Assembly: GCF_000234095.1 (NCBI RefSeq)
Contig: NZ_JH376799.1
Coordinates: forward strand, 401,217-465,216
Reading direction: 5' to 3'
DNA: 64,000 nt
Source: Centipeda infelix ATCC 43532
GTDB lineage: Bacteria > Bacillota > Negativicutes > Selenomonadales > Selenomonadaceae
This document shows, in pieces, positions 1-64,000 of the stretch. Position 1 is the first letter of the stretch, and each line of letters opens with the position of its first letter. A program made the translations under genes and the position numbers. The notes below the pieces were generated by a model. The model was not told the origin of the DNA. It saw nothing but the letters and a program-made list of their open reading frames with translations, and did not search any database.

Positions 1-473
1 TCCCCCCGCTCGAGCGCAATGAGCCCCGTACGGATGACCTCGACGATGCCGTAAGGTTTGATCACCTTCAGGAACGCCGTCACCTTGTCATCGCTGCCCG
101 TGATCTCAAAGATGATCGAGGCGGACTCCACATCGACAACATGTGCACGAAACAGTTCGCCCATCTTGAGCACGTCAAGACGATTGTCATCGTCCGCCCG
201 CACCTTGATGAGCGTCATGCCGCGGCACGCCGCACTTTTTTCGTCCAGTCGCTGAACCGCCCGCACCACGGGCATCTTTTCCAGCTGCTTGATCATCTGC
301 TCGACGAGATTTCCATCCCCCTGCATCACCACCGTGATGCGCGAGAAATCCGGCGACTCCGTCACGCCGACAGACAGGCTGTCGATGTTGAACTCGCGCC
401 GCGAAAACATACTTACAACGCGCACCAGAACTCCGGTCTGGTTCTCCACAAAGACGGACAGCACATGTTTCAT
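1..473 (-). CDS. ilvN: Acetolactate synthase small (regulatory) subunit, partial
   Basis: Regulatory subunit of acetohydroxyacid synthase, which feeds valine, leucine and isoleucine synthesis and carries the feedback-inhibition site. The minus-strand reading frame is open to the window edge, giving about 157 visible residues of a protein usually 160-170 long, so only the last few residues are missing. It starts MKHVLSVFVENQTGVLVRVV and continues with the typical ACT-domain stretch FSRREFNIDSLSVG, followed by the C-terminal small-subunit domain (VVDVESASIIFEITG). ATG at 473 is preceded by a good GGAGGAG Shine-Dalgarno. A strong promoter lies just upstream, so it seems to be transcribed separately from any catalytic ilvB gene; none is visible here. 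Confidence 0.93.
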   Translation of the reverse strand, partial: MKHVLSVFVENQTGVLVRVVSMFSRREFNIDSLSVGVTESPDFSRITVVMQGDGNLVEQMIKQLEKMPVVRAVQRLDEKSAACRGMTLIKVRADDDNRLDVLKMGELFRAHVVDVESASIIFEITGSDDKVTAFLKVIKPYGIVEVIRTGLIALERG

Positions 474-525
474 AGAAGCAATCTCCTCCCCGCCGCACTG
501 CAAGTATTTTCGTGAAAACTTCTTC

Positions 526-554
526 ATTATCGCCGACGCATGAGCATTTGTCAA
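526..554 (-). promoter_or_regulatory. Sigma-70-type promoter for ilvN
   Basis: On the minus strand, TTGACA (549-554) and GATAAT (526-531) are separated by exactly 17 bases, about 50 bases upstream of the ilvN start. Near-consensus match; not tested experimentally. Confidence 0.7.
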
Positions 555-586
555 TATGTTTTAGGCGCTGCGTACATGTATACGCA

Positions 587-1531
587 TCAGACACGCACCT
601 CGAAACGCGGCTTCTCCTCCGCATCCTCCTGCTTCTCTGTGCTTTTTACAGAGGTCTTCTGTGCCGATGGCATGGTCGGGGATGGTACGGGCGGTGTTTG
701 TCTCGTCGTTCTATGCGCCTGTGCAGCGGGCTTCGGCGCAGCGGCACGCGTGCGTGTGGGGCGTGGCGGTGCCTCCACAGGAGGCAGCGTATGCGGCGCA
801 GCCGTCTCCTCCTCCATCAGACGTGCGAGTGCCTCGCCCGCCGTCAGTCCGGTAAACTCCGGCAGGAGCTCGCTGCGTGTATCGCGTGCACGCCGCGTCT
901 GCTCCGCTGCCGCAAGGAGATCGTCATGTGTCTCCTGTGCGTGCGATTCGTCTGCGCGTGCCGTACGCTCCCGATCATGCGCGAGAATGCGCTCTCCGAG
1001 GGACGGCTCTTCCATCGCGGAAGCCTCAGGCTTCTTTTGGAAGAAACGGCGAAAGAGGACCCCCCCGAGCACAAGGGCAACGACGATCATCCCCGCATAG
1101 TACAGCCCGCTCGTCGCCGTGTAGGACTGCGGAGCCTCCGGCGTTTTCTGCTCCGTCCCCGCAAGCTGCTGCTTGAGCACCGCGTTCTCTTGCGCCATAT
1201 CGAGACTGCTCGCGACATCCGCGCCGGTCTGCCCCTCGACCTTCGTCCCGCGATCCACCTTCGACGCGGACGTGCTGACGGGATCGCCCTTTGCCGCATC
1301 CGTACGCGCAGCAGCGTTCGGGTGTTCCGCAGAGTTCTGCGACTTCGGCGTTTCATGCGTTGTCTTGGAGAGTGCGCCATTTCCCTGCGCCACGGAGTCA
1401 CGCGCCTGCTGCTCCGCCTGCGCGTCGCCTGTCGTATGCGTCGTATTCGCCTGTGCGTCCCGCGCCGCATCACCGAGCGTGATCTTCGGCGGTGTCGGAG
1501 GCGTGGGCGGTGTCGGCGGTGTAATCGCCAT
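587..1531 (-). CDS. Single-span membrane protein of unknown function with Pro/Thr-repeat N-terminus
   Basis: No family recognised. The 314-residue protein begins with a TPP tandem repeat (four Thr-Pro-Pro units, residues 4-15), followed by a low-complexity Ala/Thr/Gln-rich stretch of about 125 residues, one hydrophobic segment (about residues 143-161, ending in GGVLFRRFF) and a charged Ala/Pro/Arg-rich tail. The basic residues just after the membrane segment suggest that the C-terminal half is cytoplasmic. There is no obvious signal peptide. ATG at 1531 has an AAGGAG Shine-Dalgarno at good spacing. A C7 run (G7 in the coding strand, 1060-1066) encodes the Gly-Gly in the membrane segment and is in frame here. 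Membrane-anchored scaffold or envelope protein is a guess only. Confidence 0.7.
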   Translation of the reverse strand: MAITPPTPPTPPTPPKITLGDAARDAQANTTHTTGDAQAEQQARDSVAQGNGALSKTTHETPKSQNSAEHPNAAARTDAAKGDPVSTSASKVDRGTKVEGQTGADVASSLDMAQENAVLKQQLAGTEQKTPEAPQSYTATSGLYYAGMIVVALVLGGVLFRRFFQKKPEASAMEEPSLGERILAHDRERTARADESHAQETHDDLLAAAEQTRRARDTRSELLPEFTGLTAGEALARLMEEETAAPHTLPPVEAPPRPTRTRAAAPKPAAQAHRTTRQTPPVPSPTMPSAQKTSVKSTEKQEDAEEKPRFEVRV

Positions 1532-1596
1532 AGCAGCACTCCTTTCTCATCCAGTCTATGCCCTTACTATAGCAGAAAATGTCGTTTGGCGAAATA

Positions 1597-1630
1597 GCAA
1601 AAGCGTCCCGTCGATCACGGGACGCTTTTA
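1597..1630 (-). terminator. Rho-independent terminator downstream of the methyltransferase
   Basis: A perfect 12-bp stem (1599-1610 with 1618-1629) with a 7-base loop has A/T ends on both sides. It lies just past the stop of the methyltransferase at 1648 and before the next minus-strand gene. Confidence 0.75.
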
Positions 1631-1647
1631 TCGTATCAAAAAGACTG

Positions 1648-2274
1648 CTACGCCTTATACGCCCGAACGTTCAAGCGGTCTGCCTTCAAATCCTCGTCAA
1701 TCTCCACGCGTGCAAATCCCGCGCCCGTCAGCAGGCTTTCAAGCTCCTCCCCCGTATAGACAGACATTCCATCGACAATTTTCTGCCATTTCTCATGTGC
1801 GCCCGTCTTTCCGCTTGTTTCGTTCGTTATCATAAACACGCCGCCAGCTTTCAGAACGCGATAAACCTCGGTAAAGCAGCGCGCAATCTCCGGCCAGAAA
1901 TACACCGTCTCGAACGCCGTCACAACATCGAACCGACCGTCATCAAACGGCAGTTCCAGCACATTCCCCTGCACGATTTCACAGCGTCCCGCATCAATCG
2001 CCGCACGATTCACCTCACGCGCCTTCGCTACGGAGACCGTTGAATAGTCCAGCCCCGTCACATGCCCCTCGTCCACCATCCGCAGGAACACGGCGACGTT
2101 CGCACCACCGCCGCAGCCGCAGTCAAGCACCTGCTCATTCCCTTGCAGGTCGAGATGCGAAAAGCCCCACGCCGCAATGCCCGCATGACCGCGATTCATC
2201 ATGGCGATGACAAATTTCCCCATCTTCCCTTGAGGGTTTCCCATATTGCTGAAAAATTTACGAAGCAGACCCAT
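1648..2274 (-). CDS. Class I SAM-dependent methyltransferase
   Basis: Predicted methyltransferase of the small-molecule (UbiE/Methyltransf_11) type. The SAM-binding motif I is VLDCGCGGGANVAVF, followed by an acidic residue in GLDYS that would bind the ribose, and a motif IV-like stretch (DVVTAFETVYFWPE). Length from the chosen start is 208 residues. I chose ATG at 2274 (MGLLRKFFSN) because AGGAGG lies just upstream; the open frame extends further 5' but without a ribosome binding site, and it overlaps the terminator of the upstream gene. Substrate cannot be inferred. It stands alone between two terminators, so it is probably monocistronic. Confidence 0.85.
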   Translation of the reverse strand: MGLLRKFFSNMGNPQGKMGKFVIAMMNRGHAGIAAWGFSHLDLQGNEQVLDCGCGGGANVAVFLRMVDEGHVTGLDYSTVSVAKAREVNRAAIDAGRCEIVQGNVLELPFDDGRFDVVTAFETVYFWPEIARCFTEVYRVLKAGGVFMITNETSGKTGAHEKWQKIVDGMSVYTGEELESLLTGAGFARVEIDEDLKADRLNVRAYKA

Positions 2275-2312
2275 GCTGCTCCTCCTTTCTGCGAATGCCA
2301 CAGCACCAATAC

Positions 2313-2344
2313 AAAAGTGCCCCGTGCAAAAATGCACGAGGCAC
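2313..2344 (-). terminator. Terminator of ddh
   Basis: A 12-bp stem with one mismatch (2317-2328 with 2333-2344) and a 4-base loop, followed on the minus strand by TTTTG, sits 7 bases past the ddh stop. Confidence 0.75.
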
Positions 2345-2350
2345 TGGATT

Positions 2351-3331
2351 TTACAACAAAACCGCACGCAGCTCTGCACCGCTCCGTGCCGAGAGATAGG
2401 CAGGGGCGATGTCGAGGACGGTCTTGCAGCCCTTCGCTCCCTCGGACGCTAGGCGATGCGCCGCGCGTGCATACGCCGCGAGAACACACGCCGTGAACTC
2501 GGGGTTCGAGTCGAGCTTCAGGTTGAACTCAATGACGTGCTTGTGCTCGCCATCCTTGCCCGTCGCGCCCGAGCGAACGACAAAGCCCGCATGGGGCAGC
2601 CCCGCGTGATCACGCTGCAGCTCCTCCTCGCTGATGAAGTGCACCGTCGTATCATAGTCCGAGAAGTAGTTCGGCATCGTCACGATCGCCTTCTCCACCG
2701 CAGCCGCATCTGCACCCTCCTCGAGCACGACATAGCACTCGCGCGTATGCTTCTCGCGCGTCGAGAGTGTCGGATTTGCACCGCTGCGCACCGCCTCAAG
2801 TGCGGCAGGCACGGGAACGGTATACTGCTTGGCATCCTTGACCCCTGGCACGCGGCGGATCGCATCCGAATGCCCCTGACTGACCCCACGTCCCCAGAAC
2901 GTATAGTCCGTCCCGTTCGTGAGCACGGCATTGCTGTAGACACGTGCAAGCGAGAACATCCCCGGATCCCAGCCAACCGAGATCACGCCAACGTGTCCCG
3001 CCGCCTTTGCCGCCGCATCCACCGCCGCGAAGTGCGCGGGAATGTTTGCGTGCGTGTCGAAACTGTCCACGACATTGAACAGCTTTGCAAACGCAGGGGT
3101 TTGCTCGGGCAGATCGGTCGCAGAGCCGCCGCAGAGGATGAGCACATCGACCTTATCCTTCCACTCCGCCGCCTTGTCCGCATGGACAACCGGCACGTTC
3201 GTGCGCGGCTTCACCGACGCAGGGTCGCGCCGCGTAAAGACAGCGACCAGCTCCATATCCTCATTTGCCTCGACGGCGTACTCCACACCGCGTCCGAGAT
3301 TGCCATAACCAAGAATACCAATACGAATCAT
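2351..3331 (-). CDS. ddh: meso-Diaminopimelate D-dehydrogenase
   Basis: NADPH-dependent enzyme that converts tetrahydrodipicolinate and ammonia directly to meso-diaminopimelate, the one-step branch of lysine and peptidoglycan precursor synthesis. The 326-residue protein has the N-terminal Rossmann motif IGILGYGNLGRGVE, the family stretch GWDPGMFSLAR, and the conserved region WGRGVSQGHSDAIRR in the dimerisation and substrate domain. Length matches characterised Ddh enzymes (about 320-330 residues). ATG at 3331 is preceded by GGGAGGAG. The gene appears to be a single transcription unit ending in the hairpin at 2313-2344. In Gram-negative-walled Firmicutes, meso-DAP is the cross-linking residue of peptidoglycan, so the enzyme serves cell-wall synthesis as well as lysine. 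Confidence 0.93.
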   Translation of the reverse strand: MIRIGILGYGNLGRGVEYAVEANEDMELVAVFTRRDPASVKPRTNVPVVHADKAAEWKDKVDVLILCGGSATDLPEQTPAFAKLFNVVDSFDTHANIPAHFAAVDAAAKAAGHVGVISVGWDPGMFSLARVYSNAVLTNGTDYTFWGRGVSQGHSDAIRRVPGVKDAKQYTVPVPAALEAVRSGANPTLSTREKHTRECYVVLEEGADAAAVEKAIVTMPNYFSDYDTTVHFISEEELQRDHAGLPHAGFVVRSGATGKDGEHKHVIEFNLKLDSNPEFTACVLAAYARAAHRLASEGAKGCKTVLDIAPAYLSARSGAELRAVLL

Positions 3332-3391
3332 AAAAACTCCTCCCGCCATCCCCCCATGGACAGCGTAAAACCTGCGAGGAAATACATTTCC

Positions 3392-3706
3392 TCAGTAATG
3401 CGGGTGCGCCTTCACATAGTCGACCGGACGCGACCAGTCCACCTGGACACTCGTCTCGTTCCAAAGGCGCGTGAGCGCCAGCTCAAAGCTCCCGCGATCC
3501 GCGAGCGGAGTGACGGTCTCCTTCGTGAAGTCCATCAGCGTCTCATGCGGCACCTCGACCTCATGATCTGCGGCGAGGAACTCCTCCACCGCCGTGCGCC
3601 CCTTCTCGTCCGCGAGGTTCACCGTCGCGGAGCGCGAAGCCGCATCGTAATCAATCCAACCGAGCACGTCGCCATAGCTGATGGCGACACTGTACGTATC
3701 ACTCAC
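3392..3706 (-). CDS. Small conserved-looking protein of unknown function
   Basis: A 104-residue acidic soluble protein that I do not recognise. It has no signal peptide, membrane segment or cysteine cluster. Aromatic-rich ends (WIDYD near residue 20; VDWSRPVDYVKAHPHY at the C-terminus) suggest a compact fold. I chose the GTG at 3706 (reading VSDTYSVAIS) because an AGAGGT Shine-Dalgarno lies 7 bases upstream; an in-frame GTG three codons earlier overlaps that site. It has its own promoter about 85 bases upstream, so it is unlikely to depend on the autotransporter gene behind it. Confidence 0.65.
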   Translation of the reverse strand: MSDTYSVAISYGDVLGWIDYDAASRSATVNLADEKGRTAVEEFLAADHEVEVPHETLMDFTKETVTPLADRGSFELALTRLWNETSVQVDWSRPVDYVKAHPHY

Positions 3707-3791
3707 TCGTATCACCTCTTATACGCGCTAGCAATAAATTTCTTTTATCGTTAGCTCCTCTGGATATATCCTGCCCCTGTGGGCGTTTTTT

Positions 3792-3820
3792 ATTATAGAA
3801 CGATTCTCGTACACACGCAA
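3792..3820 (-). promoter_or_regulatory. Promoter for the 104-aa protein gene
   Basis: Minus-strand TTGCGT (3815-3820) and TATAAT (3792-3797) are spaced by 17 bases, with a leader of about 80 bases before the GTG start. Confidence 0.55.
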
Positions 3821-3850
3821 CCGCCCAACGAAAATAATTCTGTATACAGA

Positions 3851-3878
3851 AAGAGACGACCCTAAGGTCGCCCCTTTT
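3851..3878 (-). terminator. Terminator downstream of autotransporter 1
   Basis: A short GC-rich hairpin (GGCGACC paired with GGTCGTC on the minus strand) followed by TCTTTC lies immediately past the autotransporter stop. The stem is short, so strength is uncertain. Confidence 0.5.
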
Positions 3879-3890
3879 CAAGCATCCACC

Positions 3891-6800
3891 TCAGAACGCC
3901 CAGTTGACCTGAATGCCGCCTGCGATGCCGTCGCGCTTCCCCTTCGTACCCATGAGGTTCACGCCGTAGCTGACGCGGCCGTCCTTCGGCGCAAAGCGGT
4001 AGCCGAGTTCGAGGATTCCCGTACCGCCGCCGAGCGAGGGACTTGGCGTTGCATAGCCCTGATACATCGCCGTTGCCGCGCCATCGAACTCATACTCGTA
4101 GCCAAGCCCCGCATAGAGTTCGCTGCCGCCGCCGACTGCATGCGTATAGCGGGCACCGACGCGCAGGCGGTGCGATTCCACATCGCCGAATTCGAGATCT
4201 GCGCCCGAACGCAGCTTCGTTGTATTGCCTGCCTGATGCGCGTAGAAGTACTTCGCATAGCCTTCGATCTTATCGCCGCCCGCAAGCTGCCACTCCTGAC
4301 CGACGCCGATGTGTGCCGCATAATATGTGCTCGCATCGTCATAGCTCAGTTCCGCTGCGTCGCCGCTGCCCGTGTAGTCGCGCGAGATACGTCCCGCACG
4401 CAGGCTGCCCTCAACATACAGGCCACTGTCCTGCATCATCTTCGCCATCACGCCGCCGCCGACGTAGTGCATCGCACCGCTGCCGTGCGTACCGTCGTCC
4501 AGATAGGAGTCGTACGTACCGCGCCCGTATTCGACAAACGGACCGTAGGTCAGCTTCGCGTCATTCATCTCGTTCGTACGGGCAAAGCCGACGTTGAGAT
4601 TCCACCCCTTTGCATCCACGTAGGAACCGGAATGAATTCGCACGGCCGAACCGCTCTGTGCTGCCCACGGCTGGAATGCGCCACTGACTGCCGCCATCGC
4701 ATTTGCGCCGGCAGATTCCGCAGCCACAAGTCCTGCATCCGTGTTCCGCGTCCCCTCGGCAGAGGAGCCGGCGGGCGCCGTACTCGCCGAGATCACAGCC
4801 GCCGCCTCAGCCGCAGCCGTATATCCGACATTCGAGAGGAGGTCTGCACCTGCGTTCAGCAGTGCGCTCGCCGCCACGCGCGTCTCGACCGGCGACTTGC
4901 TGCGGTCGTTTGCCGCGACCTTCTTGACCGTCGCGATGAGTTCATTATTCCCACGCTTTGCGAGGCTGAGCGTATAGTCGAGGATACCGCCCTGCGTCGC
5001 CGTCATCGTATTCTTGCCATCGTTCTTCAGCTCTGCATCCGTCGCCAATGTTCCTGCGGTTTTCAGCAGACTGATTGCATCGCCTGGCTTGAATGCCTTT
5101 GCGTCGCCCGCGATCCCGACACCGAACCTCAGCCCCTTGACATCCTTTGCTCCCGTATTCGTGAGCGTCAGCATCGTGCGCGTCTCTGCAGGTGTCGTGC
5201 CCGCAGGTACGTAGAAATGCAGATTCTGCACATTGTCAAAATCCTTCGCCTGCGTGCCGAACGAGCGCACCGCAAGCGTGTTGTTTTTGCTTGCCCCGCT
5301 CGCCTTGCCGCCGTGAATCGTACCGCCGATCTGAACGCCGCCATAGAGATTGACTGTATTCTTCGATGCATCACCGTCTGTCGCGTGACCGCCGTAGACA
5401 TCGCCGCGCACCGTGCCGCCGAAGACATCGACGGTGTTGTCTGTCGCCGTCTTGCCGAAGCCGCCCTTGAGCGTCTGTACATCGCCGCCGCGCATGACCA
5501 GCTTGTTATTCTGCGCCTTGCCCTTGCTCGACGTGCCGCCATACGCCGTATCCGTGATCTTGCCGCCCGTAACGGTGAGAACATTGCCCTCCACCGTCTT
5601 GCCGAGGACAGATTTTCCGCCCCATGCCTCAACATGAGTGCCGTCTGTTGCCGCAAACGTCGCCAACTTGTTGTCCTTGAAACGGTAGCCGTCCGCATAG
5701 ACAGACTTGCCGTTTTTCGCATGGGTATCTGTATCGACGGAGAACTCATAGACATCGCCCGCGACAACTTCCTTTGCCTTGTCATAGGTCGTGCCAAAGT
5801 CGATGCCCTTGTCATTCGACATCAGTGTGACGCGCGTCGCACCGTAACTCTTCGTCGGCAGGTCTGTCGTCGCAATGTCCGCCGTCAGTTTCTGCCAGTC
5901 AAGCCCCGTAGTCGCCGCAGTGCCGTTGATGGAGAGGAGTGTCTTGCCCGCCAGATCCTTGTTCACGGCGAAGTTCAGCTTCTCAAAGTTTGCAATCTGC
6001 CCTGCCGTAATCGCGCCGCGCACATTCAGCGTGTTGCCCGTCACATCGTCGGACTTGCTGCCGCCGTAGATTGTGCCCGTAACCTTCGTGCCGTCCGCGA
6101 CCGCATGGAATGCACCGTTCTTGTCGGTATAGCCGATATTCACGATGTTGCCCGTGGTCTTACCCGTGCCGTTTGTGTAGCCGCCGTAGACATTCTGCGC
6201 CGTGCCGCCCGCGATGTTGACCGTGTTGCCGGTCGCATTCGCAGCGTTCGTTGTCTTGCCGATATAGCCGCCATACACATCTTCGAGCGTACCCGCGCCC
6301 GTGCCGACGAGATTTACGGTGTTGTTTACCGCACCACCCGCAGCCCCCTCCGAGCGTCCACCCGAGAGATACTTGACCGTCTTGCCCGAGGCAATGCCTG
6401 TGAGCGTCATCGTATTCTTCTCTGCCGTATTGCCGCCGTAGGAAACGCCGGCGTAGGTCTTGGCGTTCGGATTGACCCCGTCATAAACGACCTCACCGTT
6501 ACGGAAGCGGTTCACGTCAATGAGGACAGCGTTCGCCTCGCCCGTATTTGTATCCGTGCGCTGAACGACCTCATAGTCGCCGCTCACCGCATGATTCTTC
6601 GCCGCATAGTTCGAGAACTTCAGCTTGTTCGCCGCTGTACTCTTCATCAGCGTGATCGCGCCGAGCGTCTTGTCGGCGGAGAGCTTCGACGTATCGACCG
6701 TAACCTTGTTCCAGTCCGCCGTCTGCCCGTCAAACCCATTCGCAAGTGTCAGCATCGTGCCGCGGCTCGTGGTGTAGGTATCATCAACCGTGCCGCTCGA

Positions 6801-9800
6801 CGACTTGTCTGCCGCAACAGAGTTTGTCAGATAGAACGTATACTTATCGAAGTTCTGCGCCTTCTTCGCCGCAGCATCCTTTACCGTTACATTCAGCGTA
6901 TTGCCCACTGCATCGGACTTGTTGCCGCCGTAGAGTTCAGCAGCAGTAAAATCTGTTCCCGCCGCGAGCGTCGAGGCATCGCCCTGACGCAGTGTCGTCG
7001 GATCCGCGCCGATGTTGACGGTATTGTTTGTAGTCTTACCGCCGCCATTCGTGTAGCCGCCGTAGACCGTGCCCGTAACCTTGCCGCCCGTGAACGTCAC
7101 CGTATTGCCCGTCACATCGCCGTTGTTCGCAGCCTTATCAACGTAGCCGCCGTAGACGTTCGTCAGCGTACCCGCGCCCGTCCCCGTGACCGTGACCGTA
7201 TTCTTGATCGAGCCGCCTACCGTGCCCATCGTCTTGCCGCCGTAGGCACTGTGCGCACCTGCGGCGAGACTCTTGACCGTCAGCCGATTGCTCTCCGTCG
7301 TATTGCCGAAGTGAGAGATGCCGCCAAGTGCCTCGCCCGTCGTCGCGGCGGTAAAGTCGACCACGCCGTCCTTGAAACGGTTCGCATCAAGGTAGATCTT
7401 GTTCGCTGTCGTGCTGCCGACATGATCCGTGCGCAGACCGTACTCCATGCCGTCATGGACGCTGAGGAGACGCTGATTTGCTGCACTTGTGAACGTCATA
7501 CCCGCCGCATTGAGCAGCGTGATGGTATTCGTGCGCTGTTTGCCCGTACTCCATGCGTGAAGCGTCTCCGCGTCGAGATTGAGCTTCGACCAGTCCACAT
7601 CATCGCCGTCGAATCCGCCCGCCTGCGCGAACGTCAGCAGCGTATCGCCGTCCTTTACATCATTCCCCAAATAGAAGGTATAGTTCTCGAACTTGCCCGC
7701 CGTCTTGACGGTCATATTCTTACCCTTGACGTTCAGCGTGTTGCCCGTCACGTCGCTCCGATTGCCGCCGTAAATGGAGGTACCCGAAAGATCGGCACCT
7801 GCAGCAAGACCCGTTCCGTTCCCGAGGTTCACCGTATTGTTCGTGGTCGCACCGCCGCCATCTGCGTATCCGGCGTAGACCTTATCCGTCACCTTGCCGC
7901 CCGTGAGTGTCACTGTGTTGCCCGTGGCATCGCCGCCGTTATTTGTATAGCCGCCGTAGACCAGACCGTTAACGACGCCGCCCGTCAGCGTCACTTTGTT
8001 GCCCGTCGCCGCGCCACCGTCATGCGTGTAGCCGCCGTGGACATCATCGCTGCTCGTGCCGCCCGAGATCATGACCTCATTGTTCTGCGCCGCGCCCTTG
8101 CCCTTGGTATGACCGCCATAGAGCCGGTTGTATGTACCGTTTTGGATCGTGACCTTGTTGCCCGTGACAGCAGCCGTACTGTCCGAATTGTCGATGGCAC
8201 CGCCGTAGACATCGCCCGCAGTGCCATTCTCAAACGTCACCGCATTGCCTGCGCCGTCCGCACTGCCGCCAACCGCGCCCTTGCCCCGCGTATAGCCGCC
8301 GTAGACCGTGCTAGTACGACCATTTTTCAGCGTGACGCTGTTGCCTGTGACCGTGCCCGCAGCGTTTTTCTCATTCGTAACGGCACCGCCGTGGACGTAG
8401 GAGAGTCCGCCGCCGACCCCCGTATTCTCAACGACGACGCGGTTGTTCTTGGAACCGCCCGTGCGTCCTGCCGTCTTGCCGCCGTAGGTATTGCCCACCC
8501 ACTGCGTTGTGGAGGTATTTGTGATCGTGAGTGTATTGCCCTCCGTCGTGTGGTTGTTGTAGGAGGCACCGCCGAACAGCTCCTTCGCATTCGGCGGATT
8601 CGTGCCGTCGTACGTCCACGTATTCCCCTTGAAGATATTGTACCCCATGACCACGGAGGAACCTTCACGCTCCCCCGTGTCGGTGCCGACAAAATACTCG
8701 ACATTGTCCGTGCTGCCGAGATCGCGCGGCACGTAACCTGACTTGAATTTCAGCGTCCCCGTCGCGCTCTTGACAAGGGTGATGATGCCGGTCGGCTTTC
8801 CCGTCAGCTTCGATGTATCCAGACCGAAATTGTTCGCGAAGTCGATTTCTCTGCCAAAGCCGTCGTTCTTCAGCGTCAACATCGTATCGCCGTCTTTGAT
8901 ATTATTGTTCAGCGTGAACTTATACTTGTCAAAATTATCCACACTGTTGACCGTGATATTCTTACCGCGGACATTCAGCGTATTGTTGTTGACCGCACCA
9001 TCTGTGGAGTTGTCGCCGTGAATCTTTGCCTTGGTGAGGTCTGCCGTATAGGTACCATCCTCCGCACCGAGATTCACTGTATTGTTCGATGCGCTGCTGC
9101 CGGCAGCCGTCGTCTTTTTGCCGGCGTAGACATCGGCAGTGGTGGAGCTGCCGACCGTGCCGCCCGAGATCGTGACTGTGTTGCCCGTCGCCGCCCCCTT
9201 GTCGCTGAGACCGCCATAGATCTCCCTCGTCACCGTGCCGCCCGTAAGGTTGACCGTATTGTTCTTCGCCGCACCTGTACCGTCGGTCTGCCCGCCGACC
9301 GCATACTCCACCGTGCCCTGCTTCATATTGACGATGTTGCCCGAGACCTCGCCCGCATTGGCTGCGTTCGTGATTTTACCGCCGTAGATATCCTTGATCG
9401 CGGTATTGTTGTTCGGGAGATCGAGCGTCGCTGTATTGTCTTTGACATCACCCGCTGCGCCCTCGTTCTTGCCACCGTAGGCATAGGAGAGCGGCGTTCC
9501 CGATGTGGGCTTCCCCGTCACCGTCAGCGTGTTGCCCGTCGTCGTATGACCAAAGCGGGAGAGTCCGCCGTAGACCTCGCCGCCGAACGTCGGTGTTGTG
9601 CCGTCATACGTGACATGACTGCCCTTGAATCGGCTCGCCTCCAGCATGAGGGCATTCGCCGTACCTGTGCCATTATTCGTAACAAATCTGAACTCATGCG
9701 TCTCGGTCGCCGTCGCCGCCTCACGTGCCGCATAGTTTCGGAACGTCAACGTATCGGTATCATTGCTGCGCTTCAAAAGGGTCATGCGCTTGATGCCGTG

Positions 9801-10972
9801 CTGCGTCCCGAGGTAGTCCACCGACAGCCCCGTGCTGTCGACGGTGATCTTGTTCAGGTCAACGCCCGTTCCTGCGAAGTCACCCGCATTGGCGACGGTC
9901 AGCATCGTATCGTCAAATGTGGTCGCGCTGTTCAGTTTGAACTTGTAGTTTTCAAAGTTGGCGACAGACTTCACGCTTGCGTCCTTTACATAGACATTCA
10001 GCGTATTACCCGTTACATCTGTCTTGTTGCCGCCGAGAATATCCGCAGCCGTGAGGTTCGTCCCCGATTTGAACGTGCCGGACGTGCCGTCACCAAGGTT
10101 CACCGTGTTGCCTGTTGCCGCTCCCGACCCCGCAGCATTGCCACCGATAATCTGCCCCGTCACCGTTCCACCGATGACAGTGACCGTATTCCCTGTGGCA
10201 TTTCCTGCATTCGAAGAATAGCCGCCAACCAGTATGCCGGCAGTTCCGCCGCTGATTGTGAGCGTATTCCCCGTTACGTGACCTGTCCCCTGGGAAACAC
10301 CTCCCACCAGATTCTTTACCGATCCACTGCTGAGTGTTGCCGTATTTCCGCTGACCTGCCCCGATCCTTGCGAAAATGCTCCTGCGGAAAATTGCGTTCC
10401 CTCAACGATACCGCCGCGCACAACGACATGATTGTCCGTCAACGCTCCGGATCCTCGCGTAGCGGCGCCAAAGAGCTGACTGTTTACGGTTCCGCCGCTA
10501 AAGTCGATCCTGTTTCCCGTAAGTGTGTTCGCATTGGAGCTATTGTCCGTATAGCCGCCATAAATCGACTGTACGACAGTACCCCCACTGAACTCGACAG
10601 TATTTCCCGTGATCTTCCCTTGACGACTCCGACCGCCATATACACTGCCATTGACCCGAATGCTCCGTATGATGAGCGTATTATCCGTAATGTCTCCGAG
10701 TTCATACGCATCACCTGCACCGCTCACATCTCCATTACTGATATTGGGAAGGTTCCCCTTTCCAGCTTCACCGACCGTAATTCTATTCCCGGTTCCACTG
10801 TGCGTAATGGTTTTGCCATTGATGCCACGATACTGATACGACGTATCACCTGACGAAATCGTCACATCTGCTGCATACGCAGGCGTTCCAGAGAACAGCA
10901 GCCCCCCCCAGTGGACAACCCAAGTGCGACATACAACGCCAACTGCCGTTTCGCCTTTAACCCGTTGAACAT
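3891..10972 (-). CDS. Giant autotransporter adhesin-like protein 1, frameshifted in the signal peptide
   Basis: Type Va autotransporter-like surface protein of about 2360 residues. The passenger is built of short Gly/Asn/Thr-rich repeats (YGGYT...GNTVTLTGG patterns) expected to form a beta-helix. These are interrupted by six copies of a longer module recognisable by GNTLNV...NFxxYxFxL...TMLTL. The last roughly 280 residues form the autotransporter barrel (from GWNLNVGFAR) and end in VNWAF, the terminal aromatic signal for outer-membrane insertion. The proper start is ATG at 10972 (MFNGLKAKRQLALYVALGLS) behind AGAGGAGGAG. The signal peptide then runs into eight G residues (10902-10909), which put the rest out of frame; translation would stop at 10862 after 36 residues. 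The ...GTPAYAAD cleavage region is in the other frame and would join with G9 or G6. The frame can be extended upstream to a GTG at 10994, but that gives no signal peptide. Phase-variable OFF state or sequencing error; see findings. Confidence 0.85.
10902..10909 (-). repeat. G8 homopolymer tract, candidate phase-variation switch
   Basis: Eight C on the plus strand (G8 in the coding strand) lie within the signal-peptide codons of autotransporter 1, 21 codons after the start. The upstream and downstream reading frames do not match with G8; one base more or two fewer restores a complete signal peptide. Confidence 0.8.
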
Positions 10973-11064
10973 TTGCTCCTCCTCTAACGCTCACGCGAAC
11001 AATCCTATCACGGAATTTCTGCCGCAGGTCTCATCTACAGACTGAGACTCATTCTATTCTAGGT

Positions 11065-11094
11065 ATAATACATGATGGCATTTATCATTGTCAA
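11065..11094 (-). promoter_or_regulatory. Promoter of autotransporter 1, with Fur-box-like dyad in the spacer
   Basis: Minus-strand TTGACA (11089-11094) and TATTAT (11065-11070) are 18 bases apart, giving a leader of about 85 bases. The spacer holds an imperfect dyad (TGATAAATGCCATCA on the minus strand, 11073-11087) resembling a Fur 7-1-7 box at about 10 of 14 positions. The promoter is well supported; the Fur site is speculative. Confidence 0.6.
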
Positions 11095-11219
11095 TGGTTT
11101 TTCTAATTATCTCCGTTATTTTTTGAAAATTTTACCAAAATATGAATCTGATAAATATCAAATTCTTTCATGTAATAATATCGCCTCTAATTCCCTCCTC
11201 CGCAAAGCCCCCATGCCTC

Positions 11220-11248
11220 TGGACAGTCATACGCATTATGCTTATAAT
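11220..11248 (+). promoter_or_regulatory. Promoter of hicAB
   Basis: TGGACA (11220-11225) and TATAAT (11243-11248) are separated by 17 bases, just upstream of hicA. The very short leader (about 12 bases) is consistent with autoregulated toxin-antitoxin promoters, where HicB usually binds over the promoter. Confidence 0.7.
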
Positions 11249-11266
11249 ATAGATGGAGGTGGTGAG

Positions 11267-11452
11267 ATGCGATTTATCGAGTTGGATCGTCTTTTAAGAA
11301 AGAATGGTTGGTATGTGGTACGAACGAAGGGATCTCACTACCAATATCAAAGAGATGGTGTCAGTAAAACGCTCACCGTTCCAAATCATCCCGGTGATAT
11401 AGCAGCTATCATCGTAAAGAACATCTTGAAAGGTGCAGGTATTAGACCCTAA
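11267..11452 (+). CDS. hicA: HicA family mRNA interferase toxin
   Basis: Toxin of a type II HicAB pair; HicA proteins have a dsRBD-like fold and cleave mRNA, using a conserved histidine. The 61-residue protein matches the usual size (about 60) and has the family pattern: LLRKNGWYVVRTKGSHYQY with the catalytic-type His24 in GSH, then VPNHPGDIAAIIVKNILKGAGI at the end. ATG at 11267 follows GGAGGTGG; in-frame ATGs further 5' lie upstream of the promoter and are not credible starts. It is followed 26 bases later by hicB. Toxin-first order is typical of HicAB. Confidence 0.92.
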   Translation: MRFIELDRLLRKNGWYVVRTKGSHYQYQRDGVSKTLTVPNHPGDIAAIIVKNILKGAGIRP

Positions 11453-11478
11453 TATCGGAGTAAAGGAGAGACTATCAC

Positions 11479-11889
11479 ATGAAACTTGTATACCCCGCAA
11501 TTTTTTATGCAGATGAAGAAGCATATGCTGTCGTTGTCCCCGATCTGCCCGGCTGTGTTTCGGGCGGTGCTTCCCTCCCCGAGGCGATTGCAATGGGCGA
11601 GGACGCTGCATCCGGCTGGGTGCTCGGCGAGCTCGAGGATGGGCGAACTGCGCCGCCCGCGAGCCGCATGGAAGACATCCACCCCGATCCCGAGATGGGC
11701 GAGGGCTTCGTGAGTCTCCTCTCCCTCGATATGGATGCATACGCCACGAAGTACGGCAGCAAGTCCATCCGCAAGAATCTCACCATCCCGGCATGGCTGA
11801 ACACCTTCGCCGAAAAGAAGCGTCTGAATGTCTCAAAGGTGCTGCAGGACGCACTTACGGAACTCTACCAAAAAGAAGCGGCAGTATGA
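11479..11889 (+). CDS. hicB: HicB family antitoxin
   Basis: Antitoxin partner of HicA. The N-terminal half has the partly degenerate RNase-H-like HicB fold with the hallmark YAVVVPDLPGCVSGGASLPEA stretch (split here by eye around residue 18-38). The C-terminal 40 residues (IRKNLTIPAWLNTFAEKKRL, then NVSKVLQDALTE) look like a ribbon-helix-helix DNA-binding segment, which would let the complex repress its own promoter. Length is 136 residues, normal for two-domain HicB. AAGGAGA precedes the ATG. The pair sits between two large minus-strand autotransporter genes and is transcribed against them. Confidence 0.92.
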   Translation: MKLVYPAIFYADEEAYAVVVPDLPGCVSGGASLPEAIAMGEDAASGWVLGELEDGRTAPPASRMEDIHPDPEMGEGFVSLLSLDMDAYATKYGSKSIRKNLTIPAWLNTFAEKKRLNVSKVLQDALTELYQKEAAV

Positions 11890-11973
11890 GCCCTAAAGTC
11901 TCTCCTGCCACAGTGGGAAAGGAAGATCGTTTGCGGTAGTGAGAACGCTTTGAACAACAGAAAGGATTTTCAC

Positions 11974-12372
11974 ATGGACTACACAAGTAAGATCGCCGTC
12001 GGTATGACGCATGAGGCTGTGGACACGGTGACGGATGCAAATACGGCGCTGACGGTTGGCAGTGGCTCACTCGCAGTGTACGCAACGCCCGCGATGGCGG
12101 CACTGATGGAACGTGCGGCGGCGGAGCTGTGTCAGCAGGAGTGTTCCGAGGGTTGGACGACGGTCGGGACCTCGCTGAACATCGCGCACCGCGCGGCGAC
12201 CCCGACGGGGCTGACGGTACGCGCCATTGCCGAGGTGACGGCGGTGGACGGACGCGCCATTTCGCTCAAGGTGACGGCGTATGACGAGCGCGAGGAGATC
12301 GGCGCGGGCACGCACACCCGCTTTGCCGTCGCCGTGGATAAATTCATGGCAAAGGCAGAGGGGAAACGCTAA
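11974..12372 (+). CDS. Hot-dog fold thioesterase, FlK (fluoroacetyl-CoA thioesterase)-like
   Basis: Predicted acyl-CoA thioesterase of the FlK-like hot-dog family. The 132-residue protein shows the family order: VGSGSLAVYATPAMAALMERAA near residues 28-50, with the Thr and Glu positions used for catalysis in FlK, then TVGTSLNIAHRAATPTG with the conserved His, and a C-terminal strand ending RFAVAVDKFM. True fluoroacetate resistance is unlikely; most homologues have unknown acyl-CoA substrates. I chose ATG at 11974 (MDYTSKIAVG) with AAAGGA upstream rather than a TTG eight codons earlier. It follows hicB by 84 bases with no terminator seen between them, and ends at a strong bidirectional hairpin. 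Confidence 0.85.
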   Translation: MDYTSKIAVGMTHEAVDTVTDANTALTVGSGSLAVYATPAMAALMERAAAELCQQECSEGWTTVGTSLNIAHRAATPTGLTVRAIAEVTAVDGRAISLKVTAYDEREEIGAGTHTRFAVAVDKFMAKAEGKR

Positions 12373-12388
12373 GAAATCAGAAATAGAC

Positions 12389-12436
12389 AAAAACGCAAGA
12401 GAGCGGCACGCGATTGTGCCGCTCTCTTGCGTTTTG
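12389..12436. terminator. Bidirectional terminator between thioesterase and autotransporter 2
   Basis: A perfect 20-bp stem (12390-12409 with 12416-12435), 6-base loop, with A-tract on one side and T-tract on the other. It can end transcription of the plus-strand thioesterase and of the minus-strand autotransporter that stops at 12506. Confidence 0.9.
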
Positions 12437-12437
12437 T

Positions 12438-12500
12438 TATGTGCCCCTTCCACCGCTTCGCGGTTCCCCTTCCCCGTCATACGGGGAAGGCTTGGGGAAA
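12438..12500. repeat. Dispersed hairpin-forming repeat, copy 1
   Basis: A roughly 60-base segment with an internal hairpin (CTTCCCCG paired with CGGGGAAG). It aligns by eye with 20482-20540: both share TATGTGCCCC, CCACCGC and CCCCGT-AT-CGGGG-AGGCT-GGGG in the same order. Both lie just beyond 3' or 5' gene ends. Confidence 0.55.
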
Positions 12501-12505
12501 TGTTT

Positions 12506-15500
12506 TTAGAATGCCCACGCGATGTTGAATCCGCCCGTAAAGCCTTTGCGCTTGCCCTTGAAGCCCGTGAGGCTCAGTCCGTAGCTGACGGTGCTGTCCA
12601 CGGGAGCGTAGCGGTATCCGAGTTCAAGGAGCGTGGTGCTGCCCTTGAGGCTGGTGCTCGGGAGGCTGTAGCCCTGATAGGATGCCGTACCCTTGCCGTC
12701 GAACTCGTACTCCCACGCGAGCCCTGCGTAGAATTCGCCGTCCATGTCGTTCTTCATGGTGAAGCGTGTGCCGAAGCGGATGCGGCTCGAGGTGGATGCG
12801 CCGAAGTCATACGGCTCTCCGGTCGAGAGGGTTGCGCTCCCGCCCGCCTGGTGTGCATAGAAGTATTTCGCATAGGTGTCGATCTTGTTGCCATTCGCGA
12901 GTTCGCGCTTCTGTCCGACACCGATGTGACCGGCGAAGTAGCTGCTCGACAGATCGTAGCCGGTGCCCTTCGCGCCGATGATGCCGCTGTAGTCGCTCTT
13001 TGCACGACCGACGCGCAGGCTGCCCTCAAGATAGGTGCCGCTCTCGCTCTCCGACTTTGCCATGACACCGATGCCGAGGTAGCTGGTCTTGCCGCTGCCG
13101 TGCGTACCGTCGTCGAGGTAGGAGTCGTAGTTGCCCCTGCCGTACTCGATGAAGGGGCCGAAGGTGAGCGATCTGTCCAGAAGCTCGTTGCGGCGTGCAT
13201 AGCCGACGTTGAGATTCCAGCCCTTCGTATCGACGTAGGAGCCGGACTTCAGACGCATACTGCCGAAGCTCTGCGCCGCAAACAGCTGATAGCTGCCGAG
13301 CGTGGAGAGTGGAACGGAAGCAGCAGCAGAGTTCTTCTCACTGCCGGCATACGGGGTGTCCACGATGTCCGCAATCTGGGTCGCCGCCGCCTCGGCTGCG
13401 GGGATACCGACATCCGTAAGGAGATCGGAGCCGCTCGCAAGGAAGGCAATCGCTGCTGCCTGTGTCTCGACGAGGGATTTCGTCTCGTCCTTCACCTTGA
13501 TATTCGTGACGTGTGCAAAGAGCTCGTTCTTCGTGCCCGTCGATGCCGTACCACGCGTATTCAGTGTGTACTCATAGTCGAGGGTAACGCCCTTCGTCGT
13601 CTGATAGGTTGTGCCCGAGAGGTTGTTTGCCGTCACGATATTCTGTGCGTCGGGCAGTCTGACGAGGCTGATGTCATCGCCCACGCCGACCGGCGCATAT
13701 CCGCCGTCCAGCTCCATGGTGATCGTGCTGCCGCTGATATCCTTGTTCTTTGCCTGCGTCGTGGTCAGCATGGACTTCGAGAGGTCAGCACGCGGGGAGA
13801 GGTAGAAGTTGAGGTTCTGGAAATCCTCGAAATATCCGACCTTTGCCCCCATGTCGTAAACATTCAGCGTGTTGCCGTCCTTGACAGCCGCCGATACGCC
13901 GCTCCCAATCTGACCGCCGTAGATGCTGCCCATAACCTCGGTGCCGCGCAGCGTGACGCTGTTGTTCTTGGCATTCTTCTCTCCATAGCCGCCGACGACA
14001 TCGCCGCCGATGTGGACGGCGGAGAGGACGACGCTGTTATTCTGTGCATCGTCGTTCTTCGACCAGCCGCCATAGACAGAGCCCGAGACCGAGCCGCCCG
14101 ATACGGTGACATAGTTGCTGTCCGCCTTTACCTTGCTCTCGCTCTTGGCACCGTAGATGTTGCCGGTCAGCGCACCGCGCGTGAGGATAACACCGTTGCC
14201 GCTCATCGTACTCGATCCGCTGCCGGATCCACTGCTGCCCGAGCCGCTGCCGCCCGAACTGCCCGAGGTGCTCGTGTTCGCTGCGTATGCACCATAGACA
14301 TCGCGGATCTTGAGCGCATTTGCACTGTCAATCGTGAGCATATTGTTCTTCAGGCTTCCGGAGGTGCCCGTGGTGACACCCGCTGCGGCGTAGTTGTCAA
14401 TGCCGCTTGCGTGTACGCCCGTAATACGGAGCTTGTTGTTCTCCACATCGTGATTCATCGCGGAGATGCCCGTGAACACCCTGCTGTCTGCCGCCGATGC
14501 GTTGGTGCTGTCATAGCTGCGGTCGCCGTCGCGCAGACGGTTGAAGGTCAGCAGGAGGTCAGCCCCCTGCGTCTGATCGTTCTCCGTATGCAGGTAGACC
14601 TCATAGTTCGTATTCGCGTATTTGGACGTACGATCCTGGTTCTTCGCGTAGTTCGAGAATGTCATCTGTCCGTTGCTCTCGATGAGCTTTACGGAATGCG
14701 AGCCCGTCCATGTCGGGTTCAGGTGGAATTTGCTGACATCCTCCGTGATATTCGCCATGTCAACCGTACCGCCCAGACCGCCCGTCTGCTCAATCTTGAG
14801 CATCGTATGGTCGATGAGTGTGTCGTTGTGAAGGACAAATTTGAAGGTGTCAAAGTTTTTCACCTGCTGCACGGAGACATTGCCCGCCTGTACGACGAGC
14901 GTGTTGCCCGTGCCCACGCCGCTATCGTTTGCACCATAGATATTTCCTGCGATGGTCGCACCGTAGCTGCCGTCGTCCGCACCAAGTGTGAGCGTATTGC
15001 CCTTCGCCTGTCCTGCGGCCGCAGCATAGCCCGCATAGATATTGCCCGACACTGTACCGCCCGTGACGTAGACGTTGTTGCCGCTGACTTCGCCCGTGCC
15101 CGCTGAGTAGCCGCCATAGAGCGTGCCCGCCTTGCCGCCCGACATACGCAGGACGTTGTTCTCCACCTTGCCGCTGTTGGCAGCCTCGTGGATATAGCCG
15201 CCGTAGCCTGCTGTCACCTGGTAGGCATTGCTGCCCGTCGACTTGATCTCAAGTGTATTCCCCCGCGTACCGCCGGAGCCGCCGGACGCTCCCATCGTCT
15301 TCGCGCCGTATGCTGTGATATCGCGGCTGAGTGCTTTGTCAATCGTGAGGATATTATGCTCGGTCGTATGCCCCCCGTAGGAGCGCCCCGCGAACCAGTC
15401 TACATCGTCGCTCGTCGTATCGTATGCGACGTTGCCGTTCTGGAAACGGTTGTAGTCCAACAGAACACGTCTGCCCGTCGTCGTGCCGGTGGGAGCCTCG

Positions 15501-18466
15501 GTGCCGTCGGAACGCTCGAGGCGCAGTGCGTACTCGTAGTCGCTGTGTGTCGGGGAGATCAGCCACGCTGCCGTCGGGGTGTAGTTTTGGAATTTCAGCG
15601 CGTAGTCGTCATTGCCCTCAAGAAGGGTAACACGCCCCGCAATCTGCTTCGCCGACATATTCTGAAGGTTGATCTTAACATTCGAGAAGTTCACAGGCGT
15701 GGTTCCCGAGTACTGGTTCTCAAAGCCGTTGTGATCGGTCACCTTCAGCATCGTTGCGTTCTTGCCGATCTTGTCCGTGAGGTAGAAATTATAGTTCGTG
15801 AAATTGTGAACACCCTTGACGGTAATGTTCTTCCCCTTGACATTCAGCGTATTGCCCGTCGCTGTGCTGTGCCCGCCATAGATGGTCGCCTGTGTAAGGT
15901 TCGCCGTGTAGCTGCCGTCATCCGCCCCGAGGTTGACCACATTGTTCTGCTCGACCGATGTATCCGTCCCACGCGCGTAGCCGCCGTACACATTGCCGCG
16001 CAGGGTGCCGTCGGGACGCGTACCGCCCGTGAGCGTACCGCCCGTAATGGTGACGGTATTGCCGCCGGAGGTTGTCGTAGTGCCGGAGCCGCCGGAGCCG
16101 GAAGACCTTGTCGCATAGGTCATGCCGCCATAGATGTCGCCGACGATTTCGCCGCCCTTGACCGTGACCGTATTGCCCGTAACAGAGCCCGCCTTCGTGC
16201 TCGTTGAGGTGTTCTCACCGCCGACGACGTTGTCATCCACCCTGCCGTTCTCGATGGTGACGCTATTGTCCTTCACAGCCCCCGTGCCGTTCGCCGTCGC
16301 GCCGTAGACATCATGCACAGCACCGCCCTTAACGGTGACGCTGTTCGAGGAAAGGCTCGCATTGCCATTTGCCGCTGCGCCGTATGCCGTTTCAGAGACC
16401 TTTGCGGTACCCGAGATCTCGACGGTGTTGTTCGTCGCCGTGCCGGTGCCCGCCGCAGTGCCGTAGCCCGTCAGATATGTACCGTAGATCTTGTGCGCGG
16501 AGCCGCCGCCGATCTTGACATGGTTGTCGTTGACCAGCTGAACATGTGCGTTGGTGGAGCTGCCCGCGCCGAAGAGCTCACCGAATACACCGTAGACGGT
16601 AGCCTGAATGTCGCCCTCGGTGATCGTGACCGTATTCTGCTCAGCTTTGCGGTCCACGCTGTTATCGCCGCGAATCGCGCCGCCCTTGACCTCTCCATGC
16701 ACAACGGGGTAGACCGTGGTACGCGAGGCATTTGCTCCGCCGTTAATCGCAACACTGTTCGAGCTGACGGTGGTTGTACCGTAGCCGCCCGTGATGCGGT
16801 TGACCGTTCCCTTGTTGACGGTGACGCTGTTGTTCGTGACCGTCCCCGTTCCGCTGTAGGCAATGCCATTGCCCGAGGTCAAATTGTCCGATTTGCCGCC
16901 GAAGATATCGCCCGTCACCGTGCCATCCGCGACTGTGACCTCATTGTGATCGACCAGTCCCGTCCCCGTTGCAACACCGCCAAAGAGGTTCTCGATCGTG
17001 CCGGAGTTCAGCGTCAGCTTGTTCCGCACGGCATCCGCACCCGTGGAGGTATAGCCGCCGTAGCCCGAAACGAGCCCCGTCGCGTTGTTGAGTACGAGGG
17101 TATTGTCCTGGACGACCTTTTTATTGCCGGTCTGTCCGCCGAGGTTTTCCCAGATGGAATAACCTCCATAGATTGTATTCCGTCCGCTGAGTGCGCCCGT
17201 ATGCGTATGGTTCGCGTTCTGGTAGCGATGGAGTTCTGCGTCAACGTAGTTGCGCGTCGTCGAGGTCGCCGTATCCGTCTCTGTGCGCAGCTTGATGCGG
17301 TACTCGTAGTCGCCGCTCCAATCCGTTGTACCGGGCGATGTATAGTTGGAGAATCTCAGATTCGATGTGCGATTGGTCGCCGTGTTGCCATCTGCCATCA
17401 GCGTGACCGTGCCGACATCGCCGAAGTAGTCCTGCACGCTCTTCCCCTGTTCATTGACGCCCTTGCCGCTCCACCCTGTCGCGTCGACTTTGATGTCCTC
17501 CCACGCAACTGCACGTCCGAATGCGTCGTTGTTGTGCGTGAGCGTGAGCATGGTGTTGCCCGCTGCAACACCCGTGTTCAGATGGAATTCGTACGTGTGG
17601 AAGTTTTGCGCGGACTTTGCCGTAATGCCCTTGGTCTGCACAATCAGGTGGTTGTTCCGAATGGCATCGAGGCTGCCGCCCGAAACGCCCGTGGAGTTGC
17701 TGCCTCCGTAGAGGAACGCATCGCGGAGGATCGGTGTGGCACTCCCGTTCGCATCGCCAAGGATAACGCGGTTGCCCGTCGTGCCGCCGGCTGCATTCTC
17801 AGCATAGCCGCCGTAGACCTTGCCCGTGACCTTGCCATTTGCTATCGTAACCGTGTTGTTGATGGCAGAGGTCTTGCCCATGCCGCCCGCAATCGCAATG
17901 CCATTCGTTGCTGTCCCGGTGTCGGTCCTTGCAGTCAGCGTACCGTCTGCGAGTTCCACCCCGCCATTCGCCACGCCGCCCGCTGTCGAGCGCACACCAA
18001 TGACAGCACCTTTGACAATGCCGTCATTCATCTTGACCGTGTTTGGATTTGTCTGCGAAGCCCCCGAGACCTGCGCGATGTTCAGGCCGATGCCACCGTA
18101 CGCATTTCCCGTGAGGCTAAGGCTGTTGATGACGAGCTTATTGCCTGTCACAGCGGTGGTCGTCGTACTCGTTCCGCCCGCCGAGATATCGCCAACGACG
18201 ACGGGAAGGTCCGTTGTCCCTGCCGTGCCGATGGTGAGTGTGTTGTCCGTCACCGAACCGTTCATCAGGTTCGTACCGACAATGTCACCGTAGGGATGCG
18301 TCGCCGTCCCATCACCAGTGAAGCGCTTGTCATTCATCTCAACCGACGTACTCTTGTCATTCGATGATTCCGCCGCATACACCGCAGGCGCACCTGTAAA
18401 TGCACCGCCAACGGCAAGTGCCACGAATGCGGCGAGCTGCCGCTTTGCTTTCATTCCTTTGAGCAT
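12506..18466 (-). CDS. Giant autotransporter adhesin-like protein 2
   Basis: Second type V autotransporter, 1986 residues and in frame. The signal peptide (MLKGMKAKRQLAAFVALAVG to ...APAVYA, about 30 residues) shares the KAKRQLA start with autotransporter 1. The passenger is a repeat array of GNxVTxxxGxVxGxVYGG units, with four copies of the longer NFxxYxFxL...TML module and a Ser/Gly linker (about residue 1425) that may be flexible. The C-terminal barrel starts at about residue 1705 (WNLNVGYARR) and ends NIAWAF. No catalytic domain is visible, so adhesion or surface coating is the likely role. ATG at 18466 follows GGGGAGAAAGC; upstream in-frame codons lack a signal peptide layout. No long homopolymer was seen in the signal-peptide codons, in contrast to autotransporter 1. 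Confidence 0.92.
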   Translation of the reverse strand: MLKGMKAKRQLAAFVALAVGGAFTGAPAVYAAESSNDKSTSVEMNDKRFTGDGTATHPYGDIVGTNLMNGSVTDNTLTIGTAGTTDLPVVVGDISAGGTSTTTTAVTGNKLVINSLSLTGNAYGGIGLNIAQVSGASQTNPNTVKMNDGIVKGAVIGVRSTAGGVANGGVELADGTLTARTDTGTATNGIAIAGGMGKTSAINNTVTIANGKVTGKVYGGYAENAAGGTTGNRVILGDANGSATPILRDAFLYGGSNSTGVSGGSLDAIRNNHLIVQTKGITAKSAQNFHTYEFHLNTGVAAGNTMLTLTHNNDAFGRAVAWEDIKVDATGWSGKGVNEQGKSVQDYFGDVGTVTLMADGNTATNRTSNLRFSNYTSPGTTDWSGDYEYRIKLRTETDTATSTTRNYVDAELHRYQNANHTHTGALSGRNTIYGGYSIWENLGGQTGNKKVVQDNTLVLNNATGLVSGYGGYTSTGADAVRNKLTLNSGTIENLFGGVATGTGLVDHNEVTVADGTVTGDIFGGKSDNLTSGNGIAYSGTGTVTNNSVTVNKGTVNRITGGYGTTTVSSNSVAINGGANASRTTVYPVVHGEVKGGAIRGDNSVDRKAEQNTVTITEGDIQATVYGVFGELFGAGSSTNAHVQLVNDNHVKIGGGSAHKIYGTYLTGYGTAAGTGTATNNTVEISGTAKVSETAYGAAANGNASLSSNSVTVKGGAVHDVYGATANGTGAVKDNSVTIENGRVDDNVVGGENTSTSTKAGSVTGNTVTVKGGEIVGDIYGGMTYATRSSGSGGSGTTTTSGGNTVTITGGTLTGGTRPDGTLRGNVYGGYARGTDTSVEQNNVVNLGADDGSYTANLTQATIYGGHSTATGNTLNVKGKNITVKGVHNFTNYNFYLTDKIGKNATMLKVTDHNGFENQYSGTTPVNFSNVKINLQNMSAKQIAGRVTLLEGNDDYALKFQNYTPTAAWLISPTHSDYEYALRLERSDGTEAPTGTTTGRRVLLDYNRFQNGNVAYDTTSDDVDWFAGRSYGGHTTEHNILTIDKALSRDITAYGAKTMGASGGSGGTRGNTLEIKSTGSNAYQVTAGYGGYIHEAANSGKVENNVLRMSGGKAGTLYGGYSAGTGEVSGNNVYVTGGTVSGNIYAGYAAAAGQAKGNTLTLGADDGSYGATIAGNIYGANDSGVGTGNTLVVQAGNVSVQQVKNFDTFKFVLHNDTLIDHTMLKIEQTGGLGGTVDMANITEDVSKFHLNPTWTGSHSVKLIESNGQMTFSNYAKNQDRTSKYANTNYEVYLHTENDQTQGADLLLTFNRLRDGDRSYDSTNASAADSRVFTGISAMNHDVENNKLRITGVHASGIDNYAAAGVTTGTSGSLKNNMLTIDSANALKIRDVYGAYAANTSTSGSSGGSGSGSSGSGSGSSTMSGNGVILTRGALTGNIYGAKSESKVKADSNYVTVSGGSVSGSVYGGWSKNDDAQNNSVVLSAVHIGGDVVGGYGEKNAKNNSVTLRGTEVMGSIYGGQIGSGVSAAVKDGNTLNVYDMGAKVGYFEDFQNLNFYLSPRADLSKSMLTTTQAKNKDISGSTITMELDGGYAPVGVGDDISLVRLPDAQNIVTANNLSGTTYQTTKGVTLDYEYTLNTRGTASTGTKNELFAHVTNIKVKDETKSLVETQAAAIAFLASGSDLLTDVGIPAAEAAATQIADIVDTPYAGSEKNSAAASVPLSTLGSYQLFAAQSFGSMRLKSGSYVDTKGWNLNVGYARRNELLDRSLTFGPFIEYGRGNYDSYLDDGTHGSGKTSYLGIGVMAKSESESGTYLEGSLRVGRAKSDYSGIIGAKGTGYDLSSSYFAGHIGVGQKRELANGNKIDTYAKYFYAHQAGGSATLSTGEPYDFGASTSSRIRFGTRFTMKNDMDGEFYAGLAWEYEFDGKGTASYQGYSLPSTSLKGSTTLLELGYRYAPVDSTVSYGLSLTGFKGKRKGFTGGFNIAWAF

Positions 18467-18557
18467 TGCTTTCTCCCCTTCATTACACATTGGAAAGAAT
18501 CCATCCCTGCAGTGCATGGCACTGCGTTCATCGGCTATGAAGTTTTCTCATCTTTTT

Positions 18558-18586
18558 ATTATATGCCGCTCATCCCCAAACGTCAA
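18558..18586 (-). promoter_or_regulatory. Promoter of autotransporter 2
   Basis: Minus-strand TTGACG (18581-18586) and TATAAT (18558-18563) with a 17-base spacer, about 90 bases upstream of the start codon. No Fur-like dyad was seen in this spacer. Confidence 0.75.
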
Positions 18587-18616
18587 ATGAAAGTTTAACC
18601 GCGGGGGACGGGACGC

Positions 18617-19360
18617 TCATACATCCTGTCCGTAAATTGCACGAATCTCCTCTGTGTATTTTCCCCCAATATCGCGCACGATGAGTGCGGGTTCATGGCG
18701 CATTCCCGTGAGTGCCGCGCCCTTGACCGCCTCGATGAGCATGAGGTTCGGTGCTTTGTCCGTACACGGCTGTACCATGCGCAGACGCTTGACAGCAAGG
18801 TGCTCCGCGTGGAGGGCAAGGACGATCTCGCCAAGCCGTTCGGGCAGGTGCACCATAGCGAGCCGTCCGCCGTGACGAAGGGCGTACGATGCGGCGTGTA
18901 CGGTGTCGGCGAGGGTCGCCGTCAGCTCGTGCCGTGCCGCCGCGCGTGCCCCCATGCTGACCGCGCCGCTCGTGACGGGGCGGTACGGAGGATTGCTGAA
19001 TACGAGATCATATTCTCCGCACGCAAAAAGGGCGGGAGGGTCGCGATAGTCGCCCTCCCGCACCGTTATTTTGTCTGTGAGATGGTTCAGCCGTACGCTA
19101 CGCACGGCAAGCCCCGCCTGCACGGAGCTGAGCTCCACTGCCGTGATATGCGCCGCAAAATCCGCGACGAGGAGGGGGATCACGCCCGTCCCCGTGCCGA
19201 GGTCGAGCACGCGCTCACGCCCCGTGAGCGTTGGGAAATGTGCGAGGAGAACGGCATCCATGGAGAAACAGAATTCATCCGTGCGCTGAATGATGCGCCG
19301 CCCGCCCATGCAGAGGTCGTCCATCCGCTCGTTCGGGCGCAACTGTGCCGTGTCACTCAT
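18617..19360 (-). CDS. tRNA1(Val) A37 N6-methyltransferase-like protein (YfiC/YabB family)
   Basis: SAM-dependent N6-adenine methyltransferase of the TrmN6/YfiC family, which in E. coli modifies A37 of tRNA1(Val). Motif I is VLDLGTGTGVIPLLVA and the catalytic NPPY motif appears in LVFSNPPYRPV. The segment IIQRTDEFCFSMDAVLLAHF upstream of motif I is also typical of the family. About 247 residues, normal length. The start is uncertain: ATG at 19360 overlaps the ricT stop by 8 bases, and an ATG three codons earlier is possible. In Bacillus subtilis the homologue yabB follows yaaT in the same operon, matching the order here. Confidence 0.85.
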   Translation of the reverse strand: MSDTAQLRPNERMDDLCMGGRRIIQRTDEFCFSMDAVLLAHFPTLTGRERVLDLGTGTGVIPLLVADFAAHITAVELSSVQAGLAVRSVRLNHLTDKITVREGDYRDPPALFACGEYDLVFSNPPYRPVTSGAVSMGARAAARHELTATLADTVHAASYALRHGGRLAMVHLPERLGEIVLALHAEHLAVKRLRMVQPCTDKAPNLMLIEAVKGAALTGMRHEPALIVRDIGGKYTEEIRAIYGQDV

Positions 19361-20459
19361 GAGATTCATTACTCTCGCGGGGTGTACGGCGCGGCTGTCG
19401 CCGCCCGCTCTGGGGACGGCGGCGGTCCCCTGCATTCTTCGCGGAACGCTCGCCGCGTTCACCGCGCACGTTACGCCCCCCTCGCTCTCCACGTTCTGTG
19501 CGTTCGCTGCGCTCGTTACGAGTTTTTCCTCCGACGGGACGCTCGTGCCGCTCCCGTCCCTCGCGCGGCTCTCTGGGGGTACGCTCACGCGGGGCACGTT
19601 CCCTGTGCTGTGCATGTGGGCACGGTGCGCCCTCCTCGCTCTCGGCACGTGCGACATCCTCCCATGCGGCGACAACAGTCTTGCCGTCATCCATCAGGAT
19701 GGTCGCCGTACGACGCTGTTCGTGCACCGCCACGACGCGCCCCTCGCCATCCTCGGCGATCACGCGGTCATTTTGTGCGGGGATGTACTCCACCTTTTTC
19801 GTACGCATACAGCCGCCGCAGCCGTAACCCTCGCTCTCGTATTTCAGACAGCACATGAGCCGCCCGCAGATGCCCGAGATCTTCGTCGGATTGAGGGAGA
19901 GGTTCTGCTCCTTTGCCATGCGGATGGAGACGGGCACAAAGTCGCCGAGGAAGGTCGCACAGCACAGCGGCCGCCCGCAGCAGCCCATGCCGCCCATCAT
20001 CTTTGCCTCATCGCGCACGCCAATCTGGCGCAGCTCGATGCGTGTACGGAACACGCCCGCGAGTTCGCGCACGAGCTGGCGGAAGTCGACACGCCCGTCC
20101 GCTGTGAAGTAGAAGAGCATCTTCGAGAGGTCAAAGGTGAGCTCCACGTCGACGAGCTTCATCTTGAGGTCGAGTTCGCGGATTTTCTCCTCACAGACAG
20201 TGCGTGCCTCGCGCTCACGTGCACGGTTTTCCTCGATGCGTGCGAGATCGGAGGCATCCGCGATGCGGTGCACAATGCGCAGGTTTGGCGGGACGGATTC
20301 GTCCGGCACTTCGCGCGACGCAACGACGACCTTACCGCACTCCATGCCGCGCGTGGTCTCGACGATGACGTAATCGCCTTCGACGATGGTCAGCCGCCCC
20401 TGCCCAAAGGAATATATCTTGCCCGCCGACTTGAAGCGGACACCTACAATCGTTTGCAA
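19353..20459 (-). CDS. ricT: PSP1-domain protein RicT (YaaT)
   Basis: In Bacillus, RicT (YaaT) with RicA and RicF forms an Fe-S complex that promotes RNase Y-dependent mRNA maturation. The 368-residue protein has the PSP1 domain in its first 270 residues and three Cys clusters: GCCGRPLCC, ICGRLMCC and GCGGC, the ligands of the iron-sulfur clusters. The last 90 residues are a low-complexity Arg/Glu-rich tail (RERTPREPREGRERHERP and similar) that is longer than in Bacillus and may bind RNA; that role is inference. It overlaps the downstream methyltransferase and is separated from holB by about 320 bases containing a MITE-like insertion. No RicA or RicF gene is in the window. Confidence 0.9.
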   Translation of the reverse strand: MQTIVGVRFKSAGKIYSFGQGRLTIVEGDYVIVETTRGMECGKVVVASREVPDESVPPNLRIVHRIADASDLARIEENRAREREARTVCEEKIRELDLKMKLVDVELTFDLSKMLFYFTADGRVDFRQLVRELAGVFRTRIELRQIGVRDEAKMMGGMGCCGRPLCCATFLGDFVPVSIRMAKEQNLSLNPTKISGICGRLMCCLKYESEGYGCGGCMRTKKVEYIPAQNDRVIAEDGEGRVVAVHEQRRTATILMDDGKTVVAAWEDVARAESEEGAPCPHAQHRERAPRERTPREPREGRERHERPVGGKTRNERSERTERGERGGRNVRGERGERSAKNAGDRRRPQSGRRQPRRTPRESNESHE

Positions 20460-20481
20460 AACTTCCTCCTGAGATTATATA

Positions 20482-20540
20482 TATGTGCCCCCGCCACCGC
20501 AAGCGATCACCCCGTTATAGCGGGGGAGGCTGGGGGGACG
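20482..20540. repeat. Dispersed hairpin-forming repeat, copy 2
   Basis: Degenerate copy of the segment at 12438-12500, with the same order of conserved blocks and an internal CCCCG/CGGGG hairpin. A further related hairpin (CTTCCCCCG/CGGGGGAAG) lies at 20725-20749, beyond the mobile element. Confidence 0.5.
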
Positions 20541-20558
20541 ACAATTTCACTATATTAG

Positions 20559-20720
20559 GGAATCGCTGATAAAATGAAGTCCGTCAGATTGGCGTAGATT
20601 TTTTCGTCCGAACAAGGAGACAAACCGGACGCATAGCAAGGGCTATGTGGAGGATTTGTCGACACAGTGTGGGCAAAAAAGATGCGTCAAGATGGCGTGG
20701 CTGAATTTATCAGTGCTTCC
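20559..20720. mobile_element. MITE-like element with long imperfect terminal inverted repeats
   Basis: This 162-base segment in the gap between holB and ricT has imperfect terminal inverted repeats. The outer 17 bases match at 14 positions, and similarity continues with unchanged spacing to a TTTTTT block at bases 41-46 from each end. A 4-base direct repeat TTAG flanks both ends (20555-20558 and 20721-20724), like a target-site duplication. It has no coding capacity. The rest of the 20460-20778 gap holds hairpin repeats and no gene. A shortened copy lies at 26604-26674. Confidence 0.7.
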
Positions 20721-20724
20721 TTAG

Positions 20725-20775
20725 CTTCCCCCGTCGCAACGGGGGAAGTGGCGAGCCTGCGAGCCGATAGGGGCG
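20725..20775. repeat. Hairpin-containing repeat downstream of holB
   Basis: A CTTCCCCCG stem with a 4-base loop is followed by a GC-rich segment up to the holB stop. It might help to end holB transcription but lacks a T-run. It resembles the hairpins of the repeats at 12438 and 20482. Confidence 0.4.
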
Positions 20776-20778
20776 TTC

Positions 20779-21834
20779 TTATTTTTCCCGCGCCCGCAAC
20801 AAAAATGCCTCTACCTGCAGTGCTGGGTTCACGTTCGCCGCGAAGCGACGCGTGAGCCGGCGCGTCGCCTCCATGAGTGCAAAGAGGTCCGCGCGTGTCA
20901 GCTTCGCGAGCAGTGCGGTGAGCTCCGTGCGGCGGTCGATATGGTAGAGTTCCGATGCCGCCCCATCCTCATGCAGGACGAGGAGGTCGCGCAGTGCCAT
21001 CTGTAAAAAACCGATCCACGCCGTGCGCTCCGCATGGGTGTGTGCACCGATGGCCTCCGCGCGTGCCCAAATTTCCTCAACGCTGAGCTCCTTGAGCTGC
21101 ATGAGGAGTGCGATTGCTTCATCGCGTAGGGCGAGCCCCTCCGCCGCGAGCGCATACGCTCTGCCGAGACTGCCATCTGCAAGTGCGGCGATTGCCGCCG
21201 CATTCTCTGCACCGCGTTCCGCGAGGGCTGCCGCGATCTCCGCACGCGGCAGCGCACCGAACGCGATGCGTACGGCACGCGAGCGGATGGTCGGCAGGAT
21301 GGCATCGTAAGAGCTTGTCACGAGGATAAAGAGCACCTCGCCCGTCGGTTCTTCGATGGTCTTGAGGAGGCGGTTCGCTGCCGTCTCGTTCATCGCATCC
21401 GCGCCATCAATGAGGATGATGCGCCGTCGCCCCGCGACGGGCGCCCCCGATGCCGCGATCAGGATGTCGCGCACCGCTTCGGTACGGATCATCGCCGCAC
21501 TCTTTCCGCGCACCTCGGGCGCAGTCTCGAAGTAGTCGGGGTGTACGCCCGCCGCCATTGTGCGGCAAGCCTCGCAGTGCCCGCAGGGCGCATCTCCGCC
21601 CCTCGCGCAGAGTAGTGTCCGCGCGAGCACGCGTGCCGTGCGTCGCTTGCCGATGCCCTCCATCCCGCAAAAGAGCAGGGCGTGGGGCAGGCGCTCCGCC
21701 GCCGCAAGCGCCCGCAGACGGCGAATGATCTCCACATGACCGCAGATGTCCGTCCAATCGTGCGGGAACTCCTCCCGCGCCGCATTGTCAGAGAGCGGAG
21801 CGGGGGCAGGTACATTTTTCTTTGGACGCGCCAT
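20779..21834 (-). CDS. holB: DNA polymerase III delta-prime subunit
   Basis: Clamp-loader subunit of the replicative polymerase. The 351-residue protein has an AAA+ fold with a degenerate P-loop (LLFCGMEGIGKRRTARVLA), a zinc-binding four-cysteine module (CARGGDAPCGHCEAC) and the SRC-like motif region ILPTIRSRAVRIAFGAL, where the usual SRC reads SRA. The first 25 residues are a Pro/Ala-rich extension ahead of the normal domain. The start ATG at 21834 overlaps the yaaR stop by one base (TAATG), implying translational coupling. The order yaaR-holB-ricT-methyltransferase is the conserved Firmicute arrangement. Confidence 0.92.
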   Translation of the reverse strand: MARPKKNVPAPAPLSDNAAREEFPHDWTDICGHVEIIRRLRALAAAERLPHALLFCGMEGIGKRRTARVLARTLLCARGGDAPCGHCEACRTMAAGVHPDYFETAPEVRGKSAAMIRTEAVRDILIAASGAPVAGRRRIILIDGADAMNETAANRLLKTIEEPTGEVLFILVTSSYDAILPTIRSRAVRIAFGALPRAEIAAALAERGAENAAAIAALADGSLGRAYALAAEGLALRDEAIALLMQLKELSVEEIWARAEAIGAHTHAERTAWIGFLQMALRDLLVLHEDGAASELYHIDRRTELTALLAKLTRADLFALMEATRRLTRRFAANVNPALQVEAFLLRAREK

Positions 21835-22289
21835 TACATATAGAGGTCGACGAGCAGTCCGCGAATGGCATCGTGGCTCGCGATGATGTCGAGCTGATCC
21901 GCCTGTCCGAGACGGATTTTCTCCGCCATCTCCTCGAGTTTGCGGTCGATCTTGCGGACAGAGGTGTAGACCTTCTGCCGTCCGAGGCGATCCCAGCCCG
22001 CCTGCGTGCGCAGCTCGTACATCGTCCCGACCGCTTCGCCGATGAAGCTCTGGATGAGCGAGCGGTACGAGCGCAGTTCGTCAAACGTCGGTGACTTCGA
22101 GAGACGTGCCCCCTGCTTGTCGATCTGCTCAAGCAGTCGATCCATCGCCTCGCGCGACATGGACGACTCCTGATCCGCAAGCTCCATGCTGAAGTCGGTC
22201 GCCGCTCCACGCACGCCCACATCCGTCTCCGCACGCGGCATCGTCATCGATGTGCTGCGGGAAATACTGCTGTCTATTTTCATCGCCAT
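21834..22289 (-). CDS. yaaR: YaaR family protein (DUF327)
   Basis: Member of the YaaR/DUF327 family, whose molecular role is unknown but whose gene is nearly always next to holB in Firmicutes. The 151-residue protein is helical and charged, with the typical core LSKSPTFDELRSYRSLIQSF and a C-terminal QADQLDIIASHDAIRGLLVD. ATG at 22289 was chosen with GGTGG upstream; MKID two codons later is an alternative. The reading frame extends further 5' across the promoter region and should not be used. It shares its last base with the first base of holB. Confidence 0.88.
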   Translation of the reverse strand: MAMKIDSSISRSTSMTMPRAETDVGVRGAATDFSMELADQESSMSREAMDRLLEQIDKQGARLSKSPTFDELRSYRSLIQSFIGEAVGTMYELRTQAGWDRLGRQKVYTSVRKIDRKLEEMAEKIRLGQADQLDIIASHDAIRGLLVDLYM

Positions 22290-22341
22290 TGCGTCCACCG
22301 ATCCCTTTTCCTTAATAGAATGGTATAATCCACCGATTGTT

Positions 22342-22370
22342 ATTATAGCTTGAACAAATACTAAAGTCAA
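22342..22370 (-). promoter_or_regulatory. Promoter of the yaaR-holB operon
   Basis: Minus-strand TTGACT (22365-22370), 17-base spacer, TATAAT (22342-22347). It is divergent from the PilZ promoter only 26 bases away. Confidence 0.75.
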
Positions 22371-22395
22371 AGCTGTTATCTGTGCCGCATGAAAA

Positions 22396-22424
22396 TTGAC
22401 TTTGCCGCAGTACTTTGTTATGCT
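22396..22424 (+). promoter_or_regulatory. Promoter of the PilZ gene
   Basis: TTGACT (22396-22401), 17-base spacer, TATGCT (22419-22424), 40 bases before the ATG. Confidence 0.65.
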
Positions 22425-22463
22425 TCTCTTTAGAAATACAATACGCGGAAAGGATATGACATT

Positions 22464-23192
22464 ATGACGCTTGAGGGGGACAAACTGACCGCACTGCTGC
22501 GGCACGGTTCTTCCATTCACATCATCGAGGAGACACTTGAGGTCGACTACTACGGCACGCTTGAACTCAGCGAGGAGAAGCAGACGACGGGCAAGCCTGC
22601 GGGTATACTCGCCGTACGGTTGGACATCCCCATCGAGAAGTTTGTCGACACGCCCGAGGTGGGGCAGATCTTCCAATGCCATCTCACGGGCGCGGGTTGT
22701 GTCTATCACTTTGCCGTGCCCTACCGCTCCGCCTCACCGCTGCCGGATACGATCTGGCATCTCGACATCCCCACAAGTGCAGAGCGTATCCAGCTGCGCG
22801 ACTTCGTTCGTGTGCCCATCCCGATGTCGATCGAGGTGAAGCTGCCGGGCGACCATGGCAGTCTCAAGAACTACCGCGAAGTCGCACTCATCGACATCAG
22901 CGGCGGCGGACTGTGCTTCGTCCATGACGAGCCGCTCATCATCGACGCGCCGATCGCCGTGCGCGTGCCCGACCTTCCGCACATCGGAACGCTTGAGACG
23001 GAAGGAACGATTCGTCGGGCGACACCGATCGAGACCAATCTCGGCATGACCTATCACATTGGTATCTTCTTCGGCGATGCGCTCTCGAACCGGACGCGCG
23101 AACGGCTCGTGCAGAGCATCTACCAGCTGCAGCAAAGCTACCTGCGCAAGGGGCTGAAGGTACCGCAGATCGATCACACAAAACGAAGCTGA
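22464..23192 (+). CDS. PilZ-domain c-di-GMP receptor, YcgR/YpfA-like
   Basis: Two-domain protein of 242 residues: an N-terminal YcgR-like domain (about residues 1-110) and a C-terminal PilZ domain. The PilZ signature is present: the N-terminal arginine motif in QLRDFVRVPI and the DxSxxG motif as DISGGGL, so c-di-GMP binding is expected. Proteins of this architecture act as flagellar brakes in Gram-negative and Gram-positive bacteria; Selenomonas is motile, but no flagellar gene is in this window. Monocistronic: own promoter, AAAGGAT before the ATG, and a strong hairpin after the stop. Confidence 0.88.
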   Translation: MTLEGDKLTALLRHGSSIHIIEETLEVDYYGTLELSEEKQTTGKPAGILAVRLDIPIEKFVDTPEVGQIFQCHLTGAGCVYHFAVPYRSASPLPDTIWHLDIPTSAERIQLRDFVRVPIPMSIEVKLPGDHGSLKNYREVALIDISGGGLCFVHDEPLIIDAPIAVRVPDLPHIGTLETEGTIRRATPIETNLGMTYHIGIFFGDALSNRTRERLVQSIYQLQQSYLRKGLKVPQIDHTKRS

Positions 23193-23200
23193 GGATATGC

Positions 23201-23236
23201 GAAAGGGCTGCTGCACATTGTGCAGCAGCCCTTTTC
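23201..23236. terminator. Bidirectional terminator between PilZ and YbjN-like genes
   Basis: Perfect 15-bp stem (23202-23216 with 23220-23234), 3-base loop, followed by T on the plus strand. It serves the PilZ gene and can also serve the converging minus-strand gene that ends at 23246. Confidence 0.88.
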
Positions 23237-23245
23237 TGCGCAAGC

Positions 23246-23731
23246 TCACGCCCAGCGCAGCTTCATCAGCTCTGGATAAACCTCCTCGAGCACCTGCAGG
23301 CCAACACCGACCATCGCCATGAAGCTGTCCGGCTGGAAGATGCCATCGTGCAGATCGAGCGGCAGGTCGATGTCAACAACGACATCGCGCTCATCATCGA
23401 CAACGAATTTCACATAGCGGTACTGGCTGTTCCATTCATTGAGTTTTTCATGGAATGCCTTCTCATCCGAGTTCTCATCGAGCCGTACGAGACCAAAGTA
23501 CTTGATCTTAATGAAATCGTTCGTATCGCCCTTCTCCGTGACGACAACTGCGATACTCACGTCACTGCCGTTGTCGAGCCGCTGGCGCATACGGATGATC
23601 TGCTCCTCGCCGTCCTCAGTCACATCCTCGCCGTATTTCATATCCTGCTTGTCAAGCTCCGCCTTGATTGCTTCAAATGCGCTGTTCTTGAGCCCTTCGT
23701 CGCTTCCACTGAAGCCATCAAAAAGTCCCAT
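23246..23731 (-). CDS. YbjN-like protein, paralogue 1
   Basis: Soluble 161-residue protein resembling the YbjN/type III chaperone-like family (sensory transduction regulator), function unknown. It is an obvious paralogue of the gene just upstream: both begin MGLFDGF, share VKF..D...VVVDIDLPLDLH in the middle and end with VGVGLQVLEEVYPELM-type sequence. ATG at 23731 was chosen by alignment with that paralogue; an ATG 17 codons earlier overlaps the upstream stop but lacks a properly spaced ribosome binding site. Very acidic. Co-transcribed with its paralogue. Confidence 0.75.
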   Translation of the reverse strand: MGLFDGFSGSDEGLKNSAFEAIKAELDKQDMKYGEDVTEDGEEQIIRMRQRLDNGSDVSIAVVVTEKGDTNDFIKIKYFGLVRLDENSDEKAFHEKLNEWNSQYRYVKFVVDDERDVVVDIDLPLDLHDGIFQPDSFMAMVGVGLQVLEEVYPELMKLRWA

Positions 23732-23778
23732 GCAGTCTGTTCCTCCATTCAATTTGCGTATTTCGGAATCCGCGCGGT

Positions 23779-24291
23779 TCATTCCTCCGAGCCCGGCTTA
23801 TGCCCGCGCGTGCACAGATCCATCAGCTCGGGATAGACCTTCTCGACTACCTGCATACCGACCCCCATCATCGCCATAACGCTGCTGGGCTGAAACGCCC
23901 CCTTGTGCAGGTCAAGCGGAAGATCTATGTCGAGCACAACATCCTGGTCGCGATCAAGACAGAACTTCACATAGCGAAACTCAACATTCCACGTGTTGAT
24001 CTTTGCCAGGAGCGGCGCACGCTCCTCCGCATTCTCAAGATAGGCTATGTCATAGAGCTTGATCTTGATAAAACCGTCGGCATGATCATATTCACGCACA
24101 ACAACCACTGCAGTAATGGGCTCGTCGTTTTCGAGCTCGTTCCGCATATAAAAGTATGTTTCCTGGCGGTTTTGATCATTCTCGTTGCTGATCTCATAGT
24201 TCCATTCGTTCCGATCCAGCTCCGCCTTTAGTGCGTCACTGATCCCCATGGTGGCTTGTTCACCGCCCTTGAATCCGTCAAAGAGTCCCAT
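23779..24291 (-). CDS. YbjN-like protein, paralogue 2
   Basis: A 170-residue acidic protein of the same family as the next gene downstream, with the shared MGLFDGF start, FRYVKFCLDRDQDVVLDIDL core and QVVEKVYPELMD end. Function unknown. The tandem pair suggests local duplication followed by divergence, since identity appears only moderate outside the conserved blocks. ATG at 24291 follows GGAGGGGACAA. Confidence 0.75.
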   Translation of the reverse strand: MGLFDGFKGGEQATMGISDALKAELDRNEWNYEISNENDQNRQETYFYMRNELENDEPITAVVVVREYDHADGFIKIKLYDIAYLENAEERAPLLAKINTWNVEFRYVKFCLDRDQDVVLDIDLPLDLHKGAFQPSSVMAMMGVGMQVVEKVYPELMDLCTRGHKPGSEE

Positions 24292-24336
24292 TTGTCCCCT
24301 CCATATCTGCCCTCGTCCGAGAGCAATATCCCCATT

Positions 24337-25650
24337 TCATGGCGCCGGAGCAATCAAGCCGATACCGTCAAGCGTATCGATCGCAGCAGTGCCGCATTCG
24401 TTTTGAAAATCAAGTGTTGAGACGACGACCTGTCTGATGTACTTCTTTTCGCCGTTCTCGTAGTAACTGCTGATGTCATGAATCACGAGCGGTATGCCCC
24501 CCGCATCCCGCCCAAGGTAGAGCATGACATGACCGAGACGAAAGAGGAGTGCGCCCGGCGGCACATCCGCAAGCAGGGCATAACGCTCCGCCGCAGACAA
24601 TCCGGCAAGAGGCAGGAGCAGACAGGAGCGTTCCTGCATATGCGCATCGCGCGGGAGGCTGATCCCCATCGCACGATAGACGTTCTGAACATAGGACGAA
24701 CAGTCCATCCCCTCATTCGCTCCACCCCAACCGTACGCAGTGTGAAGTGGCAAAAAGGCGAGACGTATGAGGTTGTTGCGGGTCGCGGGCAGATATCCTG
24801 CAGTGAGGCCGCCGTCATCGGGCAGATGATATTCCCGAACAGTGAGATGCCCCCCGACATCCCGCTCAGGAAGGAAAAGATGAAATGTCCCATCCTCCGC
24901 CCGCACGCCCGGAATCTTAGCCCCGAGCTGATAAAGAAGCCCCAGCTCCTCGATCCGCAGCTGCGCCGCCGTCACGGTGAAGAACTCCTCGGGAGCGGCG
25001 AATCCAAGCCATGACCTCCAGTCCGTGTCCGCGATCGCGCGCTCATCGACCCAGCCGTAGTAGTCCCGCGTCTCGACGAAGGCGAAACGCGCATCCGCCG
25101 ATCTGTGGAGCACGAGAACCGCTTCCCCCGGATCGAGCACGGTGCCCTGCAGGGCATCGTAACGCACGTCGCTGGGGGATTCGTACCATCCCGCTGCTGT
25201 CGGCAGCAGCCGCACATCAGCACGGCGGACGGCGACGGCAGGTTGAACCGTCACACGCGCTCCCACACGCGCAAGGGCACGATTGTCACACACCTGCTGC
25301 CACACTGCAGGGGTAAGCGGCTGAGCACCATCATAGAGATCGGGCAGTGCCTCGTCCTCTCCCTGTGCCGCCTGGCGAATCAGCGACCGAACAGAAAATC
25401 CCGAACGAGATACAGATGCAGCGGGAAGGTCATGTACGAGTCCTTTCGTGACGAGATCCTGCGTGTGTTCCTCGTTCTCCTCCGTCGTAATGAGGAACAC
25501 ATCGTTGCCCGTACGCGTCCAATAGTCCGCAGTTGCCGCCGCTCCCTCGACGGGCAGCGCTGCGTACGCGGGTATGCAGATCAGCAGAATGGCAGGGAAT
25601 ACACCAAAGGCGCATGTCCATCGCAGAAAGCGGAAAAATCCGTCAGGCAC
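24337..25650 (-). CDS. Secreted NlpC/P60 peptidoglycan hydrolase with SH3-type domains
   Basis: Predicted cell-wall cysteine peptidase (gamma-D-Glu-diaminopimelate endopeptidase type, YkfC-like) of 437 residues. A signal peptide covers about residues 1-31 (hydrophobic core, then PAYAAL). The middle contains SH3b-like modules (for example residues 165-210, ending YYGWVDERAI). The C-terminal NlpC/P60 domain carries Cys317 (GMDCSSYV), His374 (GHVMLYLG) and His391 (VIHDIS), the usual Cys-His-His triad, preceded by YGWGGANEG. It starts with GTG at 25650, overlapping the stop of the TPR gene by 8 bases, so the two are probably translationally coupled. Could recycle muropeptides or remodel the wall. 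Confidence 0.9.
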   Translation of the reverse strand: MPDGFFRFLRWTCAFGVFPAILLICIPAYAALPVEGAAATADYWTRTGNDVFLITTEENEEHTQDLVTKGLVHDLPAASVSRSGFSVRSLIRQAAQGEDEALPDLYDGAQPLTPAVWQQVCDNRALARVGARVTVQPAVAVRRADVRLLPTAAGWYESPSDVRYDALQGTVLDPGEAVLVLHRSADARFAFVETRDYYGWVDERAIADTDWRSWLGFAAPEEFFTVTAAQLRIEELGLLYQLGAKIPGVRAEDGTFHLFLPERDVGGHLTVREYHLPDDGGLTAGYLPATRNNLIRLAFLPLHTAYGWGGANEGMDCSSYVQNVYRAMGISLPRDAHMQERSCLLLPLAGLSAAERYALLADVPPGALLFRLGHVMLYLGRDAGGIPLVIHDISSYYENGEKKYIRQVVVSTLDFQNECGTAAIDTLDGIGLIAPAP

Positions 25651-26551
25651 TCTCCTGCTCTCCGCGCAGCTCGCTCAGCCCCCACGCGAAGAAGGCATCC
25701 ATGCCGACGAAGGCAAAGCTATTGTCCGTCACCGCCTCCCCGAACTCCTCCATCGTGCCGATGGCGAACGAGCCGGCATGGCGTCCCGGCGCACGCTTGG
25801 GCAGATCCCCATTTACCCCACGCTCAAAGAATGCCTCCGTATCTGTGTTGACGGATGCGAGTTCCTTGAGGAAGTTACGCGCCATCTTCATCTTGCCGAG
25901 ACGATAGAACAGCATCGTGAGTGGCAGGTACATCATCGCCACGCCCTCCTCGTAGCGCTGATAGAGTTCGATCGCCGCATCGCCTTCCTCGATCGCCGAA
26001 TAGATGAACATGAGCTGATAGCGGCGTCCGAGTGCATCGAGCTCAGACAGACGGAGCATCTCCGCGCATTCCTTTGCCGCAAGACGCAGCTTGCGTGCCC
26101 CAATGAGTGATTCGAGATAGGACAGGCGCAGGAACATGTAGGGCTTCGTTGCCGGCAGCTGCCAGAACTTGCCGATGTTCTCCTCGGAGAATATACCCTC
26201 TGCTTGGAGCCTTGCTGTCGCCTTGCGTGTCAGATCCTCGTAGTGATGGATGCGGTCATCGGCATTCTTGGCGAGATACTCGATCCGCATGCACGCTGCC
26301 GTGATGTTGTCCGGCTCCATGCGCAGAATCCGCTTGATGATGCGGTAGCGCTCCTCCCCTGTCTTCTTGCGTGCGCGTGCGATCAGTTCGTCCGCAGTGA
26401 GCGTATTCACCTCACGCGGCAGATTCGGATTCTCGCGCAGTCGCTGATTCAGTTCCGAAACGATCTCGGTCATGCGTTCAACGCTGACCTTCCCCCCCTC
26501 AGCCTTTACCATGCGATTCAGTTCAAGCTGCATCCATTCCTTATCTGTCAT
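25643..26551 (-). CDS. Tetratricopeptide-like (ST7-type) helical repeat protein
   Basis: A 302-residue soluble protein made of helical repeats, resembling bacterial proteins annotated with an ST7/TPR domain. Recognisable parts are RYRIIKRILRMEPDNITAAC, LRLSYLESLIGARKLRLAAK and YLPLTMLFYRLGKMKMARN, each a helix-turn-helix TPR-like unit. No enzyme motif or signal peptide. ATG at 26551 has GGAAGGGA upstream; the frame continues 5' into the repeat element and should be ignored there. The coupled NlpC/P60 gene suggests a role connected to wall remodelling, but that is inference. Confidence 0.75.
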   Translation of the reverse strand: MTDKEWMQLELNRMVKAEGGKVSVERMTEIVSELNQRLRENPNLPREVNTLTADELIARARKKTGEERYRIIKRILRMEPDNITAACMRIEYLAKNADDRIHHYEDLTRKATARLQAEGIFSEENIGKFWQLPATKPYMFLRLSYLESLIGARKLRLAAKECAEMLRLSELDALGRRYQLMFIYSAIEEGDAAIELYQRYEEGVAMMYLPLTMLFYRLGKMKMARNFLKELASVNTDTEAFFERGVNGDLPKRAPGRHAGSFAIGTMEEFGEAVTDNSFAFVGMDAFFAWGLSELRGEQESA

Positions 26552-26603
26552 GCGTCGTCCCTTCCTTTGCCGGCAGTTCTGAGGAAATCTGTGATTTCCC
26601 CAA

Positions 26604-26674
26604 GAAATCGCTGATAAAATCGCTGACAAAAAACAGCGCGCCACGATGGCGGTATCGAAGTTATCGGTTCTTCC
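26604..26674. mobile_element. Internally deleted copy of the MITE-like element
   Basis: It retains the left end (GAAATCGCTGATAAAAT) and about 47 bases of the right end of the element at 20559-20720, including the GCCATC block at bases 25-30 and the T6 block at about base 42 from the right end. The middle is missing. It lies between the TPR gene and a terminator. Confidence 0.6.
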
Positions 26675-26712
26675 CGCCTCTATTATACCTTGTTTTTCAA
26701 GAAAAAGCTACA

Positions 26713-26758
26713 AAAAAGAACGGTCACCGCCTTTGCCATGCGGGTGACCGTTCTTTTA
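26713..26758 (-). terminator. Terminator of the lysine-tailed secreted protein gene
   Basis: A 15-bp perfect stem (26714-26728 with 26743-26757) with A and T flanks. The TAA stop of the minus-strand gene (26756-26758) overlaps the foot of the stem. Confidence 0.85.
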
Positions 26759-27412
26759 CGATTCTTTCTTCTTCTTTTTTTCTTTCCGGTCCTTCTTCAC
26801 GGGCTTTTCATGGGCATTGGCGACCTCATCCGCAGCGACTTCATGCTTCTTCTCCAGAGCCGTACGGTCCGCATCGCTAAGTATACCGCGCGAACGGCGG
26901 ATCATCTCCTCCTGATGACCGACTGAATAGTTGATGATCGCATCGAAGAACTTCTTTTCGACATCCTTCTCCGAAAGTGCGGCGAGTTTGATCTCCTTCG
27001 CATTTTCATCGCGCGAGAGCGCCCCCCATTCGCTGTCCAGATCCTCATGCACGGTGACGTGCACAACGCCCGCGGCGAGGTCGATCATCAGATACTCCGC
27101 CGCACCTGAGAGGTCACTGTAGCCGTCAAGCGGCAGCATACGCCAACGCCGCTTGGACACAACATCCTGGATCTGGATCTCATCATAGACGCGGAGTGTC
27201 GGAACGACAATCTTTGTAAGGTCAATGTAACCGTGCGCATCCACTGCGTACTGAATGTATTCCTTGTTGAAATAGTAACCCTGCCGTGCGGTTGACTGCA
27301 CCCATTCGTAGATGTGCTTCGGGATCTCCTCGGCGGCCGCAGCAGGACGTGCGCCCATCAGCAGAACCCCGCAGAGGAGGAGTGCCGCCCCCCATTTTTT
27401 TTGCACGCTCAT
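26756..27412 (-). CDS. Secreted protein of unknown function with Lys-rich C-terminus
   Basis: About 218 residues, family not recognised. A signal peptide is clear (WGAALLLCGVLLMGARPAAAAEE). The mature part has an aromatic-rich region (HIYEWVQSTARQGYYFNKEY) and ends in a highly basic tail KKDRKEKKKKKES. Presumably periplasmic or surface-bound. The start is uncertain between ATG at 27412 (used) and ATG at 27421, neither with ideal spacing. The signal-peptide codons contain an A8 run next to a G6 run, a potential slippage site, in frame here. It resembles the other secreted unknown at 28471 only in size and export, not in sequence. Confidence 0.7.
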   Translation of the reverse strand: MSVQKKWGAALLLCGVLLMGARPAAAAEEIPKHIYEWVQSTARQGYYFNKEYIQYAVDAHGYIDLTKIVVPTLRVYDEIQIQDVVSKRRWRMLPLDGYSDLSGAAEYLMIDLAAGVVHVTVHEDLDSEWGALSRDENAKEIKLAALSEKDVEKKFFDAIINYSVGHQEEMIRRSRGILSDADRTALEKKHEVAADEVANAHEKPVKKDRKEKKKKKES

Positions 27413-27480
27413 CGCTCCCATCCAATAGTTTTTTTCAATGCCCCTATGCTAGACCAAAAAACTGAATTTTTACTGAAATC

Positions 27481-28428
27481 TCAAAGTCCCGAATGCAGCT
27501 CCCAGTCATCCGCATTGTCGAGGCTGTCCAACTCGTACGGCGTGCCCTGATAGACGTAGTAGTTCAGCCAGTTCGCAAAGAGGAGGTGGGCGACGCTGCG
27601 CCAGCGCACAAGAGGCGCACGGCTCGGATCATCCTCGGGGTAGTAGTTGCACGGAATGCCGGGATCGAGTCCCGCCGCAAGGTCGCGGTCGTACTCCGAC
27701 TTGAGCGTCATCGGATCGTACTCGGCGTGCCCCGTGATGAAGAACTGGCGGCGACGCAGGTTCGCAATGATGTAAACGCCCGCATCCCCCTCGGCAAGGA
27801 CGGTCAGCTCGGGCACGCGCGCAATATCTGCACGCCGCGTCTCCGTATGCCGCGAGTGGGGCACATAGAACACGTCGTCAAAGCCGCGCAGGAGCGGCTC
27901 ATGCTGCACGCAGGTACGGTGCTCATAGACGCCGAAGATCTTCTTTTCCGTCCAGTGCTTCGGAATGCCGTAATGGTAGTAAAGCCCCGCCTGCGCACCC
28001 CAGCAGATGTGAAACGTGGAGTAGGCGTGCTTGCGGCTCCACTGCATGATCTCGGAGACCTCATCCCAGTAGGCGACGCGCTCAAACGGCAGCTGTTCGA
28101 TCGGTGCCCCCGTGATGATGAAGCCATCGTACTTCTTGTGCCGCACCTCGGCAAACGTCCCATAGAACTCCGTGAGATAGTCGCGTGACGTGTGCGATGG
28201 AATGTAGGACTCCGTGTAGATAAAGTCCGCCTCCACCTGCAAGGGGGTATTCCCGAGGAGGCGCAGGAGCTGCGTCTCCGTCACGTCCTTGATCGGCATA
28301 AGGTTCAGAATGAGGATGCGCAGCGGTCGGATGTCCTGCCCATACGCGCGCGCCGCATTCATGACAAAGACGTTTTCACTCTCAAGGACATTAGTCGCAG
28401 GCAGATTATTCGGTATCTTAATCGGCAT
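27481..28428 (-). CDS. metA: Homoserine O-acetyltransferase, MetA family
   Basis: Activates homoserine for methionine synthesis. The 315-residue protein has the MetA fold with catalytic Cys142 ([10 protein letters not shown]) and the His and Glu of the triad in ITGHAEYD (about residues 234 and 236). Residue 111 is Glu ([11 protein letters not shown]). In this family Glu111 marks acetyl-CoA users such as the Bacillus cereus enzyme, whereas Gly marks succinyl-CoA users such as E. coli, so acetyl transfer is predicted despite the common succinyltransferase annotation. AAAGGGA precedes the ATG. No SAM riboswitch was seen in the short upstream gap. Confidence 0.93.
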
Positions 28429-28470
28429 TGTGTTCCATTCCCTTTCCTCTTGACCCCCATAGTGCCCGCA

Positions 28471-29361
28471 TTACTGTGCCTGATAGCGTTTCACCCAAGT
28501 GCTGTAACCGTCTGCAAAGGCACGCAGGCGAACGAGACCGCGTGCCTCAGGCGTATCGCGGGCGATCATGCGATACGCACCTTCGTAGCCGTCGTCAAGC
28601 GGCTGCCAGCCGTCCATAGGCGACCAGTATTTCCCCGTGACGATGCGTTCGGTGCCTTGCGGCAGATTGACCGCACGCTTGTCGAATTTGATCTCAATTG
28701 CCTTGCCCTTTGCGTCACGCACCTCTGTCCACGCCCAGAAGATCAGGTTGTCACGCACGCGGCGCATCGTCGAGGTATCCGCCGTGACCTGCGTCTTGAC
28801 GCCGGAAGCGGTTTCATCCGACCAGAGGATAATCCACCGATCATCCGCACGCAGCCGGTCCATCTCCCCCTGACGGAACACCGTGTCAACGAGCGCCGCG
28901 TAGAACTCCTCGTCGAACTGCTGGGAGTTCATCTCTTTCTCCGTTCCCTCGCCCTTCGACCAGAGGACATTGCCCGCTGCATCGTAGAACGTCTCACTGA
29001 TGTATTGCAGCGAGCGGTTTTGCGGGGACACGCGCACCTGCGCGACGGAGTATGAGAGCTGGCTTGGGTTTGGAATGACGTGCCCAATCTTGTAGTTGCG
29101 GATGGTCTCCTCCGCGCCCTCATAGCTGAACGTAGTCTTGATCCCCCCCACGAGTTCGGACGGGATGCCCTGTCCGCCCGCAGACGAGGCAAGACGCTGC
29201 GTCACGCGCACGGACGCAGGATCGTAGAATTTGGAATATTTGTCATTGGAACTCAGCCATGTCCACGCCCTGCCCTCCTCGGCAAAGGTGATGGGGCATA
29301 GTACCAGCAGACATAGGAAGGTCAGCAGCAGCCCTGCTCCATATCGTATCCTCGTGCTCAT
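28471..29361 (-). CDS. Secreted protein of unknown function
   Basis: A 296-residue protein with a typical signal peptide (GAGLLLTFLCLLVLCPITFAEE). The mature part starts with WTWLSSNDKYSKFYDPASV, a pattern seen in surface-exposed proteins of Negativicutes that lack known function, and contains a second, weakly similar segment near residue 175 (DDRWIILWSDETASG). No catalytic motif. AAGGAG precedes the ATG at 29361. It lies between metA and the PHP phosphatase on the same strand, with about 40 bases on each side. Confidence 0.75.
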   Translation of the reverse strand: MSTRIRYGAGLLLTFLCLLVLCPITFAEEGRAWTWLSSNDKYSKFYDPASVRVTQRLASSAGGQGIPSELVGGIKTTFSYEGAEETIRNYKIGHVIPNPSQLSYSVAQVRVSPQNRSLQYISETFYDAAGNVLWSKGEGTEKEMNSQQFDEEFYAALVDTVFRQGEMDRLRADDRWIILWSDETASGVKTQVTADTSTMRRVRDNLIFWAWTEVRDAKGKAIEIKFDKRAVNLPQGTERIVTGKYWSPMDGWQPLDDGYEGAYRMIARDTPEARGLVRLRAFADGYSTWVKRYQAQ

Positions 29362-29408
29362 CTCATGCTCTCCTTTATGACAACAGCCCTTGTCTCACGG
29401 CATGCTCC

Positions 29409-30260
29409 CTACACCAGTGCGACGCTCTCTCTCTCGCGTGCACCTGTAAAATGAATCTGCTCCGTAAACCCAAAGGAGCGCGCGTACTGTACTGCCTCCT
29501 CGTTGTAGCGCGCACAGTCCTCCGGCTTATGCGCATCCGAGGTGGTAATCAGCGGCAGATCGTACGCCCGCGCCACACGCATAAAGTCCGCATACGGCGA
29601 AAACTCCTTCACGGGGTAACGGTAGTACGTCCCCGTGTTAAGGTCGACAATCATGTCCGCCGCCTTCATCGCCTGCGCCACGCGTTCGAGGTACGGTGTA
29701 ACATCGAAATCAGGGAAGTGACGGTAAAGACGAATGTTAAACGGATGCCCGAGGGCATCGTAAAGCCCCGACGATGCGAGCTTTTCCACCTCCTGCGTGT
29801 ACCATTCGTAGATGTCCGTGAGGGGGTGGTTGTCCCACTCTGCCACGATCGCCCCCGTGTCATATGCCCATCCGTGCAGAAAGTGCACGGACCCGATCAC
29901 ATAGTCAAAGGGATACGCCTTGAGGATCTTTGCGACCGCCTCCTGATCCTGAAAGTTGCAGACCTCGATGCCCGCGCGTACCTTGTGTTTCTTTTGCAGT
30001 TTCTCAATGAATGCAAAGTATTCGTCGAGCGTGTACTTGAACTTATTTGTCTTCAGCCATTTGCGCTGAAAGCTGCCGACAAAACTGTCGTCGAGGATGA
30101 GATCGTCGTAATAGAGCTGCTCGAACTCGGGAAAGGTATGTGAGTGCTCGGAAAAGCCGATCTCATAGACACCGCGTCCCTCTGCCGCGCGAACGAAGCC
30201 CTCGGCGTAGTTTTCATCGTACGAACCGTATTCGAGGTGCATATGATAGTCAAAGCGCAT
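29409..30260 (-). CDS. PHP-domain phosphatase, histidinol-phosphatase-like
   Basis: PHP superfamily metal-dependent phosphoesterase of 283 residues, closest in layout to HisK-type histidinol phosphatases. Metal-binding motifs appear in order: HMHLEYG (His6, His8), GFSEHSH, GIEVCNF, IGSVHFLHGW, LGHPFN and TTSDAHKPED. ATG at 30260 has GAGGAAATC upstream, 10 bases after the stop of the HAD gene, so both are in one operon. No other histidine-biosynthesis gene is nearby, so the substrate could instead be another phosphomonoester. Confidence 0.85.
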   Translation of the reverse strand: MRFDYHMHLEYGSYDENYAEGFVRAAEGRGVYEIGFSEHSHTFPEFEQLYYDDLILDDSFVGSFQRKWLKTNKFKYTLDEYFAFIEKLQKKHKVRAGIEVCNFQDQEAVAKILKAYPFDYVIGSVHFLHGWAYDTGAIVAEWDNHPLTDIYEWYTQEVEKLASSGLYDALGHPFNIRLYRHFPDFDVTPYLERVAQAMKAADMIVDLNTGTYYRYPVKEFSPYADFMRVARAYDLPLITTSDAHKPEDCARYNEEAVQYARSFGFTEQIHFTGARERESVALV

Positions 30261-30270
30261 ATTGATTTCC

Positions 30271-31074
30271 TCAGTCAAACTCGCCCGCAAGAATCTGCTC
30301 ACAGACGGACATAACGCCGTGTACGCGATTGCTCGGGGCACGGTAACGCGCACGCGCCTTCACCGCAGGAATCGCGTTCTCCATCGCAAAGCTGTACGTC
30401 ACGGCATCCATGAGTTCGAGATCGTTCTCATAGTCGCCAAACGCAGCGCATTCATCAGGGGTCAACCCCAACTGTTCCTGCACGCGCTGTGCGGCAACCC
30501 CCTTGCTCACGCCCTGCGCGTAGACATCGACCCATACCGCGCTCGAGAGTGTCACCTGCATGCGATCTGCATACTGCTGCATCGCGGGCAGAATTGTCCG
30601 CTCCGCATTGCCCGTGAGGTCGCAGAACGCCATCTTGATCGGTTCATCGTCCACTGCGGCGAAGTCCTCCACCACTGTTGACTGCGAAATGTATTTCACG
30701 AGTTCCGTGCGGAAGTTCGGCACATCGTCTGCCGGATACAAGTACGCCTGCCGCTTCCCGCAGAAAACGGACTGCACGCCGGGCAGCTCCTCGCCCGTAC
30801 GCATGACCTCAAGTGCCATCGCCAGATCCACGGGGCTCGTGAAGAGCTCCCTGTCACCCTCCATCACCATCGTCCCGTTCTCGGCAAGAAAGAGCATCTC
30901 GTCCTTCCACGGCATGAATGTCCGTACAAGTGAGGCATACTGCCGTCCCGAGGCGGGCGCAAATCGAATGCCGCGCTCCTTCAGTCGCGCATACACCACA
31001 CCGAATTCTGCGGGCAGATCTCCGTTGTCGTCGAGCAGTGTTCCGTCCATATCCGAAAAGATCAGCCGTATCAT
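30271..31074 (-). CDS. Cof-type HAD-IIB family phosphatase
   Basis: Haloacid dehalogenase superfamily hydrolase of 267 residues. Motif I is FSDMDGTLLDD (nucleophile Asp8), motif II SGRQ, motif III a Lys in QGVSKGVA and motif IV GDYENDLELM. The C2b cap lies between motifs II and III. Such enzymes dephosphorylate sugar phosphates, nucleotides or pyridoxal phosphate; the substrate is not inferable. AAGGAG precedes the ATG at 31074; the frame continues upstream through the promoter and should be ignored there. First gene of a two-gene operon with the PHP phosphatase. Confidence 0.88.
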   Translation of the reverse strand: MIRLIFSDMDGTLLDDNGDLPAEFGVVYARLKERGIRFAPASGRQYASLVRTFMPWKDEMLFLAENGTMVMEGDRELFTSPVDLAMALEVMRTGEELPGVQSVFCGKRQAYLYPADDVPNFRTELVKYISQSTVVEDFAAVDDEPIKMAFCDLTGNAERTILPAMQQYADRMQVTLSSAVWVDVYAQGVSKGVAAQRVQEQLGLTPDECAAFGDYENDLELMDAVTYSFAMENAIPAVKARARYRAPSNRVHGVMSVCEQILAGEFD

Positions 31075-31108
31075 CCTGTCGCTCCTTCCCATTGTATACA
31101 ATGGTCTT

Positions 31109-31137
31109 ATTATAACAAAGAATGATTTTCCCCGCAA
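31109..31137 (-). promoter_or_regulatory. Promoter of the HAD-PHP operon
   Basis: Minus-strand TTGCGG (31132-31137), 17-base spacer, TATAAT (31109-31114), 35 bases before the ATG. Confidence 0.65.
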
Positions 31138-31168
31138 TGAAAAGAAGTACGTAGAATTAGCGCACAAT

Positions 31169-31194
31169 AAAAAGGAGCCCCGATCGGAGCTCCC
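31169..31194 (-). terminator. Terminator of the propionate operon
   Basis: A GC-rich dyad (GGAGC...GCTCC with CCGATCGG inside, 31175-31194) followed on the minus strand by TTTTTATT, just after the biotin-carrier stop. Confidence 0.85.
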
Positions 31195-31213
31195 CAAGTG
31201 GTCTATGCAGAGA

Positions 31214-31609
31214 TTAGCCGAGGATAACGAGAGCGTCGCGCACCTTGACCGACTGGCCTGCCGTGACGTTGACCGCCTTGACCGTGCCGTCTGCGGGTGC
31301 AGCGATCTCGTTCTGCATCTTCATCGCTTCGAGGATGAGAAGCGTGTCGCCCGCCTTGACTGCCTGTCCGACCGAGACCTTGACCTCGATGATCTTGCCG
31401 GGCATCGGAGCGTCCACAGACTGCTCGCCTGCACCCGCTGCTGCAGCCGGTGCTGCAGGAGCTGCGGGAGCCGCAGGTGCCGGTGCAGCTGCAGGTGCGG
31501 GTGCAGCCGCACGCGGTGCAGCCGCCGGAGCAGCCGCGCCCGCTGCGCGTACCTCTTCGACCTCAACCTCATAAGCAGTGCCGTTGACCGTGATGTTGAA
31601 CTTCTTCAT
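31214..31609 (-). CDS. mmdC: Biotin carrier subunit of methylmalonyl-CoA decarboxylase/carboxyltransferase
   Basis: Carries the carboxyl group on biotin. The 131-residue protein has a short N-terminal domain (MKKFNITVNGTAYEVEVEEV), an Ala/Pro linker of about 40 residues, and a biotinyl domain with EAMKM, where Lys97 is the attachment site. This layout is that of gamma subunits of biotin-dependent sodium-pumping decarboxylases such as Veillonella MmdC; it also fits the 1.3S subunit of transcarboxylase. It is the last gene of the operon. No membrane beta subunit follows, so whether carboxyl transfer is coupled to Na+ export cannot be decided from the window. Confidence 0.9.
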   Translation of the reverse strand: MKKFNITVNGTAYEVEVEEVRAAGAAAPAAAPRAAAPAPAAAPAPAAPAAPAAPAAAAGAGEQSVDAPMPGKIIEVKVSVGQAVKAGDTLLILEAMKMQNEIAAPADGTVKAVNVTAGQSVKVRDALVILG

Positions 31610-31702
31610 GTGTTATTCCTCCAACATTTATATTCCCAAGGGAAGCACGCCGTTTCATTGATGCTTCCCCCGCGACAGACTTCCTGCGTATACAGGGATT
31701 CC

Positions 31703-31840
31703 TCACAGATTGCTGCGGTTGGCGAGCGTCCAAACCTCAGCGGGTTTGATACGCACGGCGACAACCTTCGACCCCATCGCCGACTGAACGGCGGCGGTGA
31801 TGGCAGCGACGATCTCCGGTGCAACAGTGTTTGCAGCCAT
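31703..31840 (-). CDS. mmdE: Small epsilon-like subunit of methylmalonyl-CoA decarboxylase (45 aa)
   Basis: A 45-residue ORF, below the usual length cut-off, between mmdA and mmdC. It reads MAANTVAPEIVAAITAAVQS, then AMGSKVVAVRIKPAEVWTLA and NRSNL. It resembles Veillonella MmdE and the C-terminal end of OadG/MmdD delta subunits, which are small proteins that stabilise the complex. It has no membrane segment, unlike a full delta subunit. The ATG at 31840 follows a GGGAGGAAC site 12 bases after the mmdA stop. The gene order alpha-epsilon-gamma matches Veillonella with delta missing. Confidence 0.75.
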   Translation of the reverse strand: MAANTVAPEIVAAITAAVQSAMGSKVVAVRIKPAEVWTLANRSNL

Positions 31841-31852
31841 GTTGTTCCTCCC

Positions 31853-33382
31853 TTAGAGCGGAATGTTCCCGTGCTTCTTTGCGGGGTTGTCCTCACGCTT
31901 GCTCGAAAGCGCGTTGAGTGCCGTGATGATGTAGGGGCGCGTCTCGCTCGGCGTGATGACCATGTCGATGTAGCCGCGCTCTGCCGCTTTGTACGGGGTT
32001 GCGAACTCTTCGATGTACTCTGCCGTACGCGCATCCTTGTCCGGATCCTTGCGGAAGATGATGTTCGCCGCACCCGCAGGTCCCATGACTGCGATCTCGG
32101 AGGTCGGCCACGCCATGACCTGATCCGCACCGAGCTCACGGTTGCACATTGCGATGTAGGAACCGCCGTACGCCTTGCGCGTGATGACCGTGACCTTGGG
32201 CACCGTCGCCTCGCTGTATGCGTAGAGCATCTTCGCGCCGTGGCGGATGATGCCGCTGTACTCCTGATCAACCCCAGGCAGGAAACCGGGCACGTCGACG
32301 AGGTTGACAAGCGGGATGTTGAATGCATCGCAGAAGCGGATGAAGCGCGCCGACTTGTTGGACGCGTCGACATCAAGGCAGCCTGCCATGACGTTCGGCT
32401 CGTTCGCGATGATGCCGACCGTACGGCCGTCAAAGCGTGCGAAGCAGCAGATGATGTTCGTCGCGAAATGCTGGTGCACCTCGTAGAACTCGCCGTTGTC
32501 GACGAGCGCACGGATGACATCCTTCATGTCGTACGGCGCATTCGGATTATCGGGAATGAGTGTGTTCAGGCTCTCATCCTGACGGTTCGGATCATCGCCC
32601 GTCTCGACGCGCGGGGTCTCCTCCATGTTGTTGCTCGGGAGGAAGGAGAGCAGATAGCGGATCTGGTCAATGCAGTCCTCATCGTTCTCCGCCGCGAAAT
32701 GCGCAACGCCGGAGCGGCTGTTGTGCGTCATCGCACCGCCGAGTGCCTCCGCCGTGACCTCCTCCGCCGTAACGGACTTGATGACGGCAGGGCCCGTGAT
32801 GAACATCTGGCTCGTGTTCTTCACCATGAAGATGAAGTCCGTAAGTGCAGGGCTGTAAACCGCGCCGCCCGCGCAGGGTCCCATGATGACGGAAATCTGC
32901 GGGATGACACCCGAAGACTTCGTGTTGCGGTAGAAGATTCCGCCGTAGCCCGAGAGAGCGTCGACCGCCTCCTGGATACGCGCGCCGCCCGAATCGTTGA
33001 TGCCGATGCAGGGTGCCCCCATCTTCATCGCGAGGTCCATGACCTTCCAGATCTTGTGTGCGTGCTTCTCTCCGAGCGAGCCACCCTCGACCGTGAAGTC
33101 CTGTGCGAATGCATAGACAAGGCGGCCGTTCACCGTGCCGTAGCCCGTTACAACGCCCTCACCCGGCAGTTCCTTCTTGTCCTGCCCGAAGTTGGTGCAG
33201 CGATGGCGTACGAACATATCCAGCTCGACAAAGCTGTCCTCATCGAAGAGCAGGTTCAGGCGCTCACGTGCGGTGAGCTTACCCTTGCTGTGCTGCTTCT
33301 CGATGCTCTTCGCACCGCCGCCCTGCATAAGATGCTCTTTCTTCTCCAGCATGAGCTCAATTTTTTCCTGGACTGTGGACAT
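31853..33382 (-). CDS. mmdA: Methylmalonyl-CoA decarboxylase/carboxyltransferase alpha subunit
   Basis: Carboxyltransferase that moves the carboxyl group of (S)-methylmalonyl-CoA to biotin, releasing propionyl-CoA. The 509-residue protein belongs to the acyl-CoA carboxyltransferase family (PCCB/12S type), with ERLNLLFDEDSFVELDMFV near the N-terminus, GGARIQEAVDAL and GPCAGGAVYSPAL in the first crotonase-like half, and NVPGFLPG-like VDVPGFLPGVDQE plus YGGSYIAMCNRELGAD in the second. ATG at 33382 lies 6 bases after AGGAGG; an adjacent ATG one codon earlier is less well spaced. Next to epimerase, mutase and biotin carrier, so function in propionate formation is secure. Confidence 0.93.
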   Translation of the reverse strand: MSTVQEKIELMLEKKEHLMQGGGAKSIEKQHSKGKLTARERLNLLFDEDSFVELDMFVRHRCTNFGQDKKELPGEGVVTGYGTVNGRLVYAFAQDFTVEGGSLGEKHAHKIWKVMDLAMKMGAPCIGINDSGGARIQEAVDALSGYGGIFYRNTKSSGVIPQISVIMGPCAGGAVYSPALTDFIFMVKNTSQMFITGPAVIKSVTAEEVTAEALGGAMTHNSRSGVAHFAAENDEDCIDQIRYLLSFLPSNNMEETPRVETGDDPNRQDESLNTLIPDNPNAPYDMKDVIRALVDNGEFYEVHQHFATNIICCFARFDGRTVGIIANEPNVMAGCLDVDASNKSARFIRFCDAFNIPLVNLVDVPGFLPGVDQEYSGIIRHGAKMLYAYSEATVPKVTVITRKAYGGSYIAMCNRELGADQVMAWPTSEIAVMGPAGAANIIFRKDPDKDARTAEYIEEFATPYKAAERGYIDMVITPSETRPYIITALNALSSKREDNPAKKHGNIPL

Positions 33383-33463
33383 CATATCCCTCCTGTATAT
33401 CTTCCCGCAAAACACCGGAATGAAGTGCCCTGCGGGGAATATGCGTCATGTGCGGTGGCGGCC

Positions 33464-33880
33464 TCAGCGATCCTCATGCTCACAGATCTCAAGGAGAACG
33501 CCCTTCGTCGACTTCGGATGCAGGAACGCAATCTTCGCGCCGCCCGCACCGATGCGCGGCTTCTCGTCGATCATCTTGACGCCCTTTGCCATGAGGTCGG
33601 CAATTGCGTTCTCGATATTGTCGACGCGCAGAGCGATGTGCTGGATGCCCTCGCCCTTCTTCTCGATGTATTTCGTGATCGGGCTGTCGTCCGCCGTGCC
33701 GATCAGCAGCTCGATCTCGCTCTTGTTCGGGGTCGGGTGGAATGTTGTTGTGACCTTCTGCTCGGCAACCGTCTCCTCAGCCGTGCAGGGGATACCGATC
33801 ACGTCCGACCAGAAATTCTTCCCCTCTTCGAGATCCTTCACGGCAATGCCGATGTGATCCACTGCCAGAACTTTGAACAT
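33464..33880 (-). CDS. mce: Methylmalonyl-CoA epimerase
   Basis: Interconverts (R)- and (S)-methylmalonyl-CoA, linking the mutase product to the decarboxylase. Glyoxalase/VOC fold of 138 residues with the metal ligands in VDHIGIAV (His9), GIQHIAL and LLEICE. Size and motifs match characterised epimerases from Propionibacterium. GGAGGAAGC precedes the ATG. It lies between meaB and mmdA in the same direction. Confidence 0.93.
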   Translation of the reverse strand: MFKVLAVDHIGIAVKDLEEGKNFWSDVIGIPCTAEETVAEQKVTTTFHPTPNKSEIELLIGTADDSPITKYIEKKGEGIQHIALRVDNIENAIADLMAKGVKMIDEKPRIGAGGAKIAFLHPKSTKGVLLEICEHEDR

Positions 33881-33921
33881 AGGTGCTTCCTCCTTGGGAA
33901 ATTGCTGTCAATTTCCACGTT

Positions 33922-34860
33922 TTAAGATAACATTTCGGCCATGACATCGCCGACCACAGTATATGGATCGGTCTCATGCGCCTTGATTTTCGCCACATAG
34001 TCATCGAGCCTGCCCGTATCGACAATGCGGCGTTCGATGCTCCGCCGGACGCCCGCATGCAGGATGTCCAGCATCTCATCGCGTGTGCGGCGCGTGCGCC
34101 GCTCGGTGAGAACACCGTTCCCCTCAATGTGGCTGCGATGTTCCTCAATGGTGTCGACCAGCTCCGCGATCCCGTCGCCGCGATTCGCGACGACCTTGCG
34201 GATCGGCGGCCGCCAGTCGGACATGTGATCGTCCAGATCCAGCATCATATTGATCTCACGGACGAGCTTATCCGCGCCGTCAAGATCGGACTTGTTGATG
34301 GCGAACACGTCGCCGATCTCAAGGATGCCCGCCTTGATCGCCTGGATGTCATCGCCCATGCCCGGAATCAGTACAACCATCGTTGTGTCCGCCGCCCGCA
34401 CAATATCCACCTCGGACTGCCCGACACCGACGGTCTCGACAAAGATGATGTCCTTGCCGAACGCATCCATGACCTTCACCGCGTCAGCCGTCTTGTGCGA
34501 GAGGCCGCCGAGGCTGCCACGCGTACCCATGCTGCGGATAAAAACGCCCTCGTCGAGCGTCAGGTCGTTCATACGGATGCGGTCGCCCAGAATGGCGCCG
34601 CCGGAAAAGGGGCTCGTGGGGTCGACGGCGATGATGCCGACGGTTTTCCCGCGCTTGCGGTATTCCTTGGCAATCTTGTCCGTCATGGTGCTTTTGCCCG
34701 CACCCGGAGGGCCGGTAATGCCCAGCACATAGGCATGTCCCGTATGCGGATAGAGCGCCTTCATAATGTCGGTCGCCGTCTCACGCTCATTCTCGATCGC
34801 CGTGATGGCTCGCGAGAGTGCGAGGCGGTTTCCTTTCAGCACTTCGGCTGCAATATCCAT
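33922..34860 (-). CDS. meaB: Methylmalonyl-CoA mutase-associated GTPase MeaB
   Basis: G3E-family GTPase that protects and reactivates B12-dependent methylmalonyl-CoA mutase. The 312-residue protein has the P-loop GPPGAGKST (about residues 50-58), the base-I and II elements VDPTSPFSGGAILGDR, the G3 region FVETVGVGQSE and NKSD for guanine recognition. The C-terminal helical arm (about residues 265-312) is the dimerisation element. Its place between the B12 subunit and the epimerase fits the chaperone role. Confidence 0.94.
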   Translation of the reverse strand: MDIAAEVLKGNRLALSRAITAIENERETATDIMKALYPHTGHAYVLGITGPPGAGKSTMTDKIAKEYRKRGKTVGIIAVDPTSPFSGGAILGDRIRMNDLTLDEGVFIRSMGTRGSLGGLSHKTADAVKVMDAFGKDIIFVETVGVGQSEVDIVRAADTTMVVLIPGMGDDIQAIKAGILEIGDVFAINKSDLDGADKLVREINMMLDLDDHMSDWRPPIRKVVANRGDGIAELVDTIEEHRSHIEGNGVLTERRTRRTRDEMLDILHAGVRRSIERRIVDTGRLDDYVAKIKAHETDPYTVVGDVMAEMLS

Positions 34861-34899
34861 GCGCCCACCTCCTTCGCGCAGTCAACTCCATACAGGGGA

Positions 34900-34938
34900 A
34901 TGGATGACAGACAAAAGATTCTCCTGCCTGTCATCCAT
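34900..34938 (-). other. Intra-operon hairpin between the B12 subunit gene and meaB
   Basis: An 11-bp perfect stem (34900-34910 with 34928-34938) around a 17-base loop, without a T-run. It may be a processing or stability element that adjusts relative expression; this is inference. Confidence 0.35.
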
Positions 34939-34955
34939 CCTTTCAAATGACGTTG

Positions 34956-35348
34956 TTACGCCACATGTTCCTTAATGAAGTCAACCACTTCGCCGGTCGG
35001 TGTGCCGGGCGTGAAGACGGCGGCAACACCCGCGTCTTTGAGTGCGGGGATGTCGCCCTCGGGGATGACCCCGCCGCCGATGACAAGCACATCGTTCATG
35101 CCCTTCTCGCGCAGCAGGTTCACAACCTTCGGGAAGAGATGCGGATGCGCACCTGAGAGAATGCTCATCGCAACGACGTTCACGTCCTCCTGCAGAGCTG
35201 CCTCGGCAATCTCCTCGGGGGTCTGACGAAGGCCTGTGTAAACGACCTCGAATCCTGCATCGCGCAGGGCGCGGGCGACGACCTTCGCGCCGCGGTCATG
35301 ACCATCCAGACCCGGCTTTGCAACGAGCACTCTGATTTTCTCTGCCAT
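34956..35348 (-). CDS. Methylmalonyl-CoA mutase, cobalamin-binding small subunit
   Basis: A 130-residue B12-binding domain that is the separate C-terminal part of a split methylmalonyl-CoA mutase. It shows the base-off/His-on motif with His17 in GLDGHDRG, then SILSGAH and [11 protein letters not shown]. Length equals the isolated cobalamin domain. ATG at 35348 has AGGAGG upstream; the frame continues further 5' without a start signal. Split mutases of this kind are known in archaea and in some anaerobic bacteria, in contrast to the fused or heterodimeric enzymes of E. coli and Propionibacterium. Confidence 0.93.
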
Positions 35349-35440
35349 TTTTATATTCCTCCTGAATGGGGCCGCCGCCACGCGGGCGGCGTGCCCCCAC
35401 TGCATTCACCAATACAACCGTTGTGTCAAAGCGCCAAGGC

Positions 35441-37087
35441 TTACAGATTGACGTGCGCCTCGTACTCGCCGAAGACCTCGCGCATGACGCCGCAGATTTC
35501 GCCGAGCGTCGCGTAGGTCTTGACCGCCGCGAGGATGTGCGGCATGAGGTTCTCGTTCTCGTCGCCGCACGCCGCCTTGAGGTCGGCAAGAGCCGCCTGA
35601 ACGGCAGCATTGTCGCGCTTCGCCTTCATCGCCTCGACCTTCGCCTTCTGCTTCTCGCCGACGGATGCATCGACACGGAGCAGATTCTTCGGGGCCTCTT
35701 CCTCCACCTGGAACTTGTTGACACCGACGATGACACGGGCACCGGACTCGACGTCCATCTGCCACTTGTAGGCGCTGTCCTGAATCTCCTTCTGGATGTA
35801 GCCCTTCTCGATCGCCGCAACTGCGCCGCCGAGATCGTCAATCTTCTTGATGTACTCCCAAGCCTCTGCCTCAATGCGGTTTGTCATCGCCTCGACGTAA
35901 TAGGAGCCTGCGAGCGGATCAATGACATCGGCGAGCCCGCTCTCGTACGCAACGATCTGCTGCGTGCGAAGTGCGACCATAACCGAGTCCTCCGTCGGAA
36001 GCGCAAGTGCTTCGTCGCGGGAGTTCGTGTGGAGCGACTGCGTGCCGCCCATGACAGCAGCTGCTGTCTGGAGCGCAACGCGGACGATGTTGTTGTTCGG
36101 CTGCTGTGCGGTCAGCATGGAGCCCGCCGTCTGTGTATGGACGCGAAGCATCATGGACTTGGGCTTTTCCGCCTTGAAGCGTTCCTTCATGACCTTCGCC
36201 CAGATGCGACGGGATGCGCGGAACTTCGCCACTTCCTCGAGCACGTTGTTGTGTGCGTTCCAGAAGAAGGAGAGGCGTCCCGCGAAGTCATCGACGCTGA
36301 GCCCTGCCTTGATGGCGGCCTCGACGTAGGCAATGCCGTCCGCAATGGTGAATGCAATTTCCTGCGATGCCGTGGAGCCGGCCTCGCGGATGTGGTAACC
36401 CGAGATGGAGATGGTGTTCCAGTTCGGGACGTTCTTGGAGCAATATTCAAAAATGTTCGTGATGAGGCGCATGGACGGGCGCGGCGGGAAAATGTATGTG
36501 CCGCGTGCCGCATACTCCTTCAGAATGTCGTTCTGGATCGTGCCCTTGAGCTTGTCTGCCGACACGCCCTGCTTCTCCGCCACGGCGATATACATCGCGA
36601 GGAGGACGGACGCGGGGGCGTTGATTGTCATGGACGTGGAAACCTTGCCGAGGTCAATCTGGTCAAAGAGGATCTCCATGTCCGCGAGCGAATCGATCGC
36701 AACGCCGACCTTGCCGACCTCGCCCTCTGCGATGGTATCCGTGGAGTCATAGCCGATCTGCGTCGGGAGGTCAAATGCACACGAAAGTCCCGTTGCGCCG
36801 CTCTCGATGAGGTAACGGTAACGCTTGTTGGACTCCTCCGCTGTGGAGAATCCTGCGTACATACGCATCGTCCAGAAGCGTCCGCGATACATCGTCGGCT
36901 GAACACCACGGGTATAGGGATAGACACCGGGGAAGCCGATGTCCTCCGCATAGTCCGTCTCCTTGATGTCGAGCGGGGTGTAGAGCCCCTGCTCGGGGAT
37001 GTGGGGACGCGCGGGGAATTTCGCTGTTGCCTTTTCTACGGTAGCATTGTACTTGTCAAGCCCCGCCTGGATGTTTTCATTGCTCAT
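35441..37087 (-). CDS. Methylmalonyl-CoA mutase, catalytic large subunit
   Basis: Catalytic TIM-barrel part of B12-dependent mutase that converts succinyl-CoA to (R)-methylmalonyl-CoA. The 548-residue protein ends before a cobalamin domain, which is encoded by the next gene. Typical stretches are [20 protein letters not shown], with the active-site Tyr and Arg, [33 protein letters not shown]-type ([15 protein letters not shown]) and [19 protein letters not shown] at 37087 follows AAAGGAGAAC. Together with the CoA-transferase upstream it starts the propionate operon. Confidence 0.94.
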
Positions 37088-37136
37088 GAAAGTGTTCTCC
37101 TTTACCTTTTCATTTCTCTTATTTGGGTTATACCCT

Positions 37137-37155
37137 AAAGGGCTTTTTGCCCTTT
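37137..37155 (-). other. Hairpin between CoA-transferase and mutase genes
   Basis: Stem AAAGGGC/GCCCTTT around a T5 loop. The T-run lies on the plus-strand side, so it is not a convincing minus-strand terminator; it may be a processing or attenuation element. Confidence 0.35.
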
Positions 37156-37169
37156 TTATCTAAATATGA

Positions 37170-38666
37170 TTATTTCTGCATCGACCCCGTCGCAAGGAAG
37201 CGCTGATGGAAGGAAAGCGCCTCATCGAGGAGATGCGGTGTCTGTGCTCCCTTGGTCGCCGCGTATGCACGCTCGTAGTAGTCGAGCAGGAGCGGACGAT
37301 AGTCGGGATGTGCACAGTTGTTGATGATCTCGTGTGCGCGCTCACGCGGGCTCTTGCCGCGCAGATCGGCGACACCCTGCTCCGTGATGACGATGTCGAC
37401 ATCATGTGCACCGTGGTCGATGTGCGAACAGAACGGAACGATCGAGGAGATCTTGCCGCCCTTTGCCTCGGACTGCGTGTAGAAGATCGTGAGGTAGGCG
37501 TTGCGTGCAAAGTCGCCGCTGCCGCCGATGCCGTTCATCATCTTCGTGCCCGTGACGTGCGTGGAGTTGACGTTGCCGTAGATGTCGACCTCGATCGCCG
37601 TGTTCATCGCGATGACGCCGAGACGACGCACGACCTCGGGGTTGTTCGAGATCTCCTGCGGGCGGAGCATCATGATCTTCTTGTACTTGTCGATGTCCTT
37701 GTAGAAGCGCTGGAGACCTTCGGGGGAGGGCGAGAACGCCGTGCCCGATGCAAACTTCAGCTTGCCCGCATCCGCCAGATCGAACATACCGTCCTGGATG
37801 ACCTCGGTATAGACCTCAAGATCCGTGAAGTCGGAGCTGACAAAGCCCGCAATGACCGCGTTCGCCACGTTGCCAACGCCCGACTGCAGTGGGAGAAGCC
37901 CCTTCGGCATACGTCCCTCGGCGATTTCCTTCTTGAGGAGATCGACCGTGAACTGCCCCATCTTGCGTGCGATGTCGTCAACCGGAGCGAGTGCGCGCGT
38001 CTTGTCCGTGATGTCACACGGAACGATGTACTTGATCTTCTCAAGCGGGCACGGCATGAAGGTTGTGCCGATACGGTCGCCCGCCTTTGTGATGGGAATC
38101 GGCAGACGGTTCGGCGGGTCCAGAGGGATGTAGATGTCATGCATACCGACGAGTTCCATCGGCTGGCTCGTATTCACCTCGACGATGACCACGTCCGCGC
38201 TCTGGATGAAGGACGGTGTGTTGCCGACTGAGGTCGAGGGGATGATGCCCTCCTCGGTGATGGCGACTGCCTCCACAAGAGCAACATCGATCTTGCCGAG
38301 GAATCCCTCACGCGACTGCTGCGCAACCTCGGAGAGGTGCATGTCGATGTAGTTCACGAGACCGGAATTGATCGCATTGCGCAGCGGCGTATTCGTCTGA
38401 TACGGCAGACGCTGCTTGATTCCGCCCGCCTCTGCGAGCGCACCGTCGAGCTCCGGCCCTGTCGAAGCGCCCGTCCAGATGTTCACCTTGAACGGATTCT
38501 TCTTCATGCGCTCGGCGATGGCAAGCGTGACCGCCTTCGGATAGCCGGACGGCGTAAAGCCGCTGGCACCGATGGTCATGCCGTCGGCAAAGTACTCTGC
38601 CGCCGTCTCTGCACTGACAACCTTGTCCGCTAGGGACTTGGGAATGCGATCGGAAATATCGATCAT
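37170..38666 (-). CDS. Succinate CoA-transferase / acetyl-CoA hydrolase family protein
   Basis: Class I CoA-transferase of the Cat1/AarC family, 498 residues. In this operon it most likely exchanges CoA between propionyl-CoA (or acetyl-CoA) and succinate, feeding succinyl-CoA to the mutase and releasing propionate, closing the cycle without ATP. Recognisable stretches are TIGASGFTPSGYPKAV, the glycine-rich LPLQSGVGNVANAV, SGTAFSPSPEGL, and the C-terminal DVDIVITEQGVADLRG typical of the family. AGGGAGGTTT lies before the ATG. It is the first gene after the regulatory region at 38667-38870. Confidence 0.92.
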   Translation of the reverse strand: MIDISDRIPKSLADKVVSAETAAEYFADGMTIGASGFTPSGYPKAVTLAIAERMKKNPFKVNIWTGASTGPELDGALAEAGGIKQRLPYQTNTPLRNAINSGLVNYIDMHLSEVAQQSREGFLGKIDVALVEAVAITEEGIIPSTSVGNTPSFIQSADVVIVEVNTSQPMELVGMHDIYIPLDPPNRLPIPITKAGDRIGTTFMPCPLEKIKYIVPCDITDKTRALAPVDDIARKMGQFTVDLLKKEIAEGRMPKGLLPLQSGVGNVANAVIAGFVSSDFTDLEVYTEVIQDGMFDLADAGKLKFASGTAFSPSPEGLQRFYKDIDKYKKIMMLRPQEISNNPEVVRRLGVIAMNTAIEVDIYGNVNSTHVTGTKMMNGIGGSGDFARNAYLTIFYTQSEAKGGKISSIVPFCSHIDHGAHDVDIVITEQGVADLRGKSPRERAHEIINNCAHPDYRPLLLDYYERAYAATKGAQTPHLLDEALSFHQRFLATGSMQK

Positions 38667-38774
38667 AGAAAAACCTCCCTTTGATGCTCATCCGACCGAT
38701 GCACAAAACGCTCTTGCAGCACTTCAGAACTCGTATTTCGTCGTGTTCTACTATTCACGGCAGGAATGTTCTAA

Positions 38775-38812
38775 ATAACTACAAGTTATCGTAGGTGCAT
38801 AAGTCAATTATA
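38775..38812 (-). promoter_or_regulatory. Control region of the propionate operon: putative -10 and operator-like dyad
   Basis: TATAAT on the minus strand (38807-38812), with only a weak TTTCGT as -35, is followed downstream by a perfect inverted repeat, ATAACT-ACA-AGTTAT (38775-38789), in the right place for a repressor. The repressor is not identified; the dyad does not match the canonical Rex site. Confidence 0.4.
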
Positions 38813-38831
38813 TCTTTCCATAGGATAGCAC

Positions 38832-38870
38832 GAAAAAAAAATGCCGTCAAGATTACATTGACGGCATTTT
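38832..38870 (-). terminator. Terminator of the valS-folC-ligase-rex operon
   Basis: A 13-bp perfect stem (38838-38850 with 38858-38870) followed on the minus strand by nine T. It is 30 bases past the rex stop. Confidence 0.92.
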
Positions 38871-38902
38871 CTGTGATTTGTGAAAAAAAGGGCAAGCAAG
38901 CG

Positions 38903-39580
38903 TCAAATTAATGGATTTTTGTCTGATAGCACATGTGAGTCCGTACTCACATGTGCCAGATAATACGACAAACTACTAAGTCCGACGGACAGATCCTCGC
39001 TGACAAACGGGATGTGCGAAGGCACGCGTAAGTTGACCGGTGCAAAATTCCAAATCCCGCGAATGCCCGCCGCGACTAGTCTGTCGGCAACATCCTGTGC
39101 CGCTGCTGCGGGGACGGCAATGACGCCGATGCGGATATCACGCTCTGCAATGATCTCCGCAAGGTAGGCAATGTCCTCCACGCGCCGCTCCCCGACACGC
39201 GTTCCGATGACAACAGGATTGACATCGAAAATGGCGGCAAGTCGGAAGCCGAGGCGGGTGATTCCCTGATAGTTTGCAAGCGCAGCTCCCAAATGTCCCA
39301 TCCCAATGATCGCGACGTTCCAATGTTGATCCAATCCCAAAATCGAACCGATGCTCTCCTTGAGCTCCGCAACGTAGTAACCCACGCCCTTTTTTCCGAA
39401 CTGCCCAAAAAGCGCTAAGTCTTTCCGAATTTGTTCGGGGTTGATGGCAAGGCGGCGGCCGAGCTCCTCCGAGGAGGCAATCTCCACGTCCTCGTCCGCC
39501 AGCTGACGCAGACAGCGATAGTAGCGCGGCAGACGGTCAACCGTTGCCTTCGATATCGATAGGTTTTCCTGCATCGTCAT
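38903..39580 (-). CDS. rex: Redox-sensing transcriptional repressor Rex
   Basis: NADH/NAD+-responsive repressor of fermentation and respiration genes. The 225-residue protein has the N-terminal winged helix (ISKATVDRLPRYYRCLRQL, then SSEELGRRLAINPEQIRKDL and FGQFGKKGVGY) and a Rossmann domain with AIIGMGHLGAAL. The extended C-terminus (SYYLAHVS) is typical for domain swapping. ATG at 39580 overlaps the O-antigen ligase stop in an ATGA, so rex is translationally coupled to a membrane glycan gene, an unusual partner. Rex is expected to act on fermentation operons such as the adjacent propionate genes, though no canonical Rex site was found upstream of them. Confidence 0.95.
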   Translation of the reverse strand: MTMQENLSISKATVDRLPRYYRCLRQLADEDVEIASSEELGRRLAINPEQIRKDLALFGQFGKKGVGYYVAELKESIGSILGLDQHWNVAIIGMGHLGAALANYQGITRLGFRLAAIFDVNPVVIGTRVGERRVEDIAYLAEIIAERDIRIGVIAVPAAAAQDVADRLVAAGIRGIWNFAPVNLRVPSHIPFVSEDLSVGLSSLSYYLAHVSTDSHVLSDKNPLI

Positions 39581-40923
39581 TCTTCCTTCATCTCCTCCGC
39601 AACTGCATACACCGCCGCAGTCACGGCGGCGAGCATCCAAAGCAGCATAGAGGACGGTATATTAAAGAGCAGATGATCTGTGAGCCCGTTCAGTGCAACA
39701 GAGATGAACGCAAGACCGAGCCCGGTCGAGAGCCCCTCGACAAAACGCCGTCTGCGCCAGCGGCCGAGTGCCGCACGCACATCGGCAACCGTGTGCCACT
39801 CATGTTCATGCGCAGCGAGCACCGTCTCCCACGGCGGTGTCCTGCGCGGCATACGAAAGGCGAGGACAAGCGTGCCGAAGAAGAACCAGAGAAACGACAG
39901 TGCGCCGGGGACACCGATCTCCGCCGCATAGTTCAAGTACATATTGTGTGCGTGGACGATCTGTACAGGGGCACCCTGCAAGTAAAAGTCGTACTCGGGG
40001 TAGACCATGAAGTACATCCCCCATCCGATGCCGAGGAAGGGATGATCCATCACCATCGCGACCGTGCTCTCCCAGAATGCGAGCCGCATTTCCGAGGAGG
40101 TATCAATGCGCGTAAAGACGGAGAGCAGTCGATCCGCAAGTACGGGATCGGCGAGAAGCGCCCCCGCTCCGACGATGACGATCCCGAGGAGGATGCGCCA
40201 ATCGCGCAGTGCACCGTAGCCCGCCAGTACGAGGGCAACGACAAGGCACGCACCGCGTGCATAGGTCATGCCGAGGCACGCGAGTGCGGCGACGAGCAGG
40301 AGAATTGCAAGGATGCGCCAGCCGCGCTGCAGAACGCCGATCAGTCCGACGGCGACACAGGCGACGATGTCCAGATAGCCCGCGAGGATGTTCGGATTCT
40401 CCCACGTCGAGAAAACGCGCTTCGAGAGTTCGGGGAACGCCTCCCCATCCACCCATTTCATCGCCGCAATGTCGATGCCAAAGACGAACTGATAAAAGCC
40501 GTAGAGAATAACGAGTGCCGCCGACAGTGCCATCGCAAACACAACGCGCTGCAGCTCACGAGTTTTCCGCAGGGTCTGTCCCGCGAGCAGGTAAGTCAGA
40601 GCGTAGATGGGCACGAGATGGTAGAAGTTATAGAAACTGAATGCCTTGTCCGGCGCAACCGCCACGGACAGGAGACCGATGACGACAAAGAGCAGCGCGG
40701 GCGCATCGTACGGCAGCCGATGCAGGTGAAAGTTCCGATCGATCCGCAGACGCAGGAGCATCGCCGCGCAGCCGAGGAGCAAAGCAACCATCGCTACAAG
40801 CGGTGCGAGAGGGATGAGGAAAGCCTCGGCAATGACAGCGTACATCATGATGCGCGCCATGCGTCCGCCCCAACGGCGACGGCGCAGAACGCGCCGCCGC
40901 TCCTGAAAAGAATCCTCTGCCAT
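39577..40923 (-). CDS. O-antigen ligase/polymerase-like membrane protein (Wzy/WaaL family)
   Basis: A 448-residue polytopic membrane protein with about 10-12 hydrophobic segments and the large periplasmic loop of the WaaL/Wzy family (about residues 230-300, FWESTVAMVMDHPFLGIGWG and HAHNMYLNYAAEIGVPG, with the conserved H-N-x-Y/F-L motif). Such proteins attach or polymerise O-polysaccharide or glycosylate surface proteins. The start MAEDSFQERR at 40923 follows GGGGAGG; translation into the upstream folC region is not plausible. It lies next to folC and rex rather than in the glycan locus at 45-58 kb, but may handle its product. Confidence 0.85.
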   Translation of the reverse strand: MAEDSFQERRRVLRRRRWGGRMARIMMYAVIAEAFLIPLAPLVAMVALLLGCAAMLLRLRIDRNFHLHRLPYDAPALLFVVIGLLSVAVAPDKAFSFYNFYHLVPIYALTYLLAGQTLRKTRELQRVVFAMALSAALVILYGFYQFVFGIDIAAMKWVDGEAFPELSKRVFSTWENPNILAGYLDIVACVAVGLIGVLQRGWRILAILLLVAALACLGMTYARGACLVVALVLAGYGALRDWRILLGIVIVGAGALLADPVLADRLLSVFTRIDTSSEMRLAFWESTVAMVMDHPFLGIGWGMYFMVYPEYDFYLQGAPVQIVHAHNMYLNYAAEIGVPGALSFLWFFFGTLVLAFRMPRRTPPWETVLAAHEHEWHTVADVRAALGRWRRRRFVEGLSTGLGLAFISVALNGLTDHLLFNIPSSMLLWMLAAVTAAVYAVAEEMKEE

Positions 40924-40927
40924 GCCG

Positions 40928-42229
40928 TCACCTCCCCGCCGTGAGGAGCGCACGAATGCCGCCCACGAGATAGAGCGATCCCGCGACAACGAGCAGCGCA
41001 CCGCGTTCCCGTGCGCGCGCCCCCGCCTGTACAAGCCCCTCTGCCGCATCGCTGCAAGCGTGACTCTCAAGCCCCATCCCAAGCGTTACAGCGGCGACCA
41101 CGTCTGCGCTCGCCGCACGTTCCGAGTTTGGGCGCACAGTGATAACCGTATCTCCCGAGCGCAGGAGTGCGGCGAGCATCGCGTCGATATCCTTGTCCTT
41201 CAGGATGCCGAGCAGGAAAACGCGGGGCAGATCGGGAAAATACGCATCCAGTCCCGCACGCAGGGCGCACATCCCCGCAGGATTGTGCGCACCGTCGATG
41301 ACGACGGGCAGATTCTCCTGCGTGAGGATTTCAAACCGCGCGGGATGGCGCACTGTGCGCAGCCCCGTACGCAGTGCGGCCTCTGTAAAGCGCGCATCCT
41401 CACGCTCGAGGAGCGTTGCCGCCATGATGACGAGCGCGGCGTTCTCCGCCTGATACACCCCCGCGAGCGCGAGATCGAACGGCTCCGGCGCACGGCAGAG
41501 AGCGGAGTGGAAGGCAACGCGCTGCCCCCCCTCCTGTGGAAAGAGGAGTTCGGCCGAAAAGTCCTCGCCGCAGACAAAGACATCCGCACCGAGTTCCTCC
41601 GCACGCCGCTCGATGATCTCCAAGGGCTCTCCCGTCGCTGCCGTGATGACGGGCACGCCCTCCTTGATGATGCCCGCCTTGTGCTCCGCGATGCCCGCGA
41701 GCGTTCCGCCGCAGCGGTCGGCGTGATCCATCGCCACATTTGTAATGATCGTGAGCGCAGGTTCGACGACGTTCGTCGAGTCGAGCAGTCCGCCAAGCCC
41801 CGTCTCAATCACAGCGATCTCGACCTGCTCCTCAGCAAAGTAGAGAAACGCAAGCGCGGTCAGAGCCTCGAACTGTGTCGGGTGCTCGTGCCCCGCCGCG
41901 ACCATTTCGTCTGCAGCCGTGCGCACGCGCGTGAGGAGTTCTGCAAACCGCTCCTCGGAAATATCGTGCCCGTCCACGCTCATACGCTCCGTATAGGAGA
42001 TGAGATGCGGCGAGAGATAGCGCCCTGCACGGACATCCGACGCACGGCAGACGGCATCCATCATCTGCGTGACAGAACCCTTGCCGTTCGTGCCCGCAAT
42101 GTGAATAGTCGCATAACATCGCTCTGGATTCCCCAAACGTGCACAGAGCTCCTCCATGCGTGCAAGTCCGAGACGAATGCCGAACGTATTCAGTTCATCG
42201 AGATAGAGAAGGGCTTCCGCATAGTTCAT
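40928..42229 (-). CDS. folC: Bifunctional folylpolyglutamate synthase/dihydrofolate synthase
   Basis: Mur-ligase family enzyme adding glutamate to dihydropteroate or tetrahydrofolate. The 433-residue protein has the P-loop IAGTNGKGSV (about residues 46-55), the folate-loop region YLSPHLISYTERM, ETGLGGLLDSTNVV and the second-domain VIDGAHNPAGM. ATG at 42229 has GAGGTG 5 bases upstream; a GTG two codons earlier overlaps it. Ten bases after the valS stop, so co-transcribed; valS-folC is a common Firmicute order. Confidence 0.94.
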   Translation of the reverse strand: MNYAEALLYLDELNTFGIRLGLARMEELCARLGNPERCYATIHIAGTNGKGSVTQMMDAVCRASDVRAGRYLSPHLISYTERMSVDGHDISEERFAELLTRVRTAADEMVAAGHEHPTQFEALTALAFLYFAEEQVEIAVIETGLGGLLDSTNVVEPALTIITNVAMDHADRCGGTLAGIAEHKAGIIKEGVPVITAATGEPLEIIERRAEELGADVFVCGEDFSAELLFPQEGGQRVAFHSALCRAPEPFDLALAGVYQAENAALVIMAATLLEREDARFTEAALRTGLRTVRHPARFEILTQENLPVVIDGAHNPAGMCALRAGLDAYFPDLPRVFLLGILKDKDIDAMLAALLRSGDTVITVRPNSERAASADVVAAVTLGMGLESHACSDAAEGLVQAGARARERGALLVVAGSLYLVGGIRALLTAGR

Positions 42230-42238
42230 CGGCACACC

Positions 42239-44902
<2,664 letters not shown>

Positions 44903-44924
44903 CAATCTGTTCCTCCCGAAAGAA

Positions 44925-44953
44925 ACGCCCCCGTCCCGAGGGGACGAGGGCGT
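44925..44953 (-). promoter_or_regulatory. GC-rich leader hairpin of valS
   Basis: A 13-bp stem with one mismatch (44925-44937 with 44941-44953) and a 3-base loop, between the valS promoter and its ribosome binding site, followed on the minus strand by GTTTCTTTC. It may act as an attenuator or mRNA-stability element. Confidence 0.5.
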
Positions 44954-44986
44954 CCGCACGTCGTCAATGCTATTATTGCAACGATA

Positions 44987-45015
44987 AGATTAGCATAAAT
45001 CGACGTATTTTGCAA
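44987..45015 (-). promoter_or_regulatory. Promoter of valS
   Basis: Minus-strand TTGCAA (45010-45015), 17-base spacer, TAATCT (44987-44992), about 85 bases before the ATG. It separates valS from the glycan locus upstream. Confidence 0.6.
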
Positions 45016-45045
45016 GAATGACACACAGGAGTCTTTATCAGCGGT

Positions 45046-46149
45046 TCAGCTCCTGCACGAAAGGATCACTTCGCAAATACGATCCACCGCAGCCTCCTCC
45101 AGATCCGGATAGATCGGCAGTGTCAGCACGCGATCCGCAACAGAACGGGCAACGGGGGTCTGTTCCACATCATACTTGCCGCGGAAGCAGTCAAACGTAT
45201 TTGTGAGCGGATAGAAATACTTGCGGCTGTGTATATCCGCCCGTTCCAATGCAGCAAAGACCTCGTCGCGTGTGCTGCCAAATGCCTTTTCATCGAACAC
45301 AACGGGGAAATAGGCATAGTTCGGCACGACATCCGCCTGCGGTGTGTTCAGCTGCACGCCGTCGATGCCTTCCAGCCGTTCGCGATAGCGTTCCGCAACG
45401 ACCTTGCGCCGCGCGATATCTTCCTCTACATGACGCAGATTGCACAGCCCCATCGCCGCACAGAACTCGTTCATCTTCGCATTCGAGCCGACACCGTCGA
45501 CACACTCCGCATCGCGAATGCCAAAGTTCTTCAAGCGATACAACTTCCTTCCAAGCTCCTCATCGCGAAAGCATGCCGCGCCGCCCTCGATGGTGTGAAA
45601 GACCTTCGTCGCGTGGAAACTGAAGCACGCAACATCCCCGTACACTGCCGTACTCTTTCCCCGATAACGCACGCCGAAGGAATGTGCGGCATCGTAGATC
45701 ACCTTCAGCCCATATCTGCGGGCAATGCGCTCGATTTCCTCCACGCGGCAGACATTTCCATAGACATGGACAGGCATAATGGCAGATGTGCGCTCTGTAA
45801 TCAAGAGCTCAAGCTTCGTTACATCCATCGTATAGTCATGCGGGTCAATGTCGCAGAATACCGGCTCCAATCCGTTGCGTACAATCGCGTGCGTCGTCGA
45901 GGCAAACGTGAACGGTGTCGTGATGACCTCACCCGAGAGATTCAGCGCCTGCAGCGAGAGTTCGAGTGCCATGTGCCCATTCGTAAAGAGCTCGACCTGC
46001 GCAGCGCCGAAAAAGTTCCGCAGGGCTGATTGAAACTCCTGATGCTTTGCCCCCATATTGGTCAGCCAGCGCGACTGCCAAATATCGCGAATCTCTGCGA
46101 TGTACTCCTCCATCGGCGGCATCGACGACCGCGTCACCATGATGCTCAT
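45046..46149 (-). CDS. DegT/DnrJ/EryC1-family PLP aminotransferase
   Basis: Sugar-aminotransferase family (ArnB/WecE/PseC type), 367 residues. The PLP lysine is Lys182 in FSFHATKVFHTIEGG; DAAHSFG carries the Asp that contacts the pyridinium ring, and VHVYGNVC is typical. The C-terminus FDCFRGKYDVEQTPVARSVA fits the family. Such enzymes usually aminate keto-sugar nucleotides; no sugar-nucleotide dehydratase is in the window, so the substrate may come from elsewhere or be unusual. GGAGG precedes the ATG at 46149, which lies inside the end of the glycosyltransferase zone (stop at 46167). Last gene of the glycan locus. Confidence 0.9.
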   Translation of the reverse strand: MSIMVTRSSMPPMEEYIAEIRDIWQSRWLTNMGAKHQEFQSALRNFFGAAQVELFTNGHMALELSLQALNLSGEVITTPFTFASTTHAIVRNGLEPVFCDIDPHDYTMDVTKLELLITERTSAIMPVHVYGNVCRVEEIERIARRYGLKVIYDAAHSFGVRYRGKSTAVYGDVACFSFHATKVFHTIEGGAACFRDEELGRKLYRLKNFGIRDAECVDGVGSNAKMNEFCAAMGLCNLRHVEEDIARRKVVAERYRERLEGIDGVQLNTPQADVVPNYAYFPVVFDEKAFGSTRDEVFAALERADIHSRKYFYPLTNTFDCFRGKYDVEQTPVARSVADRVLTLPIYPDLEEAAVDRICEVILSCRS

Positions 46150-46166
46150 ATCCCGCCTCCCCTCGA

Positions 46167-47786
46167 TCAATCCTCGTCCATCTGCAACACAAGCGTCGTG
46201 TCAATATCAAAATCAATTCGACAATCCTTGCGGAGGGCCTCCGCCATCGCTGCATACACACATAGAAGATCGTGGAACTCCGTCCCTGCCCAGAGCTCCG
46301 GAATCATCGCAGCAATCCGAAGGACTTCGCTCGCCATCTTGAGCCATTCCACAATTGCCTTGCGCCGCGTACCGAGATCATGGAGGAACAGATCTCGCTC
46401 CATCGCCTCACGGATCGTCAGTGCCCAACAGATGGCAGCACAGACGCGGGTTCTGTACTGCAGCTGCTCATTGCCCGGATGCATGCGAAATTTACTGAGC
46501 GGTGTCGGAATATACATCATATTGCCCTGACTGAGCAATCGAAGCCACATGGGGAAATCCGATATGAGATACTTCCCCTCTTTTCCCGAAAAGCCAAAAT
46601 CATGTCCATCCCGCAAAAACTCCTTTCGGAGCAGGGCCGTGGTCGGCTCTCCAATAAAATTTGTTAAACTAATGAGGATTCCTGCCCCAATTTGTTCGCC
46701 GCTGAACTTCTTGCATTCATTCGTGATCGGTGCCGTCGTGTCCGTATCCGGCAGCTTGTTGCCGTTCACATCCATACATTCCCGATACGAGGTGACAAGA
46801 CTAAGATCGGGATGTGCAAAGAAACAGTCCATCATGACCGCAATCTTATCCGGCAGGAAGAGATCATCGTCCATCAGCCAGTTGACATAGTGTGCATCCG
46901 CGTTGTCATAACTGCGGGCACGTGTCCAATTCTCCGGTGCCCCATAGGAGGGATGATGTTCGTAGTGAATGCGCGGATCGCTTGAGAAATCGCGCCGCAT
47001 CATGTCCGCCGTCTCCGTGTTATGCGAGTTGTCCGTGATGAAAATGTCCAGATTGCGATAGGTCTGTGCAAGCACGCTCTCAAGAGCGAGACGGAAGTAG
47101 TGCGGCCGCTCAAACGTTGGAATAATGATCGAGACGAGCGGATAAATCTCCGATGAATACGTGTCGAGAAACACCTCTTGGCTCGCTTCATCCACTGCAC
47201 ACGCCCGCTTACGTGTGAGCAGCCACGGATCATCCTGCTGCGGCAGGACCGTACGATACCCCTTGCGGCGAAATTCGATGCACTGCGCTTCCGCAAAAAA
47301 ACAATCGCCATGAAAAAGGTCACTGCGCCACGGGATATCGTACTGTGTGGCGATGAGATCTGGGCTCACCGCCATGACCTCCTCCGTCGCCCCCTCGACC
47401 GCCGCTCCATGAAAGGAGGTATCATCGGTATAGAGCAGTCTGCCCTTGAGCATCGGCGATGCGCCAAGCTCCCCCGATGTCGAGAGCTGTGCTGTGCCAA
47501 CGAGCCCCATAATGCCGATTGCGGGATCCTCCGCAAATACGCGCAGCATCTCCGCAAAGAAATTCAGCCGCAAGAGGATGCTCCCCGCCGACAAATAGAC
47601 CTTATACTTCGCATCGCTCTCGTGCATCGCACGCTGATAGGCAGCAGCGACATTCCCATCGACAGATACCTCAATCAGCTCCACGGTAAATCCCGATGGC
47701 ACATCAATTGCATCGAGATACGAACGGATGGCAGAGCCTCCGCCCACATCGCACTGTGCAATGACTGCGATTTTCCTGTCATTCAT
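46167..47786 (-). CDS. Two-part GT-A family glycosyltransferase
   Basis: A 539-residue protein. The N-terminal 190 residues resemble a nucleotide-sugar transferase-like domain without a clear DxD (KYKVYLSAGSILLRLNFFAE, then GIMGLVGTAQLS). The second part (from about residue 205, VSIIIPTFERPHYFRLALES) is a classical GT2 domain with NWLMDDDLFLPDK as the DxD region and an acceptor half ending KFRMHPGNEQ. It may transfer one or two sugars. ATG at 47786 has only a weak GGGA site. Downstream of the CatB-like acyltransferase with a 14-base gap. Confidence 0.82.
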   Translation of the reverse strand: MNDRKIAVIAQCDVGGGSAIRSYLDAIDVPSGFTVELIEVSVDGNVAAAYQRAMHESDAKYKVYLSAGSILLRLNFFAEMLRVFAEDPAIGIMGLVGTAQLSTSGELGASPMLKGRLLYTDDTSFHGAAVEGATEEVMAVSPDLIATQYDIPWRSDLFHGDCFFAEAQCIEFRRKGYRTVLPQQDDPWLLTRKRACAVDEASQEVFLDTYSSEIYPLVSIIIPTFERPHYFRLALESVLAQTYRNLDIFITDNSHNTETADMMRRDFSSDPRIHYEHHPSYGAPENWTRARSYDNADAHYVNWLMDDDLFLPDKIAVMMDCFFAHPDLSLVTSYRECMDVNGNKLPDTDTTAPITNECKKFSGEQIGAGILISLTNFIGEPTTALLRKEFLRDGHDFGFSGKEGKYLISDFPMWLRLLSQGNMMYIPTPLSKFRMHPGNEQLQYRTRVCAAICWALTIREAMERDLFLHDLGTRRKAIVEWLKMASEVLRIAAMIPELWAGTEFHDLLCVYAAMAEALRKDCRIDFDIDTTLVLQMDED

Positions 47787-47800
47787 AGCGGCTTTCCCTT

Positions 47801-48757
47801 CTATCGCCAAAGTCCATGTCTCTGCAAAAATGCAGCCGGATCGTTCATGACATCCAGATTGTCGTGGATCTTCTCTAGCGGCCAGTCCCACCAGCGCAGA
47901 TGCAGGAGGGCTTCAATCATCTCGGGTGGAAAACGGTACTTGATGATCTGCGCGGGGTTGCCGCCCACAATCGCATAGGGCGGTACATCCTTCACAACGA
48001 CACTGTCCGCCGCAATGACAGCGCCATCCCCGACCGTCAGAACCCCGCTGTCGCCCGCCGCTTTCAGTCGGCTGCCGCGTCCGATCCAAACATCCGAGCC
48101 AATGTGTACCCCACCCGCAGGACTCTTATACCCCAGAGAGGAACACCAATCCTCCGTATCAAAGTCCATGCAGCCGGGATCGTATGTGGTGACACGGCGA
48201 TAGTCATGTTGGTTATTTAGTCCAACCTCAAGAACAATATGCGGACCAAAGGACGTGTAGTTCCCGACGCGCACCTCCTGCGCCCCGCTGCGATAGCCCC
48301 ACTCGATTCGCCCTCCGACTCTGCTCTTTACCCCAACCGAAACCATACGTGAACCGTACGACCAGACGCGTGGAATCTCCGCATGCGTCGCATCCAAGAA
48401 GTTTTCTTCCCGATCCGTAAGTTCCGCCTGAAGTGCCCCATAGCCAACATTTTCCGCGAAGAGGCGCGGCACATCCAGCCCCGACATCCGAAAGATGCGC
48501 CCGTCGAGCAATGACGCACGCGGAATCTCGGGGGCATACTGCCTGAGATATGCGAGCATCGGATAGAGCTTCGAGCAGGAGAGAAGCACACGCTGCACGC
48601 TCACCGTCTCCGACGCCCCCTCGATCGAAAGCCCCTGTCCCGTGCAGGTTGCATAGCCGACGATCGAAAGTGTACCATCCTGCTCCGCACGCCGATACCG
48701 AGGAACAAGCTCCTCATCCAAGTCGCCGCCGAGAACGACAAGCACCTTCGTACACAT
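47801..48757 (-). CDS. CatB-type hexapeptide-repeat acyltransferase with N-terminal extension
   Basis: The C-terminal 190 residues are a left-handed beta-helix acetyltransferase of the CatB/Vat group: VRVGNYTSFGPHIVLEVG, NNQHDYRRVTTYD with the catalytic-type His, IGSDVWIGRGSRLKAAGD and the closing VGGNPAQIIKYRFPPEMIEA. The first roughly 120 residues (VLVVLGGDLDEELVPRYRR...) are an extra domain that I do not recognise, perhaps a substrate-binding Rossmann-like part as in PglD. 318 residues from the ATG at 48757; an ATG two codons earlier is possible. Expected to acylate a sugar of the surface glycan. Confidence 0.85.
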   Translation of the reverse strand: MCTKVLVVLGGDLDEELVPRYRRAEQDGTLSIVGYATCTGQGLSIEGASETVSVQRVLLSCSKLYPMLAYLRQYAPEIPRASLLDGRIFRMSGLDVPRLFAENVGYGALQAELTDREENFLDATHAEIPRVWSYGSRMVSVGVKSRVGGRIEWGYRSGAQEVRVGNYTSFGPHIVLEVGLNNQHDYRRVTTYDPGCMDFDTEDWCSSLGYKSPAGGVHIGSDVWIGRGSRLKAAGDSGVLTVGDGAVIAADSVVVKDVPPYAIVGGNPAQIIKYRFPPEMIEALLHLRWWDWPLEKIHDNLDVMNDPAAFLQRHGLWR

Positions 48758-48775
48758 GGGCATATCCCCTTCCGT

Positions 48776-49975
48776 TCAAATTGCCGAAATCACACGGCTC
48801 ATGGTCCGAATGAGATCAACACCGTCCCAGACGAGCGCAAAGTCCATCGTGCGCCCCATCGGCACGATGCGGTCAACACCTGCAGGACGCATGGCGAGCA
48901 CCGCCCGCAGGAGACTGTCCCGTTCCACGCCGTAATACGAAAGCGTCTGGCACGAAATGCCGCACAGCGGTCGTATCTCTGCAAGTTCCTGTGCCCGATA
49001 TTCAATAAAGAAGCCGCTTCCTGCCTTGTATGCTGCAAGTTCCTCCGTCAGCTCCGCCACACAGACGCGCGTGATCAGATTGTCCTCCATAGGTATTTGC
49101 TGCGCTGCAGCGTGCACGCCGAGCCGATAGAGCTGGGTCAGCTTATCCACCGCCTGAACGCCTTGCAGCGTGTAGCGCTCCCTCACAAGCGTATGCAGGG
49201 TGCTCCAAAACACCTCCTGCGCCGCCTTGACCTTCTCTGCTGTGCCGAGCCATACGACAAAGTGCGGCGCGGTACACGCATTTTGATCGCTGAGGTACGT
49301 GTCATTGTAGAAATCCTGCGCGATCCGCCCCTTTTTCTCTGCAGCGAGATAGGCAGGGGCATCAATCACGGCAAGCGAATGACGGTCAGCAAACGTGATT
49401 TCATTCGCGCGCGGAGCAAGGGGCGCGCGGCGTATCGCTTCAATCGTCGCATCGCCGCCCCAGATCACGCGTGTATTTGCAAGCCGTGAGTAGTGCTCGG
49501 TTACGTCCTGCTCGTGTCCGTAACGGACGAAGAGGAAGTAGTGGAGAAGTGCAGGGAAGTCCACCAGCGTCTCCGCGAAAATCCGACAGAGAACATCGAC
49601 CTGCGGGAAGTCTTTCGACGGCAGACGCACAATGCTTGCATTTCCCGCAAGAAATGCCGCAAGGCACGAGTAGGCGAAGTTCACAGCTACATTCGAGGGT
49701 GCGATGTGAAAGACAATGCCGCGTCCAACCCGATTCCTTTCCGCATCATAGAGCTTCTGCATCTGACGCAGCGCGGCGGGGCGGCACCAAAAGCCGAGTG
49801 TTACGATATCGGGGTACGCCTTTGCCTCCGCATCTGCGAGAATCCTTGCCGAGAATGCGGCAAGAAAAGCGACCGCCTCCTCCGAAAAAATTGGAAGCGG
49901 GCGCACATCCACCATCCGCGCCTCGCTTTCCGCACCGCCGAGCACATAGGTCACGCCGTCAAAATGCTGCCGCAT
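48776..49975 (-). CDS. LuxC-like acyl reductase, copy 1
   Basis: Member of the LuxC acyl-CoA/acyl-protein reductase family, which reduces an activated acyl group to an aldehyde with NADPH; an aldehyde-dehydrogenase-like fold of about 399 residues. The putative catalytic Cys is in SDQNACTAPHF, and FHIAPSNVAVNFAYSCLAAF and GNASIVRLPSKDF match the family. It is paired with LuxE-like copy 1, overlapping it by 17 bases. I prefer ATG at 49975 over the ATG at 49981 because copy 2 has ATA at the latter place and the same 17-base overlap. In luminous bacteria LuxC works with LuxE and LuxD; no luciferase genes are present here. Confidence 0.85.
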   Translation of the reverse strand: MRQHFDGVTYVLGGAESEARMVDVRPLPIFSEEAVAFLAAFSARILADAEAKAYPDIVTLGFWCRPAALRQMQKLYDAERNRVGRGIVFHIAPSNVAVNFAYSCLAAFLAGNASIVRLPSKDFPQVDVLCRIFAETLVDFPALLHYFLFVRYGHEQDVTEHYSRLANTRVIWGGDATIEAIRRAPLAPRANEITFADRHSLAVIDAPAYLAAEKKGRIAQDFYNDTYLSDQNACTAPHFVVWLGTAEKVKAAQEVFWSTLHTLVRERYTLQGVQAVDKLTQLYRLGVHAAAQQIPMEDNLITRVCVAELTEELAAYKAGSGFFIEYRAQELAEIRPLCGISCQTLSYYGVERDSLLRAVLAMRPAGVDRIVPMGRTMDFALVWDGVDLIRTMSRVISAI

Positions 49976-51038
49976 AGGCATCGCTGCACCCCCTCAGTTC
50001 CGCTTGCTTCAGCCTGCCGAGCACCTTGAAATACTTCCCCTTGCGCCCGCACGGGCAGTCATCCTCACCGATAAGAACACCCTCGTCCTCCGTTAGGAGC
50101 GCGTGCCCAGGGTATGACTCCGGCAGGAGTGAGACCACCTCGATGATGCCGCGCTCACCGAAGGCTGCGGGCGAGAAGTCCAACGGACGGCGCACAATGA
50201 CATCGGCATACGTACTCGTGTGAAGATGTCCCTCCGCACATTCGAGATGAATGCAGCCCGTCTGCTCGACCATACCGTAGTAGTCCGCAACATCAAGATT
50301 GCCGCAGGCCGTACGCAGCGCCGCACGAAACGCCGCAGGCGTAACCGCCTCAGAGGCGAGCTTTTTCCAGCCGCCGCCATGAACCAGTATGGCATTCGAG
50401 AGATCAAGACGCTCGCCCGCCGCCTGCAGCGCCTTGTAGAAATGCTGCCACACCATAAATGTGAAGCCAAAGAGCAGGATGCGCTCGCCCGCGTGCTCTG
50501 CGAGAAATGCGCGAATGGCATCCAGCTGGAGCTCCATTGCGTCATTCAGCGCATAGATCTTCTTGCGCCCGAAGAGCGAAAATCCGAGGATGCCCGCCCC
50601 GCGTGCCGAGAACATCGCACGATTCTTGACGACGGAGGGACAGTCGAGGATGAGCATTGGCATACGGCTGCCCCCGATCCGATCGGAGACAATGCGCACG
50701 AGCGTCTTCTGCTGATTTGTTGCTGTCCCGCGATCGAGGAAAATGCGCGATACCTGCTGCCCCGTTGTCCCCGACGAGGTCATCGTCTTGAACACGTCCT
50801 CCTCCGCCACACTCCGCAGCTCCATCTCCTTGAAAAGCCGCACAGGCAAAAAGGGAATATCCTCCACCGAATGAACGCCCGCAGCAGAAAAACCAATCGT
50901 CTCCATCATGCGCGCATAGGGCGCGCAATGCGCCCTATGCTGCTCCGTCAGACGCAAGAGCTCCTCATATATGAGTTGCTGCTTCTCCTCACGTGTTACG
51001 CCAAACGGCGGCAGAGCAAGCACTTCCTCATACGTCAT
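49959..51038 (-). CDS. LuxE-like acyl-protein synthetase, copy 1
   Basis: ANL-related acyl-protein synthetase of 359 residues. LuxE activates a fatty acid with ATP and passes it through an own cysteine to LuxC. The adenylate motif is MTSSGTTGQQVSRIFLDRGT, YYGMVEQTGC corresponds to the ANL A5 region, and GEDDCPCGRKGKYFKVLGR lies near the end. The C-terminal RGCSDAY places a Cys 8 residues from the end, where the acyl-accepting Cys of Photobacterium LuxE is found. ATG at 51038 follows GGAGCAG and overlaps the ligase gene by 11 bases. Likely one functional unit with LuxC copy 1. Confidence 0.85.
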   Translation of the reverse strand: MTYEEVLALPPFGVTREEKQQLIYEELLRLTEQHRAHCAPYARMMETIGFSAAGVHSVEDIPFLPVRLFKEMELRSVAEEDVFKTMTSSGTTGQQVSRIFLDRGTATNQQKTLVRIVSDRIGGSRMPMLILDCPSVVKNRAMFSARGAGILGFSLFGRKKIYALNDAMELQLDAIRAFLAEHAGERILLFGFTFMVWQHFYKALQAAGERLDLSNAILVHGGGWKKLASEAVTPAAFRAALRTACGNLDVADYYGMVEQTGCIHLECAEGHLHTSTYADVIVRRPLDFSPAAFGERGIIEVVSLLPESYPGHALLTEDEGVLIGEDDCPCGRKGKYFKVLGRLKQAELRGCSDAYAAAF

Positions 51039-52440
51039 AATACTGCTCCAATTCGCGATAGACCGTCTTGCCCGAAGCATTTTTTGGAATCTCGGCAATA
51101 CACTTTGCCGTAAACGCCGTGTGGTGCAGCCCGAGCTTTGTACTCAAAAACGGCACAATCTTGGGAACAAGTACCTCCTGCGTCACAAAGACATAGAGTT
51201 GATCGTCAACCCCCGCACACGCAACCTCAACTTCACCAAACTGCCGACGGAGAATATGCTCGACCTCCTGCAAATTCGTCCGCTTGCCGAACATCTTCAA
51301 AAAGCGCCGCTTGCGACCGACGATGGTATAGTACCCATCCGCATCGCGCTGCGCAAGATCGCCCGTCTCATAGCGTCCATGACGCTCATCGCCCCGTGCG
51401 AGATCCGCGCCGCTCTCCGCATAGCCGAGCGTGACATTTGCGCCGTAGTAGACCAGTTCACCGACCGTATCCGTGTCTGTGATTTCCTTTCCCGCCTCGT
51501 CGGCGAGCGCGAACCTGCCGCCCGGGATCGCAATCCCCATCGCCCCGACTTTTTCCAGTGCATACTGCGGCGGCAGATACCCCATACGTGCCGTTGCCTC
51601 TGCCGCACCGTACATCACGACGAATTTCTTCCCATACGCATCTGCATAGGCAGCAAACTCGCTGTGCAGCTCGGGATCGAGCTTGCCGCCCGCCTGCGTC
51701 AGCGTACGGAGCGCGGGGAGATCCATGCGGAAGAAGCGGAGCCGCTTCAGCATCGCGTACGTATAGGGGACACCGGAGAGGTTTGTGACTTCTTTTTCCC
51801 GCATAAGCTGCCAAAAACTGCGGTCAAAGAGCGTTTTCTCCGTCACAACAACGGAAGCACCGACAGCGAGGTGCGTATTCAGAACAGAAAGCCCATAGAC
51901 ATAGTGCAACGGCAGATTCGTAACAGCACGTTCATCTTCGTGAAGATCCAAATACTGCACAATGGACTCTGTATTTGCCTTGAGATTATCATAGCTCTGC
52001 CGCACCAGCTTCGGGCTGCCCGTCGAGCCCGATGTTGTCATGAGGAGCGCGAGATCTGCGTGGAGCGGGTATGGATACTGCTCCCCCATATCGTAAAGGA
52101 CACTGCCATCGATGTGTAAAACCTGCGTATAACGATTCAAAAAATCGAAATGCGCTTCCTCTGCAAAAATATAGGCCGGTGAATACTGCTCCAAAAGGCT
52201 TCGGAACAGGCCCTCATCCAAATCCTTATCGACCATAACGGGAACAATCCCATGATTGATAAAGCCCACATATGCCGCAATCGTTACAAGTGTATTGCTG
52301 CATAGCAAAAATACCAACGAGCGCGTTGGTATCATCTCCGCAATTTGTTCTGATGTATCAAGCAGTTTGCTGTATGCCCAAACCTCATTTTCCATGAACA
52401 GCGCGGGCATCTCGGCAAAAGGTTTCAGATCGAAAAACAC
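51028..52440 (-). CDS. AMP-dependent acyl ligase (ANL superfamily)
   Basis: Adenylating enzyme of about 470 residues, predicted to activate a carboxylic acid and load it onto the acyl carrier protein encoded immediately upstream. Motifs: TTSGSTGSPKLVRQSY (A3), MYGAAEATARM (A5), RYETGDLAQRDADGYY (A7), GRKRRFLKMFGKRTN (A8) and the C-terminal lysine motif NASGKTVYRELEQ (A10). All catalytic elements are present. The GTG at 52440 has GAGG upstream; start choice is less certain than for its neighbours. Substrate could be a fatty, hydroxy or amino acid. Confidence 0.87.
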   Translation of the reverse strand: MFFDLKPFAEMPALFMENEVWAYSKLLDTSEQIAEMIPTRSLVFLLCSNTLVTIAAYVGFINHGIVPVMVDKDLDEGLFRSLLEQYSPAYIFAEEAHFDFLNRYTQVLHIDGSVLYDMGEQYPYPLHADLALLMTTSGSTGSPKLVRQSYDNLKANTESIVQYLDLHEDERAVTNLPLHYVYGLSVLNTHLAVGASVVVTEKTLFDRSFWQLMREKEVTNLSGVPYTYAMLKRLRFFRMDLPALRTLTQAGGKLDPELHSEFAAYADAYGKKFVVMYGAAEATARMGYLPPQYALEKVGAMGIAIPGGRFALADEAGKEITDTDTVGELVYYGANVTLGYAESGADLARGDERHGRYETGDLAQRDADGYYTIVGRKRRFLKMFGKRTNLQEVEHILRRQFGEVEVACAGVDDQLYVFVTQEVLVPKIVPFLSTKLGLHHTAFTAKCIAEIPKNASGKTVYRELEQYYDV

Positions 52441-52452
52441 GGATACAGCCTC

Positions 52453-52692
52453 TTAAAATGTGATGTTGTAATTCTTCGACAGGATCTCTTTTCCATGATC
52501 GAACGAATTAAAGTCAATGATGTCATCGGTGTCCATCATGATATCAAAGGCATCCTCGATGGCAGCCACCAACTCCATGTGTCCGACCGAATCCCACGCA
52601 CTGATGGACTGATATGTGAGCCCCTCCACATCGTCCTTGGAAACGCCAAGGTTGTCAGAAAATATCTGCGTGTACTTCTCCAAATTCGTCAT
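52453..52692 (-). CDS. Dedicated acyl carrier protein
   Basis: A 79-residue ACP. Ser35 in AWDSVGHMEL is the phosphopantetheine site. The helix III region (DTDDIIDFNSFDHGKEIL) is of the type found in ACPs encoded in surface-polysaccharide and flagellin-glycosylation loci rather than fatty-acid synthase ACPs. AGGAGAAAATACC precedes the ATG. It lies between LuxC copy 2 and the ANL ligase, so it probably carries the acyl group that the ligase, reductases and dehydratase act on. Confidence 0.93.
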   Translation of the reverse strand: MTNLEKYTQIFSDNLGVSKDDVEGLTYQSISAWDSVGHMELVAAIEDAFDIMMDTDDIIDFNSFDHGKEILSKNYNITF

Positions 52693-52717
52693 GGTATTTT
52701 CTCCTTCTCTGCAAACG

Positions 52718-53914
52718 TTATTGGTTGTTAATTTTTCTGGAAAGGGTCAACGGCAGATCATAACCGTCCCAAACAAAGGACAGATCAAGACTGTGCCCTA
52801 CGGGAACGACTCGATCTCCTCCCCTCAGCCCCTTTTGAAAGATCATCTCCTTGATTTTATCATGCAGATGATCTCCCAGATACGTAACGGTCTGACACGA
52901 CTTGTCAAGGACGCACGCCAGTTCATCCAAGCTTTCTAAACTATATTCGAGAAAGTACCCGCAATTCCCTTTATAATCCATCACACCCTCATACAGTTTC
53001 GGCAGCTCGATCCGCACCAACGCATTATTCTGCCGAATCTCCTCGATGCCGGGACAGGCATCCGCGAACACTGCTGTTTGCAGCAGCTTTTCCGACCCGC
53101 TAATATCGCTCAGTCGATACTCTTGATTTACTTTTTTTTGAAGGCTCTCCCAAAAAAGCTTTTTTGCCTGATCGACGCGTTTTCCTGTCCATAGAACCAG
53201 CCGCGTTGAACTGCAGGCATTCTGATCGGAATAGTAAGTATCAAGATAAAAATCTCCGGCAACAATTTGATGGTCCATCTGCAAATATGCATCCGCATCA
53301 ATCACAGCAATCGAATACCGATCCGCAAACCCCAGCTCCACGCATCGGGCTTGTGTGGAGTTTCTTTTTATATCTTCGATCGTTTTATCGCCCCCCCATA
53401 TCATTCTGAGATCACAGATCGATGACAGCACGCGCGTCGCCTCGTTGTCATGTGCATATCGTACAATGCAGATGTAGGGACGCAAATCTTGAAACTCCCT
53501 CTGTAAAAGCATGCTGACCGCCTCACACAGCAGATCAACCTGTTCAAATTGTTTGTTGGATACGCGGATCACAGATGCATTTCCGGCGGTCAACGCATAG
53601 ACAAGGGAAACCGCAAACTGCACGGGAATATTCGAGGGCGCGATATGGAACGCCATCCCCCAGCCGATTCTTCTGCCAAAGGCTTCATATTTGGCGGCCT
53701 CTTTTTTTATGGATGCCTTGCGAAGCCAAAAAGCAAAGGCGGCGATATCCCCATACGCCTTCGCTTGGGGATCACGGAGCAGCACCTCGGATAATCTCCC
53801 CAGAAAGGATACGACATCTTCTGAAAACATCGGCAGTGCCCGTGTCTTCTCCATATTGCAGAGGACATCCATATTTCCGACTAAAAAGTCGATGTCCCTA
53901 TATATGTGCTCCAT
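52718..53914 (-). CDS. LuxC-like acyl reductase, copy 2
   Basis: Paralogue of the gene at 48776, 398 residues, with moderate similarity throughout: ALPMFSEDVVSFLGRLSEVL, FHIAPSNIPVQFAVSLVYAL and the putative catalytic Cys in SDQNACSSTRL. Expected to reduce an acyl thioester to an aldehyde. ATG at 53914 overlaps LuxE copy 2 by 17 bases, exactly as in pair 1. Base composition of this pair is visibly more AT-rich than pair 1, so the two pairs have different histories or ages. Upstream of the ACP gene by 25 bases. Confidence 0.85.
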   Translation of the reverse strand: MEHIYRDIDFLVGNMDVLCNMEKTRALPMFSEDVVSFLGRLSEVLLRDPQAKAYGDIAAFAFWLRKASIKKEAAKYEAFGRRIGWGMAFHIAPSNIPVQFAVSLVYALTAGNASVIRVSNKQFEQVDLLCEAVSMLLQREFQDLRPYICIVRYAHDNEATRVLSSICDLRMIWGGDKTIEDIKRNSTQARCVELGFADRYSIAVIDADAYLQMDHQIVAGDFYLDTYYSDQNACSSTRLVLWTGKRVDQAKKLFWESLQKKVNQEYRLSDISGSEKLLQTAVFADACPGIEEIRQNNALVRIELPKLYEGVMDYKGNCGYFLEYSLESLDELACVLDKSCQTVTYLGDHLHDKIKEMIFQKGLRGGDRVVPVGHSLDLSFVWDGYDLPLTLSRKINNQ

Positions 53915-54974
53915 AGGTATCGCTGCACCCCCTTATTTCCGCCTGTTCCACCCTGCCTAGGATACGGATGTATTTCCCTTTTCTTCCGCACGGGCAGTCA
54001 TCCTCCCCCTCGATGATACCTTCATCCTCCGTGAGAATTGAGTGCCCAGGGTACGAATGCGGCAGCGAAGACAGGAGTTGAATGAACCCGCGCTCTCCTA
54101 TTTTGCACGGGGAAAAATCACGAAAACGGCGTATCATCACATCCGAATAGATGCTGGCATGAAGGTGTCCATATTCGCATGCAGCATAGATACATCCTGT
54201 CTGTTCTGCCATTCCATAGTGATCCACATAATGTTTTATTCCACAGACAGCCTGCCCCATTTTCTGGAAATCTTCATTGGAAATTTTCAGATTAACTAAC
54301 TTTTTCCAACCACCTGCCGTAAGCAGATAGGCGTTCGACAAATTGGCGGTTCTTCCTGCTTGCTTTAATCGCCGGAAAAGATGCTGCCAGACCATAAAAG
54401 TGAAACCAAAAATAAGGAATCGATCAGCTCCGTGTGCTTGAATAAAGTCATCCAGTACATCTTCCTTGAGCTGCATCTGTTCATCCAGTGCAAAAACCAT
54501 GCGTCTGGCGGCAAATTCCAGCCCCATGATCGTCGCACCTCTCGTGGTAAAGTTTCGTCGATCCTTGATCACCGCATCCGAATCAATCACGAGCATCGGC
54601 AGTCTGCGGTTCCCGATAAAGTCTCCCAACAGTCTTAGCAGCACCTTCTGCTGCAAAACAGCCGTTTCTCGATCCAAGTAAATCCTTGACTGTTTTTGAC
54701 CGCTTGTTCCCGACGACATCATCACCTTGAAAACAGCATCATCTGATATACTCTTCATCTGCAATTCTTTGAATGCACGAATGGGAAGAAACGGCACATT
54801 CTCCAGTGTTTTGACACCAGCTGGATCATAGCCGATGGCATCCAAATACCTTTGGTACGGAATGCAGCGATGCCGATGCCATTCGGTCAATTCTCGCATA
54901 GCAGACAATAAAAGCTTTTCCTTTTCAGCTTTCGGTAATGCATACGGGGCAAGCTTGTGAAAGACTTCTAGCAT
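53898..54974 (-). CDS. LuxE-like acyl-protein synthetase, copy 2
   Basis: Paralogue of the gene at 49959, 358 residues. Shared motifs: MSSGTSGQKQSRIYLDRET, FLIFGFTFMVWQHLF, HYGMAEQTGCIY, GEDDCPCGRKGKYIRILGR and RGCSDTY with a Cys 8 residues from the C-terminus. Expected to activate and hand an acyl group to LuxC copy 2. The ATG at 54974 lies 15 bases after the NeuB stop. Confidence 0.84.
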   Translation of the reverse strand: MLEVFHKLAPYALPKAEKEKLLLSAMRELTEWHRHRCIPYQRYLDAIGYDPAGVKTLENVPFLPIRAFKELQMKSISDDAVFKVMMSSGTSGQKQSRIYLDRETAVLQQKVLLRLLGDFIGNRRLPMLVIDSDAVIKDRRNFTTRGATIMGLEFAARRMVFALDEQMQLKEDVLDDFIQAHGADRFLIFGFTFMVWQHLFRRLKQAGRTANLSNAYLLTAGGWKKLVNLKISNEDFQKMGQAVCGIKHYVDHYGMAEQTGCIYAACEYGHLHASIYSDVMIRRFRDFSPCKIGERGFIQLLSSLPHSYPGHSILTEDEGIIEGEDDCPCGRKGKYIRILGRVEQAEIRGCSDTYGAHI

Positions 54975-54989
54975 ATCTCCATCCCTGCA

Positions 54990-55991
54990 CTATTCCAGAT
55001 CATCCGACAGAAGCATCTCATCGGCTTCCATATCGCGTTTCACTTTCTTGCCAACCACACGCGCAAACTCATTGGGAGGTATTCCATCCCCCGGACGTTT
55101 TGCGTCAAGATCTTCCATCGAAAGCACATGCCCCGCAGGAAGATGCTTCGCGGCAACAATGCTCCTTCGCATCTTTACCCGCTGTGCAAGCTCCTCTTCC
55201 GTCACGCTTCTCTCATAAGCCCCCAGCGCCGACGCAACATTTCGACATTCCCGCACCAACTTCTCCATTTGTTCCGGCTCGGTCGCCATCTGATTATCCC
55301 AGCCAATCATGCTGCTGTCGAGGGTAAAATGCTTTTCGATCATCACTGCCCCAAGTGCCGTTGCGGCACACGCAGCTTCACTTCCTATGGTATGATCCGA
55401 ATATCCGACGCTGCATTCTGGGAACTCCTTTTTCAGCATGCGCATATTATTCAGATGAACATGTTCATGCGCCACGGGATACAGTGAAACACAATGAAGA
55501 ATACAAATCTGATGATTGCCTCTGCCCTCAATCGCACGAACAGCCGCCCTGATTTCGTCAAGCACTGCCATTCCCGTAGAGAGTACAATCGGAACCATAC
55601 GCCCTGCAATATACTCCAAGAAAGAAATGTTGTTGATGTCCATGGATGCGATCTTGATATACGGAACGTCACACGCATCAATCAAGAGATCAACCTCACT
55701 GCGGGAATAAGGTGTGGATGCGAAATCAATGCCGCTCTCCCGGCAATAGGAGGACAGTTCCACAAGCGCCTCCGGCAAAAGTGCAAAGCCCTTCACCATG
55801 CGCCGCGCGATCGGGTTCTTTGTGTAATATGTCTTGCTGTAGAGAGAGGTCTCCGTCCATGACTGGAATTTGACCGCATCACAGCCACACGCCTTCGCCG
55901 TATCGATCATTTTTTTTGCGACGTCAACCTTTCCCCTGTGGCTGGAATTCAGCTCAGCCACAATATACGGGCGCGCTTTATCCAAGTACAT
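54990..55991 (-). CDS. NeuB-family nonulosonate synthase with C-terminal SAF domain
   Basis: PEP-dependent synthase of the sialic/pseudaminic/legionaminic acid family, which condenses PEP with the open-chain aldehyde of an N-acetylhexosamine. The 333-residue protein has the TIM barrel (IVAELNSSHRGKVDVAKKMI, DAVKFQSWT, STGMA, VGYSDHTIGSEAA, IEKHFTLD) and the SAF/antifreeze-like domain from about residue 274 (MRRSIVAAKHLPAGHVLSME). Neither NeuA (CMP activation) nor NeuC/PseG-type genes are in the window, so the exact product is open. It overlaps the SDR gene by 14 bases. The LuxC products nearby are aldehydes, raising the possibility of a non-sugar acceptor. Confidence 0.9.
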   Translation of the reverse strand: MYLDKARPYIVAELNSSHRGKVDVAKKMIDTAKACGCDAVKFQSWTETSLYSKTYYTKNPIARRMVKGFALLPEALVELSSYCRESGIDFASTPYSRSEVDLLIDACDVPYIKIASMDINNISFLEYIAGRMVPIVLSTGMAVLDEIRAAVRAIEGRGNHQICILHCVSLYPVAHEHVHLNNMRMLKKEFPECSVGYSDHTIGSEAACAATALGAVMIEKHFTLDSSMIGWDNQMATEPEQMEKLVRECRNVASALGAYERSVTEEELAQRVKMRRSIVAAKHLPAGHVLSMEDLDAKRPGDGIPPNEFARVVGKKVKRDMEADEMLLSDDLE

Positions 55992-56784
55992 TCCACAGGC
56001 CTCCTTCGCTTAAATTCAGTTTCATCGTCACCCCCAATGCTTGAGATTTTCGACCTCCATCAACTACAATATTTTGCCCAGTAACGAACGATGCCATATC
56101 CGATGCCAAGAATAAAATTACGTTTGCAACTTCTTCCGGAGCCCCCTGCCGTTTCAATGGGGTCTCTTGAAGTATTTTCTCCTTGAGCGCATCGCTGCGC
56201 GCGTGCCACATATCCGTATCAATAAACCCGGGAGAAACCGCATTCACCCTAATGCCGTACTTCCCGAGTTCGAGCGCCATCGTCTGTGTTGAAAAAAGCA
56301 CAGCTGCTTTGCTGCTCCCATATGCGAGCCCGCCTTCCACCGCTTCCATCCCGGCAACCGAGGCCACATTGATGATCGCGCCCTCTCTATTTTTCATCAT
56401 ATACCGTGATACAAGCTGAGCCAACTGCACCTGTGACATAAAATTCGTATACATACAATCTTCAATTACCTTGATTGTGGTCATCGAAAATAATTGTTCC
56501 ACGGAGACTCCCGCATTATTGACCAAAACATCAATGCGCTTTTGGCTGTTTCCAATGGTTTTAACTGCTTTTTTGACTGCGTCCGCATCTGTGACATCAA
56601 AATAAAGCAGATGAATTTTCGTTGCATACTTCTCCGATAATGTCTTAATATTTTTTTCAAATTCTTCCGTCTGCCGTCTTGCACAAGCCCAAATGCAGGC
56701 ATGATGTTCGGCAAATTTCTGTACCGTTGCCCATCCAATGCCCCGATTCGCTCCTGTAACGACCGCAACTTTACCGTTCAGCAT
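55978..56784 (-). CDS. Short-chain dehydrogenase/reductase, FabG-like
   Basis: NAD(P)H-dependent reductase of 268 residues resembling 3-oxoacyl-ACP reductases. Cofactor motif TGANRGIGWATV, NNAGVS, and the catalytic Ser-Tyr-Lys set around NVASVAGMEAVEGGLAYGSS with YGSSK. The C-terminus is about 20 residues longer than usual FabG. Next to the FabZ-like gene (overlap of 14 bases) and the ACP genes, so a role in 3-oxoacyl-ACP reduction is likely; action on a sugar keto group is the alternative. Confidence 0.85.
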   Translation of the reverse strand: MLNGKVAVVTGANRGIGWATVQKFAEHHACIWACARRQTEEFEKNIKTLSEKYATKIHLLYFDVTDADAVKKAVKTIGNSQKRIDVLVNNAGVSVEQLFSMTTIKVIEDCMYTNFMSQVQLAQLVSRYMMKNREGAIINVASVAGMEAVEGGLAYGSSKAAVLFSTQTMALELGKYGIRVNAVSPGFIDTDMWHARSDALKEKILQETPLKRQGAPEEVANVILFLASDMASFVTGQNIVVDGGRKSQALGVTMKLNLSEGGLWNVLG

Positions 56785-57262
56785 TTTTCTCCACTCTCTT
56801 CGGTCGATATTTGTAAAATACAGAGGGAATCAAAAGTGTCACTTCTGCCTCACAGGCGAGTTCACCATCCACATACCCTCTAGACACACCTTTTCCGATT
56901 CCTCTCGTATACGATTTTACTTCTGCAACAATATCTAGGCGGTCCCCAGGACGAATTTTTTTAATGAATTTGACTTTACATTCTACACCTTCAATATTGA
57001 TATCCTCGACCCCATCCATCGTATTGAGTGCAATCGTCAGCATTTGACACAGTGCTTCCATCTGAACGGCACCAGGCATAAGAGGCTTCCCTGGATAATG
57101 TATGGGAAAAAACCACTCATTATTGGTCAGGTTTTTATATCCCTTGGCATATTTCCCAGGCACACATTCCGTTACTCGATCAATATAAAGAAACGGATAG
57201 CGGTTCGGCTCGTATTTCTGGAGCTCATCACTATCAAATGATAAAATTTTTTCTTCTGCCAT
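56771..57262 (-). CDS. FabZ-like 3-hydroxyacyl-ACP dehydratase
   Basis: Hot-dog dehydratase of 163 residues. The catalytic His55 (IHYPGKPLMPGAVQ) and Glu69 (QMEALCQM) of FabZ are both kept. The N-terminal motif usually read as HRYPFLL is NRYPFLYIDRV here, with Asn in place of His. The protein is longer at the C-terminus than housekeeping FabZ. Expected to dehydrate 3-hydroxyacyl-ACP, probably on the ACP of this locus. No ketosynthase gene accompanies it. Confidence 0.85.
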   Translation of the reverse strand: MAEEKILSFDSDELQKYEPNRYPFLYIDRVTECVPGKYAKGYKNLTNNEWFFPIHYPGKPLMPGAVQMEALCQMLTIALNTMDGVEDINIEGVECKVKFIKKIRPGDRLDIVAEVKSYTRGIGKGVSRGYVDGELACEAEVTLLIPSVFYKYRPKRVEKNAER

Positions 57263-57284
57263 ATTGGTGTAACCTCGCTCTCAT

Positions 57285-57941
57285 CTATTTCCGAAATACC
57301 CTATGCTCATCATTTCCCTTTGTTACTCTGGCAGGGTTCCCAAGAACAGTACATCCATCCTCCACCGACCGAAAAACCATGGAGCCCATTCCGACGATGA
57401 CGTTATCTCCTAAATTTGTGCGTTCCTTCATCGAGGAATTCAGACCGATAAACGTATTTTCACCGACGGTAGAGCCGCCACCAACCGTTGCCATCGGACA
57501 TACAACGGTATTCCTTTTCAGATGTGCATCATGTCCGACGACTACATGGAATCCCAAAAGACAGTTTTCCTCCATGATGGCATTGGCCGACACGATGGAC
57601 TGTGCATTGACAATACACCCTGGGGCAATCTGCGCCGTAGGTGAAACTATGGCAGAAGGGTCAACAAGGGTTGCCAGCTTATAGCCGCTTTCCTCAATGC
57701 GTTTCAGCAGAGAAGCACGTGCCGCAGGTTCCCCGACGGCAATAACAAATTCAAATTCTTCCGCTGCGATTGTTTCACACGAGGAAAAATGAACGCGCTC
57801 TGTCCCGTAATACGGCGCTTCTTCCTCAAAATCATCAACGAGATAAATGTTAGAATATCTGCAGGATAAAGCATTCACGCGCTCTGCCAAGTCATAGACC
57901 TCGATGGCAGCACCGCTTGCTCCATATATAAATAAAATCAT
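57285..57941 (-). CDS. PglD/NeuD-like sugar acyltransferase
   Basis: A 218-residue transferase with the N-terminal Rossmann-like domain of PglD/NeuD (MILFIYGASGAAIEVYDLAE) that binds the sugar nucleotide and a C-terminal hexapeptide beta-helix (PSAIVSPTAQIAPGCIVNAQ, VVGHDAHLKRNT with the catalytic-type His, and VLGNPARV at the end). Such enzymes N- or O-acetylate amino sugars, commonly in sialic or pseudaminic acid loci. It is the first gene of the locus on the transcribed strand. No convincing promoter was found in the 80 bases upstream. Confidence 0.9.
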   Translation of the reverse strand: MILFIYGASGAAIEVYDLAERVNALSCRYSNIYLVDDFEEEAPYYGTERVHFSSCETIAAEEFEFVIAVGEPAARASLLKRIEESGYKLATLVDPSAIVSPTAQIAPGCIVNAQSIVSANAIMEENCLLGFHVVVGHDAHLKRNTVVCPMATVGGGSTVGENTFIGLNSSMKERTNLGDNVIVGMGSMVFRSVEDGCTVLGNPARVTKGNDEHRVFRK

Positions 57942-58022
57942 CTATGAATCTCTCACAAACCTATAGGACTTGTAGATGTCTGTCCGATCATGCGACAGCC
58001 CCTCGCACAACTCTATATACCA

Positions 58023-58127
58023 TTAGGACAAGCCATTCGTGTATTCGCACAAGAAAGAGCTGCCTCCGCACGAAAACAGCTCGTAAAGCGCTCCATACGG
58101 ACACAGCTCATGATATTCCTCCGCCAT
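58023..58127 (-). CDS. Candidate 34-aa small ORF downstream of fhs
   Basis: A short ORF starting MAEEYHELCPYGALYELFSC, with three cysteines, in the otherwise empty gap 57942-58140. A GAGGAGAG site 7 bases before the ATG is well placed, and it starts 13 bases after the fhs stop. There is no recognisable family and the length allows chance occurrence. A second, Cys-rich ORF of similar length overlaps it in another frame. Confidence 0.35.
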   Translation of the reverse strand: MAEEYHELCPYGALYELFSCGGSSFLCEYTNGLS

Positions 58128-58140
58128 TGGCCCACTCTCC

Positions 58141-59805
58141 TCAGAACAGCCCTGTAATCACGCCGTCCTCGGTGATGTCCATGCCCATCGCCGCAGGTGT
58201 CTTCGGCAATCCCGGCATGGTGAGGACATTCCCCGTGAGGGCGACGACGAAGCCCGCACCGCAGGAGGCACGCAGCTCGCGCACGGTGATGCGGAAACCC
58301 GATGGACGGCCGAGAAGCGCAGGGTTGTCCGAGAACGAATACTGCGTCTTTGCCATGCAGACGGGGGTCTGCGTCATCCCGAGTGCCTCCATCTCCGCAA
58401 GCTGTTTCTTTGCCGCGTCTGTGAAGTCCACGCCGTCCGCACCATAGATTTCTCGGGCGATGGTTTCGATCTTCTCTGCGATACTTGCCTTCTCATCGTA
58501 GACGGGGTGGAAGTCCGCACGTTTACCGAGAGCTTCCGTCACGGTATCTGCAAGAGCAAGACCGCCCGCACCGCCCTTCGCCCAGACCTCGGAGCGCACA
58601 CACTTTGCGCCGAGCCGCGCACAGAGTTCTTCGAGGAGTGCAAGCTCCGCTTCGGTATCCGTTGGGAACACGTTGACGGCGACGACGGCGGGTACACCGA
58701 ACTTGCCAATGTTCTCAATATGTTTTTCGAGGTTTGCCGCGCCTTGCTTAAGCGCATCGAGGTTCTCCGTGCCGAGCTCGTCCTTTCCCGCGCCGCCATT
58801 CATCTTGAGCGCACGCACGGTGGCAACGATGACCGCCGCATCAGGCGCAAGCCCCGCAAGGCGGCACTTGATGTCAAAGAATTTCTCCGCGCCGAGATCT
58901 GCGCCGAAGCCCGCCTCTGTGACAACATAGTCGGCGCAGCGCAGCGCGTACTTCGTTGCCATAACGCTGCTGCACCCGTGCGCGATGTTCGCAAACGGGC
59001 CGCCGTGGATGAATGCGGGCGTGCCGCCGATGGTCTGTACGAGGTTTGGCTTGATCGCGTCCTTAAAGAGGAGGGTCAACGCGCCCGTCGCGCCCAGTTC
59101 GTCCGCATGGACGGGACGGCCGCTGCGCGTCCAGCCGATGAGAATGCGCCCGAGACGGCGTTTCATGTCCGCGAGCCCGTCTGCAAGGCAGAGGATCGCC
59201 ATCATCTCCGATGCGACCGTAATGTCAAAGCCCGACTCGCGCGGTACGCCATGCACGCGCCCGCCAAGGCCCGTAACAACGTGGCGCAGGGCACGGTCGT
59301 TGATGTCGAGGACACGCTTCCACACGATGCGGTTCACATCGAGGTCGAGCGCATTCCCCTGAAAGATATGGTTGTCAATCAGCGCGGCAAGAAGGTTGTG
59401 TGCCGTCGTAATGGCGTGAAAGTCGCCCGTGAAGTGGAGATTGATGTCCTCCATCGGTACAACCTGTGCATAGCCGCCGCCTGCCGCACCACCCTTCATC
59501 CCAAAACAGGGTCCGAGTGACGGCTCACGCAGGGCGACGATGGTCTTCTTCCCCTGAAGGTAGAGCGCATCGGCAAGCCCGACGCTCGTCGTGGTCTTCC
59601 CCTCGCCCGCAGGGGTCGGATTGATCGCCGTGACGAGAATGAGTTTGCCACTTTTCCCCGTTGCACCCGCAAGTGCCTCGGGGATCAGCTTTGCCTTGTA
59701 CCTGCCGTACGGCTCAATGTGTTCCTCGGCGATGCCAAGGCTCTTTGCAATCTCCGCGATCGGGCGCAGCTTTGCTGCGCGTGCGATTTCTACATCCGAT
59801 TTCAT
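58141..59805 (-). CDS. fhs: Formate-tetrahydrofolate ligase
   Basis: ATP-dependent formation of 10-formyl-THF from formate and THF, a C1-metabolism enzyme common in anaerobes. The 554-residue protein has the P-loop [54 protein letters not shown] and [13 protein letters not shown]. Four bases after the folD stop, so co-transcribed with it. Length and motifs are fully typical. Confidence 0.97.
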
Positions 59806-59809
59806 TGAC

Positions 59810-60676
59810 TTACTCTCCTCCCGCTTCCGTCTGCGCCTTTGCCGCCTGTACGACGTTCTCCATCAGCATGGCGACAGTCAAGAGCCCCACGCCGCCCGGT
59901 ACGGGCGTGATCGCTCCCGCAACCTCGGACACGCTTTCAAAGTCCACATCGCCGACAAGTTTCTTCGGCGCAATGCGGTTGATCCCAACATCAATAACGG
60001 TCGCTCCGGGCTTCACCATATCTGCTGTGACAAAGTGCGGCTGCCCGACCGCAGCAACGAGGATATCCGCCTCACGCGTGATCGCGGCGAGGTTTTCCGT
60101 ACGCGAGTGACAGAGCGTAACGGTCGCGTGCCGCTCGAGGAGCAGCATCGCCATCGGTTTTCCGACGATATTGCTGCGCCCGATGATGACCGCGTGTGCG
60201 CCCTCCATCCGTATCCCCGCATATTCGAGCATGCGGATGCAGCCCGCCGGCGTACATGGGCGCAGCCCAGGCGTACCGAGAAAGAGGTGTCCGACACTCA
60301 CGGGATGGAAGCCATCCACATCCTTGCGCGGATCGATGCGGCTCAGCACCTCCTCCGAACTCTCCGAAAGAGGCTTTGGCAACGGCAGCTGCACGAGAAT
60401 GCCGTGCACTTCCTCATCTGCGTTGAGCTCGTCGATACAGGCAAGCAGTTCCTCCCGCGTAGTCTCAGCGGGCAGAGGGATATGATGGGATCGTATTCCC
60501 AGCTCCGCGCAGGCTTTCTCCTTGTTGCGGACATAGACCTCCGAGGCAGGATCGTTCCCCACGATGATAACGGCAAGGCATGGATGGACGCCGCACTCAC
60601 GCAGCATGAGCGCCCCATGCTGCGCGCTTGCCTTGATGCGCGCGGCAAATTCCTTGCCATACAGTATGCGTGCCAT
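59810..60676 (-). CDS. folD: Methylenetetrahydrofolate dehydrogenase/cyclohydrolase
   Basis: Bifunctional NADP-dependent enzyme converting 5,10-methylene-THF to 10-formyl-THF. The 288-residue protein has the catalytic Lys in YVRNKEKAC, the substrate motif [19 protein letters not shown] and the cofactor-domain [16 protein letters not shown] and [24 protein letters not shown] lies before the ATG. It forms a C1 pair with fhs downstream. Confidence 0.97.
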
Positions 60677-60700
60677 GATGCTCTCCTTTTTTAGTATTCC

Positions 60701-61561
60701 TTACACCAAATAACTGATCCACGTAAAGACAAAAATTGCGATGGAAACAATCCCGTTCCTCATAAAATACATCTGCGTCACGCGTGAGAAATCCGTTGGG
60801 CCCGCAATGCGGTGCTGATAGACAAGCGTTCCTGCCGCGATGCCGACACCGATGTAGTACGGGAATGTGAGGTGCATCATCACGCCGAGCGCGACAAAGA
60901 GGAGAATCGAAAAGACGTGCATCGCACGCGAGATTTGAAATGCACCATGCGCACCGAACGTGACCGCGAGGGAGTGGAGTCCCTGACTGCGGTCAAACTC
61001 CTCATCCTGTGCCCCATACATCGCATCAAATGCGGCGATCCAAAGCGCAACGGCGATGAAGAGGACGACCATCGGCAGCTCGATCTTCCCGCTGATCGCC
61101 ACCCATCCACCCGCAGGTGCCATGCCGATGGCGATGCCGAGGAAGAGATGCACCCAGCCCGTCACGCGCTTCATGTACGGATAGATGAGGAAGGGCACGG
61201 CGGCAAATGGCAGGAGACGGATGCAGACAGGGTTCAGCTGCAAGACGGCAAATACAAGCACAAGGAGGCACACGCCTATAAAGACGAGCGCCTCCTTCTT
61301 TGTCACGCGCCCCTGCACCATCGCACGATAGGCGAGACGGGGCTGCTGTTTGTCGTATTTCAGATCTGCGAGATTGTCGAGAGCGAGTGCGGCGGAACGC
61401 GCCGCCGTGATAGCGAGCACGATCCAGCCAAGGTCGCCGATCGGAGGATTCCCTCCCGACGCAAGCAGGGCTCCCATCAGAGCGAACGGCAGGGAGAACA
61501 CCGTATGGTGAAAGGCGGTATTGTTGATATGCGCCCGCAGACGCTCCATCCACCAGCTCAA
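60701..61561 (-). CDS. UbiA-family prenyltransferase, menaquinone pathway (MqnP-like)
   Basis: Integral-membrane prenyltransferase of 286 residues with about eight hydrophobic segments. The two Asp-rich motifs that hold Mg-prenyl diphosphate are DNLADLKYD (about 62-70) and DAMYGAQDEEFD. Together with the UbiD-type decarboxylase directly upstream it fits the futalosine route to menaquinone, where MqnP prenylates 1,4-dihydroxy-6-naphthoate. The predicted start is TTG at 61561 within a TTGA overlap with the decarboxylase stop, with AAGGAG 11 bases upstream; ATG at 61549 is the alternative. Confidence 0.88.
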   Translation of the reverse strand: MSWWMERLRAHINNTAFHHTVFSLPFALMGALLASGGNPPIGDLGWIVLAITAARSAALALDNLADLKYDKQQPRLAYRAMVQGRVTKKEALVFIGVCLLVLVFAVLQLNPVCIRLLPFAAVPFLIYPYMKRVTGWVHLFLGIAIGMAPAGGWVAISGKIELPMVVLFIAVALWIAAFDAMYGAQDEEFDRSQGLHSLAVTFGAHGAFQISRAMHVFSILLFVALGVMMHLTFPYYIGVGIAAGTLVYQHRIAGPTDFSRVTQMYFMRNGIVSIAIFVFTWISYLV

Positions 61562-63018
61562 TCCAGACCGAACTCCTTCCAGCGTTCATTGACACGCTTC
61601 ACAATGTCCTCCGACATTTCGATCTCATCGGGCCACTCGCGTGTGTGCCCTTCCTCCGGCCACGTCTTCGTCGCGTCGATGCCGAGCTTCGAGCCCCACT
61701 TTGCCATCGGCGAGGAGTGGTCGAGCACGTCCAAAGGCCCCTGTACGATCTCAAGGTCATACTTCGCGTCGATGTTGTTGAAGACGCGCCACCAGACTTC
61801 CTTCATATCCTGCACGTTGACGTGTGCGTCCACGACAATGATCATCTTGACGTTCATCATCTGCCCCATCCCCCAGAGCGCGTGCATAACCTTGCGTGCG
61901 TGCATTGGGAACTGTTTCTTGATGGAAACGACGATGCAGTCGTGGAACACACCCTCAAGCGGCATGTTCACATCGACGACCTCGGGCAGCATCTGCTTCA
62001 AGAGAGGCAGGAAGATACGCTCCGTCGCCTTGGCGAGGAAGCAGTCCTCCATCGGCGGCTTGCCAACCACCGTCGCGGAATAGATCGGGTCCTTCCGATG
62101 GGTGATCGCCGTGATATGAAAGACGGGATAATCGTCTGCGAGCGAGTAGTAGCCTGTGTGATCGCCGAACGGCCCTTCGCGGCGCATCTCGTTCGTATCG
62201 ACGTAGCCCTCAAGGATGATCTCCGCCGTCGCGGGCACTTCGAGGTCGACGGTCACACATTTCACCAGTTCGACCGATTTATGACGCAGGAATCCCGCAA
62301 AGACCATCTCGTCAATGTCGCGCGGGAGCGGTGCCGTCGCTGCATAGGTCACAACGGGATCGGTGCCGATGGCGACCGCCGCCTCGATACGTTCACCGCC
62401 ACGCGCCTTCATGTCGCGGAAGTTCTCCGCACCGTTCTTGTGGATGTGCCAGTGCATCCCCGTCGTACGGCTGTCGTACTTCTGCAGACGGTACATGCCG
62501 ACGTTGCGCTTCCCCGTTGCGGGGTTCTTCGTAAAGACGAGCGGCAGAGTCACGAAAGGACCGCCGTCATCCGGCCAGCATTTCAGTATGGGGATCTCGT
62601 CAAGGTTCGGATTCTCCGTCTCGATGACCTCTTGGCATGGCGCATTCTTCACGTATTTCGGGAAGTTGATCGCCTTGCGCGCCATCGGGATAAGCGTCAT
62701 GAGGTTCATCTTGTTCTGGAGCGAGATGTGTGGGATCTTGAGGAGCTCCGTGAGCTCGTCCGCGACATCGTCGAGTTTCTCCACGCCAAATGCAAGCGCC
62801 ATACGCTCGTAGCTGCCGAACGCGTTCATGAGGACGGGCATCTTCGAACCCTTGACGTTCTCAAAGAGCAGGGCGACGTTCTCCGCCCCCTCGCGCTTTG
62901 AGATGCGATCCGTGATCTCGGTAATCTCGAGCTCGGGGTCGACCTCCGCCGTAATGCGTCGGAGCAGTCCACGCTCCTCAAGTGCGGCGATGTATTCGCG
63001 CAGATCCTTATATGCCAA
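61558..63018 (-). CDS. UbiD-family decarboxylase (menaquinone, MqnL-like)
   Basis: Prenylated-FMN-dependent decarboxylase family, 486 residues. Typical segments are ALAFGVEKLDDVADELTELL, the core VGMYRLQKYDSRTTGMHWHI, REGPFGDHTGYYS with the catalytic-type Arg and Glu, and DHSSPMAKWGSKLGIDATKT at the end. Coupled to the UbiA-type gene. It needs a UbiX flavin prenyltransferase, which is not in the window. Decarboxylation of a menaquinone precursor is inferred from the neighbour. Confidence 0.92.
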   Translation of the reverse strand: MAYKDLREYIAALEERGLLRRITAEVDPELEITEITDRISKREGAENVALLFENVKGSKMPVLMNAFGSYERMALAFGVEKLDDVADELTELLKIPHISLQNKMNLMTLIPMARKAINFPKYVKNAPCQEVIETENPNLDEIPILKCWPDDGGPFVTLPLVFTKNPATGKRNVGMYRLQKYDSRTTGMHWHIHKNGAENFRDMKARGGERIEAAVAIGTDPVVTYAATAPLPRDIDEMVFAGFLRHKSVELVKCVTVDLEVPATAEIILEGYVDTNEMRREGPFGDHTGYYSLADDYPVFHITAITHRKDPIYSATVVGKPPMEDCFLAKATERIFLPLLKQMLPEVVDVNMPLEGVFHDCIVVSIKKQFPMHARKVMHALWGMGQMMNVKMIIVVDAHVNVQDMKEVWWRVFNNIDAKYDLEIVQGPLDVLDHSSPMAKWGSKLGIDATKTWPEEGHTREWPDEIEMSEDIVKRVNERWKEFGLD

Positions 63019-63029
63019 GATGTTCCCTC

Positions 63030-63866
63030 CTATTTTCTGAGTATAAAACGAACAATCAAATAGCCGACACCGTAGAGCGCGATCATCGGCAGTGCGATCA
63101 TCGACTGCGTGAATACGTCGGGTGTCGGCGAGATCACAGCAGCGATGACGAACGAAAGAAAGATGACGATGCGGGCGTATTTTTGCAGGAATGCAGACGT
63201 GATAATGCCCATCTTGCCGAGAATCGTGATGACGAGCGGCAGCTCAAAGACGAAGCCAAACGGCAGCACGAACATGATGACGAACTCGAAGTAACGGTTC
63301 ACAGAAAAGAGTGCCTCAAGTTCCTCGTTGCCGAATCCCTTGAAGAACATGATTGCCGCAGGGAATACGAGGAAGAACGAAAACGCGAGCCCCAGGAAGA
63401 AGAGGATGACCGAGACGGGCACAACAATCCCGAGCACAAGGCGCTCCGCCGGCGTGAGTGCTGGCAGGAAGAACCGCCACACATGGTAGAAGATCACGGG
63501 CAGCGCGAGAAGAAAGCCCACGACAACAGCGATCTTGATGTAGGTAAAGAACGCCTCCGCAGGCTGCATATAGTAGAGTTTTCCGACCGGTACGGTCAGA
63601 TAGTGCATGATGTCGTCGATGAAGTAATAGCCGACACCCGAACCCACTGCAACTGCGAGCAAGCACTTGATAAGGCGCGAACGCAGTTCCGTGAGGTGTG
63701 CGATAAGCGACATATTGCCGTCATCGTCCGCCGCGCCCCCCGCATCCTGCTGTTCAGGCAATGTAGGCGGTGTCACGGGTGGGGCATCCACAAACACAGG
63801 GGCAGGCTGCTCCCCGCCCGCGGCCCCCTGCTGCTCCTGCTCAGGGGATTTTGATTCCTCCGCCAT
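63030..63866 (-). CDS. tatC: Twin-arginine translocase subunit TatC
   Basis: Core of the Tat receptor for folded proteins. The 278-residue protein has six membrane helices, with family motifs SLIAHLTELRSRLIK, the FxxP-type PAEAFFTYIKIAVVVGFLLA, FKGFGNEE and VISPTPDVFTQ. The first 50 residues are an extra Gln/Pro/Ala-rich cytoplasmic extension (EQEQQGAAGGEQPAPV). It sits directly after the tatA-like gene; menaquinone genes follow, which suits export of redox-cofactor proteins. Confidence 0.95.
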   Translation of the reverse strand: MAEESKSPEQEQQGAAGGEQPAPVFVDAPPVTPPTLPEQQDAGGAADDDGNMSLIAHLTELRSRLIKCLLAVAVGSGVGYYFIDDIMHYLTVPVGKLYYMQPAEAFFTYIKIAVVVGFLLALPVIFYHVWRFFLPALTPAERLVLGIVVPVSVILFFLGLAFSFFLVFPAAIMFFKGFGNEELEALFSVNRYFEFVIMFVLPFGFVFELPLVITILGKMGIITSAFLQKYARIVIFLSFVIAAVISPTPDVFTQSMIALPMIALYGVGYLIVRFILRK

Positions 63867-63869
63867 GGG

Positions 63870-64000
63870 TCAGCTCTTCGCCTCTGTTTTCTCGTGCTCG
63901 GGCAGACGCTTTGCCTCCTCAGTGACGTTGATCTCCGTGCGAGCGTCCTGCTGTGGCTCGTTGTTTGCCGATTTGAACTCCTTGATGCTCTTGCCGAGCG
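63870..64000 (-). CDS. tatA: Sec-independent translocase TatA/TatB-type subunit, partial
   Basis: Only the last 43 residues are in the window. They read LGKSIKEFKSANNEPQQDAR and then a charged tail ending KTEAKS. LGKSIKEFK is the end of the amphipathic helix of TatA-type proteins. The N-terminal membrane helix lies beyond the edge. It stops 3 bases before the tatC ATG. Confidence 0.85.
   Translation of the reverse strand, partial: LGKSIKEFKSANNEPQQDARTEINVTEEAKRLPEHEKTEAKS

Follow-up and report, generated by a model that had tools for sequence, protein, structure and literature searches.

We found that a 13-gene locus of Centipeda infelix carries two complete LuxE-LuxC pairs alongside one NeuB homologue, and that these kinds of genes recur together in other genomes, where NeuB alternates with a transketolase beside one LuxE2 lineage. 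The best explanation, to which we would give about an even chance, is that LuxE and LuxC make an aldehyde, NeuB adds PEP to it, FabG reduces the new compound, and the product is placed on a surface sugar.

The window analysed here is a stretch of 64,000 nucleotides, and the locus occupies its positions 45046-57941 (C3:446262-459157 in genome coordinates). Gene identities were assigned by Pfam/NCBIfam profile scores (Table 1). All of the 13 ORFs are intact, lie on the minus strand and are overlapping or tightly spaced. The locus sits between valS and FTHFS, and both flanks consist of housekeeping genes: the valS side also has a folC-like gene of the Mur-ligase type, and the FTHFS side continues with FolD, UbiA, UbiD and TatC. 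The catalytic motifs of LuxE (C-terminal GCS), LuxC (DQNAC) and FabZ (His55/Glu69) and the catalytic positions of NeuB are kept. The gene content listed in an earlier note on this DNA was borne out by open ORFs at these coordinates and by their Pfam/NCBIfam matches, and so was its statement that luciferase, ketosynthase, NeuA and NeuC are absent among the 13 genes. In addition, the 13 genes include no CMP-transferase, UDP-sugar dehydratase or hydrolase. Flagellin N-domain matches were only distant (C3:364596, 533629 and 539474), the nearest being 74-81 kb from the locus.

Table 1. Genes of the Centipeda infelix locus (window positions)
Product	Position	Strand	Profile scores and motifs
DegT/DnrJ/EryC1 aminotransferase, DesI-like	45046..46170	-	PF01041 337 bits
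Double GT2-type glycosyltransferase	46167..47891	-	PF13712 153 bits and PF00535 58 bits
CatB/Vat-like hexapeptide acyltransferase	47801..48763	-	NCBIfam Vat 105 and CatB 97 bits, both far under cut-offs
LuxC1 acyl reductase	48776..49981	-	PF05893 85.5 bits; DQNAC catalytic Cys
LuxE1 acyl-protein synthetase	49959..51098	-	PF04443 163 bits; SSGTTG loop, C-terminal GCS
ANL (AMP-forming) acid ligase	51028..52440	-	PF00501 147.5 bits; adjoins ACP
Acyl carrier protein (ACP), dedicated	52453..52692	-	PF00550 (PP-binding) 20.5 bits, just under cut-off 20.8; Ser in WDSVGHM
LuxC2 acyl reductase	52718..53914	-	PF05893 70 bits; DQNAC
LuxE2 acyl-protein synthetase	53898..54974	-	PF04443 158.5 bits; C-terminal GCS
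NeuB-like PEP-condensing synthase, LuxCE-linked clade	54990..55991	-	PF03102 258 bits and SAF 47 bits
FabG-like SDR ketoreductase, paired with NeuB	55978..56784	-	PF13561 218 bits
FabZ-like dehydratase	56771..57262	-	PF07977 77 bits; His55/Glu69 dyad
PglD/NeuD/VioB-like hexapeptide acyltransferase	57285..57941	-	TIGR03570 160.7 bits against cut-off 160.8; PF17836

Both LuxE proteins of the window contain the SSGT(T/S)G adenylation loop and a C-terminal GCS. The LuxE2-LuxC2 pair was compared with solved structures. The sole match of each protein at E up to 1 was its counterpart in 7xc6, with the GCS cysteine of LuxE2 and the catalytic cysteine of LuxC2 aligned. Among the sister loci, whose rows are partly redundant, 106 LuxE proteins have at least 320 aa, and GCS lay in the last 40 residues of 100 of them; the remaining six are natural LuxE-LuxC fusions, in which the motif is internal. 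Meanwhile, DQxAC was present in all LuxC proteins of at least 360 aa (98/98; rows again partly redundant). The conserved relay cysteines and the six fusions thus support the reading of LuxE-LuxC as acyl-to-aldehyde reductases. The locus proteins resemble the bioluminescence LuxC-LuxE (7xc6) in the adenylating loop and in the two relay cysteines. However, LuxD, LuxA and LuxB are absent among the 13 genes, and the scores against the long-chain equivalog models are far below those models (40-42 of 750 bits for LuxC, 56-62 of 550 for LuxE). The presence of two LuxCE pairs, part of the combination that the earlier note considered unusual, is a minority form (16 of 90 LuxE loci), but it is not unique.

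To follow these genes across genomes, LuxE2 was searched over 84,980 species, and 77 loci were kept. There were 90 LuxE loci counted, 49 well covered and 41 not covered, many being cut by contig ends. These counts are not a random sample, since the loci were selected by closeness to LuxE2, contig ends cut many of them, and some are near relatives. LuxC was found in all 49 covered loci, ANL ligase in 48 and ACP in 46, and ANL and ACP are usually single per locus, however many LuxCE pairs there are. A C-C-bond enzyme, scored within 8 kb of LuxE, was present in 39/49: there were 27 loci with a split transketolase, 8 with a JanthE-like ThDP enzyme, and 10 with a LuxCE-type NeuB (6 also with ThDP). 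The remaining 10 covered loci showed none within this distance. At L057, a transketolase pair is present farther off. Transketolase and LuxCE-type NeuB did not occur together in any of the 49 covered loci; among the incompletely covered ones, both occur in L083, and transketolase accompanies ThDP in L029 and L086. Two loci (L066 and L099) combine a single LuxE with two transketolase pairs. The controls were 20 loci, each 13-20 kb in length, that surround NeuBs without a link to LuxE. LuxE, LuxC, ANL, ACP and FabZ were each absent from all 20, and transketolase (1/20), ThDP (1/20) and FabG-like genes (5/20) were found in a few. Judged by their record titles, the sister loci come from Lachnospiraceae, Oscillospiraceae, Selenomonadaceae, Enterobacterales, Bacteroidales and others. 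The gene grouping is more than chance, because this set of genes reappears in different phyla and not around the control NeuBs. The conserved co-occurrence of LuxC, LuxE, ACP and NeuB, which the earlier note had proposed to look for, is seen in this recurrence. Homologues of the GT2 protein, 71-76% identical, were also found in five loci (L054, L098, L101, L102 and L105).

The phylogenetic analysis showed that the LuxCE-linked NeuBs formed one clade (20 of the 29 rows, support 100/99). Catalytic positions, numbered after the meningococcal NeuB enzyme, are kept across the clade; the window NeuB keeps the SAF domain as well and has M117, D118, W231 and D232. At position 117, 19 of the 20 LuxCE-type NeuBs have Met and one has Gln, against Phe in 24 and Gly in 6 of 30 controls; at position 231, eight of them have Trp and the other 12 Met, against Val in 21 and Pro in 9 of the controls. 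Position 118 is Glu in 29/30 controls and is no clean marker, since clade members are split between Asp and Glu. FabG is immediately upstream of NeuB in 7 of the 8 Trp-type rows (it was not called so in L024). However, L074 has a Met-type NeuB with FabG likewise immediately upstream, contrary to a neat Trp/FabG split.

It is very improbable that the locus is an ordinary nonulosonic acid pathway (pseudaminic, legionaminic or sialic) with odd neighbours. Its NeuB is a member of the family of NeuB/PseI/SpsE nonulosonic acid synthases, sharing their NeuB and SAF domains and catalytic positions, it is 34% identical to the other NeuB of the genome, and the PglD protein is NeuD-like. However, it belongs to the separate clade with its own residue signature and scores below the curated NeuB/PseI models (319 of 399.65 bits for TIGR03569, and 257 of 340.25 bits), and CMP-transferase, UDP-sugar dehydratase and hydrolase are all missing from the locus. 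The genome, moreover, keeps a separate pseudaminic-like locus. A CMP-transferase relative was found in 7 of the 8 LuxE loci carrying a canonical NeuB and in none of the 19 loci with only a LuxCE-type NeuB, several of which are short; this absence alone cannot separate the two types, since the genome's other NeuB (L120, 20-kb stretch), which is of the canonical type, and the canonical NeuB of L059 also have no such neighbour. The sole PF02348 protein above cut-off in the genome (C3:384587) lies outside the locus.

Another explanation is a route to C-branched sugars such as yersiniose or erwiniose: the aldehyde and PEP would give a 2-oxo acid, which would then be coupled to a keto sugar by a ThDP enzyme of the YerE/JanthE kind. 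A ThDP gene is immediately upstream of NeuB in 10 listed rows, one of them a duplicate, and JanthE (8rph) is the best match of the ThDP enzymes tested from two sister loci, with 331 and 373 bits, against at most 231 for acetolactate-synthase entries. In addition, ErwE, which is related to JanthE, favours 4-hydroxy-2-oxo acid donors (PMC12247030), and such acids are the class expected from NeuB and a simple aldehyde. The JanthE matches and this donor preference also speak for the preferred reading given at the outset. However, neither this locus nor L021, L022, L023, L024 and L098 has a ThDP or transketolase gene, and the window NeuB is Trp-type, the form of loci without ThDP, and not Met-type. 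The route would therefore need a ThDP enzyme acting from another locus. The genome does have a related gene at C3:555583-557382, which scores 709 bits against the ThDP profile and whose product shares 32% identity with that of L101, but it is located in the pseudaminic-like locus. On balance we consider this route unlikely here.

In the LuxE tree, 7 LuxE2 proteins following NeuB were grouped together (support 1.0) and were sister to 13 others, 12 of which follow TktC; the joint node of these 20 has a support of 0.905. The lengthening enzyme is thus exchanged between related cassettes, since one LuxE2 lineage follows NeuB in some genomes and transketolase in others. Together with the separate LuxCE-tied NeuB clade, this exchange supports the hand-off of an aldehyde to NeuB that the earlier note had suggested. 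A transketolase product would have no carboxylate, so a simple repeated cycle of reduction and extension fails to fit all cassettes. More broadly, we tentatively propose, at somewhat less than even chance, a modular and widespread glycan logic: LuxE-LuxC would reduce an acid to an aldehyde, which would be lengthened or grafted by an exchangeable C-C enzyme (a dedicated non-sialic NeuB, a split transketolase, or NeuB with a YerE-like carboligase). By exchanging a single cassette next to a constant ligase-LuxE-LuxC-aminotransferase block, strains could then alter a side chain, and the NeuB clade would be PEP synthases acting on non-sugar aldehydes. In the literature searched, we did not find LuxE/LuxC/ACP/ligase sets linked to interchangeable C-C enzymes.

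The closest solved relative of the DegT protein is the DesI-type 2po3 (201 bits), and the DegT protein scores 288.5 bits against NCBIfam DesI, below the cut-off of 650. DesI is a dTDP-4-keto-sugar aminotransferase, and the genome has an RmlB-type gene that could supply such a substrate. Thus, it is more likely that DegT makes an amino sugar than that it aminates the aldehyde, and the latter role, offered in the earlier note, is not supported.

In the pathway that we prefer, the locus would supply a surface glycan with an unusual building block by first forming an aldehyde and then extending it. The genes present, their conserved catalytic motifs, their co-occurrence, the NeuB clade and the alternation of NeuB with transketolase next to a single LuxE2 lineage are observed; every substrate, the step order, what ACP and ANL do and where the glycan goes are our inference. 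LuxE would adenylate a carboxylic acid, the acyl group would move to its C-terminal cysteine, and LuxC would reduce the thioester to an aldehyde. Condensation of this aldehyde with PEP by NeuB would lengthen it by three carbons, yielding a 4-hydroxy-2-oxo acid whose newly formed 2-oxo group would be reduced by FabG, encoded next to NeuB. The two LuxE-LuxC pairs may flank the NeuB reaction, the second one either supplying the aldehyde or reducing the acid product. The ANL ligase probably loads the ACP, and both may carry the acid for FabZ chemistry and/or pass it to a hexapeptide acyltransferase. PglD or the CatB-like acyltransferase would put the acid onto the amino sugar made by DegT, and the GT2 protein would then transfer this sugar to a polymer or protein of the surface.

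Flagellin islands with LuxE/LuxC/ACP/ligase sets have already been published. In the accessible parts of two reports, they are ascribed to fatty-acid synthesis without a product (PMC4875605, 2016; PMC7874193, 2021). By this reading, ACP, ligase, FabG, FabZ and LuxCE would furnish a fatty-acid-type, or 'liposugar', decoration in the form of a fatty acyl or aldehyde group, and NeuB would be incidental. The family names fit it, as does the interpretation of the published islands with these genes. However, ketosynthase is absent from the locus and FabH-like genes occur in only some sister loci, and the tie to transketolase, ThDP and the special NeuB is left unexplained, so we regard it as quite unlikely. 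If the aldehyde instead feeds NeuB, transketolase or a YerE-like enzyme, unidentified glycan residues become testable by prediction, a new class of substrate is added for the NeuB branch, and a likely donor emerges for those ThDP enzymes, JanthE among them (PMC12188165), whose native substrate is not known. The swapped lengthening enzyme in related clusters hints at a modular route to unusual surface sugars.

With regard to the clusters of YerE-like carboligases (YerE, ErwE and JanthE), NeuBs of this clade are immediately preceded by a JanthE-like enzyme in sister loci, whereas this locus has no such ThDP enzyme. In Shewanella oneidensis, sfmABCDE is described as encoding a NeuB, an IlvB-like ThDP enzyme, a FabG-like protein, a methyltransferase and an ATP-grasp protein, the first three being required for flagellin modification that includes a nitrogen-free C9H16O7 unit (PMC3765264). 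By described gene content alone, the likeness lies in NeuB, ThDP and the FabG-like gene; as described there, the five-gene operon has no LuxE or LuxC. The flagellin glycosylation islands of Aeromonas group II, Enterobacteriaceae and Dickeya zeae carry ACP, FabG, AMP ligase, LuxE and LuxC. A GT2 glycosyltransferase is described downstream of luxC in this set (PMC7874193), LuxE, LuxC1-4, CaiC, FabG and FabZ were counted across many strains (PMC4875605), and the Dickeya cluster additionally holds tktA, tktB, vioA and maa (PMC7575072). The present locus likewise holds ACP, FabG, the AMP-forming ligase, LuxE and LuxC all together. However, it differs from these islands in having no adjacent flagellin gene, two LuxCE pairs and, replacing transketolase, a NeuB of the special clade.

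The locus consists of 13 ORFs on the minus strand, which overlap or are closely spaced. A family match was found for every one of them, with that of the ACP marginally below the cut-off, and the gene list of the earlier note was therefore borne out. In the order of transcription, the genes encode PglD, FabZ, FabG, NeuB, LuxE2, LuxC2, ACP, ANL ligase, LuxE1, LuxC1, a CatB-like protein, a double GT2 and DegT. The housekeeping genes FTHFS and valS lie upstream and downstream of the locus, respectively. The G+C content is 47.5% in the first part (ACP to PglD), 56.0% in the second part (DegT to ANL ligase), and 58.9 and 61.3% in the flanks. This low G+C content of the NeuB cassette would fit its import. 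LuxE2 is 82% identical to its counterpart in a genome of the same genus (G008). Elsewhere in the window are two very long ORFs for which Pfam gave no match within an E-value limit of 0.001.

Coordinates of the features (window positions unless a contig or locus is given)
Feature	Position	Strand	Remark
13-gene locus	45046-57941	minus	C3:446262-459157 in genome numbering
ORF remnant ahead of PglD	58023-58127		34 codons, reading ...CPYGALYELF...
O-antigen ligase/polymerase-like protein	39577-41082		Wzy_C, 74 bits; just beyond valS and a folC-like gene
Very long ORF	3891-10994	minus	2367 aa
Very long ORF	12506-18517	minus	2003 aa
Second NeuB locus (L120)	C3:541001-561000		same genome
valS-FTHFS gap of G003 (L124)	G003:C13:30500-43400		two TonB receptor/ABC iron-uptake sets
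Metallo-beta-lactamase-fold hydrolase	L041 7877-8572		Mitsuokella locus

With an E-value limit of 1e-10, LuxE2 had a match in 15 of the 100 relatives searched. In a set of 84,980 species, 148 stretches matched a pattern, 134 of them encoding a relative, and the best 80 of the 134 gave 77 distinct loci. In total, 92 loci were annotated with profiles made from the window genes and neighbour genes, and 49 of the 90 LuxE loci were covered, with at least 5 kb past LuxE on either side. The loci were picked by closeness to LuxE2 and some are near relatives, so the figures are counts and not rates. LuxC was present in 49 of the covered loci, ANL ligase in 48, ACP in 46, FabG in 40, DegT in 33 and PglD in 25. 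As controls, we used 20 loci (nineteen of 20 kb and one of 13 kb) around NeuBs without a LuxE link, from the first twenty genomes of a list. LuxE, LuxC, ANL ligase, ACP and FabZ were each found in 0/20 of these, transketolase and ThDP enzyme in 1 each, FabG-like in 5, PglD in 6 and DegT in 19. Thus, the proposed co-occurrence of LuxC, LuxE and ACP held (49/49 and 46/49 for LuxC and ACP, against 0/20).

A C-C enzyme (NeuB, the split transketolase TktN-TktC or a ThDP enzyme) was found within 8 kb of LuxE in 39 of the 49 covered loci. The transketolase pair accounted for 27, ThDP enzyme for 8 and LuxCE-type NeuB for 10, of which 6 also had ThDP enzyme. Ten covered loci had none within this distance (L037, L044, L055, L057, L076, L077, L089, L094, L107 and L109). 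Transketolase and LuxCE-type NeuB never occurred together in the 49 covered loci, and both were present in L083, which is without full cover. Similarly, transketolase stood together with ThDP enzyme in L029 and L086, again without full cover. Two LuxE were found in 16 of the 90 LuxE loci. We considered the strict rule of one LuxCE pair per extension step and dropped it, because the route counts over all 90 loci, cut loci included, contradicted it: 11 of the two-LuxE loci had one transketolase-or-NeuB route and 5 had two, while among the 74 one-LuxE loci 30 had no route, 42 one and 2 two. In addition, a metallo-beta-lactamase-fold hydrolase recurs next to ANL ligase or LuxE in L041 and other loci, and it is perhaps a thioesterase.

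The only solved sequences matched by LuxE2 and LuxC2 are those of the LuxC-LuxE complex 7xc6, with which the GCS at the LuxE C terminus and the cysteine of the LuxC DQxAC motif both aligned. Of the 106 LuxE with a length of 320 aa or more, 100 carry GCS close to the C terminus, and the remaining 6 are natural LuxE-LuxC fusions of 763-859 aa with GCS internal (L023, L025, L026, L029, L044 and L062). DQxAC is present in 98/98 LuxC, and the adenylation-loop pattern was absent from 3 of the 106 LuxE (L034, L081 and L086) in a pattern search. In the luminescence enzymes, the acyl group is bound and reduced through these cysteines, which would have the same role in the present loci.

The NeuB of the window retains the metal, PEP and substrate positions as mapped by alignment, in what we take to be the numbering of the meningococcal enzyme, with Asp instead of Glu at 118. 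The 20 LuxCE-linked NeuBs formed a single clade (support 100/99), separate from the nine others in the tree, eight of which came from LuxE loci and one from L120, where this genome has its second NeuB. Within the clade, 19 members have Met at position 117 and 1 has Gln, against Phe in 24 and Gly in 6 of 30 controls; position 231 is Trp in 8 and Met in 12, and Val in 21 and Pro in 9 controls. Furthermore, all 8 Trp-231 NeuBs are in loci without ThDP enzyme, and 11 of the 12 Met-231 NeuBs are in ThDP loci, the exception being L074. A CMP-transferase probe, made of one sequence (this genome's own family protein), found no relative in 19/19 loci with LuxCE-type NeuB only, several of them short, and found one in 7 of 8 LuxE loci with canonical NeuB and also in L044. 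PF02348 was likewise absent from the LuxCE loci of G000 (the genome studied), G002 and G006, where coordinates could be matched. We considered this absence as a marker of the new NeuB; it fits the LuxE loci, but canonical L059 and L120 share it. Because the marker is imperfect, the distinction rests on the clade and the residue signature. A known pseudaminic/legionaminic pathway explaining the whole product was the alternative raised by the earlier note, and a canonical sialic/pseudaminic pathway was rejected on the separate clade, the signature, the separate pseudaminic-like locus and the probe.

A FastTree phylogeny of LuxE with local support values (L032 gives two rows, and L025 and L026 are close) placed 7 LuxE2 that follow NeuB in one clade (1.0). 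Its sister was a group of 13 LuxE (0.811), 12 after TktC and 1 without a called neighbour, and the joint node of the 20 had 0.905. Thus, one LuxE2-LuxC2 lineage follows either NeuB or TktN-TktC, depending on the locus, and FabG precedes the LuxE2-LuxC2 pair in both forms. Meanwhile, the LuxE1 of seven Selenomonadaceae loci formed a clade (1.0). In these, LuxE1-LuxC1 and DegT are constant, as is ANL ligase where the contig extends. The cassette ahead of this block is NeuB with LuxCE2 in G000, G002 and G008 (in G008 on separate contigs), ThDP enzyme with NeuB in G006 and L041, and transketolase in G005 and G011.

NeuB joins PEP to an aldehyde, and transketolase joins a ketol to an aldehyde. What the alternating enzymes have in common is the need for either an aldehyde as acceptor or a 2-oxo acid to which an aldehyde can give rise. 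The ThDP enzymes of two sister loci are nearest JanthE (8rph; L101 at 331 bits, L042 at 373 bits), whereas acetolactate-synthase entries gave 231 bits or less. JanthE is YerE-like, and according to PMC12188165 its physiological substrates have not been identified; for the related ErwE, a preference for 4-hydroxy-2-oxo acids with four to six carbons is described (PMC12247030). This donor class would be what NeuB forms from a small aldehyde. The FabG adjoining the C-C enzyme would then reduce the newly formed ketone.

The DegT has DesI as its nearest solved relative, and the genome contains an RmlB-type gene (480 bits, cut-off 365); thus, the product is likely a dTDP-4-amino-4,6-dideoxy sugar. 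Amination of the aldehyde by DegT, as suggested before, was rejected since this relative is a sugar aminotransferase. Taken with the NeuD/VioB likeness of PglD, the DesI likeness hints at an N-acyl group as the possible fate of the acid made here, for which ANL ligase and ACP would be the carrier system. In addition, the genome keeps a separate pseudaminic-like locus (L120) with its own NeuB and ThDP gene; the window locus thus supplements that pathway and does not duplicate it. L120 also has a 537-aa protein fusing glycosyltransferase-28-like and formyltransferase domains, two DegT and a Polysacc_synt_2 protein, and its ThDP enzyme is akin to those of LuxCE loci; it is possibly a pseudaminic variant with a carboligase. 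L120 adjoins two of the three flagellin-domain genes of the genome. A flagellin destination was not adopted from neighbourhood, as these genes are at least 74 kb from the window locus, and no gene near the locus points to LPS, flagellin or another polymer. The Wzy_C-like protein beyond valS may be relevant to where the glycan ends up.

The valS-FTHFS interval was compared in nine relatives of the same genus and G000, and it differed: less than 0.1 kb in G008, about 2.5-3.1 kb in G001, G004, G005, G007 and G009, 12 kb in G003, 13.2 kb in G000 and G002, and 23 kb in G006. LuxCE loci fill it in G000, G002 and G006; no LuxCE genes were found in the short gaps or in that of G003, and those of G008 are on two other contigs away from this site. 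The site accepts unrelated cargo, because the G003 gap carries iron-uptake sets. The short gap annotated, that of G001 (L123), holds a single gene with a sulfatase domain. By eye, the ORF remnant ahead of PglD resembles CPYGEMYEVF of this protein, and the LuxCE locus may have displaced such a gene.

The locus is real and conserved, and the mechanism proposed from these sequences is specific. In the open-access literature searched, judged by titles, the opening parts of abstracts and selected passages, we found no report joining LuxE/LuxC with NeuB, transketolase or ThDP enzyme as one mechanism, nor any account of the version with NeuB, of its separate clade, of the cassette exchange or of the aldehyde logic. 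The text consulted in PMC12342839 and PMC9481697 had no bearing on this question. PMC13317340, on pseudaminic acid in Clostridium, does not mention LuxE, LuxC, acyl carrier protein, transketolase, thiamine or NeuB. The C9H16O7 unit of Shewanella was set aside as a product model, since the text consulted does not assign it to single genes, and it is kept as a parallel only. In the case of paulomycin, a ketoreductase serving a C-4 branch has been described (PMC4753412). Sets of LuxE, LuxC, ACP, ligase and FabG in flagellin islands have been published and interpreted as fatty-acid chemistry (PMC4875605, PMC7874193), and tktA-tktB are listed beside such sets as sugar-biosynthesis genes in PMC7575072.
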